Translations under genes and position numbers: made by a program
Virus record (IMG/VR): IMGVR_UViG_3300037088_000053
Span: 1 to 38,586 of that record
Length of the DNA: 38,586 nucleotides
Source of the DNA: a virus
Reading direction: 5' to 3' (one strand)
Notes under the pieces: generated by a model
Databases searched by the model: none
Told to the model about the DNA's origin: nothing
Seen by the model: the letters and a program-made list of their open reading frames with translations, nothing else
Shown: positions 1 through 38,586 of the stretch, piece after piece
Position numbering within the stretch: position 1 is the stretch's first letter
Layout: every line of letters begins with the position of its first letter

Positions 1-773
1 GCTGCTTCTGGCGCTTCTTCTGCAGGCGCTTCAGGTGGCGCATAGCCAATACAGCACCGGCAGTTCACAGCTTCGCCTGGCCAGTGCGTGCCGTCTGCAC
101 AATCAAAGCCATCATCCTGGTCATAAGGTATTTGCGTGCCGCCAATTCCTTCTGGTGCATCTTTGTGTGCAGTGCGCACCTTATCATCATCTGTATTAAT
201 CCACACGAAATCAAGATGGCTGCCAGCGTCTTTGCCCTGCTGAATCGTGGCCTGATTGAATGCATCAACAGTTTCGCTTCTGGCAATACGCTGTGCGCGC
301 CAGGTTTCCATATCGTCACCAAAGCAATCCTTCACACGCGCTGTGGTTTTGTCCATTGATTCACCTTCTTCAGCGCCGCCAAAGATTGCATTCTTCAACA
401 TATCTTTTGTTTCGTCAGCAATTCCTTTGATTTTATCGCCAGTTTTGCTGGCCATATATTTTGCCACATATGCCAACCACGCGTTGGCCTTCTGTTCGTG
501 TCCACCAAAATTTTCTGTTGCAAAAGTGTATGCGCTGCTGCCTGCGCTTTCCCAAATGCGCCTGATCATTAAGCGCATCAGTGGATCGAAAGAATCAACT
601 GCGTTGTTGACTTCTTCAATTCCTTTTGGAACTGCTGCCATCACTGGCTGCTGCATCTGGTGGAATGCGTTCTGCACTATCTTTTCAGAAAAAGGAAAAA
701 AACGATCGCGCCTTTTGGACAGTGCGCGGTAATAGCGCCTTTGCTGTTTCTTATCGCGCAGGTCATATGCCAT
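1..773 (-). CDS. MuF-type minor head protein, partial (3' end outside window)
   Basis: This reading frame starts at an ATG at 773 and stays open to the edge of the window, giving 257 codons without a stop. The C-terminal half carries the MuF/SPP1 gp7 pattern: RIARSETVDAFNQA, then an aspartate-rich stretch with KVRTAHKDAPEG, then CADGTHWPGEAVNCRCCIG, the conserved Cys/His end of that domain. The tail beyond it is Ala/Glu/Pro-rich. Such proteins sit at the portal and are carried inside the capsid; some act at injection. The start overlaps the end of the preceding HNH gene by 11 nt and has a GGAAG motif 5 nt upstream. Position right after the portal fits the family. The true C-terminus is not visible. 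Confidence 0.88.
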   Translation of the reverse strand, partial: MAYDLRDKKQQRRYYRALSKRRDRFFPFSEKIVQNAFHQMQQPVMAAVPKGIEEVNNAVDSFDPLMRLMIRRIWESAGSSAYTFATENFGGHEQKANAWLAYVAKYMASKTGDKIKGIADETKDMLKNAIFGGAEEGESMDKTTARVKDCFGDDMETWRAQRIARSETVDAFNQATIQQGKDAGSHLDFVWINTDDDKVRTAHKDAPEGIGGTQIPYDQDDGFDCADGTHWPGEAVNCRCCIGYAPPEAPAEEAPEA

Positions 774-1059
774 CGTATCTTCCACGCGTCAGCATCAAAA
801 CTGCTTTTTTATCACCTTTCATTTCGTGCAGTTTTATGTGTTCGTCTTTTGGTAAGCATAGAAGGTTTGATGGATCAGAATTAAATATATCTTTATCTTT
901 GTGGTGTATGTGGTAGCCTGCAGGAATTGTGACTTTAAAATGCTGTTCCCACGTTCTGCGATAATCAGGATGCCTGCGCACAGGAACATCTTCTGGAACA
1001 TCAACAAATTCTGGAACCAGTGCATATTGATTCATTCCCTGATTATACACTGTTACCAT
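763..1059 (-). CDS. HNH endonuclease, 98 aa
   Basis: A small HNH protein. The core lies at residues 47 to 80 and reads AGYHIHHKDKDIFN, then SNLLCLPKDEHIKLHE: the HH pair at 52-53, an Asn at 65 and a final His complete a beta-beta-alpha metal nuclease site. The gene sits between portal and MuF and overlaps MuF by 11 nt. I chose the ATG at 1059, 14 nt after the portal stop. An ATG at 1035 is also possible, and longer forms would overlap the portal gene. HNH genes in packaging clusters are either terminase partners or free-standing homing-type nucleases. This one is not next to the terminase, so a mobile nuclease is likely. Confidence 0.8.
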   Translation of the reverse strand: MVTVYNQGMNQYALVPEFVDVPEDVPVRRHPDYRRTWEQHFKVTIPAGYHIHHKDKDIFNSDPSNLLCLPKDEHIKLHEMKGDKKAVLMLTRGRYDGI

Positions 1060-1072
1060 TCCCACACGGAAA

Positions 1073-2542
1073 TTACGAAAGGGACATCTTTGCTTTGATT
1101 TCAGCAATTGTTTGCATCAGTGCTGCTGCAGGTTCTGGCGCTGCAGGTGGCGTGTTGCCATTCCCTGGCGGAGAGCCAACGCCAGGTGGTTTTTCTGCTG
1201 GCGGAGTAACAGCAGGCGTGGCTTCAGCGCCACCTTTTCCGGTGTCAACAGTTAAAAGTGCAGTGGGTTCCAGGAACACTTCACAATCTGGCCTGGCTTC
1301 AAAGCCCACATCTTCACGCATTTCATTCACAGTGATGATTCTGTTTTTAACTAAATCAGCGAGCCATGCAGCTTTCGTGGCCAGGTCATCCTGCAGAACT
1401 GTGATATTTTCCAGATCTAGTTCAAATTTATAATCTGTTCCATAGTCTGGCGCTAGAAAGTGATTAAGACCATCAATAACTTTTCCCATTAGCGGCAGAA
1501 TGCTGCGCGTGTAAACCTGCCGCATTGCCTGGTCCTGATTTTCATAAGTGGCCTGGCCAAACAGCAGTTCCTTTGGTATTCCGAGAGCCATACAGATTTC
1601 GTGCGCAGACAGGTCCATGACTGTTGCCCAATCCATGTCTTTGGGACTGCCAGAAAGTTCCTGGAAATCACGAACGCCATCAAGCAACGCATATCTGCCA
1701 GCACTGGAAGCGCCAGCGTGCTGTAGAACGTTATCTTCAATTTCTTCCTGCTGGTTTTCTGTCAATGGTGCTTCACCAAAGAATACGCCACCCAAACCAA
1801 CAGTGTTTTCAAGCTTTGCCTTATTCCATTCACGTGCAACGTTGTTAAGAAAGATGCTGCTGGTTGCTGCCTCTGCTGGCGAAACGCCATCAAGATTGTT
1901 GACAGGATCAACCAGTGTGCTGTGCAGGACTTCTTCAGGTTGATAGGTTATTGTGTCCTGCGTGGTTTCGTTTGGAATATATTCATAGTGGTCAACGCCA
2001 CCAGTGTCATTTGGATAAACCTTAACTTTATCAGGGCGCAGCAACTGCAATTGGTTGTTTGGTTTCGCTTTGTGAACAAACGCGTTGCCAGTAAGTATCA
2101 AATGCAGCAACCAGGTTTCCTGGAAGTCATGCCAGTTCTGTTCGTCAGATGGCCAATCCAAAATCTGATTCATTGGGTGGCCTTCCACATCTGTCCAGGT
2201 GGTTTTTGTTTCACCTTCATTTGATGGATCTGGAACCATTGTTTTCTTAACAACGCCAATATCAATATCACTGGCGCTGTCAATCAACAGTCTGCACCCT
2301 CTGTAAAAAATAGGGTTCGTGCTGTAACCTTCAATGGCCATTGCCATGAAGTCCCTGCTGATCTGGATTGGTTGGCCAGGCGTGACGGTTATAATGCGCT
2401 GCTGGAAGTTGCCGCCACCAATTCCACCACCACCATATTGCTGATTAATCAGCGAGCCAAGAATATCTTTCACTCTAGAAGGAAAGCTTTTCTTTGGCGT
2501 TATGATTTTATACGTCTGTGTTTTATTAACTCGTTGTGCCAT
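1073..2542 (-). CDS. Portal protein, HK97 family
   Basis: A 489-residue protein with the HK97-type portal layout. It has a variable N-terminus with a Gly-rich stretch around residues 37 to 45, then the central portal core with LTGNAFVHKAKP, QLQLLRPDKVKVYPND, the crown/stem region, and IPKELLFGQATYENQDQA, a hallmark of the family. The last 60 residues are Pro/Gly/Ala-rich and probably disordered. The portal forms the 12-mer ring at the head vertex through which DNA is packaged and ejected. It lies downstream of the terminase genes and upstream of MuF, but is separated from TerL by a block of accessory genes, which is unusual. The start overlaps the previous small membrane gene by 17 nt. Confidence 0.93.
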   Translation of the reverse strand: MAQRVNKTQTYKIITPKKSFPSRVKDILGSLINQQYGGGGIGGGNFQQRIITVTPGQPIQISRDFMAMAIEGYSTNPIFYRGCRLLIDSASDIDIGVVKKTMVPDPSNEGETKTTWTDVEGHPMNQILDWPSDEQNWHDFQETWLLHLILTGNAFVHKAKPNNQLQLLRPDKVKVYPNDTGGVDHYEYIPNETTQDTITYQPEEVLHSTLVDPVNNLDGVSPAEAATSSIFLNNVAREWNKAKLENTVGLGGVFFGEAPLTENQQEEIEDNVLQHAGASSAGRYALLDGVRDFQELSGSPKDMDWATVMDLSAHEICMALGIPKELLFGQATYENQDQAMRQVYTRSILPLMGKVIDGLNHFLAPDYGTDYKFELDLENITVLQDDLATKAAWLADLVKNRIITVNEMREDVGFEARPDCEVFLEPTALLTVDTGKGGAEATPAVTPPAEKPPGVGSPPGNGNTPPAAPEPAAALMQTIAEIKAKMSLS

Positions 2543-2714
2543 TTGAAATCATCACTGTGTTGTTAAGATGAACGTGGCAGGCAGCGCAGGTTGTTGTTGC
2601 GTCAAAATATGTTTTCCACACAAAGAAACCAACCACTGCGAAAGAAAAGGAAATAGCCAGAATAAGAAGCGCCATCACTAAGTTCCACTGCCACCTTTTA
2701 ACCAAAATCGGCAT
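2526..2714 (-). CDS. Single-pass membrane mini-protein with CxxCH motif
   Basis: A 62-residue protein: a short basic N-terminus, a hydrophobic helix (residues about 13 to 34, NLVMALLILAISFSFAVVGF), then about ten residues, then TTCAACHVHLNN. CAACH is a CxxCH haem c attachment motif. The helix-linker-CxxCH arrangement looks like the first module of NapC/NrfH-type membrane cytochromes, but here only that module exists. One CxxCH can occur by chance or bind zinc, so haem binding is an inference. The start ATG at 2714 has AGGAA about 10 nt upstream. The gene overlaps the portal start by 17 nt and is probably co-transcribed with it. Confidence 0.7.
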   Translation of the reverse strand: MPILVKRWQWNLVMALLILAISFSFAVVGFFVWKTYFDATTTCAACHVHLNNTVMISNGTTS

Positions 2715-2732
2715 ATGTGTTTATTCCTGTCG

Positions 2733-3143
2733 TTATGCACTATTTGGTTTGCGCATATGCATTATGTCAGCCACATCTTCCTTTTGTGCATCGCGCCATT
2801 TCTGCAGGTCAAAGTCTTTCATTTCTTTATATACGCATTTGCCATTCTTTGCAACCACGATGCATATATGATGTTCGCCTGGCTCGCCCTGAATAACCCA
2901 ATACCTGCCGTCTGGCACAAACCATCTGAAATGGTCGCTGTCAATCCATCCGTGTTCATACACTGTGGACATATCAACATCTTGTGCAAACCCACGTTCG
3001 TCTGTAGATTTTTTTACCACTCTAAACAGCACAAGTGGCGCTGCCTTCACGTGTATAATCAGTTCTGCAAACTTCTTTTCTTTCGTCAACCATATTCCAA
3101 TCGTTGCGATTGTCGCTATTACTTCAAGATATGATACATTCAT
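2733..3143 (-). CDS. Hypothetical protein with N-terminal membrane helix
   Basis: This 136-residue protein is not recognised. Residues 5 to 19 (YLEVIATIATIGIWL) look like a signal anchor, followed by a soluble domain of mixed alpha/beta character with many aromatic and charged residues (HFRWFVPDGRYWVIQGEPGE). The start at 3143 is decided by a strong GGTGGTGAGAT motif 5 nt upstream. It belongs to the run of accessory genes between the winged-helix gene and the portal. Confidence 0.7.
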   Translation of the reverse strand: MNVSYLEVIATIATIGIWLTKEKKFAELIIHVKAAPLVLFRVVKKSTDERGFAQDVDMSTVYEHGWIDSDHFRWFVPDGRYWVIQGEPGEHHICIVVAKNGKCVYKEMKDFDLQKWRDAQKEDVADIMHMRKPNSA

Positions 3144-3162
3144 TTTTTATCTCACCACCTAA

Positions 3163-3558
3163 TCATTCAATCAGCCACCTGGCTTTCTGCCAATCATCTT
3201 CTGCATACTTGTTTATAGTTTCCTGTCTGCATTTAGCGTGAACAACCCATATGTTTGTGTATGCAATCTTATCCGAGCCTTCCACGAACGGGGATTTGAA
3301 AAATGGCGCACGATATTCACCTGCAGGAATGACTTGATTGCAGATGCTGCAAATGAATTCAGGCTTCAGTATGATGTTCTGGATCACTGCAGAATGGTCA
3401 CGAACGTATTTATCAAAGTGATGGTTGCCTTCTGTCGCGCTGCGTTCCATTTCCCACGCAATGCGCAGCAGGTCTGTCAGTTCTGTGTATGTGTCATGGC
3501 CATCATTTTTCCCTGGTGATTTATCACCAAGTTTGCAGTCATCACATTCGTGCATCAT
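3163..3558 (-). CDS. Zinc-binding hypothetical protein, 131 aa
   Basis: An unrecognised protein with two metal-ligand clusters: HECDDCKLGD at the N-terminus and a second zinc-ribbon-like unit FICSICNQVIPAGE, with a partner VVHAKCR about 40 residues later. The middle is helical and charged. The start overlaps the stop of the winged-helix gene (TGATG arrangement), so the two are translationally coupled. The C2..HxxxC pattern of the second unit resembles PARP/RING-like zinc folds, but a family cannot be named. A role in nucleic-acid or protein binding is a guess. Confidence 0.7.
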   Translation of the reverse strand: MMHECDDCKLGDKSPGKNDGHDTYTELTDLLRIAWEMERSATEGNHHFDKYVRDHSAVIQNIILKPEFICSICNQVIPAGEYRAPFFKSPFVEGSDKIAYTNIWVVHAKCRQETINKYAEDDWQKARWLIE

Positions 3559-3743
3559 TCGTTTATCCTAAATTTTTTGACACCGTTATGATTGCGCACT
3601 GTAACGGTGCGCCATTTGTTTAAGTCCTGCAGATTCTTTGATGCCGTCCTGTAGTTTTGATTTGTTGCTGCCGCCACTTCTTTAATTGACAACTCCCTGC
3701 CACGCTGTGCGCGCAATACACGTTCGACATCCTCTTGTGCCAT
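3555..3743 (-). CDS. Small winged helix-turn-helix protein
   Basis: A 62-residue protein that is almost entirely one winged-helix domain. A helix (DVERVLRAQRGRELS) is followed by the helix-turn-helix IKEVAAATNQNYRTASKNL, where Ala-Ala in the first helix and Thr-Ala-Ser in the recognition helix are typical. A short wing (WRTVTVRNHNGVKKFRI) completes it. Proteins of this type are transcription regulators in archaeal viruses or DNA-binding modules of larger enzymes. The start codon overlaps the stop of the nuclease gene (TAATG). It could regulate this operon; no operator is evident. Confidence 0.75.
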   Translation of the reverse strand: MAQEDVERVLRAQRGRELSIKEVAAATNQNYRTASKNLQDLNKWRTVTVRNHNGVKKFRINE

Positions 3744-4459
3744 TATTTCTTATTGCGCCATTTCCATATATCAAGAACTTTTAGAAAAGTTTCAAACGCT
3801 TCTGAAATCTGATGGTAATGCATATGTTGTTTTGCAATAAACCCATAAGCAGGCGTTATGTGAATTACGAAGCACAAGTCAGGACGTGTGCCTGTGGTTT
3901 CTTCATATGCCATCGCATATGCTGCCATCTGCAGCGCGTGCGTGTCATAGATTGATTTACCAGATTTGAAATCAATCAGTGCAGTCACAGGTTCCTGGCC
4001 TTCATCTTTGTTTTTCATCTTACAAACCAAATCAGCAGTTCCTGCATAACCGTATTTATCGCTGTATAACGTAAGCTCGGTTTGTTCATCAGAAATTTCA
4101 TTGTCAACAAACCACGCACCAGCGTTCTTGATAAGTTTCGTCATATCAGGATCATTTGCCAGCATTGGTTTTATATCATCGCCTTTAATCCAGCGTTCCA
4201 GGACGTTATGAATATATGTGCCGCGTGCGCCTGCAGCATCGCGCGTGATGTCTGGCTGTTTTTTGGCTTTTAACAACAGCAGGTCAATGTCAACATCACG
4301 ACCAGTGGCTTCTAAATCATTATAATCGTGCGCAATACAGCGCGCCATTTCATTCATCTTCCAGGTTGCCAGAAAAGGTTTGTCTAATACGCCAAGAATC
4401 CACGTAACACGTGGTAGGTCTTTGCCATCTTTTTGATAATGTGTGCCATCAAATCCCAT
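3743..4459 (-). CDS. PD-(D/E)XK nuclease, RecB/Cas4-like
   Basis: A 238-residue nuclease with the motifs of the PD-(D/E)XK/RecB-like family in order: GTYIHNVLE (His84), YAGTADLV (Asp143), ALIDFKSGK (Asp163, Lys165) and the QxxxY motif LQMAAYAMAY (Gln177, Tyr181). No Cys cluster for an iron-sulfur centre is visible, so it is closer to phage exonucleases of the Cas4/RecB type than to true Cas4. It probably acts in recombination or DNA end processing. The start at 4459 is set by GGAGTGATATA directly upstream and overlaps the stop of the preceding small gene. A longer frame to 4522 lacks such a site. Confidence 0.85.
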   Translation of the reverse strand: MGFDGTHYQKDGKDLPRVTWILGVLDKPFLATWKMNEMARCIAHDYNDLEATGRDVDIDLLLLKAKKQPDITRDAAGARGTYIHNVLERWIKGDDIKPMLANDPDMTKLIKNAGAWFVDNEISDEQTELTLYSDKYGYAGTADLVCKMKNKDEGQEPVTALIDFKSGKSIYDTHALQMAAYAMAYEETTGTRPDLCFVIHITPAYGFIAKQHMHYHQISEAFETFLKVLDIWKWRNKK

Positions 4460-4566
4460 TATATCACTCCGTATAGTTTTATTAATAACAGAATGAAGCA
4501 TGTGGCGTTGAATGCTTTCCACACGCGTTCATCATTTAACCACTCCAGGTGCTGGCTACTTTTCAT
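4459..4566 (-). CDS. Membrane mini-protein, 35 aa
   Basis: A short gene read directly from the sequence. It begins MKSSQHLEWLNDERVWKAF and ends in a hydrophobic helix (ATCFILLLIKLYGVI). Its ATG lies inside the end of the HNH gene (11 nt overlap), and its TAA shares a base with the ATG of the nuclease gene. It fills exactly the space between two real genes, which supports it. Function unknown; a single-pass membrane peptide. Confidence 0.6.
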   Translation of the reverse strand: MKSSQHLEWLNDERVWKAFNATCFILLLIKLYGVI

Positions 4567-5002
4567 GTGGACACCTTCCAAGTATGTGTTTTGCGAAATT
4601 GCAGTTGTGACAAAGCACCTGGAAACCATCAGGATAATTCTTTTTTATCAACCACAGATAGAACCCAAAGCCGCCACGTGGTTTGCCAATTTTGCGCCTG
4701 TGTGCGTTGCCACCACCATCAATATGATCTATACAAAGAAACACATCTTCTGTGTCACCACAGCAGGCGCACATTGGGACGCTTCCATTGCTGTATTTCC
4801 TTAAAACATCTGCGCGAATTTTTGACGTATAGTTTTTATTTGTTTCGCTGATGTGTTCTTTGTTATTACCGCGCCACACAATCTTTGAATTGTTGCGCCT
4901 AATCGCGCGGCACGAATCACAATATTTTTTATATTGTGCGCGTGTCACGATTTGTGTGCCACACATTTCGCAGGTTGTGATTAAATCACAGTTTCGCGTC
5001 AT
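4556..5002 (-). CDS. HNH endonuclease with N-terminal zinc ribbon
   Basis: A 148-residue protein. Residues 11 to 31 form a zinc ribbon (CEMC and CDSC). Residues 78 to 135 form an HNH-type nuclease: CACC, then LCIDHIDGGGNAH, then GFQVLCHNCNFAK. The IDHIDGGG motif supplies the catalytic His. The ATG at 5002 overlaps the terL stop (ATGA), so it is coupled to terL. HNH proteins beside the large terminase can be required for packaging in some phages, for example HK97 gp74, but this zinc-ribbon form is also typical of free-standing homing nucleases. Confidence 0.85.
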   Translation of the reverse strand: MTRNCDLITTCEMCGTQIVTRAQYKKYCDSCRAIRRNNSKIVWRGNNKEHISETNKNYTSKIRADVLRKYSNGSVPMCACCGDTEDVFLCIDHIDGGGNAHRRKIGKPRGGFGFYLWLIKKNYPDGFQVLCHNCNFAKHILGRCPHEK

Positions 5003-6372
5003 TTTCGCATACCACCAAACCAACGAATTCGCTTTCTCCCCTGTGATTGTTGCAACATTGCTATAGCACCCGCTACAGCATCAAGTTGATCATCATGATT
5101 TCCCCCATCAGGATAAAGTTCTGCTTCGTCTAACCAATCAGAAATCCACGCGCCACTGATAAGTTTAAGATTTCCTGCTTCCGCGTGGCTGCTGACAATG
5201 GAAATTCTGCTTTCCTTTGGCCCTGTTGGTCTGTATGCGCGCAGGTTGCGATCCTGCAGGACTGTGCGCCTGTAATAGTCCAGGACTTGAACGCCAGACG
5301 CGCCAGGTTCCTGTTCCATAACGATTGCTGTCTGCATTCCGTCTGCGTCCGCTGTCCTGCGTATCATCTTTTCAACATCGTGCGCTGTGGATTGCGTTCT
5401 GATTATGTTCTGCAGATAATAAACACCGTCTTTCATTGCCACCAGCGCGCCTGCTGTATAGTCAGGATCGCGCCCTGCTGCGCTCTTTGGTGTTGCTGCC
5501 AAATCCCAAAATCTCACACGCGTGCAGCCTGCTGGAATTGCAGGCAATGTTTCAAACCACTGGCGCAAAAAGAAGCCACCAGTTGCCACAGAATCCCAGT
5601 TGCCATCTAGTAGTTGCCCACGCGTGATGACATCCAGGTTTGCCAGGCTCTTTTCATACTCTTCACTGTCGAGATATGGATTGTCACGCGCCCACGCTCG
5701 AATGACTGTGCGCCCTTTGGTTTCACCTTCAATTAAGAAACGCTGTTTAACCCAGTTGTGTCCACGTCCACCAGGATTGCTGGTTGACCAGATGCGCAGC
5801 GGTATAGGATCATCTTTTGTTTTCCTGTTTCTGCTGAATAGATATAGATAGTGTGGTTCAATAAACTGCGTCAGTTCGTCAAAGCCTATGAACTGCCACT
5901 GCGCACCCTGGTATTGATCCAAGTCTTTCTGTGTTGCAAGATAGCCAAACGTAATAGTAGCGCCAGAAGGGAACGTCCACTGCTTTTCAACAGCATCCCA
6001 GTGTGCAGACTTGCCTTTTACAGCCACGCCATCGAGCCACTGGTGCGAAACGTCCATCAATGCGCCAGGCAATGCCAGATCTTTATATGTTCTGCGCAGT
6101 ATTAACGCGTTATAGTTTGGTTCCGTGACATATTGCAGGGCTGCCATCATTAAAGACCACGACTTGCCTGGCCCTGCTGCACCGCCAAATAAGCATTCAC
6201 GCGTAGGACAGCGCAGGAAGCGTGCCTGCTTTCCATATGGATCAAGAAACGTATCGTCTGGAAGCTGTATTGAAGCAACCCAGGGATTAAGATAGACTGT
6301 TTCCAGCAGACGCAGGTCATCATCTGTGGGATTAAGCTCTGCAACCTTCTGTCTGATTGCTTTGTCAATCAT
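4999..6372 (-). CDS. terL: Terminase large subunit
   Basis: The 457-residue packaging motor. The ATPase has a Walker A GGAAGPGKS (residues 63 to 71), Walker B FIGFDE (Asp165, Glu166) and the coupling motif STSNPGG (196 to 202). The C-terminal RNase H-like nuclease begins with RFWDLAATPKS (Asp290) and ends with a conserved HDDQLDAVAGA. It cuts and threads genome DNA into the prohead through the portal. The start overlaps the stop of a 37-residue gene (ATGA). TerS lies upstream across a non-coding gap, and the portal lies downstream after six or more accessory genes. Confidence 0.96.
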   Translation of the reverse strand: MIDKAIRQKVAELNPTDDDLRLLETVYLNPWVASIQLPDDTFLDPYGKQARFLRCPTRECLFGGAAGPGKSWSLMMAALQYVTEPNYNALILRRTYKDLALPGALMDVSHQWLDGVAVKGKSAHWDAVEKQWTFPSGATITFGYLATQKDLDQYQGAQWQFIGFDELTQFIEPHYLYLFSRNRKTKDDPIPLRIWSTSNPGGRGHNWVKQRFLIEGETKGRTVIRAWARDNPYLDSEEYEKSLANLDVITRGQLLDGNWDSVATGGFFLRQWFETLPAIPAGCTRVRFWDLAATPKSAAGRDPDYTAGALVAMKDGVYYLQNIIRTQSTAHDVEKMIRRTADADGMQTAIVMEQEPGASGVQVLDYYRRTVLQDRNLRAYRPTGPKESRISIVSSHAEAGNLKLISGAWISDWLDEAELYPDGGNHDDQLDAVAGAIAMLQQSQGRKRIRWFGGMRK

Positions 6373-6482
6373 GTTACCTCTTCAACATCCATTGGTAGTC
6401 CTGCAATAAACTGTTTAATCCACGCAACATCCAGTTCTAATCGTTCAATGCGTTGCAGCATTTCTTTGTTTGTTGTATCCAT
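6369..6482 (-). CDS. Small coiled-coil peptide, 37 aa
   Basis: A short gene just before terL, starting MDTTNKEMLQRIERLELDVA and ending in VEEVT. It is mostly one amphipathic helix with a heptad-like Leu/Ile pattern. A GTGGTTAA motif lies just upstream of the ATG at 6482, and its stop overlaps the terL start (ATGA). The tight coupling suggests a TerL-related role, but nothing in the sequence proves it. Confidence 0.6.
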   Translation of the reverse strand: MDTTNKEMLQRIERLELDVAWIKQFIAGLPMDVEEVT

Positions 6483-6500
6483 TTAACCACTGCGATTATT

Positions 6501-6575
6501 TCAGAAAAATTTTGTATCAACTTGGACGGCGGCCGGTTTTGGTTTGAAATTTCCCAGGAATTTCTGGCGCGCCAT
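6501..6575 (-). CDS. Possible 24-aa basic peptide
   Basis: A tiny open frame, MARQKFLGNFKPKPAAVQVD followed by TKFF and a stop. It is 18 nt upstream of the next gene. The ribosome site (CGGAAAT about 9 nt before the ATG) is weak. It is listed because its codon choice resembles the neighbouring genes; it may be chance. Confidence 0.3.
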   Translation of the reverse strand: MARQKFLGNFKPKPAAVQVDTKFF

Positions 6576-6735
6576 TATGAATTTCCGTTAATAGATATTT
6601 TCGGAAATGATTAAGGACACAGCATTGTCTATTGGTTGCATGTGAGTATATACACAACAATGTGTGTTGTTCTTGAGTATTGTCTATAACGAAGGGCGTG
6701 TTGCCCTTAGTCATTGAACAAAACATATCTTTTGT
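6576..6735 (-). other. Structured non-coding region between terS and terL operons
   Basis: About 160 nt without a convincing gene. It holds several inverted repeats: AAGGGC/GCCCTT (6692-6697 with 6703-6708), TTTCCG/CGGAAA (6582-6587 with 6602-6607) and, at its edge, the long hairpin at the terS stop. It also contains GTATATAC around 6650, a possible TATA-like element, and the short direct repeat ATAGACAAT. It may be the promoter and leader of the terL operon, a small RNA or a packaging site. Confidence 0.45.
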
Positions 6736-6740
6736 TCAAT
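6713..6740 (-). terminator. Perfect hairpin at the terS stop codon
   Basis: An 11-bp perfect inverted repeat, ATTGAACAAAA / TTTTGTTCAAT, with a 6-nt loop. The terS stop codon lies inside the first arm of the transcript. There is no clean T-run after it on the minus strand, though the second arm begins with TTTTG. A transcription stop or an mRNA 3' end stabiliser is likely; a protein binding site is also possible. Confidence 0.5.
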
Positions 6741-7179
6741 CGTCACATACCTCTACCACTTGCGCCTTCCACTTGTCAATGCGTTTGTCAATAGGTTCCG
6801 TTGCAACGCTGCCTTTGTGTGTAACTTCCTGTGTGCTGTGCGTTCCATATTCATCCTTCCATCTATGTTCAGCCAACCATTCCATCGCCTTCCTATCGCC
6901 TTCTGTTGCCTTCTTAACAATGCCTGCCAAAACATTCTTCTGAAGTTGTGCCTCGGCGTTGAGTATTTGTTCACGAAATTTGTGGTATTTGGGATGATAC
7001 CCTGGATCATCAGGGCCAGGTTCGCCTTCATTCATCCAACGAATGAACGTGCCTTGCGCTACACCACACGCATCACACGCCTTATTATAATACATTGCTT
7101 TGCTAATACAGTCGATTAAGTTCTTAGTTAATGCGCGTGTGCATTTGGTAGGTCGCCCTGCCTGCCTTCCTTTAACCAT
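6736..7179 (-). CDS. terS: Terminase small subunit
   Basis: A 147-residue protein. It opens with the basic GRQAGRPTKC, continues with a helix-turn-helix (LIDCISKAMYYNKACDACGV, then AQGTFIRWMNEG) and a long helical stretch ending in KAMEWLAEHRWKDEYG. That last pattern is the usual end of the small terminase oligomerisation domain. It recognises the packaging site and feeds DNA to TerL. It is separated from terL by about 160 nt of structured DNA. Its C-terminal 25 residues are variable and charged. Confidence 0.88.
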   Translation of the reverse strand: MVKGRQAGRPTKCTRALTKNLIDCISKAMYYNKACDACGVAQGTFIRWMNEGEPGPDDPGYHPKYHKFREQILNAEAQLQKNVLAGIVKKATEGDRKAMEWLAEHRWKDEYGTHSTQEVTHKGSVATEPIDKRIDKWKAQVVEVCDD

Positions 7180-7193
7180 CTAACATCACCACA

Positions 7194-7478
7194 TCAATCA
7201 CAACACACAGGTGGTTCATCATAGCATGCCAACCCTGGGTCATCGCTATCAACATCACGTGGCCACGTCTTTGCTGCCAGTATCTTGTATATGCGTGGCA
7301 CGTAATACACCATCATTGCTGCATATGGCTGCACTGATTCAATGTGCAGTTCATAGAATGAATAAAGCAACCTATATTCATATTGCTTTAACACCTCATA
7401 TGATGGTTCAATATCAGGTGTATTATGCCTATCATAAACCACACGATATAATTCATCTGATGCAAAATGCGCAGGCAT
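7194..7478 (-). CDS. Hypothetical protein, 94 aa
   Basis: An unrecognised protein, rich in Tyr (DELYRVVYDRHN, EYRLLYSFYELH, MMVYYVPRIY) with a Cys pair at the C-terminus (LACYDEPPVCCD). Mostly helical by eye, no signal peptide. The ATG follows the protease stop directly and the gene is 14 nt upstream of terS, so it belongs to that operon. Confidence 0.65.
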   Translation of the reverse strand: MPAHFASDELYRVVYDRHNTPDIEPSYEVLKQYEYRLLYSFYELHIESVQPYAAMMVYYVPRIYKILAAKTWPRDVDSDDPGLACYDEPPVCCD

Positions 7479-8321
7479 TCAGGCATTCACCACACTGATC
7501 ACTGATGCAGGCGTGACACCAGGCGTTGGTGCTGGCCCAATCTCGCTTTCTGCTATAATAGTCCAGAAGTCAGACGCAATTGCGTTGGTAATATACGCAT
7601 TTGGCAATCGTGCAAACCCTTCAAATCCCCAACTCGTATTCCAACTATTCACAAGCCACAGATTGCTTGCATCATAACCACAGAACAGCATACAATGCCC
7701 ACCTGCAACTGGATCATTGCCACTTGGATATGGAATAATGGGCAGTGCATTTGCACTTCCACCAGACACATTAAAGATGCTGTCATAAACAGTGGTTCCA
7801 AACGTCACACAAAAGCCAGATGCCAATGCAGTCTTTATATTAAGAAGGGTTTGCGCACTGCCTGCCGTTGAATCAAGTGCATAATAATTCGTTGCCTTAT
7901 TCTTAACTGCGTCAGTCGCACAGGACGCAGGTGGCGCGGCATCAATGTTCGTGTCAAATGGCCACAGTGATTCGTGGCAAATGCCATATTGATCTGTTGC
8001 CTTTACACCAGCACGCACATCTGCGCCATTATCACCTGGAAATGTGCCTGATAATATTCGCGCATTTCTATATTCATATTTAATATTGCCAGGAAAATAC
8101 TTTCCAGTAAGACGCACCTGGCACGATTCAAACAACTTGGTCACGCCTTCAGAAACACAACAACCAATGCCATCCTGGTCATTGACAGTTAAAATTTGGC
8201 TTCGTAAATCAACAGTTGTTGGCAATTTGACTGCCTTTTTTAATGTCAAATCTTCAAACTTATAATCCCTGTGATCTGGTTGCTGCCTGAGCCATCCGCC
8301 CTTAAATTGTTCTTTATCCAT
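7479..8321 (-). CDS. Papain-like cysteine protease (C1A fold)
   Basis: A 280-residue protease of the papain family. Gln49 and Cys55 are spaced as in papain (DQDGIGCCVSEG), His209 lies in VAGGHCMLFCGYD and Asn225 in LWLVNSWNTSWG, so the catalytic triad and oxyanion Gln are intact. There is no signal peptide and no long propeptide; the protein begins with WLRQQPDHRDYKFEDL, a short stretch common before bacterial and archaeal C1 domains. It ends in IGPAPTPGVTPASVISVVNA, a tail also found in the linker of the lectin-bearing protein at 9440..10615. It may cut S-layer or other surface proteins during entry or release; that role is inferred. Confidence 0.88.
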   Translation of the reverse strand: MDKEQFKGGWLRQQPDHRDYKFEDLTLKKAVKLPTTVDLRSQILTVNDQDGIGCCVSEGVTKLFESCQVRLTGKYFPGNIKYEYRNARILSGTFPGDNGADVRAGVKATDQYGICHESLWPFDTNIDAAPPASCATDAVKNKATNYYALDSTAGSAQTLLNIKTALASGFCVTFGTTVYDSIFNVSGGSANALPIIPYPSGNDPVAGGHCMLFCGYDASNLWLVNSWNTSWGFEGFARLPNAYITNAIASDFWTIIAESEIGPAPTPGVTPASVISVVNA

Positions 8322-8324
8322 TTT

Positions 8325-8510
8325 CTATTCACCCATATCGCGCACTTCAATTCTAGTGCGCCCTTCTGCCTGCATTCTAGTAACTGCTTTTGCAGATGCC
8401 TGTTTCATAAACGCTGTCATCCACGTTTCAAAGTCAACAAGTGCAGCATCTGAAACTTGTGTTGCGCCTGCTGAAATTAATTCGTGTCTTAATTGGTTTT
8501 TGCTTATCAT
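8325..8510 (-). CDS. Archaeal-type histone-fold protein
   Basis: A 61-residue protein matching the archaeal histone fold. Helix 1 spans about residues 3 to 15 and ends in SAGA. Loop 1 is TQVSD, as in the GAxxVSDDA of HMf histones. A long helix 2 spans residues 22 to 49 (ALVDFETWMTAFMKQASAKA). Loop 2 is GRTRIEVRDM, which matches GRKTIKAEDI. Helix 3 is cut short: the chain ends three residues after that motif, where cellular histones have about ten more. The loop-2 Thr of the usual Arg-Thr pair is Arg here. It should dimerise with itself or with host histones and bind DNA. It lies 3 nt upstream of the protease gene. Confidence 0.82.
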   Translation of the reverse strand: MISKNQLRHELISAGATQVSDAALVDFETWMTAFMKQASAKAVTRMQAEGRTRIEVRDMGE

Positions 8511-8511
8511 T

Positions 8512-8772
8512 TTAAATCAATCCCTTTGGTTCATCAATAAATCCAATACAATCTTCCTGGCGCGTTTTCTCATTAATCACACAGTTGTCATACACGCGCA
8601 CATAGATTTTGCCATCACCATCTGTTCTTGGAAAAACACGAAAAAACAATGACGTGCATTTGAAGCATTTTTTAAACACTTGTTCCAATCCATCATCATC
8701 ATCAAATTTGACATTAAACACGATGCTTTTATTTGCTTCGTGTTCGTGTGTTGTTGCTCTTTGAACAATCAT
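8512..8772 (-). CDS. Hypothetical protein, 86 aa
   Basis: An unrecognised small protein, probably a beta-rich fold (SIVFNVKFDDDDGLEQVFKK, then LFFRVFPRTDGDGKIYVRVY). Two Cys (KKCFKC) may bind metal. I start it at the ATG at 8772, which has AAAGGA ten nt upstream; a longer frame to 8811 has no such site. It overlaps the previous zinc-ribbon gene by 44 nt in another frame, an unusually long overlap for this genome. It is 2 nt before the histone gene. Confidence 0.65.
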   Translation of the reverse strand: MIVQRATTHEHEANKSIVFNVKFDDDDGLEQVFKKCFKCTSLFFRVFPRTDGDGKIYVRVYDNCVINEKTRQEDCIGFIDEPKGLI

Positions 8773-8932
8773 TGCAGAATTTCCTTTTACGTGTGCCTGC
8801 CAGTTTGACAATTGAATTTCCTACCCGTTTGCGCCAGACAATTTCAAATTGATTGCCACACTTTTCACACGTCAGTATGTCCACCTGTTCATATCGTGGC
8901 CTGTCAATTATTGATCGTGGCGCGGTCATCAT
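8729..8932 (-). CDS. Zinc-ribbon mini-protein, 67 aa
   Basis: A small protein with CEKCGNQFEIVWRKR and, 25 residues on, KFCNDCSKS: two CxxC knuckles that make a zinc ribbon. The C-terminus is basic (NNTRTRSK). Its start overlaps the preceding stop (TGATG). A nucleic-acid-binding role is typical for such archaeal virus ribbons but is inferred. Confidence 0.7.
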   Translation of the reverse strand: MMTAPRSIIDRPRYEQVDILTCEKCGNQFEIVWRKRVGNSIVKLAGTRKRKFCNDCSKSNNTRTRSK

Positions 8933-9120
8933 CTAGCCTGGCTTAAAAAATCAGGACAACCTGCACCCATCGCAGCAACCATCAAATTGTTGCCTTCGTC
9001 ATCATACAGATAATTGCACTGTCTAAGTGGCACGCCATTTGTTTGAATAAAAACAAACAATGGATTGGCGCGCGCACAGAATTCACAGACAACCGGCGTT
9101 CTACTCGCTGGTGCATTCAC
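8929..9120 (-). CDS. Hypothetical protein with CxxC, 63 aa
   Basis: An unrecognised protein with VCEFCARANPLFVFI, then RQCNYLYDDEGN and a last Cys in MGAGCPDF; three or four Cys could hold a metal. The frame is open further upstream to 9219, but that stretch overlaps the zinc-ribbon gene at 9101..9271. I take the GTG at 9120, with AGGAAG 8 nt upstream, giving a 20-nt overlap. The exact start is uncertain. Confidence 0.5.
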   Translation of the reverse strand: MNAPASRTPVVCEFCARANPLFVFIQTNGVPLRQCNYLYDDEGNNLMVAAMGAGCPDFLSQAR

Positions 9121-9271
9121 TGCAAACACTTCCTGGCTGATCAATCCATTGCTGTTTGCCGCATTTGCTGCAGGTTTTAAGAATTTGCCACTTATAATCA
9201 GATGGTCCATCATCGCCAACCGTTGACCTGCGCAATCTGTCTGCCTTATTGTATTCAGCGCCTGGGATCAT
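9101..9271 (-). CDS. Zinc-ribbon mini-protein, 56 aa
   Basis: A short gene read directly from the sequence. It starts MIPGAEYNKADRLRRSTVGD and has CSKCGKQQWI and CSECTSE at the end, a classic two-knuckle zinc ribbon. Its ATG overlaps the stop of the basic peptide gene (ATGA). It overlaps the next gene by 20 nt. Confidence 0.65.
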   Translation of the reverse strand: MIPGAEYNKADRLRRSTVGDDGPSDYKWQILKTCSKCGKQQWIDQPGSVCSECTSE

Positions 9272-9435
9272 AGTGGCTTTGCCTTTCTGCTTGTCTTTGG
9301 GTTTGGATTTCTATGAATCCGTTTGGGTGCTTTCTTAACTTTGATAGCACCCACTTTAACGGCAGCATTTATGGCAGCCACGTTGGCTGCACGTTTTTGC
9401 TGCTTCAGTGTTGGCGCAATTGTTGATTTTGTCAT
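9268..9435 (-). CDS. Highly basic peptide, 55 aa
   Basis: A short gene starting MTKSTIAPTLKQQKRAANVA and continuing with an Ala/Val/Lys stretch and a very basic end (KKAPKRIHRNPNPKTSRKAK). No acidic residues are present. The composition suggests nucleic-acid binding, perhaps a DNA-condensing peptide like a histone tail; this is inference. It follows the lectin-bearing gene by 4 nt with GTGAT upstream of the ATG, and its stop overlaps the next start. Confidence 0.6.
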   Translation of the reverse strand: MTKSTIAPTLKQQKRAANVAAINAAVKVGAIKVKKAPKRIHRNPNPKTSRKAKPL

Positions 9436-9439
9436 TATA

Positions 9440-10615
9440 TCACTTTATCTTTGAGATATATTGCGACCAACCAGACCACTTTGTGCCATCAAACGTTTGC
9501 ACATACACAGAATGCGCAGAATCAACGCCCTGGACATAAACAGAAACGCTGTTTGTGCCGGTTGAAATTGATTCAATTGCAGCGCCTGGTAAAAGTATTC
9601 CCCCCAAACCCTGCCAACCAGACCACGCTGAACCAGTTAATGATCTGTGCCACAATCCTGCGTCAACTTTGCCTGCCGTGTCAGCACCACGAACAAACAC
9701 ATCTATCGTGCCGTTTCCACGCACAGATGCCTTTGGCCCTGCTGTGCATATTCCACCCAAAGAAACAAACGCCGTTGCTTTCCCTGCTGTGTCTATAGTC
9801 CTATACCAAATTGCTTTGTCCGAGCCAAGTATAAATTCATATCTCATTGTATTCACCATTATTTCAGATAAAATGCTGGCAGGCGTAATTGATGCTGGTG
9901 GTGCAGGTCCAATTCCGTTGGGTGGATATTTTGCCTGCAGGTTTGACACTATGGATTCAAAACCAAGTGACTTGTATGCGCTCAACATCCCATCATTGAT
10001 GCCTGCCCATATTGCCCAATGATTAAGGCCACCATTTGCAGCCATCCAATCTGCCATTCCCAAATATGTCAGTCCTGAATTGTTCTGACTGTTTGTTAAT
10101 ATAGGATTTCCGTATGTCCAACAGCCTGCAAGTATGCCATTCTTTTTGCCTGCCTTACAGCCCTGCTGTATATATGACCATTCGTTATCGTAATAAGATT
10201 CCCAAGAATTCATCACAGTGAACGGATGCGAATAGAAATCTTTCCAAAGGCCACACTGGTCACAATTATAATTCACATAGCCTTTGAAATACTGTTTAAG
10301 AACATCCAAGTCACCTTCCCTGCCACCCTCACTGCTGACATATTGAACACCGGCGTTTGCCAGCGCCTGGAAATAACCAGTGAAGTTTGACAATGGCGCA
10401 GTCACCTGGCCACCTGCCCATATCACCTGTTCAATGTCCACGATGACGTTTAATCCTGCTTTCTTCAGGGTGGCCAGTGCTGCTGTTGGAATGCTCTGGT
10501 CTGAAACCACAAGCTGACAGGTATTAAAATGATGTGACACAAAATAAGGAACCGTCACGCCATCCTGCACAGCATTTGGTGTTGCTGAAAAATGATAGTC
10601 AATATTTGTTGTCAT
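9440..10615 (-). CDS. TIM-barrel-like protein with PLL-type lectin domain
   Basis: A 391-residue protein of two parts. Residues 1 to about 230 alternate strands and helices as in a glycosidase-like barrel (LKKAGLNVIVDIEQVIW, ALANAGVQYVSSEGGREGD, ILAGCWTYGNP, LNHWAIWAGINDG), with several candidate acidic catalytic residues. A linker GIGPAPPASITPASIL follows. Residues about 255 to 391 are beta-propeller-like repeats (WYRTIDTAGKATAF, LWHRSLTGSAWSGWQGLGG, VYVQTFDGTKWSGWSQ), typical of PLL/fucose-binding lectin modules. It probably binds and cuts host surface glycans. Substrate unknown. It follows a strong TATA box and heads an operon that includes the protease and histone genes. Confidence 0.75.
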   Translation of the reverse strand: MTTNIDYHFSATPNAVQDGVTVPYFVSHHFNTCQLVVSDQSIPTAALATLKKAGLNVIVDIEQVIWAGGQVTAPLSNFTGYFQALANAGVQYVSSEGGREGDLDVLKQYFKGYVNYNCDQCGLWKDFYSHPFTVMNSWESYYDNEWSYIQQGCKAGKKNGILAGCWTYGNPILTNSQNNSGLTYLGMADWMAANGGLNHWAIWAGINDGMLSAYKSLGFESIVSNLQAKYPPNGIGPAPPASITPASILSEIMVNTMRYEFILGSDKAIWYRTIDTAGKATAFVSLGGICTAGPKASVRGNGTIDVFVRGADTAGKVDAGLWHRSLTGSAWSGWQGLGGILLPGAAIESISTGTNSVSVYVQGVDSAHSVYVQTFDGTKWSGWSQYISKIK

Positions 10616-10763
10616 ATTAAGTAACCTTCCTGCTTCTTATCTGTTTGCATTCTATATATAAAGTGCCTTCCATAATCACAAACCGTTCCCCCCAATTGGG
10701 TTTTATGTATATACATGAAATTTAATAAAGCGTATATGTCTTTCATGGGTTTACGGGGAACGA
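10616..10763 (-). other. AT-rich intergenic region with inverted repeats
   Basis: About 150 nt between the primase/helicase stop and the lectin-bearing gene. Besides the TATA box it holds an inverted repeat CGTTCCCC (10684-10691) / GGGGAACG (10755-10762), the palindrome CCCAATTGGG (10691-10700) and the palindrome ATGTATATACAT (10705-10716). Candidate roles are transcription stop for the primase gene, operator, or replication origin beside the primase. Confidence 0.5.
10655..10662 (-). promoter_or_regulatory. Archaeal-type TATA box upstream of the lectin-bearing gene
   Basis: The minus strand reads TTTATATATAG here, a near-perfect archaeal box A. A start about 25 to 27 nt downstream would give a leader of roughly 17 nt containing AGGAAGG before the ATG at 10615. 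No bacterial -35/-10 pair of similar quality is visible. Confidence 0.6.
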
Positions 10764-12905
10764 TTATTTAAAACTGGTCATAACACTTTCTGGCATAAAA
10801 TCTTCTTCTAAAGGAACCAGTGTGCGCACAGCGCCATAATATTCTGTTTTAACCTTCCACGCATCAGCATTCTTCCTTCCTTCAAAGTCTGCATCTTTAT
10901 CAATTTCGCCAGCAACTTTGTCAATCAGCCCAAGTGCGTGCAGATCTTCAAGCGTGCGCCTGGTGTATGTTGATGACATACCTGTGAACTGTGCGATCAG
11001 TGCAGTTGCACGCAGTGTGTCTTTTAGCCGTTCCAACACTTTCAATTTGGCACTTGGTATGTTGTCTTTAATAATCCGGTAAGCAAAATCCCTGTCATCA
11101 TCGTTTGCTTCCCTGGAATGAATGAATGCATGCACGCGTGCCATGCTGCAGATTGATTTGAACATTCTGGTTGGATATTCTGGTTCCGGCAAATCATCAA
11201 TGTCCTTTCGCCAATCACGTGAAACAAATGCGCGCACTTTCGCCAGGAACGCACACAGGTTCAGAATGTCTGCTTCCATCGTCTTTGGCAATTCCGGCAA
11301 TTCTTCACGCTGCAGGCGCTGATGCTGATGGTCAATGAATGCCATCGTTGCTTCGTGCAGTTCATCGCGCATTTCTTTTTCCTTTCCCATATTTTCAATT
11401 GACTTCAAACTGGCTTTCATTGGATCGCCTTTTGGCCTAAAAAACATCAACCTGGAACCAAGTGTTGAATTAAAACCCGAAAATCGTTCAATAGCACTTG
11501 TGCTGGCAAATAGAATATTGCTGTTGATGTCCCAATATGTTTTGTCAACACCGCGTCCCCACGATTTGTGAATATAACCATCAGACAGTTCACGAAACTG
11601 CGCAAATATCTTATTCCGTTCATCCTCTTTTGCAGACAACAGCGTGGTTAAGTCTTTGATCACCACCATTCTGTGCTGCAACTGTGGAATTACATCTTCA
11701 TTTGTTTTCCATCCAGAATATAGCGCGCTGTCAGTTATTGTTGAAATGGGAAAAACAAACTGGTTGTCACGTTCACCAAAGCAGCGCATCATTTCTGTTT
11801 TCATACTTCCAGATGGACCAACCACGCCATAATACACTGGCTCAAATCCACAGAAATTTAACACCGCCACGCAAACTGGCGCAACGATGTTGTATGGTTC
11901 GATAAAAAATGCCCACTTATGAAAAACATCCAGCAGCGCGTCAACTGTGGCGCATTCCATAGTGATTGCTTCGATTGGAATTATCACATCACGGTTTGAC
12001 ACGTGCTTTCCATCAAACTTTATTTCTGCACATATGTCTTTTCCAGATATGGTTATTGAACCAGCAGTTCCTGGCGTGCCAAGTGGCTTCGTGTCCTGAT
12101 TTGAAGATGAAACAAATTCAATGCCCTTCAATATGTCGCGTTCCAGGGTGCGTTCTTTAATCGGCAGTTTGCTGCGATGCAGTATTTCTGCAATCACATC
12201 AGGATCTTCTGTGAACGGCACGCACCTGGAAATCAATGATTCGCGCCCTTCTGATGCAGACCAACCAGAATCAATTGCTTCATAATCTCCATAAAATAAT
12301 GTTGTGAACTTTGCGCCATTCTTTGCTGCTTTCGCTTTCGCAATCACATAATCAGCTTCGTCATCATAATCAGATTTCGCCAGTGGTTTATCAAATCGCT
12401 GTTTAACTGCACCAAAAACTTCATCATAAATTTCTTTCAGTTCTGCCTGCCTATCTTCTATGGTTGCAGGATATTCTGGAAACAAAGTATTTCCTGTAAA
12501 AGTCAAAAATCTGTTTTCAGACCAGAATTCAATGTTGCCCTTTTTGTTATGTTCACCAGGTGCTGGCGAGCGCACCCAAACATGAAATCCTTCGCCAGAA
12601 GGACTGATTTCTGTGTAGCTGTTCAGCTTTTTAATCCTGGCCTCTGCCAAGTTGTCAACCATTCCACCATCAATGCAATGATCAAAGTCAACAGCAGAAA
12701 AAGGATCGTTGGCAGACAACACGAAACCAACGCCATCATAACGATCAAGCGCATCAACACATTCATCAAACGTTGACCACGTGCTGCTGTCTGTGCTACT
12801 TGCGCGCTTATCTGTGCGTGGATTCATTGGAATTTTTTCACTATTGTTAAAAGTAACCCACTGTCGCAAATCTCGCAATTCAATAGGGATGTTTTGAATA
12901 TTCAT
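10764..12905 (-). CDS. Primase-polymerase / helicase fusion (NrS-1-like AEP plus SF3-like ATPase)
   Basis: A 713-residue replication protein. The N-terminus resembles NrS-1-type primase-polymerases: KIPMNPRTDKRASSTDSSTW, the metal motif AVDFD (Asp73, Asp75), YTEISPSGEGFHVWV (Ser103 to His108) and ENRFLTFTG. The C-terminal half is an AAA+/SF3-like helicase with Walker A GPSGSMKT (363 to 370), a Walker B-like VVIKDL (Asp418), a sensor-1 stretch SNILFASTSA and an arginine motif GSRLMFF. A winged-helix-like segment (TALIAQFTGMSSTYTRRTL) lies near the C-terminus. It could prime, unwind and possibly extend viral DNA; no other polymerase is seen in the window. It has no clear ribosome site and starts 7 nt after a terminator T-run. 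Confidence 0.87.
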   Translation of the reverse strand: MNIQNIPIELRDLRQWVTFNNSEKIPMNPRTDKRASSTDSSTWSTFDECVDALDRYDGVGFVLSANDPFSAVDFDHCIDGGMVDNLAEARIKKLNSYTEISPSGEGFHVWVRSPAPGEHNKKGNIEFWSENRFLTFTGNTLFPEYPATIEDRQAELKEIYDEVFGAVKQRFDKPLAKSDYDDEADYVIAKAKAAKNGAKFTTLFYGDYEAIDSGWSASEGRESLISRCVPFTEDPDVIAEILHRSKLPIKERTLERDILKGIEFVSSSNQDTKPLGTPGTAGSITISGKDICAEIKFDGKHVSNRDVIIPIEAITMECATVDALLDVFHKWAFFIEPYNIVAPVCVAVLNFCGFEPVYYGVVGPSGSMKTEMMRCFGERDNQFVFPISTITDSALYSGWKTNEDVIPQLQHRMVVIKDLTTLLSAKEDERNKIFAQFRELSDGYIHKSWGRGVDKTYWDINSNILFASTSAIERFSGFNSTLGSRLMFFRPKGDPMKASLKSIENMGKEKEMRDELHEATMAFIDHQHQRLQREELPELPKTMEADILNLCAFLAKVRAFVSRDWRKDIDDLPEPEYPTRMFKSICSMARVHAFIHSREANDDDRDFAYRIIKDNIPSAKLKVLERLKDTLRATALIAQFTGMSSTYTRRTLEDLHALGLIDKVAGEIDKDADFEGRKNADAWKVKTEYYGAVRTLVPLEEDFMPESVMTSFK

Positions 12906-12911
12906 GATATA

Positions 12912-12945
12912 TGAAAATAAAAAAAGTGGCCATCATTTGGCCACT
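12912..12945 (-). terminator. Hairpin plus T-run terminator
   Basis: On the minus strand AGTGGCCA, a 5-nt loop, TGGCCACT and then TTTTTTTATTTT: an 8-bp perfect stem and a long U-tract. It overlaps the stop of the 50-aa gene and ends the accessory operon. The next gene starts immediately after it, so read-through or a leaderless start would be needed to express the primase. Confidence 0.85.
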
Positions 12946-13085
12946 GTTGTTTCCGTTTCTTTGTGTTTTTCGCGGTCAATGCGCACAAGTGTGCGTGATG
13001 GCAGGTCAATGCGCGCTTCAACATTAATCAGTTTGCCACACGAAGGGCAAAACAAGATTTCTGTCGCAATGACTGTTTCCGCCAT
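12933..13085 (-). CDS. Small CxxC protein, 50 aa
   Basis: A short gene starting MAETVIATEILFCPSCGKLI, followed by a charged helix rich in Arg, Lys and Glu. One CPSC knuckle only, so it would need a partner or dimer to bind zinc. The start is 5 nt after the previous stop. Its stop lies within the loop of the terminator hairpin. Confidence 0.65.
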   Translation of the reverse strand: MAETVIATEILFCPSCGKLINVEARIDLPSRTLVRIDREKHKETETTVAK

Positions 13086-13090
13086 TCAAA

Positions 13091-13372
13091 TCACGCTGGC
13101 GGCAGGCGAAGCAGCACTTCAGGTGCAGCATAGTGCGCGTAAACAGCATATGCCAGTGGGATTGCAAAACTAAATCCCAATGTGAAGATTGCCAGGATTA
13201 ATGCCACAACGATTGACACAATCCAACCTGCTGCAGATCCCCAAGATTTCTTTTTCAGCAACACAGTGCTGCTGCCTTCTTCTTTCACAGTGAATCCCTG
13301 CGTCATGAAGTCGTCAACCACACGATCCATTTCTGCCTTATCGGCAACTTCCCTTATTCGTGGACTTACCAT
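13091..13372 (-). CDS. Two-helix membrane protein with archaeal-like domain
   Basis: A 93-residue protein. The first half is a small soluble domain (VVDDFMTQGFTVKEEGSSTV, then LLKKKSWGS) and the second half two hydrophobic segments (AAGWIVSIVVALILAIFTLG, SFAIPLAYAVYAHY). This pairing of a 'long-loop binding' beta unit ending in KK.(W/Y)GS with a membrane hairpin resembles conserved proteins of unknown function common in haloarchaea and methanogens; that likeness is from memory. The ATG has AGTAGGTGAT upstream. Function unknown. Confidence 0.7.
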   Translation of the reverse strand: MVSPRIREVADKAEMDRVVDDFMTQGFTVKEEGSSTVLLKKKSWGSAAGWIVSIVVALILAIFTLGFSFAIPLAYAVYAHYAAPEVLLRLPPA

Positions 13373-13382
13373 ATTTTATCAC

Positions 13383-13529
13383 CTACTGGTTCCTTATGTA
13401 TTCGTCTGCTGTTTCTAATCTACAAGCCAGAAGTTCATATTCATCTGTTCCAATACATTTTGCGCGCACCCAACCTGCAACAAAATTTAATGCAACAAGT
13501 GCGTCTGTCTTTTTCACGCTGTCTGCCAT
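13383..13529 (-). CDS. Small helical protein, 48 aa
   Basis: A short gene starting MADSVKKTDALVALNFVAGW and ending in ETADEYIRNQ. It fills the gap between two real genes and has AAGGTGGCAT before its ATG. Mostly helical by eye, two Cys, no recognisable domain. Confidence 0.6.
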   Translation of the reverse strand: MADSVKKTDALVALNFVAGWVRAKCIGTDEYELLACRLETADEYIRNQ

Positions 13530-13531
13530 AG

Positions 13532-13954
13532 TTATGCCACCTTTGATTGCTTCATTGATGGTTGGCGCACTTTGTCAATATTGTTGTATAAACCATTGCT
13601 GGTCTTTGACACCAATATTTCACACTTCGTGCCGCGAATTTCTTTCAGGCGCATTGGGAATGGTTCATTCACGTCTTTGCCCAACATTTGGGCAACAACT
13701 GCCTTCAAACCACTGCGCGCACCCCAACTGCGATTCACGCGAGTTGCCAGGTAAACATCTTCATCCTGGTCTGCGTCTTTCGCTGCAACCTTAAACCACA
13801 GCATTATTTTATCAATGCCTTCTGCGTGCCATTGGTCAACAACCTTTGGCAATACCTGGTAGTTTTCAAATGTTGCCAAATACCAATCGTCATCTAGCAA
13901 CACACGTGGCCCATCCTGAAATTCTATTTCTTCTGGTTCTTCAAATTGTTTCAT
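13532..13954 (-). CDS. ssDNA-binding-like protein (DUF669-like)
   Basis: A 140-residue protein with an OB-like pattern: LLDDDWYLATFENYQVLP, a strand DKIMLWFKVA, ATRVNRSWGARSGLKAVVAQ, then the end strand RGTKCEILVSKTSNGLYNNI. The order of a small beta barrel, a helix with a 'G..S.L...' turn and a conserved 'G.kc.i.v' strand is that of the DUF669/single-strand-binding group of phage replication proteins. It would protect ssDNA near the primase/helicase, whose gene lies four genes downstream. The fold is inferred by pattern, not proven. Start overlaps the previous stop (ATGA). Confidence 0.5.
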   Translation of the reverse strand: MKQFEEPEEIEFQDGPRVLLDDDWYLATFENYQVLPKVVDQWHAEGIDKIMLWFKVAAKDADQDEDVYLATRVNRSWGARSGLKAVVAQMLGKDVNEPFPMRLKEIRGTKCEILVSKTSNGLYNNIDKVRQPSMKQSKVA

Positions 13955-14083
13955 ATTTTAACTACTCCGTTAAGTGCAGCCAGCACTGTGTCCAGTGCTT
14001 CTGTTACAATTTCCCTGTCTAACAGACCGATACAAATAGCCTTCGAGAAATCGAAGGGCGTTTAATGCTTCTGTGTTTTCCAT
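13951..14083 (-). pseudogene. Small gene split by a one-base frame change
   Basis: The gene starts well: GGTGGTGAT before the ATG at 14083, coding MENTEALNALRFLEGYLY. That frame then runs into an unlikely tail and stops at 13970. One base further on, the +1 frame codes LLDREIVTEALDTVLAALNG and ends in a stop that overlaps the next ATG (ATGA), as for most genes here. The total is 133 nt, 44 codons plus one base. A single inserted base, a sequence error or a programmed +1 shift would explain it. The region includes a perfect 7-bp inverted repeat CCTTCGA/TCGAAGG at 14041-14057. Confidence 0.55.
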
Positions 14084-14100
14084 ATCACCACCAATTCAAC

Positions 14101-14277
14101 TTATTCATCAACGCTTGATTCTGTGCCATAAGAGATCAGCATGACAAAATTGCATGCTGGCCCTGTGTGCTGTTTTCCATCAAGCGTGTATGACCACGAA
14201 TAAAGTTTGTCACACGGTTTGCAGTCAGTCTGCCAGGCAACCGGCCTGTTCTTTAGCCTGCAGAACACGTGTGACAT
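14101..14277 (-). CDS. Small Cys-containing protein, 58 aa
   Basis: Starts MSHVFCRLKNRPVAWQTDCK and continues PCDKLYSWSYTLDGKQHTG, then ACNFVMLISYG. A CxxC (DCKPC) and two further Cys could bind zinc. I place the start at 14277, one base after the coiled-coil gene's stop; a longer frame to 14325 would overlap it. Unknown function. Confidence 0.6.
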   Translation of the reverse strand: MSHVFCRLKNRPVAWQTDCKPCDKLYSWSYTLDGKQHTGPACNFVMLISYGTESSVDE

Positions 14278-14278
14278 T

Positions 14279-14719
14279 TCAGCAGTCCACCACGTTTGTT
14301 GCTGCCAACTTGGTGGCTTCTTCAAGCGCGGCGGTCAAACGTTTGATTTCGTCTGATTGATGCCTGATTTCGTCTGACTGTTCTGCAGCCTTCACTGCAA
14401 ATCCTTTTTCAAGTTTCACAACTTTGATGTGTTCCTGGTCTGCGTTGTTTATCAGCTCGCTGCGTTCTGCCAGCATTCCCTTGATTCTGTCTGCTGCTTC
14501 CTGATTGATTTCAATATAGCGCGCACGTTCGCTGCTGCATGTGTTCAGTTTTGACATCAATTCCGCGTTCTTTTTTGATAACTGTTTGACCAGGTTGCAG
14601 TTTGCGCACTTTTCGTTTTGTGCAATCGTCAGCGCGTCAACTTCTGCTTCCAGCTCTGCGATTGTGTTTGCCGCAGCGTCTGGATCAGTCATATGTTCAA
14701 TGCTTTCTTCATTAATCAT
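14279..14719 (-). CDS. Coiled-coil protein with CxxC, 146 aa
   Basis: A long helical protein with heptads over most of its length (NTIAELEAEVDALTIAQNEK, KNAELMSKLNTCSSERARY, RHQSDEIKRLTAALEEA). A CANC motif near residue 38 lies between the first two coils. No membrane segment. It overlaps the previous gene by 8 nt. Function unknown; a scaffold or oligomerising protein is possible. Confidence 0.65.
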   Translation of the reverse strand: MINEESIEHMTDPDAAANTIAELEAEVDALTIAQNEKCANCNLVKQLSKKNAELMSKLNTCSSERARYIEINQEAADRIKGMLAERSELINNADQEHIKVVKLEKGFAVKAAEQSDEIRHQSDEIKRLTAALEEATKLAATNVVDC

Positions 14720-14879
14720 TTTTCACCAACTTCAAATCATCAGTGTGCTTCGATTCGTTATATATTCGCCTGCGTTTCTTGATGCAGGAAGTGCAGATCG
14801 CAACGTGCCATTTGTTCAACAGCACGCCACAGTCTGCGCATCGTCTTTCACCATCACACAGTGTTTGTTCAACCACCAT
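14712..14879 (-). CDS. Zinc-ribbon mini-protein, 55 aa
   Basis: Starts MVVEQTLCDGERRCADCGVL and continues with CTSCIKKRRRIYNE: CxxC pairs 15 residues apart form a zinc ribbon, followed by a basic helix. I start it at the ATG at 14879, which has AGGTGGAC upstream; a TTG at 14906 is possible. It overlaps both neighbours by about 10 nt. Confidence 0.65.
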   Translation of the reverse strand: MVVEQTLCDGERRCADCGVLLNKWHVAICTSCIKKRRRIYNESKHTDDLKLVKND

Positions 14880-14979
14880 TTGTCCACCTGCGCAGCCGTT
14901 TTTCAATCATAAGCAGCAGACCAACCGCCAGTGCTGCTTCAATGAAGATGACTGCTTTTATGTCAAACCATAATGACAT
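14869..14979 (-). CDS. Single-pass membrane peptide, 36 aa
   Basis: Starts MSLWFDIKAVIFIEAALAVG and continues LLLMIEKRLRRWTNGG: one hydrophobic helix with a basic cytoplasmic end. GTGATAAA lies upstream of the ATG. The stop overlaps the next gene by 11 nt. Confidence 0.6.
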   Translation of the reverse strand: MSLWFDIKAVIFIEAALAVGLLLMIEKRLRRWTNGG

Positions 14980-14983
14980 TTTA

Positions 14984-15220
14984 TCACTTCCTGTGTGTGA
15001 TGTCCAGATGCAACTGGCGCGCCAATGAATTTATTTCCAGTGCTGTTCGAACAGTGCCGCAGGCGATGCATTCATTTGTGTCACCTGCAATGTGTCCAGG
15101 AACGCGGCACGTGCTGCCATTGTCATATTCGCAGCCATCAAGCACGTCTGTCACATCTATTTCCTGTGGTCCTGTAGTAAACACTGTATTCTTCTGTTTT
15201 TTGACTTTTGTTTCCATCAT
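14984..15220 (-). CDS. Small Cys-containing protein, 78 aa
   Basis: Unrecognised. It has a basic start (METKVKKQKNTVF), four Cys (VLDGCEYDNGSTCRVPGHI, then TNECIACGTV) that could form one zinc site, and a helical end. The start overlaps the previous stop (ATGATG). An interferon-like or ribbon fold is possible but cannot be told. Confidence 0.65.
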   Translation of the reverse strand: MMETKVKKQKNTVFTTGPQEIDVTDVLDGCEYDNGSTCRVPGHIAGDTNECIACGTVRTALEINSLARQLHLDITHRK

Positions 15221-15435
15221 TGTTCCATCCTATTATGCGCGTGTTCTGCAAACGTGCCAAGTGCGCCAGCACACTGTCGCATCTTATGCCGTATCGCACC
15301 AAGTTCTGCAATTTCCAGAGTTGTGAATTCTGTGATATGATCACGCTGTTGGTCTGCAACTCTGATTTCCAGGTTGTTTAAAGTGACAGAAATGCTGGCC
15401 AGTTCAGTGACCAGCACGTTTGGGTTTTTTTGCAA
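15217..15435 (-). CDS. Helical protein, 72 aa
   Basis: Unrecognised, mainly helical (VTELASISVTLNNLEIRVAD, TLEIAELGAIRHKMRQCAG), possibly a short coiled coil. The start is uncertain: a TTG at 15435 follows GGTGAT by 5 nt, while a GTG at 15417 has no good site. With the TTG the gene overlaps the preceding zinc-ribbon gene by 32 nt. Confidence 0.55.
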   Translation of the reverse strand: MQKNPNVLVTELASISVTLNNLEIRVADQQRDHITEFTTLEIAELGAIRHKMRQCAGALGTFAEHAHNRMEQ

Positions 15436-15613
15436 CTAAATCACCGCCATTATGGCACAATCCGCGCTTTCCCATATCTTCCATTTCTTCTGCTGTGCGC
15501 AGTTCTGCTGGCCCTACTTCGTGTTTGCATTCCAGGCATTCATATGAATTCTTTGGATCAATCGATTTTGAGCCACAATAGGGGCAATACAGTGAATATT
15601 TGGTTATTGACAT
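15404..15613 (-). CDS. Zinc-ribbon protein, 69 aa
   Basis: A clear zinc ribbon: YCPYCGSKSIDPKN and YECLECKHEVGPAE, two CxxC knuckles 16 residues apart, as in transcription-factor and RNA-polymerase-type ribbons. A helix and a basic C-terminus follow. It starts right after the preceding stop. A transcription-related role in an archaeal host would be plausible, but is inferred. Confidence 0.7.
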   Translation of the reverse strand: MSITKYSLYCPYCGSKSIDPKNSYECLECKHEVGPAELRTAEEMEDMGKRGLCHNGGDLVAKKPKRAGH

Positions 15614-15799
15614 TTATCGCACCTTCTTTGTCACAAAGCCACGAAGGTCAACTAATGAGCTGCGTTTATTGAATTCTGACTGCGCGCCTTTTTCTGTGCG
15701 CACTGTTGATTCCACCAATTGGTTTTCAACCGTCAGCGTCTTTATCTGCAGTTCATATGTGGTTTCGTGGCCATCGTGTAGAATCAGGGTTGCAGTCAT
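15614..15799 (-). CDS. Small beta-rich protein, 61 aa
   Basis: Starts MTATLILHDGHETTYELQIK, continues with strand-forming TLTVENQLVESTVRTEKGA and a basic end. The ATG at 15799 overlaps the preceding stop (ATGA), which decides it over an upstream alternative. Not recognised. Confidence 0.65.
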   Translation of the reverse strand: MTATLILHDGHETTYELQIKTLTVENQLVESTVRTEKGAQSEFNKRSSLVDLRGFVTKKVR

Positions 15800-15966
15800 G
15801 CAACCCACAACCCAACTAGCAGCACTGCGAGCCAGGAAACCGCCATTGCTAGAAGTTCAAATTTCATTTCTGACAGTCTGCCAACATCGCGTGCGTTTGA
15901 TACAGAAAGCCACGTGGTCACTGACGCTGCAGCAAACACGCCAAGCATCAATTCAAAGTTGTCCAT
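15796..15966 (-). CDS. Two-helix membrane peptide, 56 aa
   Basis: Read directly from the sequence: MDNFELMLGVFAAASVTTWL, a short polar stretch (SNARDVGRLSE), then a second helix LAMAVSWLAVLLVGLWVA. Two membrane segments with a small loop. It fills the gap between two genes, and its stop overlaps the next start. Confidence 0.65.
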   Translation of the reverse strand: MDNFELMLGVFAAASVTTWLSVSNARDVGRLSEMKFELLAMAVSWLAVLLVGLWVA

Positions 15967-15968
15967 CT

Positions 15969-16244
15969 TCAATCATCCCTGTATTGCTTCAGCTCATTGC
16001 GTGCTGCTTCCAGACCAGCTTCTGCTGCTGCCAGCTTCTGTTCCAGCGCATATACCTTTTCAGCATTAGCGCCAGATGCTTTGAAGTGTGGACAGTTATA
16101 GTTCATTTCTGGCCAAACCCACATGAAATTGTCGGTTACTTTGTTCTGTTTATTCCAATATTCACACTGGAATGTGTTCATCTGTTCGTCAGTGTCAAAT
16201 TCAAAATCCAACACTGAAATGCAAAATCTGCAATTGTCTGCCAT
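15969..16244 (-). CDS. Zinc/coiled-coil protein, 91 aa
   Basis: The N-terminal half carries CRFCISVLDFEFD, MNTFQCEYWN and MNYNCPHFK, three Cys sites that may bind metal. The C-terminal 30 residues are a coiled coil (VYALEQKLAAAEAGLEAARN). GGAGTAAAAGAAA precedes the ATG. Not recognised. Confidence 0.65.
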   Translation of the reverse strand: MADNCRFCISVLDFEFDTDEQMNTFQCEYWNKQNKVTDNFMWVWPEMNYNCPHFKASGANAEKVYALEQKLAAAEAGLEAARNELKQYRDD

Positions 16245-16258
16245 TTTCTTTTACTCCA

Positions 16259-16705
16259 TTACCATAAACATTTCATTTTCTTTGCGCGTTCCAACACGTC
16301 ATCTGCAGCATTCTGCAGTTGTTCTGAATAATAATTTCCCCAATCAGTGTTCCACGAATTCTTATATAACAGTGGATATTTGTGTTTAGGCTTCACGCGC
16401 TTTTGTGCTGCCGTGTTTCTGATTCGCTGTGGTTTCTTCCTTTTGGGTGCTGCCATAACTGGTGCTGTTTCCTTTTCGTTTTTCCATTCGTCATCAAATA
16501 TTCCTTCCAACTTCACGCTGTTGCACCTGTCCATTCCAGAAGTCACATCGAAACGATCAATGAATATCTTAAACGTCTGGTTGTCCAGATGCACTATAGC
16601 ATACCAGTTCTGTGGAAGGGAATATGCGGGTGTCATGTTACTCCATAAATTTTCAATTCCACGATGCTGGAACTGCTGCAGTGTTTTGTCGAACCAATAA
16701 CTCAC
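16259..16705 (-). CDS. Hypothetical protein, 148 aa
   Basis: Unrecognised. An N-terminal folded part rich in aromatic residues (YSLPQNWYAIVHLDNQTFKI), a basic linker (PKRKKPQRIRNTAAQKRVKP) and a helical end. The start is a GTG at 16705 overlapping the previous stop. Confidence 0.65.
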   Translation of the reverse strand: MSYWFDKTLQQFQHRGIENLWSNMTPAYSLPQNWYAIVHLDNQTFKIFIDRFDVTSGMDRCNSVKLEGIFDDEWKNEKETAPVMAAPKRKKPQRIRNTAAQKRVKPKHKYPLLYKNSWNTDWGNYYSEQLQNAADDVLERAKKMKCLW

Positions 16706-16836
16706 ACCAGCACCGTTTTAAACAAAAGTATGTTTGCAGCCATTAAAAGTAAAATAAGCTGCGCCAATGCCAACACAACCAGGATTTCCCCCAATGGTGT
16801 TTTAGAAAAAAAATGCTTCACGCTCTTTGGATTCAT
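16702..16836 (-). CDS. Single-pass membrane peptide, 44 aa
   Basis: Read directly from the sequence: a basic start (MNPKSVKHFFSKTPLGE) and one long hydrophobic helix (ILVVLALAQLILLLMAANIL). AGGAGTGAACAG lies 11 nt before the ATG, a leader motif shared with the gene at 18658. The stop overlaps the next start. Confidence 0.7.
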   Translation of the reverse strand: MNPKSVKHFFSKTPLGEILVVLALAQLILLLMAANILLFKTVLV

Positions 16837-16875
16837 TTTTCTGTTCACTCCTGTCGTTCTAAAACAGCAATCAGC

Positions 16876-16909
16876 CGCCAGGTGGCGGAGATGAAAAGAC
16901 CACCTGGCG
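16876..16909 (-). other. 10-bp perfect hairpin in leader
   Basis: CGCCAGGTGG and CCACCTGGCG with a 14-nt loop, between the gene ending at 16968 and the membrane peptide gene at 16836. No T-run follows directly (GCTGATTGCTGTTTT), so it may be a weak terminator, an mRNA stabiliser or a protein site. Confidence 0.5.
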
Positions 16910-16957
16910 TGCCGTGTGCTGCGAGATAGATACCGACACAGACAAATGGACTTTTGA

Positions 16958-16967
16958 CTATTTATAA
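16958..16967 (-). promoter_or_regulatory. Possible TATA box
   Basis: The minus strand reads TTATAAATAG just after a stop codon, about 120 nt before the next start at 16836. With the downstream hairpin this could be an internal promoter with a structured leader. Weak evidence. Confidence 0.3.
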
Positions 16968-17330
16968 TTATTCGTCAATCAACGGCAGCGTTGGTGCATC
17001 TGGATGCAGTTCATCGTTGACTTTGATATGAAACATTTTAAACAGCACCACCCTGCGTGCGTGGATGTCATTCATCACTTCACGGTGCAATTCCAATGCC
17101 CACACGCCGTGTGCAATAAATTCTGTGTCCTGTAAAAGTGAAAGGATGTGGCCAAATGCCGCATACTGGTGGCTGTCGTGAACATCATAAACACGTTCAA
17201 CATATTCCTGTTTTTCTTTGTCCCAAACCCTGATGCCAGCAAATTTTAGGCAGTGCAGTTCTTTATCAATCCTGCGCAGCTTCATTTGACAACGTTGGAA
17301 AGGAACAGTATCGTGTTCGTCTGGTTGCAT
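16968..17330 (-). CDS. Hypothetical protein, 120 aa
   Basis: Unrecognised protein of mixed structure (FAGIRVWDKEKQEYVERVYD, HQYAAFGHILSLLQDTEFIA), His-rich. No membrane segment. The ATG at 17330 has no clear ribosome site, so the start is uncertain. It lies after a 170-nt stretch with a long inverted repeat. Confidence 0.6.
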   Translation of the reverse strand: MQPDEHDTVPFQRCQMKLRRIDKELHCLKFAGIRVWDKEKQEYVERVYDVHDSHQYAAFGHILSLLQDTEFIAHGVWALELHREVMNDIHARRVVLFKMFHIKVNDELHPDAPTLPLIDE

Positions 17331-17362
17331 TTAGGCAGCACAATGTGTTGCAGTGTTGCAGG

Positions 17363-17425
17363 TTATACTTTCCGCGCGCAACATATAAGAAGCAAAAAAA
17401 GAATTGGTAGGTTGTTGAAGGCCAC
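17363..17425 (-). CDS. Possible 20-aa hydrophobic peptide
   Basis: A GTG-initiated frame reading MAFNNLPILFLLLICCARKV, 12 nt after GGAGTGAACA, the same leader motif as at 16836 and 18658. It lies within the long hairpin region. Could be a leader peptide or chance. Confidence 0.25.
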   Translation of the reverse strand: MAFNNLPILFLLLICCARKV

Positions 17426-17485
17426 GAAAATTGTTCACTCCTTCCCTTCTAAATGCTCTCTGCGTTTTGCCTGTGACCTTCAACA
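17413..17485 (-). other. Long-range inverted repeat
   Basis: TGTTGAAGG (17413-17421) and CCTTCAACA (17477-17485), 9 bp with a 55-nt loop that contains the GGAGTGAACA ribosome site. On the minus strand a run of seven T follows about 14 nt later. It may control access to the following genes or act as a terminator. Confidence 0.4.
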
Positions 17486-17498
17486 GCCTTTTTATTAA

Positions 17499-17600
17499 CT
17501 AATTTTCGTTATCCATCAGATAAACCAGCAGTTCATCCACAGATTTGCAGCCACGTCTGTATTTCAAATCCATAGTGCGCAGCCAGGTTTCCCTATTCAC
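17499..17600 (-). CDS. Possible 33-aa peptide
   Basis: A GTG-initiated frame overlapping the stop of the upstream gene, coding MNRETWLRTMDLKYRRGCKS and then VDELLVYLMDNEN. The overlap arrangement is like that of real genes here, and the sequence looks protein-like. A shorter start at the internal ATG is possible. Confidence 0.45.
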   Translation of the reverse strand: MNRETWLRTMDLKYRRGCKSVDELLVYLMDNEN

Positions 17601-18018
17601 GCGCAGTGTCTTTGTTTTCGCTGTCATTTAATGCTGTCCTCACCATGTCAACATACATTTCATGGATGAAATGTGTTGCTTCTTTGATTGTCTTATTCGC
17701 TTCTGCTGCAGTCATTCCAACCTTCAGCCGTCTGCCAATTTCCACGCCACAATCTGCAGCTTCGCCGTATTCCAATAAATCTTCTGTGGTTTTATCACGA
17801 AATGGATTTGGCAACATTCCATCGTCTGCTGCGTGCAGCTCGATCAGCGCCAGGGCAACGTTGCTGACCAGATCAGCGTGTTCTTTATATTCAGCAATAG
17901 CTTCTGCATCAAGAACAACGCCACTTTCTTCAAGTCTTTTCATCATTTCATCAATCTGTGTTCCCAAAAAATCAAAGTATTCGTTGCGTGCTGCGTGGTA
18001 TTTTTCATTGTTCGACAT
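17593..18018 (-). CDS. Helical protein, 141 aa
   Basis: Unrecognised, mainly helical and acidic (YFDFLGTQIDEMMKRLEES, IAEYKEHADLVSNVALALIE, KTTEDLLEYGEAADCGVEIG). No membrane segment. The start at 18018 follows GGAGTATGTGAAA and overlaps the preceding gene by 14 nt. Confidence 0.65.
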   Translation of the reverse strand: MSNNEKYHAARNEYFDFLGTQIDEMMKRLEESGVVLDAEAIAEYKEHADLVSNVALALIELHAADDGMLPNPFRDKTTEDLLEYGEAADCGVEIGRRLKVGMTAAEANKTIKEATHFIHEMYVDMVRTALNDSENKDTARE

Positions 18019-18184
18019 TTTCACATACTCCGTCTAGACACTTTAATGAAAGGTTTTCGCAGTCCAGACAATATGGATTTGTCTGGAAAAAATCATACGT
18101 TTCACATGGGTGCATGCAATCACTGCAGGGAATGTTCTGTGGGTTCCTGCTGCATGGTGTAGGGATTTCGCATACTGCTGCCAT
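18005..18184 (-). CDS. Cys-rich mini-protein, 59 aa
   Basis: Starts MAAVCEIPTPCSRNPQNIPC and holds nine Cys in all (CSDCMHPC, YCLDCENLSLKCLDGVC). Probably binds one or two zinc ions, or is disulfide-bonded outside the cell; no signal peptide is seen. The ATG at 18184 shares bases with the previous stop (TGATG), which decides it over a longer frame. Confidence 0.65.
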   Translation of the reverse strand: MAAVCEIPTPCSRNPQNIPCSDCMHPCETYDFFQTNPYCLDCENLSLKCLDGVCENVEQ

Positions 18185-18447
18185 CACAATCCCATTCCTT
18201 TTGCAAACAACATAAGCAACAGAATTGCCAGCAGGAAGTTTGAAACCACAATAGCAAACAGCCACCCTTCGCTGACTGTCCACAGCGTTCTGCCAAGTTT
18301 CAGCACCGGCTTCATGTTGTGAAGCAACTGAATTGCATTATCATAGCCTTTGCTGTCGGTCACGTGCCACACAATGTTTGTGGTTCCAGATTTAACCGAT
18401 ATTTCCACTGCTGTATATTCTACAGGCTCGCCATATTCGTTTTCCAT
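18184..18447 (-). CDS. C-tail-anchored membrane protein, 87 aa
   Basis: A soluble N-terminal part (EYTAVEISVKSGTTNIVWHV) and one long C-terminal hydrophobic helix (LFAIVVSNFLLAILLLMLFA). The layout, an N-terminal domain and a membrane tail, fits a membrane-bound accessory protein. A GTG at 18456 is an alternative start. Confidence 0.65.
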   Translation of the reverse strand: MENEYGEPVEYTAVEISVKSGTTNIVWHVTDSKGYDNAIQLLHNMKPVLKLGRTLWTVSEGWLFAIVVSNFLLAILLLMLFAKGMGL

Positions 18448-18448
18448 T

Positions 18449-18658
18449 TTACGCACCCAACTTTAACCACTTGGTTTCTGCACCAAAAGTGTTCAGCCAC
18501 TGCAGTTCTTTGCGTTCCTGTCGTGACAGCTTCGATTTCGTGAACGTGCGCTTGGTGTAAAAACGGTTTGCTTCAACGCGCTGTTCACAGTTCATACAAG
18601 CAGGCGATTCAACAGAAAATTCCACGCCTGCACATCGTGCCTTATTTAGTCTGCACAT
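18449..18658 (-). CDS. Small Cys/basic protein, 69 aa
   Basis: Starts MCRLNKARCAGVEFSVESPA with CMNCEQRVEANRF: four Cys near the N-terminus suggest a zinc site, followed by a basic helical part (RTFTKSKLSRQERKELQW). AAAGGAGTGAAC precedes the ATG. It follows the HNH gene. Confidence 0.65.
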   Translation of the reverse strand: MCRLNKARCAGVEFSVESPACMNCEQRVEANRFYTKRTFTKSKLSRQERKELQWLNTFGAETKWLKLGA

Positions 18659-18665
18659 TGTTTGT

Positions 18666-18965
18666 TCACTCCTTTTTCAATAAATATTGTATTACAGCAT
18701 TAATGGTCGGAAAGCACTGATAAAGTTTAATTCTCTGTAAATCATTCCACGTGTCAGCACTTACGCGCAATGATTTTTCTTTGGAATGATCATAGTTTGG
18801 AATTTTTGGGTGCAATTTGCTGTGGCACGATTTGCACACACTGATTTGGTTTTCTGGTTTGTTGTTTTTGTAGCTCAAATGGTGCGCAATATATGCTGGC
18901 GCACCACACAAGACACACGTGTTTTTGTCACGCTGCAATACAATATGCCTGTTCTCATTTGGCAT
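18666..18965 (-). CDS. HNH endonuclease with ribbon-helix-helix-like tail
   Basis: A 99-residue protein. Residues 17 to 52 form the HNH core: CVLC, AHHLSYKNNKPENQ, CKSCHSKLH, with the His pair at 28-29 and zinc Cys at 17, 20, 44 and 47. The last 35 residues (SLRVSADTWNDLQRIKLYQ) resemble a ribbon-helix-helix DNA-binding unit. The ATG lies about 25 nt downstream of a perfect TATA box, so the message is probably leaderless. It is the first gene of the accessory operon. Confidence 0.82.
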   Translation of the reverse strand: MPNENRHIVLQRDKNTCVLCGAPAYIAHHLSYKNNKPENQISVCKSCHSKLHPKIPNYDHSKEKSLRVSADTWNDLQRIKLYQCFPTINAVIQYLLKKE

Positions 18966-18989
18966 AGTCCATATGTAGATACATCTTTG

Positions 18990-18997
18990 TATATAAA
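18990..18997 (-). promoter_or_regulatory. Archaeal TATA box, likely leaderless promoter
   Basis: The minus strand reads TTTATATA, preceded by the purine-rich GATAGA, a fair BRE. The expected start 25 to 27 nt downstream falls on or next to the ATG at 18965, so the mRNA would have no leader. Confidence 0.7.
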
Positions 18998-19009
18998 TCT
19001 ATCAAATCT

Positions 19010-19062
19010 ATTCTCATTCCGCGTGAGAATAAACAAACCAGCAAATAGTGCGCCACAGCGCA
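19010..19062 (-). promoter_or_regulatory. Two inverted repeats upstream of the accessory operon promoter
   Basis: ATTCTCA/TGAGAAT (19010-19016 with 19024-19030) lies 12 bp upstream of the TATA box, a natural place for an operator. A second repeat, GTGCGC/GCGCAC with a 4-nt loop at about 19046-19061, lies further up. Regulator unknown. Confidence 0.45.
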
Positions 19063-19081
19063 CTTCTTAAAGTGTCATTTG

Positions 19082-19113
19082 GAAAAAAGAAAGAAGCAGT
19101 GGCCTGCTTTTTC
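19082..19113 (-). terminator. Hairpin plus T-run after the tail/lysis operon
   Basis: On the minus strand AAGCAG, a 4-nt loop, CTGCTT and then CTTTCTTTTTT. It closes the long structural operon after the holin-like gene. Confidence 0.7.
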
Positions 19114-19168
19114 AGACCACTTACAAAACCCTATACCTTTGCGTCTGGAAACATAGCTGGAAGCAATC

Positions 19169-19363
19169 TTATACGCCATCGTTGGCGAAAACCTTCAGCG
19201 CAAGTGTCAAAAGTGCGCCTGCAAGCAAAAGATAGCCAGCTTCTGCGCTGGTAACTGTCACATATTGTGGTATGAGAGCCAGCGCACCTATAATGAATAC
19301 TGCGATCAGCACCCATGACTGTGGACTGCTAATAAATCCAGACCAAGAAAACGTTAATGCCAT
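19169..19363 (-). CDS. Holin-like membrane protein, 64 aa
   Basis: A short protein with two hydrophobic helices (SWVLIAVFIIGALALIPQYV and AGYLLLAGALLTLALKVF) separated by a polar turn, and a short acidic end. Size, topology and place after the tail genes fit a holin. The ATG at 19363 is set by AAGGTGGTGAT; a TTG at 19387 is less likely. A holin in an archaeal host would open the membrane for the surface-degrading enzymes; this is inferred from position. Confidence 0.65.
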   Translation of the reverse strand: MALTFSWSGFISSPQSWVLIAVFIIGALALIPQYVTVTSAEAGYLLLAGALLTLALKVFANDGV

Positions 19364-19376
19364 TTTTATCACCACC

Positions 19377-19889
19377 TTAAAAGCCAAGTCGTATTGAAAC
19401 CACGGTTAAAATTAAACCACCAATAATAGTGCCCATTAATCCTATAAGCCACCTTTGCAATTTATCCCTGTCTGCAGCCTGCTGTTTTAATGTGGCAATT
19501 GCCAGGGATTCCAACCGATGATCATATTCTTCACAGATTTTTGCCATGTCCTTTTCGTGTTCATCTTTTATTCTGTTTATTTCTTTATTTCCCGCCTCAC
19601 GCAGAGTAGAAATTTGGCCTTTAATTCCATCAAGTTTGTCGTTCAGTGTGCTTGATAAATTATTAAATGCGTTCACCATTGATGCAATGTCACCATTCTG
19701 CCGCCGTTGCCAATCAGTAATTCCTGCAATCCGTTCACCAATCGCAGCAACATCAGTGTGTGCATTTTGCGCAACCTGCCGTATTTCTTTTACAACATCT
19801 TCCAATGCAGCCAGGCGCAATTTGGCTTCCAATGTTGCATCCGCGTGTGCGTCATCACGTCTTTTTAGTGCTGGTTCGTTTTCTGGCAT
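19377..19889 (-). CDS. Coiled-coil protein with C-terminal membrane anchor (XhlA-like)
   Basis: A 170-residue protein: a charged start, a long coiled coil over about residues 20 to 140 (RLAALEDVVKEIRQVAQNAH, FNNLSSTLNDKLDGIKGQI) and a C-terminal helix WLIGLMGTIIGGLILTVVSI. The layout resembles XhlA-type haemolysin/holin partners. It lies between the tail receptor genes and the holin-like gene, which supports a lysis role. It overlaps the previous gene by 35 nt. Confidence 0.65.
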   Translation of the reverse strand: MPENEPALKRRDDAHADATLEAKLRLAALEDVVKEIRQVAQNAHTDVAAIGERIAGITDWQRRQNGDIASMVNAFNNLSSTLNDKLDGIKGQISTLREAGNKEINRIKDEHEKDMAKICEEYDHRLESLAIATLKQQAADRDKLQRWLIGLMGTIIGGLILTVVSIRLGF

Positions 19890-20076
19890 TTGTCTGTTTC
19901 ACATTCAACTGTTTTTCGTGCAGTGCCACTGTCTTTTCAAGTTTTGCCAAGCGCTGTTCAACCGTGTCAGCCTGACGCACATTTATCACGGTTGGCGGCG
20001 CTGGTGGTTCTTGTGTTGATGCAAGCAGCGCGTCAACATCTTCCTGTGTTATCCCTGGATATTTCTGTTTAATCAT
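19855..20076 (-). CDS. Small protein with coiled coil, 73 aa
   Basis: Starts MIKQKYPGITQEDVDALLAS, has a Pro-rich linker and a short coil (VEQRLAKLEKTVALHEKQL), then a basic tail (NARKRTSTKKT). Probably a minor tail or lysis-associated protein. Its end overlaps the next gene by 35 nt in another frame. Confidence 0.6.
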   Translation of the reverse strand: MIKQKYPGITQEDVDALLASTQEPPAPPTVINVRQADTVEQRLAKLEKTVALHEKQLNVKQTNARKRTSTKKT

Positions 20077-20087
20077 CAGCGTCCTGC

Positions 20088-21524
20088 CTAATAATGATAA
20101 AAGCTAGTATCACGAAGGAAATATGGTGTTAGCATTATTCGTGAACCAACAGTGTTGCTGGTATCACTTAGCCCCAATACATTGTTTAAACAAAATATTC
20201 CACCATTCGTTCCAGATGAAGCAGCATCATATGCGCCGCCAACAACCAAAAATCGTTCTGCTGCTGTGGTTCCAGCAGTGTATGTGTCACACCAGTATGT
20301 GTTGGCAGAACCTGTAACAGTAGCTGGCCAAAATGGCATCCATTCTGCTTCGTGATAGCCTGCATCATATGACATCGCATTAATATATCCAGAAGCTGTC
20401 AATGCACCAAGTCCTGTCATTTGATATTGTGTGTTCACGGTTGGGTTTACCAGTTGCGCTGTGCTGTAGTCAGCCAGCGCATCCCACGTTCCTGCACCAA
20501 TTCCCTGTTGGTTATAGCGCACCCACAAATTCCTGTTTGTGTCAATTTCGTGCGCATCCAGCATTGTCCACGTATTGCCCCAAAGGTTTTCAACACCACG
20601 ATACGACATTGCATATATAGGGCCAGCAGCAACCTGCACCTGTCCAGACGCGTTGCCCAAATCAATATTGTGATAGCTGCCATTTGTCATCGTGTATGAT
20701 GAAGTCCAACCAGTGTATTGTCTGTTTGCGCCAGTGTTTATTCCAGCAGACAGCCCACCACGCGCTGTTGATCCTGATGGTGTTTGGCAGTTCAGGTTCG
20801 CATATTCAATAAGATAAAGCCACTGCAGCGCACTCCACGCCTGAAGATCAAGCAATTCGTATCGCTGCACTGTGCCGCCACCCTGTGCGGCACCCATCAG
20901 GTTTGCACCATTCCTGCAGCCAGCACGTGCCGTTGATATTGTTGGTGCGTTGTTTGCGCCAGAATACAGAACACCGTTTGACAGCCATCCTTCATATGCG
21001 CCAATCATAATGTAGTCAATCGGATTCTGACCGCGCAGAAACGCAGGGTGCAGCCGGTAATCCTGCATTGGATATGGAGAAATCCAGTTGTATCTGTAGT
21101 TTCCTGACACATAGAATTTATACCAGAACTTCGGCACGTAAACAAAAATTTTTCCCATTCCGCTGCTGTCTGTGTATGTTAAATTTCCATAATCGTCAAT
21201 TTCGCCATGAAATGAATCAATGTCGCTGGCAATATTAACCATCGCGCGCTTCATTCCGCACCAGGGCATCAGCCCATCGCCACCTGTTGGCGCGTTTGCA
21301 TCTTCATCAAACGTGTCAAATGATGAAACATAAGGACTTGCTGCAGTATTTACGTGAAATATTGCATCCACTGCCGCGCCTTCCAAATAGTTGCCATATT
21401 TGTCATACATCACGCGTGTGACTGAAGCGCCAGGATCAGGATTTGTTGTGTCTATCTTAACACCAACGGCAACCTGCGGCCTTTTGCTGTCATAAGAAAC
21501 ATACCGTGTTGATTGATTCGCCAT
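20088..21524 (-). CDS. Receptor-binding tail protein with C-type-lectin (FGE/Mtd-like) fold
   Basis: A 478-residue protein. The N-terminal 100 residues are a beta domain (RVMYDKYGNYLEGAAVD). From about residue 110 on it follows the formylglycine-generating-enzyme/C-type-lectin pattern: GKIFVYVPKFWYKFYV, LLDLQAWSALQWLYLIEYA, SYRGVENLWGNTWTMLDA, and at the end RFLVVGGAYDAASSG, LNNVLGLSDTSNTVGSR. This is the fold of the Mtd receptor-binding protein of Bordetella phage BPP-1 and of many other tail adhesins. No reverse transcriptase or template repeat is seen in the window. The ATG at 21524 shares a base with the preceding stop. It probably contacts the host surface. Confidence 0.78.
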   Translation of the reverse strand: MANQSTRYVSYDSKRPQVAVGVKIDTTNPDPGASVTRVMYDKYGNYLEGAAVDAIFHVNTAASPYVSSFDTFDEDANAPTGGDGLMPWCGMKRAMVNIASDIDSFHGEIDDYGNLTYTDSSGMGKIFVYVPKFWYKFYVSGNYRYNWISPYPMQDYRLHPAFLRGQNPIDYIMIGAYEGWLSNGVLYSGANNAPTISTARAGCRNGANLMGAAQGGGTVQRYELLDLQAWSALQWLYLIEYANLNCQTPSGSTARGGLSAGINTGANRQYTGWTSSYTMTNGSYHNIDLGNASGQVQVAAGPIYAMSYRGVENLWGNTWTMLDAHEIDTNRNLWVRYNQQGIGAGTWDALADYSTAQLVNPTVNTQYQMTGLGALTASGYINAMSYDAGYHEAEWMPFWPATVTGSANTYWCDTYTAGTTAAERFLVVGGAYDAASSGTNGGIFCLNNVLGLSDTSNTVGSRIMLTPYFLRDTSFYHY

Positions 21525-22894
21525 TATTTCCAATTCCTGCCAATTTCACCAAGTTGCCACCTGTTTTCTGTTGCAAATGGCATTGGTCGTGTCCAGTTAA
21601 ATTTGAACGCATCGCACACAATTGGCGTGATCACTTCACCATCAGGCGTGAAGTCCAACTTCACTTCACGAATCAGGTCTGTCAGTGTCATATTTTCCAA
21701 CTGCACTGACACTTTACAACCCAACCGGAATTCGCCACTTAGATTTGCCAGCGTGCCAAATACTGCCATGTCTGATGGTTCCAGATCAATGGTTGCGGTT
21801 GCATTATATTGCTTCAGTTTCAATTCCGCATTTGTTTTATCTCGCATCCACGCAACAATCTGCGCCTTTGTTGGATTGCCGCCACCCGTTGCTTCTGTCT
21901 GCACGCTGCCTGTATCAAAGAATTCTTCGATCCTGCCAACAGACGCACCAGCGTGGTTTGCAGCGCCACCATATAAATCATATATCGTGTTGTTTTGTGT
22001 TGTGTGATACAGTCTATAGCCAAGTTCACTGCTGACAGCACCAGTTGATGGATCAATGTCTGGCCCACCACCAACAATCATTGTGGTTTCCGGCTTCTTT
22101 TCCTGATATTCAAATGAACGCACAGTGCCAAGATCAGTGCCAAATGTAACGCGATCAGTCATATCTGTGGCACAATACATTATGAACCAATATCTGTATG
22201 CGCCAGTTTGGGCCAGATATTGGACATCAAAGCCCAAATCTGCATCCAAATAATTATATGCAGCAGTCCCTGTTGACATCTGACTAGCCTTTTTGACCAT
22301 TTCATATGCGGTTTCCCATCTGGCCCAATATTCTATATTTTGCCCAAATGATGGATTGTGACCAATTCCAGAATTGAAATATGGTATTTTTCGCCACGAT
22401 GTTGGTTGGCCATCGCCAAAGTAATAATACAACATTCCATTTGCAACAGTTTCCACTGGTTGGCTGTCATAACCACAATATCTGGCATAGCCATAATAAT
22501 AGCTGTCCTGCGAAAAGAAATGCTGCCAATCAGGTTCGACCACGCGCGCCTGCAACAACCAAAGGTCTGACATCCCTGTTAATTCCAGCATGTCATCGCC
22601 ACCTTTCCACGTGCGTGTGGCTTCTGTTATAGGGCCAGCTATCAGTGGGTTTATTTCGTTATTCCGATACGCAGCAATTGCAAATTTTGTTATTGGATCT
22701 GTGGGTGCTGGTTTAAAAACGCTGTTGAATTCTGCATATGGCATCGTCAGTGACCAGGTGGACATATCAGCCCATTTTTGATCAACATGAAATTCTGTCC
22801 ATTTTTCGATATAATCAAAAAGCGTGCCGTCCTGCATGCTTCTTCCCCAAATCTGAATGCTCATATCAGAATTAGATGTTGGTGCGTCAGTCAT
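21524..22894 (-). CDS. Tail hub protein, ReqiPepy6 Gp37-like
   Basis: A 456-residue protein in the position of the tail-tip hub (Tal), directly after Dit. Recognisable features are GTLFDYIEKWTEFHVDQKW near the start, PYAEFNSVFKPAPTDPITKF, LIAGPITEATRTWKGGDD and the C-terminal GCKVSVQLENMTLTDLIREV. This matches the 'Siphovirus ReqiPepy6 Gp37-like' family. It links the tube to the receptor-binding parts. No catalytic domain is evident. Start overlaps the Dit stop (ATGA). Confidence 0.78.
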   Translation of the reverse strand: MTDAPTSNSDMSIQIWGRSMQDGTLFDYIEKWTEFHVDQKWADMSTWSLTMPYAEFNSVFKPAPTDPITKFAIAAYRNNEINPLIAGPITEATRTWKGGDDMLELTGMSDLWLLQARVVEPDWQHFFSQDSYYYGYARYCGYDSQPVETVANGMLYYYFGDGQPTSWRKIPYFNSGIGHNPSFGQNIEYWARWETAYEMVKKASQMSTGTAAYNYLDADLGFDVQYLAQTGAYRYWFIMYCATDMTDRVTFGTDLGTVRSFEYQEKKPETTMIVGGGPDIDPSTGAVSSELGYRLYHTTQNNTIYDLYGGAANHAGASVGRIEEFFDTGSVQTEATGGGNPTKAQIVAWMRDKTNAELKLKQYNATATIDLEPSDMAVFGTLANLSGEFRLGCKVSVQLENMTLTDLIREVKLDFTPDGEVITPIVCDAFKFNWTRPMPFATENRWQLGEIGRNWK

Positions 22895-23790
22895 ATGCCA
22901 TTATACCTGTTTATCCATCTGAAAGATGCCCATGCGGAATCATCGCGCGCGTTCTGAATGGTTGCAAATGAAATTCTGTTTTCCCCTGGAACCAGATTAA
23001 AGTTTATGCTGCTGGTAGTCCATAGGTCACAATACGTGTTTCCATAGCTGCGTGGCAGCGCGTTTTTCGCAAAAATCCAGTGCAGCACACAGCAACTTCT
23101 ATATCCTGGCCTGCAGTCAATATACAACCTGGCGTTCAAATTAAGATAACTGGTGGCGATTTGCCCATATCTTATTTGCTTTCCAGTGGTTTCGTTATTT
23201 ATTATAATTTGATTAATATAATTAGCACTGCCACAGGCAATTGTGATTATTGGCCACGTGTCAACATCACCATCATTATACACAACCTGTGGTCGTAGCA
23301 TAGCGCCATTCGGATTTGTCCATTTCTTTTCAGTTTCAAGTGGATCATACCAGTATGGAGAATGGCATATAAATGTGAGGATGAAAATTCTGGTTCTGTA
23401 GTTGCCAGTTTCGCCACTTTCCTGGAATGACATGCCTTCCTTATAATGGCAATTTATCAGCCTGGTCTTTGGCACATCGTCACCAGTGACCACCTTTATT
23501 TTGCCTTCACCACGCAGTGGATCAAGTGAATATTCAAGCAGGCGCAAATTATCACGAAAATCATCAGCATCTGAACCCTTAACCGTAATAGGAAGCGTGA
23601 TTTCACGCGAATCAGTGTTGATATTCTGGACAATTTCACCTGGATATGTATAAACCTTTTTTGTGGTGTAGGCAAATGGTGGCATATGCCTGCCGTCAAT
23701 GCCCTGGCGCACTTCAAAGTTCACGCCATCTGTCAGATCGAGCGTGCCGCCTTCTGGTGTTACAAAATAAATTTTTTCATCACTAGCCAT
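22891..23790 (-). CDS. Distal tail protein (Dit)
   Basis: A 299-residue protein. The N-terminal half has the Dit pattern: [58 protein letters not shown], and [15 protein letters not shown]. The C-terminal half is a beta-sandwich ([20 protein letters not shown]). Dit forms the hexamer at the tail end that joins tube and hub. The ATG at 23790 overlaps the tape-measure stop by 8 nt and is preferred over a GTG at 23799. Confidence 0.85.
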
Positions 23791-26032
23791 ATTGCGCACC
23801 CTGCATTGCTTCTGCTTTCTTGAACAGCTTCATTATTTCTGCTTCAGTTATCGGCTGCGTGACCAATCCAGACAAATTGATGTGATAATGGTTGACAGGG
23901 CCACCATTGCCAGTTCCACCTTCAATTGGTATTCTGCCATGTTGCAATGGAATAAACGCTTCCTGTCCACCTGGATTGTCACCAGCCAGCACCATTGTTG
24001 GCCCACGTGTAACAAATCCACTGGCAGCAGAAACTATTCCACCAGCAGCTAAATGCAGTGATGGCATTGCTGGCCAACTGAATGATGGGAATGGTGGCCA
24101 ACTGAATCCTGGCATTGGTGGCCAACTGAATCCTGGCAACGCTGGCCATCCAGGGAATCCAGGCAGTGGTGGAAATCCTGGAAATCCTGGCAGTGGTGGA
24201 AATCCTGGAAATGCTGGCAGCGCCGGAAATCCTGGAAATGCTGGCAACGCTGGAAACCCTGGAAATGCTGGCAGCGCCGGAAATCCTGGAAATGCCGGCA
24301 GTGCTGGAAATCCAGGGAATGCAGGCAGTGCTGGAAATCCAGGGAATGCAGGCAGTGCTGGAAAACTAAATGCTGGCCACGCAGGCAGCGCAGGCAGCGC
24401 AGGGAATGCTGGAAGTGCTGGAAATGCTGGCAGTGCTGGAAATGCTGGCAGTGCTGGAAATGCTGGCAGATGAATGTTTGTGAAAAAGTTGGTCACGCCA
24501 CTGAATGCAGACGTTACTGCGCCAGACAACTGTGCGCCAACACCACTGAACCATGCAGCAACGCCAGCGCCTGCGCTGGTCACAGCACCCATTAATGTCG
24601 CACCAACGCCACTAAACCAACCCATGACAGCAGCGCCAACACCACTTAATGCACCCAATACGATGCCGCCAATCTGAGCCCACATGCCAAAGTATGCCTG
24701 CAGTCCTGCCATCAACAACCCACCAAGTCCAGACAGTGCAGATGTGATTGCATTTAATAGCGCGCTTCCAATTGAACCCCAATCAACACTGGCCAGCAGC
24801 ATTGGAATTGCCAAGAACGCAGTTGTGAATGCCTGCAGCAATGCCATTCCCACAGCACCCCAATCAACGCCTTCCAAGAATGATAAAATTGATGCACCTA
24901 AGCCTGCCAATGCCGCCAGGATGCCTGTGGCGATGCCACCCCAATCAATGCTTTTCAGCAAATTTGCTATAGTTGAAAATGATTCTTGGAATACCTTAAT
25001 AATGGTCTGGCCAACGCCTGCCCAATTTATGCCTTTGATAACGTTTATGGCTTCCTGGAAGCCAGTTTTTAACAAATCGCCAACTTTGCCAAAATCGCCA
25101 GCAGAAAATGCTGCAGCTAACTGTTGCACCCAACCAAGCAGTTGCTGCACGCGCTGCATAATTCCAGAAACCGCGTCACGAAAAGTGGCAGACGTGGCGT
25201 ATAATACCAAAAATACTGCAGCAATCGCGGCAACTATCGCAATCACAGGCAACAGAATTCCTGCCAGTGGTGCTAGAACCGCAACCAGTTCACTTCCACT
25301 GCTGGCAGCGCCTGCTATTTCAGGACTGAATGCACCCATTGCACCCATCACAACGCCACCACCTTTCAGTGCAGATGTTGCGCCTTTGCCGCCAATGCCT
25401 GTCAATTTTGACATTTTGCTTAATGCTGTCATTTCTTTACGCGAATCGCGCAGCTCGCTTTTAAGCTGTGACGCATCAGCAGTGATCATTATTTTCTGCT
25501 TCAGTGTGGCAATCAGACCTTTTGCTTCAGTATCAGTGGTGCGCAAATCACCCTGCAGCTTGGACATTGATGTGAAACCCATGCTGCCGCCAGTTTTAGA
25601 CAGTCCTGCTGCGTCTGTTTGCAGTTGTTTCATTTCACGCGAAGCCTGCTGCAATTGTGCCATTCCTGTGACGTTCACGGCAACGTCTATCTGTGAACTG
25701 TCAAGATTGCTTATTGTGCTTTCCGCGCTGTCCAAATCTGACGTGTCAACTGATGTTGCAACGTCAATGGTTGATGTTCCAATTGAATTAATTGTGGATT
25801 CTGCGTCTGTTAATTGTGATTCGTCAACATCCGTGACCACATTAATGGTCGAATCTGTAAGTGAATTGATGGTGCTTTCTGCGTCAGTGATGCCACTGGT
25901 GTCAACATCCGTGGCAACCGTAACCGTTTTGTCGCCTAATGAATCAATTGATGTCTGCAAATTAGATATTGCAGAATCGTCAACGTCACTGATGCTTAAT
26001 TGAACTGCCAAATCAGCAATAACATCTGCCAT
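23783..26032 (-). CDS. Tail tape measure protein with two repeat domains
   Basis: A 749-residue protein. Residues 34 to 111 are three 26-residue repeats (consensus STIxVxTxVDxSxxxxAEST). A helical region follows, then hydrophobic segments from about 245 to 510 ([20 protein letters not shown]). Residues about 519 to 657 are a Pro/Phe/Ala repeat built from PALPAF and PALPAFPGF units, ending in FSWPP-type variants. The C-terminus has a Gly-rich tail seen in many tape measures ([20 protein letters not shown]). It sets tail length and is ejected into the host. The Pro-rich stretch is unusual for this family. Position after the chaperones fits. Confidence 0.9.
24061..24475 (-). repeat. Pro/Phe/Ala codon repeat inside the tape measure gene
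   Basis: Tandem imperfect repeats of 18 and 27 nt coding PALPAF and PALPAFPGF. Units vary at synonymous positions, so the protein sequence is conserved more than the DNA. Confidence 0.9.
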
Positions 26033-26038
26033 AATTCA

Positions 26039-26263
26039 TCATTCAGGCACGTCAAAAATTGAAAACTTTTCTGTTGGCCTGCCAGATTTTGCCCTGGCAG
26101 CTTCGCGTTTTCTTTCGCGTTCTTGGTCTGCAGCTTTTATTTTAAAATACGCAACCCATTGTGTCAGTTCATAACTGTTGGTATTTTGGCATAGCTGTGT
26201 AAACGTCATATGCAGTTTTTCTGCCAATGAAAATAAAAAATGAAGCTCGTCATGTGCTTTCAG
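26039..26263 (-). CDS. Tail assembly chaperone, frameshifted part (gpT-like)
   Basis: Expressed as an extension of the upstream chaperone by a -1 shift. After the slip the frame reads LKAHDELHFLFSLAEKLHM, TFTQLCQNTNSYELTQWVAY and a basic coil, ending in FSIFDVPE: 74 residues. The HDELxFLxxLAEKLxMT.. pattern is that of the DUF4035/gpT group that binds tape measures. The whole fusion is about 198 residues. An independent start (TTG at 26227) lacks a good ribosome site. Confidence 0.8.
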   Translation of the reverse strand: MKAHDELHFLFSLAEKLHMTFTQLCQNTNSYELTQWVAYFKIKAADQERERKREAARAKSGRPTEKFSIFDVPE

Positions 26264-26634
26264 TTTTTTTCTGCTTCATCAACACCGTCCAAATCCAAAC
26301 CTGAAAGTTTTTGAATGACAACAGCCAGGCGTTCAAGTGGCGCACTGTTTTTGGCTAGAAGTCCTGCCTTATGCGATTGTGTGAAAATTCTGCTGTTGGT
26401 TGCTGGATTATAAGCGCCGAGAATCACAATATCTGCGCTGGTGCTTTTTGTTTTAACTTTGTTCGTTTTTCCATCAACTTCAAGCATTCCACTAAGAACA
26501 GCACGATCAGCACCAGATAGGTTTTTGCACAATATTTTCATATTGTTCCATTCTGGAACCGTCACAATCTCTGTTCGTTCATCGTTTATGTTCAGAATTT
26601 CTTCTGCCATATTGCTGGTTGTTTTTTCTACCAA
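26260..26634 (-). CDS. Tail assembly chaperone (gpG-like)
   Basis: A 124-residue protein between the tail tube genes and the tape measure, the usual place of gpG. It has KILCKNLSGADRAVLSGMLE and an acidic end. The last codons GAA AAA AAC TGA hold the slippery site. I start it at a TTG at 26634, because GGTGATAAATT precedes it at correct spacing while the ATG at 26610 has nothing nearby. Confidence 0.82.
   Translation of the reverse strand: MVEKTTSNMAEEILNINDERTEIVTVPEWNNMKILCKNLSGADRAVLSGMLEVDGKTNKVKTKSTSADIVILGAYNPATNSRIFTQSHKAGLLAKNSAPLERLAVVIQKLSGLDLDGVDEAEKN
26263..26269 (-). promoter_or_regulatory. -1 ribosomal frameshift site A AAA AAC
   Basis: A perfect slippery heptamer in frame with the chaperone gene, one codon before its TGA. 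A weak stem (GAAAGC with GCTTC) follows. Confidence 0.85.
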
Positions 26635-26669
26635 AATTTATCACCAAATGACATTGCGCAGGTTGCTAT

Positions 26670-27299
26670 TTATAATCTGCTTATAACGTGGCCATCTGCA
26701 TCAGAAGCGCCAGACCAACCAATGGTTTCTTCCAACATTCCATCAATAGCGTCTTTCAGTTCCTGGCTGTCAATTTCAGCCCACGCTAACAAATCATATA
26801 TTGGCGTGTGAAACTTTATTGCCACCACTGCATCTGCCAGCATTTCAGTTGTCCAATATGGCGTTAGTGACAATGATGCAATTTCTGTTGGATCATAGAA
26901 CGTGCCAATTGTGCCATTCACGTCTGAAACACCACGTGCCAGCGCCTGATAATTCTGATTAAATGGCGTTGTTTCTGTGGTCTTTGGCTTAATGCTCAGA
27001 CTGAAATCTTTCGCATACAGCAGTTGGCCCATTGGCAAATATTTTCCAGTGATGTTTATTGGTTCGTTTCCTGTTTGATCTGAAGCAAACGTAAGTGTTC
27101 CAGTTAAACGGTTCACTGTGTAGTTGCCACTTCCGTTGGTCGAAACAGCATATGTTGGACTTAAAACCTGTTTTGCTGCTGCCGTGATCTGATACACTTT
27201 GTGCGCGCTCAGATTCGTGCAAACTTCATTTGTCAGCGTTGCAGCAGTTCCTGATGCGTAAATGATCGCGTGATGGCCTGCAGTAATTGTTGCTGCCAT
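26670..27299 (-). CDS. Tail-tube-like protein 3, 209 aa
   Basis: The third of three adjacent tube-like proteins. It has YAVSTNGSGNYTVNRLTGTL, a strand-rich middle (LLYAKDFSLSIKPKTTETTP) and an end with AEIDSQELKDAIDGMLEETI, echoing the IEIKDAVDGYVEV of the gene before it. Nearest to the chaperones, so it may be the main tube protein or a tube terminator. GGTGGCACAAT precedes the ATG. Confidence 0.65.
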   Translation of the reverse strand: MAATITAGHHAIIYASGTAATLTNEVCTNLSAHKVYQITAAAKQVLSPTYAVSTNGSGNYTVNRLTGTLTFASDQTGNEPINITGKYLPMGQLLYAKDFSLSIKPKTTETTPFNQNYQALARGVSDVNGTIGTFYDPTEIASLSLTPYWTTEMLADAVVAIKFHTPIYDLLAWAEIDSQELKDAIDGMLEETIGWSGASDADGHVISRL

Positions 27300-27315
27300 A
27301 TTGTGCCACCACTGT

Positions 27316-27729
27316 TTAAGTTATAACCACGGCAGAACTTGATGCGTTGCTTACATTATACGTTACTTCAACATAGCCATCCACAGCGTCTTTGATCTCT
27401 ATGCTGTCAACAACTGCTTTGAATTCAACGGCAGGCGTGCTGGCGGTCAATAGGACTTTCACATACAAATCTGTGTCAGAAACCATGTTTGCCCAAAAGA
27501 ACGCCTGGCCAGTTGCACCTTTTTCCAAAAAGCCTGAAACTACTGCAGAAACGTCTTTGATCCCTGGCGCACGTGCAATATACACAGGCGCTGAAGCAGC
27601 AAATTCAGTTACGTCAACGCTTTTGCCATCAAACTTTAATGACACATTGTTGATATGCTCAACAACCTGCGTTGGCGTAGCTGCCGCTGCCGCCTTTACC
27701 GTTGGCTGATTCCCTTTCGTTATAGCCAT
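27316..27729 (-). CDS. Tail-tube-like protein 2, 137 aa
   Basis: Starts AITKGNQPTVKAAAAATPTQ, with VDVTEFAASAPVYIARAPGI, a core strand pattern and a last strand VVDSIEIKDAVDGYVEVTYN. This is the same fold and order as the gene before it. Tube proteins of siphoviruses form stacked hexameric rings. AAGGTGAAAT lies upstream. Confidence 0.72.
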   Translation of the reverse strand: MAITKGNQPTVKAAAAATPTQVVEHINNVSLKFDGKSVDVTEFAASAPVYIARAPGIKDVSAVVSGFLEKGATGQAFFWANMVSDTDLYVKVLLTASTPAVEFKAVVDSIEIKDAVDGYVEVTYNVSNASSSAVVIT

Positions 27730-27741
27730 TATTATTTCACC

Positions 27742-28164
27742 TTATCCATTTGTTATAGGGCCAGTGGACTGTGCTGAAACTGAAATATCAACTGTGCCAT
27801 CTGGCGTTGTTTTTATGTCAATACCATCAACCACAACCTGTGATTTGATGAATTTTGTTCCATCATACAGGAATTTAAACCACAGTTCAGCACCATTCGC
27901 TGCATTGTCCATGATTATTACCTGGCCAGTAGTATCGCCATAATCGTCAAAAAATCCGTCTGCGGTGTATTCAATATGCTGCAATCCTGTGATCCTGGAA
28001 ACATATTCCTGCGCACTGCACGTGAACACGGTGCTGTCAATGTTTTTCATAATGAACTTAGCACCAAGCGAATTCATTTGTGCGACTGCGTTGTATGCGC
28101 CAGCACCACCTGCAACATTTGAAGCCTGCAGGCAGCCCAAAATTCCTTTCGTTATTCCTGCCAT
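27742..28164 (-). CDS. Tail-tube-like protein 1, 140 aa
   Basis: Starts MAGITKGILGCLQASN, continues TVFTCSAQEYVSRITGLQHI and ends VVVDGIDIKTTPDGTVDISV. The alternating strands and the 'G.q.....a.G.....D' pattern match tube proteins of the TP901-like group. It is a clear paralogue of the next gene. Confidence 0.72.
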   Translation of the reverse strand: MAGITKGILGCLQASNVAGGAGAYNAVAQMNSLGAKFIMKNIDSTVFTCSAQEYVSRITGLQHIEYTADGFFDDYGDTTGQVIIMDNAANGAELWFKFLYDGTKFIKSQVVVDGIDIKTTPDGTVDISVSAQSTGPITNG

Positions 28165-28177
28165 TTTCTTTTCCCTT

Positions 28178-28594
28178 TTAAGATTGCGTCACGTTAATTG
28201 CCAAAGAAACAATTCCGTGATAATGAACCATGTCTGCATCGCGCAGGATGTTGGAAAAATCAACAGTAGTGCGCACGTGACTATATCCTGTGATTGTTAA
28301 TGGCTGATTGTCCAGCAGTTCTTTGATGTGTGTAATTATATCCGCGCATTCTTTCCTGCCACGATAAACAGACCACACATGCAATGTATATGTTACGCGC
28401 TGGCCATATTGATCGCCCAAACAATCCCACGGTGTTTCAGTCGGATTGTCTAAATGAATATAAGGTTCCAGCGTGCCTTCTGGAACGAAATCATATGACG
28501 TGCAACCGTGGACTGTCACAATATCGCTGCCGTTTAGCGTGTCCAGGATTTCCTGGCCAGCTTCCAGAATTGCAGATTCGCGTGTTTTCGTCAT
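28178..28594 (-). CDS. Tail completion protein, DUF3168-like
   Basis: A 138-residue protein with the DUF3168 pattern: EPYIHLDNPTETPWDCLGDQ, VTYTLHVWSVYRGRKECADI, THIKELLDNQPLTI and a final strand HYHGIVSLAINV. This family (SPP1 gp17 type) caps the tail where it joins the head. It is coupled to the gene before it (ATGA) and precedes the tube genes. Confidence 0.82.
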   Translation of the reverse strand: MTKTRESAILEAGQEILDTLNGSDIVTVHGCTSYDFVPEGTLEPYIHLDNPTETPWDCLGDQYGQRVTYTLHVWSVYRGRKECADIITHIKELLDNQPLTITGYSHVRTTVDFSNILRDADMVHYHGIVSLAINVTQS

Positions 28595-28950
28595 GATTCT
28601 GTCAGCCTGCTTCTGATATAGTCTGCCACCTGGCTGCGCGATTCTTCAGTTCCATTTTTCATATAGAAAACGCCAGGCACAAAACTGCCACTGCGCGTGT
28701 GGTGGCCAACTTCAACATAATAAGCATAATCAGTATCTGGCGAAACCTGCACTTCGGTGTCACTGATCTGTTCAACGTGAATGCTGCCGCGCAATTTTCC
28801 TGTCTTAACTGGTGCGTTCTGTTTGCACGCAGTGGCCAGCAGTTCACCACCTTCATACAGCGCGGTTGCTGCGTTGGCTTTTATCTCGTCAACTTTTGCC
28901 TGTATGACTGCAGTGATGTCTGATTTGTTAAGTGCCACTTTTATTTTCAT
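28591..28950 (-). CDS. HK97 gp10-like neck/tail protein
   Basis: A 119-residue protein with the HK97 gp10 pattern: LATACKQNAPVKTGKLRGSI, DTDYAYYVEVGHHTRSG and FVPGVFYMKNGTEESRSQVA. It acts in joining tail and head. Start shares a base with the stop of the head closure gene. Confidence 0.88.
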   Translation of the reverse strand: MKIKVALNKSDITAVIQAKVDEIKANAATALYEGGELLATACKQNAPVKTGKLRGSIHVEQISDTEVQVSPDTDYAYYVEVGHHTRSGSFVPGVFYMKNGTEESRSQVADYIRSRLTES

Positions 28951-29348
28951 CAGCGTGCAGGTTCCACCTGTTCAACACAAAACAATATCATAAACAGGTT
29001 TTTGTTTTCAACATTGTTAATGTTCAAAATGTTCATCATTCGCGTGCCGTGTTTAACCCAATTCTTAACTGTCACATCTGAATTATACCAGGTTGTGATT
29101 TTCCAATATGCGTGCGCTTCAATTTCACCTGCCGTGAATGATTCACCACCAATTGCTGCCGGCATTTTCGATGGCGTTTCAATTGAAGCCCACGTGTTGG
29201 CAATCGTTGTATCTGTTGGTGCTGAAAAGCCACCATAGCCATCGCTGGTTTCGCCTCTGGAAATGAAGCTTATCCGTTCGTCAAATCCAGAAAATGGTGG
29301 CACAGAAGGTTGCATTGGCTTCTGTGCTGGTGGCTGTGCAATCGTCAT
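28950..29348 (-). CDS. Head closure / head-tail joining protein
   Basis: A 132-residue beta-rich protein: RISFISRGETSDGYGGF, then a Trp-containing strand (TWASIETPSK), SFTAGEIEAHAYWKITTWYN and a C-terminal strand set. The DERI..i.rg....DgyGG... W..i opening is typical of the SPP1 gp16/HK97 gp7 group. Coupled on both sides. Confidence 0.8.
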   Translation of the reverse strand: MTIAQPPAQKPMQPSVPPFSGFDERISFISRGETSDGYGGFSAPTDTTIANTWASIETPSKMPAAIGGESFTAGEIEAHAYWKITTWYNSDVTVKNWVKHGTRMMNILNINNVENKNLFMILFCVEQVEPAR

Positions 29349-29902
29349 AAGTAAATCCTATATGGCTGCAGTTTCGTGATCACATCTGGCGGCAGCACGC
29401 CAGTGGTTCCCTGTGTGTAGAAATACGCGGCGCATTCAGTTATGGCATCAATGATGTCCTGTGGAACATCCGCCACATCATCACCATATCCACCAACATA
29501 TTCAACAAGCATTCCATTGTGCTGCCTGCAATATCCCCAAACTGCGCCAACATTTAGCACAGCCCTGCCTGGTTCTGTGTAAACGTCAGCATAATAACTG
29601 GTGGACAATTGTGTGTGTGCAGCGCCAACATCGTTGAATGTCTTTATTGATGTGATTGATTGCAGTGGAGGACGTGGCAGCATTATGTAGTCATAATTTT
29701 TAAACACTGCAGAATAGTCCAACATCAATTCCCATGATTGCGTGATGAACGCACGCCTGGTGTAGTTTTCTGCCATTATGCGCGCAGACGTGGCCATTTC
29801 TGAAAGCCTGTCGTTATAATCAGACGAATCCAGGCGCAGGAATGTCTGCACGTCTGTGCCATCCACCAGTTCAATTGCAGGTGGCGTTTTAATTTTTATC
29901 AT
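29345..29902 (-). CDS. Head-tail connector (HK97 gp6-like)
   Basis: A 185-residue mainly helical protein: DVQTFLRLDSSDYNDRLSEM, ATSARIMAENYTRRAFITQS, LPRPPLQSITSIKTFND, VEYVGGYGDDVADVPQDI. The helices, the PRPPLqsI motif and the GYG...vP..I element are hallmarks of gp6-type connectors, which form a ring under the portal. It opens the head-tail joining block. Confidence 0.9.
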   Translation of the reverse strand: MIKIKTPPAIELVDGTDVQTFLRLDSSDYNDRLSEMATSARIMAENYTRRAFITQSWELMLDYSAVFKNYDYIMLPRPPLQSITSIKTFNDVGAAHTQLSTSYYADVYTEPGRAVLNVGAVWGYCRQHNGMLVEYVGGYGDDVADVPQDIIDAITECAAYFYTQGTTGVLPPDVITKLQPYRIYL

Positions 29903-30256
29903 TTAAACAAACTTCCCATATGATGTGCTTGGCGTAACTGAAAAGGAACCCTGATAAACAACTTCTTCAATTGATGCCAGAATTGTTCGCGCTTCGTGGT
30001 AGAAGGTCACGCCGCCTTTATCGTCTGTGTCACCTGGAACCAGATATACAGAAAATTGTCCAGCAGGGCCATCTGTTATCTCGATTTTCGCAATATCTGT
30101 GGTGGTTTTTGTTATCACTGGTTCGCCTTCTGCAGACAGTGTGGCCACCCAAACAATGTCTGCATCTGAAATATCAACGGCAATGAAGTTTGCATTCTTA
30201 ACCGTAAACCGAAGTTCACGGCTGGTTCCTGCAATCATAGCAAAATCAACTGTCAT
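29903..30256 (-). CDS. Virion structural protein, Ig-like, 117 aa
   Basis: A beta-sandwich-like protein (AGTSRELRFTVKNANFIAVD, DIVWVATLSAEGEPVITKT, PAGQFSVYLVPGDTDD) resembling small baseplate or head-associated Ig-like domains. Coupled to the adhesin gene before it (ATGA) and directly followed by the connector gene. Role unknown. Confidence 0.6.
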   Translation of the reverse strand: MTVDFAMIAGTSRELRFTVKNANFIAVDISDADIVWVATLSAEGEPVITKTTTDIAKIEITDGPAGQFSVYLVPGDTDDKGGVTFYHEARTILASIEEVVYQGSFSVTPSTSYGKFV

Positions 30257-33200
30257 GTTTTACACCTTATATATCCAACCAAACGCGTTTCTGGCAAAAT
30301 TCCAACCATTCCTGAATGGTCGTCATATATAGCAGCAAAATCTGTTTCAACGGTTTCTGTTGCATCGAATTCAACAACGCCTGGAATGCTGCCATCAAAT
30401 GTTGATGTGACCGCTTCACGTGCTAATATTGCCGTAATGTCTGCATATATTCCACCAAGAACGGCAACCAAAATTTCAGAACCATCAAAATCAACTTCTG
30501 GTTCACAATATGGAACGTTTACAATTTCGCCATATATATCTGGAATTAATGCAACGGCAGTTGCTGCCGCCACAGCCGCGCCAATTTCAATTCCCTGATA
30601 TTCTGTGATTTCTGGCGCAACTGCTGCCGCAATAGCTTCTGCAGCGACAGCGTCAATAATTACATCAGCCCACGTATCACCATCAATCGTAGGTGCGAAC
30701 GCGTCTGCCGTTGCTGCCGCAACTGCTGCAGCTATGGCCACGTTCATTGCTGATGAAACAACCGGCGCATATACTTCTGCGATGGCTGCCGCAACTGCTG
30801 CTGCGATAACAGAACTTGTTGAAAGCGTGGGTGCGTTTGCTGCTGCTGCTGCAGTTGCCGCAACAGCGCTTAATATGTTATTTGTTGTCAGCCCTGGTGC
30901 GATGCCTGCTGCCGTTGCAACTGCCTTAACTGCAGGAACGTTTGCGCTTCCGCTTGGAACTGGCGATAACGCAGCAGCAACTGCTTGTGCAACAACTGCA
31001 GAAATTCCTATTCCGCTTCCTGGAATTGGTGCAACTGCTGCAGCAACTGCCTGCGCGGCAACTGCTGCAATTCCAGCGCCGCCACTTGGAACTGGTGCAA
31101 TCGCTGCTGCTGTAGCTGCTGCCTTAACCGCTGTGACGTTGGCAGCACCACTTGGAACTGGTGCAATTGCTGATGCAACGGCTGTTGCTACTGCCGCGTT
31201 TATCAGCGCATCGACCACCTGTTGTGTCGTTATAACTGGTGCAGGCGCGGTTGCCGTTGCCTGTGCTCGCACTGCTGTCACGCCAGCAGCACCACTGGCC
31301 ACTGGCACAGGTGCTGTTGCCGTTGCTTGTGCGCTCGCAGCAGACACACCTGCTGCACCACTTATTGTTGCACCACTTAATGGTGTGGTGTATCTCCACG
31401 CTTCTGCAACAAAATTTGTGTGCTTTTCTGCAGGTGTTAAAATCCTTGTATGAACACGCACCAATGCTGTTTTACCAACAAATGGCCAACCACCCCAATT
31501 GCCAACTTGGAATAATGCGTCTGCAGCAAACGCTGTTGGTGTTCCAACCACGCCTGTGTAACACGTATAATCAACATCATTCACCGTCAAAGAAGCAGTG
31601 CCACCATTAAATGCTGGTGTCCATGAGAAAAATAAATGATACCACACACCAGAACTGACAGTGAAATTGTGACTAGATGAAATATAATTGCTCCAATCGG
31701 GTGCAAGTTTTATCGCATAGCCATTCACACCACCTTGGTCTGGTCCACTTAATAAAAAGAATTCACCCAAACCATTTGTGAAAAATGGCAAAACACCATT
31801 TGAAGTAAGTGAATCTAAACGAAAAATAATTTCAACCGTATGTGCGGAATTTACTATTGATGATCCTGATGGAAGTGAAATTATATCATCTACAGCATCA
31901 AAATGAAAACTGGTTGCACCACTTGGAAGCACTTCAAAATCATTGTCTGTGGTAGTTCCATTATATGCACCAGATCCTTTGTTGATGACAGTCGTTCCAG
32001 TTTGTGGCCAATCGCTCAATTTTATAACACACGCATCTTCAACAGGTGCTGACACACCAGCAAGTGAAACAGCCCTGGCAGGAATTGCAGACACACCGGC
32101 CGCACCACTTACTACAGGAACACCTGCAGCAGATGCTGCTTGTGCTCTCACAGCAGTCACGTTTGCAGTATAATCAGTTCCAAAGCAGAGATAACAGATT
32201 TGTGTTGACACTGCGCTGTTCGTGGCCCAATGCGCCGTGAAACTGTCGTTTGTAAATGTCGTCAGCGTTCCATGTGCTTCGTCTGTCATTGCGTCATTAT
32301 CTGCAACAATAAGACTGCGTGCTGATTCAAATGTTTGTTTGGCATACGTGGTGGTCACGCCTGTTTTATCACTCACTGCAAACGCACAGTTGTTGGTTCC
32401 ATCGCCAGCGCCAACGGTTCCACGATGTCCTGTGAAATGTGACGTTGATGCAGCATGTGAATCAGTCGAAATAAGAACAGCCTTTGGCAGTATGCCAGTG
32501 GTCGTTATTGTGTCATCGCCAGTAGTGCCGCGTTTTGCCCAATAACCAACCTGGTTTTTCCCACCTTTTATACAAAGGCTGTAATAATACCGCGTTGAAT
32601 TGTTAGTAGAAAAGTTACATCTGAAACCGTTTGACAACATTGAAACATAACTGGCCTTTATTACCAGTGATGTTGTAACAGCAGTTCCTACAATGAACGC
32701 ATCAGTCAACTGCATTCTGCCAGTGACTGTGGTGGTTGCAGATTTTGAATATCCTTCACGTGCCCACTGGTTGCCATTGCTGTCAAACGCACCAATGCCT
32801 AAAATGTTGTGTGTGTCTTTCGATGTTACATTATCTTCATCATGAATTGTAAGAACAACATCCGGCTGAAAACCCACACTGGTCACATCATATGTGGCGT
32901 TCGTGCCTGCCGGCGATTGCCACCTAATCAATGTTGCGTTGGTTATGTCATCGCCACCAATCGCAAGATAGCCAAGATACTGATTTGCAGTCACGGTTGA
33001 CCACGTTAATGTGAAGCCATCAGAATTAAACGCACAGGTGGCAGGCGAATAAATCGTATTGTTCCATACAATGCTGTATGCGTTTGTGTCAACGTTTCTG
33101 TATTCACCGGCAGTTGTTGATGCGTCTATGGTTGTTATGCCCACACAATAACTGTTGTCGGCAACTATTCCTATTGAAGCATCAAGTTGGCTTGACCAAC

Positions 33201-33327
33201 CAGTGGCAGTTTCACCAACACCAAAAAGAATCACAACCTTTGGTTGAAAGCTGGTTGTGATTTTTTGAGTGCCGCTGCTACCTGGTTGCTGAAAATATCC
33301 TACCTGTGAAAAATAGGATAGGCCCAT
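30253..33327 (-). CDS. Giant multi-domain virion adhesin, 1024 aa
   Basis: Four parts are visible. Residues 1 to about 415 hold three copies of one beta domain, each with an (F/I)xPxxVL strand near its start and ending in a 'YLxxGxDD'-like strand (FQPKVVILFG, FQPDVVLTIH, ILPKAVLIST). About 470 to 650 is a LamG/concanavalin-like domain (FHFDAVDDIISLPSGSS, HTVEIIFRLDSLTSNG, GVWYHLFFSWTPAFN, ALVRVHTRILTPAEK). About 655 to 935 is Ala/Val-rich low complexity with repeats of the type APVPSGAANVTAVKA. The last 90 residues are acidic. It probably binds glycans. It lies among head-proximal genes, not after the tail tip, so a capsid or neck fibre is possible. Confidence 0.72.
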   Translation of the reverse strand: MGLSYFSQVGYFQQPGSSGTQKITTSFQPKVVILFGVGETATGWSSQLDASIGIVADNSYCVGITTIDASTTAGEYRNVDTNAYSIVWNNTIYSPATCAFNSDGFTLTWSTVTANQYLGYLAIGGDDITNATLIRWQSPAGTNATYDVTSVGFQPDVVLTIHDEDNVTSKDTHNILGIGAFDSNGNQWAREGYSKSATTTVTGRMQLTDAFIVGTAVTTSLVIKASYVSMLSNGFRCNFSTNNSTRYYYSLCIKGGKNQVGYWAKRGTTGDDTITTTGILPKAVLISTDSHAASTSHFTGHRGTVGAGDGTNNCAFAVSDKTGVTTTYAKQTFESARSLIVADNDAMTDEAHGTLTTFTNDSFTAHWATNSAVSTQICYLCFGTDYTANVTAVRAQAASAAGVPVVSGAAGVSAIPARAVSLAGVSAPVEDACVIKLSDWPQTGTTVINKGSGAYNGTTTDNDFEVLPSGATSFHFDAVDDIISLPSGSSIVNSAHTVEIIFRLDSLTSNGVLPFFTNGLGEFFLLSGPDQGGVNGYAIKLAPDWSNYISSSHNFTVSSGVWYHLFFSWTPAFNGGTASLTVNDVDYTCYTGVVGTPTAFAADALFQVGNWGGWPFVGKTALVRVHTRILTPAEKHTNFVAEAWRYTTPLSGATISGAAGVSAASAQATATAPVPVASGAAGVTAVRAQATATAPAPVITTQQVVDALINAAVATAVASAIAPVPSGAANVTAVKAAATAAAIAPVPSGGAGIAAVAAQAVAAAVAPIPGSGIGISAVVAQAVAAALSPVPSGSANVPAVKAVATAAGIAPGLTTNNILSAVAATAAAAANAPTLSTSSVIAAAVAAAIAEVYAPVVSSAMNVAIAAAVAAATADAFAPTIDGDTWADVIIDAVAAEAIAAAVAPEITEYQGIEIGAAVAAATAVALIPDIYGEIVNVPYCEPEVDFDGSEILVAVLGGIYADITAILAREAVTSTFDGSIPGVVEFDATETVETDFAAIYDDHSGMVGILPETRLVGYIRCKT
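30600..31370 (-). repeat. Ala-rich codon repeat in the adhesin gene
   Basis: Imperfect repeats coding alternating AxAxAAxVAAA and (V/I)PSGxAxVxAVxA units. It is low complexity and likely to vary in length between relatives. Confidence 0.8.
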
Positions 33328-33335
33328 TTCTCACA

Positions 33336-33800
33336 TCACGAAGCAGCGATGGTTGCTATTCCTGCCGCATCCCACGTTATTGTGAACGCACCATTTGAAG
33401 ATGAAAAGTTTGCACCAAAGTCAATATAACAAATCAGTGGCGAAGTTGATTGCGTGCCAGTGTCTTTATACACAATCGCATATCGCGCGTTTGGAATTGT
33501 TGAAGCAGCCCACGTGGTGGTTGCCGCGCTAAGTTTCAGTGTATGAGTAGCAACAATGGCTGCAGTTTTGGTTCCTAATGCCAGGCCACCTGCAGCATAA
33601 ACAGAATATCCTGAAACTTCATTGGCTGCCGGTGTTGAAACAAATTCATCCGTGTCTTGATTTGGCGTGTATGAAGATGTGCAAAGCATCACCTTAATTG
33701 TGTCTGTAAGAAAATCCGTGTATCGTGTGGTTTCTGATTCAGTAACACCGCCATATGAATGCGCGGCAGCTAATGAATACCAGTGCGCGGTTACTGTCAT
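33336..33800 (-). CDS. Virion structural protein, 154 aa
   Basis: Begins with TAHWYSLAAAHSYGGV; a core TDTIKVMLCTSSYTPNQDTD; and ARYAIVYKDTGTQSTSPLIC, YIDFGANFSSSNGAFTITWD. The last pattern is shared by a widespread family of small phage structural proteins found near capsid genes. Exact role unknown. Starts with ATGA overlap. Confidence 0.75.
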   Translation of the reverse strand: MTVTAHWYSLAAAHSYGGVTESETTRYTDFLTDTIKVMLCTSSYTPNQDTDEFVSTPAANEVSGYSVYAAGGLALGTKTAAIVATHTLKLSAATTTWAASTIPNARYAIVYKDTGTQSTSPLICYIDFGANFSSSNGAFTITWDAAGIATIAAS

Positions 33801-33928
33801 TTATCATCACCAGCAACTGGTGCGTGTGCTTTTGCGCCTAACTGCGCAGTGGGTGCACCAATGCAAACATCAACGTGTTCGCCTTCGTCATCTGTTCTTT
33901 TAATTTGGGTTGCTTTCCCTGTTTCCAT
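33797..33928 (-). CDS. Small charged protein, 43 aa
   Basis: Starts METGKATQIKRTDDEGEHVD and continues VCIGAPTAQLGAKAHAP. The ATG at 33928 has AAAGGTGATT overlapping the previous stop. A longer frame upstream overlaps a real gene. Unknown; probably structural or chaperone. Confidence 0.6.
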   Translation of the reverse strand: METGKATQIKRTDDEGEHVDVCIGAPTAQLGAKAHAPVAGDDK

Positions 33929-33933
33929 TTTAA

Positions 33934-34290
33934 TCACCTTTGAAATACGAAACGCAGCGTTCTGTCTGCATCCTGCGTGGTTGGCCCACTGGTTGTTCCA
34001 CTGCGCACTTTCACAAATCGCCACGGTGTAAGATACGTTTCCGTGGTTTCGAGCGTGTAAGCATAACCCTGCGCGCGTGTGCCTGTAGCAATCAACGTGC
34101 CAGCTTCGTTGCGCAGATCAACAAACGTGCCGTCATACGTGGGTGCAACCTGGAATGATAAGACAGCACTGTTAAACGTTGCTGGCATTATCAAACCCAT
34201 CCGTGTTGCGCCACCACCAAAATCACAGACATCTGACTGATAGCCAGACGCTGCTGGAATTACGACATCAACATACCATTTGTAAGGCAT
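33934..34290 (-). CDS. Virion structural protein, 118 aa
   Basis: A beta-rich protein (YVDVVIPAASGYQSDVCDFG, ATFNSAVLSFQVAPTYDGTF, ETYLTPWRFVKVRSGTTSGP). The 'A..L.fq.S.DG.tf..v' pattern is common in small head or tail decoration proteins. AGGGAAAACAGG precedes the ATG. First gene after the terminator. Confidence 0.68.
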   Translation of the reverse strand: MPYKWYVDVVIPAASGYQSDVCDFGGGATRMGLIMPATFNSAVLSFQVAPTYDGTFVDLRNEAGTLIATGTRAQGYAYTLETTETYLTPWRFVKVRSGTTSGPTTQDADRTLRFVFQR

Positions 34291-34312
34291 CCTGTTTTCC
34301 CTCAGTTAAGAT

Positions 34313-34347
34313 ATAGAAAAAGGAAAGCCACAGATGGTGGCTTTTCC
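34313..34347 (-). terminator. Hairpin plus T-run terminator after the capsid block
   Basis: On the minus strand GGAAAAGCCAC, a 5-nt loop, GTGGCTTTCC, then TTTTTC. It lies 11 nt after a stop codon. It should lower expression of downstream genes relative to the capsid genes. Confidence 0.85.
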
Positions 34348-34357
34348 CTAAAGTGTT

Positions 34358-34816
34358 TTATGCGTGCGTGTAGAACGTTCTGCGCGCGTGCATCTGAAGT
34401 GTCTGAAGGCCAAATGTTGCAGTCTTTGTTCCTGTGGTGCATTGAAGTCGTATCCAACGCGCACAGCCAGCATATTCAATGATATACATTTTGCCTTCGT
34501 CAGCGTTTGCCGTTTCTGTAATAACGCCACCAGTGATTTTGGTGTTCGTATCATCAGATCGAACAGCAATGACGTTGGCCGCGTCAGCAGCCGTTCCAGC
34601 ATCCGTTACGCTAACATCCGTTTCATAAACCTTAAACACATAATCAGGCGTGTTGCCAATTGTGTTCACTGTAAGCAGGAACATATTGGTTTCAAATCCC
34701 TGTGTATCCAGGTTAGTTGTCGTGTGCGCAGTGTTAAAAGCGGCAGCGTTTGCAACCGATTGCGTTTCAAACTTCACGCCAAATTTCATTCTGCGCAGTT
34801 CATCTTTTTGTGACAT
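34358..34816 (-). CDS. Virion structural protein, 152 aa
   Basis: Starts MSQKDELRRMKFGVKFETQS, with two beta-rich repeats (FLLTVNTIGNTPDYVFKVYE, MYIIEYAGCARWIRLQCTTG). Probably a capsid-associated or decoration protein given its place two genes after the capsid gene. The ATG at 34816 has GAGG 11 nt upstream; a TTG at 34822 is less likely. Confidence 0.65.
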   Translation of the reverse strand: MSQKDELRRMKFGVKFETQSVANAAAFNTAHTTTNLDTQGFETNMFLLTVNTIGNTPDYVFKVYETDVSVTDAGTAADAANVIAVRSDDTNTKITGGVITETANADEGKMYIIEYAGCARWIRLQCTTGTKTATFGLQTLQMHARRTFYTHA

Positions 34817-34818
34817 AA

Positions 34819-34971
34819 TCAATTATCCTCTGTTTCTTTATCATCATCAATTTGAATCAATCGGTTTATTACTTCGATTGCACCAACGCAGGCATTTGCG
34901 CCTGCCAGGTGCTGGTCTTTTCCATTTTGATATTCCTGAAGTAAGTCAACCAATTGTTCTTTGGAAATCAT
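34819..34971 (-). CDS. Small helical protein, 50 aa
   Basis: Read directly from the sequence: MISKEQLVDLLQEYQNGKDQ, then LAGANACVGAIEVINRLIQI and an acidic end. Two amphipathic helices. The start overlaps the preceding stop (ATGA). The size and 'H.. GA. ...I..L' pattern resemble small assembly proteins found after capsid genes, but no family is named. Confidence 0.65.
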   Translation of the reverse strand: MISKEQLVDLLQEYQNGKDQHLAGANACVGAIEVINRLIQIDDDKETEDN

Positions 34972-35615
34972 GCATCCGCCCACAATGGTATTCTATATGG
35001 CGTTGTTCCAATGTAAACGCGCATCGAAAGTTGCTGCGCTGCAAACGCTGGCGCACCAGTTGTATATGCCGTCCCTGCAGTTAATCCACTAACAGAACCA
35101 GCACCTGTGCATTTGATTGCAGGGTTCGTTGCACCACCATCAAGTGTCAGAAGGCCAGTTGTTGCAGTTATGACAGCTTTGCTGCTGCCTACAGTCACGT
35201 CACCAGTTAAGGTTGAAGCGCCTGCAACAATCAGCGCGCCCTTCATACTCAACGCGCCAAGTGCCGTCATCGTTGCACCTGTGCTGGCATATCCTGCGCC
35301 AAACGTGGTTGCGCCACTTAGAGTTGCAGCACCAGTTATGGTTCCAGCACCAGTTATGGTTCCAGCACCGTCAACTACGAGCGCGCCTTTAAGTGAAAGC
35401 GCGCCAAGTGCCGTCATCGTTGCACCTGTGCTGGCATATCCTGCGCCAAATGTGACAGCGCCAGTTAGGACTGACGTGGTGTTTACCAGCAATGACGTGC
35501 CTGCAGTTAGTGTTCCAACAGAAGCCACGTTGCCTGTTAGGTCAACCGTTCCTGTTGGCTCAATAGTGATGCTGTCACCACCATTGTCAAAATAAACATC
35601 CGTTGTGTGTGTCAC
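34968..35615 (-). CDS. Repeat-rich virion protein, 215 aa
   Basis: A Gly/Thr/Ala-rich protein made of short strands (GTITGAGTITGAATLSGA, GATMTALGALSLKGALVV), ending in a distinct C-terminal part (SMRVYIGTTPYRIPLWADA). The repeats look like a beta-solenoid or shaft, as in fibres, and the last 25 residues are typical of phage structural protein ends. It follows the capsid gene, so a head fibre is likely. Confidence 0.65.
   Translation of the reverse strand: MTHTTDVYFDNGGDSITIEPTGTVDLTGNVASVGTLTAGTSLLVNTTSVLTGAVTFGAGYASTGATMTALGALSLKGALVVDGAGTITGAGTITGAATLSGATTFGAGYASTGATMTALGALSMKGALIVAGASTLTGDVTVGSSKAVITATTGLLTLDGGATNPAIKCTGAGSVSGLTAGTAYTTGAPAFAAQQLSMRVYIGTTPYRIPLWADA
35253..35450 (-). repeat. 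51-bp exact direct repeat pair and 18-bp tandem
   Basis: 35253-35303 and 35400-35450 are identical over 51 bp and code FGAGYASTGATMTALGA. Between them an 18-bp unit (GTTCCAGCACCAGTTATG) occurs twice in tandem. A recent internal duplication of about 147 bp is indicated. Confidence 0.9.
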
Positions 35616-35629
35616 GATTTTTCACCAAC

Positions 35630-36871
35630 TTATATTGATATGTCCAAAACTACATATGCAAGTTCATTGACAACGCCACCACCAACGCCAAGCCGCTCTG
35701 TAAACAGACTGACTGCGCCTTTGGTTGTGATTTCATCACGTATCGTGTAGATGCCAGGGTTGTCAACAATCGTGTATGCTTCCTGGAAATCTCCATATGC
35801 AATTGGCATTTGATTAACGCCATTAACAGCAGCTTTTACATCCTGCATTGCTGGAACATATACAATGGGTTTTCCAAACAACATATCAGTGGATTTGCCC
35901 ATAACTTCAGACGAAATGCCATATTGTGCCTGAACATTTTCTTCAAGCATATATCTGCCCATTCCGTCCTGGAACTTTCGCAGAACTGCTTTGGTTGCCC
36001 TGTTCATAATCCAACACGCGTTCTGTTGGTATTGCTCAGGAAGGGTTTCTTGAACATCAATCAGCGTGTCAAAGTCTGGAACAGTTGCAGCCGCGCCACT
36101 GTCAACTTCAACAACAGACGTGCCACTTTCATTCGCAGCAGTTAAGATGCCTTCAGGTTGGCCAGCGCCGGTTCCTGTTAAAAACGCAACGCCTTCCAGA
36201 TATGCCATGTATTTGGCAACCTTTCTGGTCATCCATCCTTCAACGTCAAAAGCAGCAATGCGCGCCATCTTCTGCGTCATTATCGGCATCGCATACATTG
36301 GATGTGTTGGAATGCGCATTTCTGTCAGCGTCATATTGTCTGTTGCTGCACGCGTGCCGCGTTCGGATGTCCAACCAGCAGGCATAGTGCCAGCTTCACC
36401 AAGCATAACCAATTCGTCACCATTGCGCAGTGTTTCAACTGAACAGATGTTGCGCATTGGAGAAAGCAGCAAAATCTTTTCAATAATCCTGTTTGAAATG
36501 GTAGGGGTAAGCCAGAAACCACCAGTGGTTAGATCGTTGGCGGCAATCGTCTTTAGATATTCTGGAACTTCCTGTTTGCTGTGCGTGGCCACATACTCTT
36601 TGATATAATCAAGCTCGTTGTATTGATAGCCTTTAGTCCACAGCGATTTTTCAAAATCACTGTTCCATTTCATTTCAATGTCATCGTCTTTGTCCTTTCC
36701 GACAACGCCAGGTGCTTTGTTAAGCTTGGTTTCGATGGCATCAATTCTGTCCTGGAACGTCTGTTGTCCAGCTTTGAACTGGTCAAAGTCTGTGGACATC
36801 TTTTCATTATAAGAAGTCACGCCAGTTTGCAGTTCCGTAATAAGCTGTTCCATTGTCTTTTGTTCAGCCAT
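35630..36871 (-). CDS. Major capsid protein, HK97 family
   Basis: A 413-residue protein. The first 110 residues form a coiled-coil delta domain (NEKMSTDFDQFKAGQQTFQD, RIDAIETKLNKAPG), which normally is removed by the protease. The mature part has FWLTPTISNRIIEKILLLSP, GEAGTMPAGWTSERGTRAAT, the E-loop and P-domain elements, ACWIMNRATKAVLRKFQDG and a C-terminal TKGAVSLFTERLGVGGGVV. It builds the icosahedral shell. Only 3 nt separate it from the protease gene. Confidence 0.95.
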   Translation of the reverse strand: MAEQKTMEQLITELQTGVTSYNEKMSTDFDQFKAGQQTFQDRIDAIETKLNKAPGVVGKDKDDDIEMKWNSDFEKSLWTKGYQYNELDYIKEYVATHSKQEVPEYLKTIAANDLTTGGFWLTPTISNRIIEKILLLSPMRNICSVETLRNGDELVMLGEAGTMPAGWTSERGTRAATDNMTLTEMRIPTHPMYAMPIMTQKMARIAAFDVEGWMTRKVAKYMAYLEGVAFLTGTGAGQPEGILTAANESGTSVVEVDSGAAATVPDFDTLIDVQETLPEQYQQNACWIMNRATKAVLRKFQDGMGRYMLEENVQAQYGISSEVMGKSTDMLFGKPIVYVPAMQDVKAAVNGVNQMPIAYGDFQEAYTIVDNPGIYTIRDEITTKGAVSLFTERLGVGGGVVNELAYVVLDISI

Positions 36872-36874
36872 AAT

Positions 36875-37933
36875 TTATTTCCTCAATAGTTTATTCAGTT
36901 CTGTCAATTTCAAAATCAGTTCAGCGTCATCTGCCTTTGCAGGTTCTACAGGTGCAGCAGTTGCAGGCTTTTCATCCGGTTCGTTGTAGTCTGTGCCTGT
37001 AACTTGTGTTAATACGCCTTCAATCAAATCGCCTGCCTGATCTAGCAAATCATTTGCCTTTGATAAGTCAGCTTCATTTTTAGTTGAAAGCACCCTACCA
37101 GCTTTTATTTCCATTATATCATCAGATTTTCCTGGCGCAGTTTTTCCAAAATCAGCATAGTGCTTTAGCAAATGCGCTTCCGCGCCTTCACATCCAGGCA
37201 TACCAGAAGCACCTGTGCGTGATCCCTGCAGCGCGCCATATGCAGCAACAACACCTTTCCACACACATGCGTGATCGCCACTGGCCATGTGATGTGGTAG
37301 GGCATAGCTGGTTTTGTTTGTTGGATCACCACGAACGCAGGCGCACATTTCTTTAAGTGCTTCAACATCTGCAGCAGCAACCTGGCCTGGTCCATCCCAC
37401 GCCTGTGTTTCTGGTGCAAGTGGTGTTTTGTGATATGGCAGCGCGCCTTTGTTTTCTATGCCATCACCTTTCACGTCAGTGTTTACTGCTTCAGCGTTGC
37501 TTGGGAATGTCACATTGGAAATTTCCATCAGTTTGACCTGTTGCAAATGGTTCACGCCTTCGTCATCTTTGAAAGCCTTTCCATTCTGCATACTGTAACC
37601 AATGCTGTTTCCATCAATGTCCTGATTTAACGCAGCTTCATAAGCATCTTTACCCCAAGAAGTTTTCAGATTGTATTTTGCCTGATACTTTAGGCCATAG
37701 TCATCTTCCCAAAGTTTGACAATACGACCTGTAGGGCGTTTATAATCGTGCTGCCAAAGGAATTTTATTTTCTTTGGATTTGCCAATGCTTCCTGGAAAG
37801 CGCCACGATCAACAACTTCTTTCTGGCTGTCTGTCACGCCATAAACTGAAGCATAACCTTCAACAAATCCTTTTTCATCTGGAACTTCAAGTGGCAAAGA
37901 ATTGTCTTTATATCTCATTTCTGAATCTGTCAT
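36875..37933 (-). CDS. Prohead protease (S78/U35) with C-terminal extension
   Basis: A 352-residue protein. Residues 1 to about 160 are the protease, with GYASVYGVTDSQKEVVDRGA, His62 in FLWQHD and Ser110 in DGNSIGYSM. The rest includes a second module: SYALPHHMASGDHACVWKGV, AAYGALQGSRTGASGMPGCE, AHLLKHYADFGK, a pattern seen in other phage head proteins, and a helical end that could act as scaffold. It matures the capsid. GGTGG lies 9 nt before the ATG. Confidence 0.9.
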   Translation of the reverse strand: MTDSEMRYKDNSLPLEVPDEKGFVEGYASVYGVTDSQKEVVDRGAFQEALANPKKIKFLWQHDYKRPTGRIVKLWEDDYGLKYQAKYNLKTSWGKDAYEAALNQDIDGNSIGYSMQNGKAFKDDEGVNHLQQVKLMEISNVTFPSNAEAVNTDVKGDGIENKGALPYHKTPLAPETQAWDGPGQVAAADVEALKEMCACVRGDPTNKTSYALPHHMASGDHACVWKGVVAAYGALQGSRTGASGMPGCEGAEAHLLKHYADFGKTAPGKSDDIMEIKAGRVLSTKNEADLSKANDLLDQAGDLIEGVLTQVTGTDYNEPDEKPATAAPVEPAKADDAELILKLTELNKLLRK

Positions 37934-38030
37934 TTGATATAGCCACCACTATCTTTTAAAAATAAGTGAAATAAAAATTAGTGTCACGCATTCTATGTGT
38001 GAATTGCACACATATGCACTATATAATTTA
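37934..38030 (-). promoter_or_regulatory. Promoter region of the head operon with inverted repeat
   Basis: On the minus strand AAATTATATAG (about 38020-38030) overlaps the resolvase stop and could be a TATA box. An exact inverted repeat ATGTGTG/CACACAT (37995-38001 with 38007-38013) lies where transcription would begin, a good operator position. A leader of about 65 nt follows. Confidence 0.5.
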
Positions 38031-38480
38031 TTGGAAAAATGGCGTTAAATCGTAGAAACCAGCATGTCTGGTGGTAACTATATACTTTTCAATTATATCC
38101 TTACACCACATGCCATTGTGGCCTTCCATCACGTGCATCATAAATTCGAACCAGGGAATAAACGCGCAACGATTGTGCGCACCTTTGCTTTTGATTTCGA
38201 CAACCAAGTATGCGTTCCTGCCGCTGCGCGTGAAATAATCATCCAGGGCAAATATCTGGTGCGTGCCGTCTGCCGTGTAGTGAAAATTTGATGTCCAGTA
38301 AATTTTCTTGGCGCTGGTTGATTTGCATTCAAACCCAAAGTGGCCAATTGGACTGTCAATAATTACATCACACGGCTGCTTATAGTATCGCTGTTGTGGC
38401 CAGCGTCTGACATCTGCAGGAATGTCTTTAATGCGAAAATAGTTTTCAAACGATTTGACAATGCTGCGTTCAAAGTTCAT
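38028..38480 (-). CDS. Holliday-junction-resolvase-like nuclease (Hjc/RecU type)
   Basis: A 150-residue protein with the small PD-(D/E)XK resolvase layout: an N-terminal helix with acidic residues ([16 protein letters not shown]), Asp38 in [18 protein letters not shown], Glu51 and Lys53, and a C-terminal helix region. The D-x12-ExK spacing fits Hjc/RecU nucleases. It would cut branched DNA before or during packaging. It precedes the head operon and is coupled to the gene before it (ATGA). Confidence 0.75.
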
Positions 38481-38586
38481 TTGATTGCTTCAAACTGAAT
38501 TCCATGATCGCCAGGATATGGTTTTGTGTGATCGTTCGCGCCACGCAGAATGTCTGCAGGAATTGCATCAAACGCTTTGCACTTCC
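38477..38586 (-). CDS. C-terminal fragment of an unknown gene (5' end outside window)
   Basis: The frame is open from the window edge to a TGA that overlaps the resolvase ATG. It codes [20 protein letters not shown] and then [15 protein letters not shown]. The overlap supports the frame. Given the gene order, it may be the end of MuF or of a small gene between MuF and the resolvase. Confidence 0.55.

Follow-up and report, generated by a model that had tools for sequence, protein, structure and literature searches.

The TTTATATA box ahead of a small HNH endonuclease gene, together with the sequences around it, is likely to be the core promoter of an early operon that is read by an archaeal host, with the HNH reading frame starting leaderless and with a small class of the Halobacteriota as the host group. 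It lies in a virus record of 38,586 nt (IMGVR_UViG_3300037088_000053, positions 1 to 38,586, ~38.6 kb), which was analyzed at its full length and is called the window here.

All credible genes of the window are carried on its minus strand. They encode terminase, portal, MuF, S78 protease, HK97 capsid, siphovirus tail proteins, primase and, at 3555-3743, a small HTH protein, and the hallmarks of tailed viruses (class Caudoviricetes) are present in the HK97-type capsid, portal, large terminase and siphovirus tail genes. The gene order suggests that the genome is circularly permuted. A relative, L002, has ~0.7 kb extra between the MuF gene and the resolvase gene if compared with the window, and thus the record is nearly, not quite, complete; the left window end cuts the MuF gene, and it is between both ends that this ~0.7 kb is absent. 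Genes of the HNH type are found at three places (763-1107, 4556-5023 and 18666-18965), at least some of them at sites that differ in relatives, which would fit mobile homing nucleases. Between the terminase subunits there is a palindrome-rich intergenic stretch (6590-6742) with GAACAAAAGATATGTTTTGTTC and CATTTCCGAAAATATCTATT, which has short matches at several places in genome G045, two of them at most 120 bp apart. An inverted repeat, AACCGTTCCCC ... GGGGAACGATT (10681-10765), whose arms are 63 nt apart, follows just after the primase gene and is kept in the relatives L060 and L061, and a terminator-like hairpin, AGTGGCCAAATGATGGCCACT, with a T tract (12906-12950) ends a few bases before the primase ATG. 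The features that bear on the promoter and on the host are collected in Table 1.

Table 1. Positions of the promoter elements, neighboring signals and host-related genes in the window
Feature	Position	Strand	Remarks
Possible histone-fold protein, 61 aa	8325..8510	-	weak
391-aa protein	9440..10615	-	PLL-type lectin repeats; N-terminal domain also present in the candidate host class
Second TTTATATA	10655..10662	-	starts at -48 relative to the ATG at 10615, for a predicted leader of ~17 nt
HNH endonuclease gene, 99 aa	18666..18965	-	first gene after the promoter
Predicted transcription start	18965	-	the A of the start codon or at most ~2 nt away; A at +1 behind T at -1
TATA box TTTATATA	18990..18997	-	first base at -32, centre at ~-28.5 from the HNH ATG; matrix score 11.1
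BRE-like GATAGA	18998..19003	-	directly 5' of the TATA box; purine-rich
Inverted repeat TATTCTCA-N7-TGAGAATA	19009..19031	-	between the terminator-like hairpins and the box
Intrinsic-terminator-like hairpins, T-rich tail	19094..19121	-	upstream of the promoter; end of the late operon

Read 5' to 3' on the minus strand, the sequence ahead of the HNH gene is GAGAATAGATTTGATAGA-TTTATATA-CAAAGATGTATCTACATATGGACT-ATG. An earlier note had placed the box about 25 nt ahead of the ATG, behind a purine BRE-like stretch, and both points are confirmed: 24 nt lie between the octamer at 18997-18990 and the ATG (18965-18963), and the six bases abutting the box, GATAGA, are rich in purines. No Shine-Dalgarno sequence precedes this ATG, where CTACATATGGACT, neither GGAGG nor GGTGA, is found. 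The bare octamer is weak evidence, since its count of 3 on both strands of the window is also reached in 6 of 100 shuffles (mean 0.68); the two copies on the minus strand are both intergenic and just upstream of genes. A more specific measure came from a 14-position matrix, trained on 490 regions upstream of genes called in 718 kb of G006 and G026 of the candidate host group, with the virus excluded. The motif was refined upstream of the starts by expectation-maximisation from a TATA seed, with no position given, and it converged on A-rich positions followed by TTTATAT, the former sitting 3-5 bases upstream of the box, with a sharp peak that places the box at -32 to -29. If the virus is scanned with this matrix, GATAGA and the box together reach 11.1, although GATAGA is less A-rich than the matrix consensus, and the site at 18997 ranks first among the intergenic and second among all minus-strand sites. 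The chance of such a score is 8.3e-6 per position, ~6e-5 for one gene within -34 to -28, and ~1.4e-3 over 24 gene gaps.

The spacing of the box to the HNH start codon falls within the -34 to -28 peak of the candidate host class. This peak reappears in four genomes of the class outside the training (5 sites vs 0.5 expected, Poisson p 2e-4), and there is none in mixed bacterial contigs (1 site vs 1.6 expected) nor in other Halobacteriota (0 sites vs 0.6 expected). A sigma-70 scan of 18900-19300 for -35 and -10 hexamers with a spacing of 16-18 nt found 0 matches. In leaderless genes the TA signal is located ~30 bp from the start in archaea and ~12 bp in bacteria (PMC3160421). Sequence, position, the independent host-trained matrix with its controls and the sigma-70 result support the archaeal core promoter of the earlier note, and the site at 18997-18990 is very probably one. 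The transcription start at 18965 is predicted from the position of the box and from the peak in the candidate host class, and an mRNA of the HNH gene that begins there would be leaderless, which we consider quite likely.

In which archaeon is such a promoter read? A nucleotide search with the left half of the window (1-20000) in 393 genomes of the Halobacteriota, the phylum of Methanoregula, gave a single recurrent signal, the gene at 9440-10615, found in five genomes. At the protein level it occurs in all seven genomes of the candidate order, which is a monotypic class of the Halobacteriota, at 1-27 places each and with 38-56% identity in the best match per genome. Neither the gene nor its N-terminal domain is found in 150 genomes of Methanomicrobiales, the order of Methanoregula; loci in Chloroflexota match by the C-terminal repeats alone and have the N-terminal domain in no case, and the domain is absent from PLSDB plasmids. 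Thus, among the cellular groups tested, the N-terminal domain is found in that class only, and otherwise in viruses only. The class contigs with a homologue are archaeal chromosome, one of them with a ribosomal protein operon. The C-terminal repeats are lectin blades of the PLL type, which are known in Photorhabdus. The structure of the whole protein is predicted with a confidence too low for a structural search, and the product, possibly acquired from the host, may act in receptor binding or on surface glycans. In G006, two copies of the domain are located at the ends of a glycosyltransferase-rich contig.

The seven genomes are multi-contig drafts of ~2 Mb, and five of them have McrA. The class best fits GTDB Bog-38 / Ca. 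Methanoflorens; Bog-38, the Ca. Methanoflorens lineage, is such a lineage and is listed apart from Methanocellia (PMC10873845, PMC10805028). It is reasonably likely that the host is a methanogen within this class. Neither a provirus nor a spacer nor a second shared gene links the virus to the class, and the other window proteins have no match in ~0.87 Mb of host-class DNA. If, instead, the gene at 9440-10615 had been transferred and the true host were a different methanogen or archaeon from this habitat, it would be understandable that a single gene links the virus and the class, with no provirus, and that other viruses carry 39-43% versions, so that the gene does travel. However, no genome of the class lacks the gene, most have it in many copies, and the spacing of the TATA box fits this class and not the other Halobacteriota tested; we regard a host outside the class as rather unlikely. 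Three further host indications were considered and dropped: a C1 peptidase as a second link is found in none of the seven genomes, tetranucleotide similarity does not discriminate, and Methanoregula, suggested by a terminase match, has closer versions of the same terminase in Chloroflexota and Bacillus, besides the 0 of 150 genomes given above for the 9440-10615 gene. When the window was compared in two halves with the 393 Halobacteriota and the seven candidate genomes for CRISPR spacers, no examined locus was CRISPR-like. Neither a spacer from these archaeal genomes nor a prophage tied the virus to a bacterium. Spacers could not decide the host because Cas1 was found in none of the seven genomes, and matching of spacers is unlikely to assign viruses to this class.

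The surroundings of the box point to an early promoter under control. Two terminator-like hairpins lie directly upstream of the promoter (4 sites in this region vs 0.4 expected), and the inverted repeat between them and the box is kept in L060 and L061 with 12-nt arms (92%), where the terminator stretch is still recognizable, too. Beyond this virus group, a scan of the viral collection found the repeat in three unrelated contigs, and these lack the TATA box. The box, which lies a short way downstream of the kept repeat and has the late-gene terminator on one side and the early operon on the other, is probably a regulated early promoter, and the repeat is a putative operator. In L060 and L061 the HNH gene is missing at this place and a different gene follows; a strong TATA box (score 9.9) is present, ~11 bp further from the inverted repeat than in the window and 61 nt from the next start. 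Therefore, the promoter is conserved and the leaderless arrangement is not.

This difference is what one would expect if the promoter and the archaeal host are real but transcription of the HNH gene begins either slightly ahead of its ATG, giving a short leader, or within the coding sequence, with the distance of -32 a by-product of the landing of a mobile HNH gene. In L060 and L061 the gene lies 61 nt downstream of the same promoter region, behind GGAAGTGA, and the second TATA box of the window likewise predicts a short leader. Against this stand the -34 to -28 peak in the candidate host class, the HNH ATG with no Shine-Dalgarno sequence, and a more distant virus, L233, which has a homologue of the 9440-10615 gene and in which an HNH-like gene after the late genes shows the same arrangement, with a matching box at -30. 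A short leader is therefore improbable in our view, and the leaderless start is preferred. As to the second copy, which the earlier note had put before the gene at 10615, the octamer is real at 10662-10655, but at -48 it is too far for a leaderless transcript, and its predicted leader carries GGAAGG before the start. In relatives, TTTATATA is located at -31 (L060) and -30 (L006) from an aligned GTG start, by which the aligned gene may be leaderless in these two; in L060, an upstream in-frame start is a possible alternative. The second copy was also considered as coding (Leu-Tyr-Ile, within a 20-codon frame). Conservation at the DNA level fits better, since the differences in L060 are mostly at codon position 2, as judged by eye, and L006 has its box in a different frame.

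How would such a promoter work? TBP and TFB of the host would bind the box and the BRE, and host RNA polymerase would then read the early operon, probably from the A of the HNH start codon or a base beside it. Translation of the HNH mRNA would do without a Shine-Dalgarno site, and a regulator sitting on the inverted repeat may control the promoter. The host in which these steps are supposed to occur would be a methanogen of the small Halobacteriota class, most likely Bog-38 (Ca. Methanoflorens and relatives).

The archaeal host of the earlier note had also been argued from GGTGAT-type ribosome sites and from a histone fold. The ribosome sites are real: GGTGA stands ahead of 10 of the 54 called genes and GGAGG ahead of none, compared with 4.8% and 12.8%, respectively, in a mixed bacterial set (Fisher p 1.2e-5 for window vs bacteria). 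Such use of GGTGA agrees with an archaeal host and is not proof of it. The histone fold fared less well. The best Foldseek match of the 61-aa protein is indeed an archaeal histone, HPhA (1ku5, TM 0.65), but with an E of 1.1 and no Pfam histone match; the model has one short and one long helix, with the third helix missing, and bacterial histones are also among the structural matches. An archaeal histone is suggestive only, as far as the modeled fold goes. The structural genes look like those of an ordinary phage, as had been said; the capsid and portal matches are phages of bacteria and the terminase is closest to bacterial contigs (51-54% identity, 54% with a Bacillus contig) vs 45% for psiM2. 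Since bacterial contigs are closer than psiM2 and the capsid and portal match bacteriophages, the structural genes cannot tell the domain of the host, and gene sharing through them, which had been proposed as a check, turned out ambiguous. With the 9440-10615 gene and the GGTGA-type Shine-Dalgarno use taken together, the host is very likely archaeal. A bacterial host, for which TTTATATA would be an AT-rich word that arose by chance or a poor -10 element, draws on these phage-like structural genes and on the bare octamer, which is not rare enough by itself, and is very improbable in view of the missing sigma-70 match, the box at -32, where a bacterial signal would be expected near -12 (PMC3160421), the host-class matrix and its controls, GGTGA rather than GGAGG sites, and a gene common to 7/7 methanogen genomes.

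The kind of element described here is already known, and its value is as a host label, one that can be tested, in a virus with structural genes that resemble ordinary phages. Should the host class be correct, the virus belongs to a family (about ten related contigs) infecting uncultured methanogens that yielded no Cas1 and to which spacers cannot link it, and promoter spacing and shared host genes could assign hosts where spacers fail. No characterised virus of Bog-38 (Ca. Methanoflorens) was met in the literature searched. It may be an even chance that the window stands for a group of tailed viruses of the uncultured peatland methanogens of class Bog-38, and that these viruses have a leaderless early promoter controlled by an operator and a lectin-bearing protein of host origin.

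Several known systems resemble parts of this picture. The Methanobacterium phages psiM2 and PhiF3 (Leisingerviridae, Anaerodiviridae) are tailed like the virus of the window and their hosts are methanogens. The terminase of psiM2 is the closest among cultured phages, at the identity given above, with PhiF3 at 38%, whereas beyond the terminase there is just a weak MuF-like match, to PhiF3 only. Methanoculleus virus Blf4 (Flagovirus; PMC8540584) is likewise a siphovirus of a methanogen, ~37 kb with genes in one direction, but its terminase alone matches (33%). The intergenic repeat promoters of the halovirus HF2 (PMC8707807) are likewise AT-rich intergenic elements of an archaeal tailed virus; they are repeated units, whereas the window has one inverted repeat and a box heading one operon. 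There is also a likeness to the archaeal TATA/BRE core promoters of leaderless genes, such as those of Thermococcus onnurineus (PMC5316973). Although the promoter of the window, compared with these, is a prediction from the sequence with a deduced start, in both an A/T-rich octamer is centred ~27-28 nt from the start, a purine- or A-rich element lies just upstream, and a pyrimidine at -1 is followed by a purine at +1.
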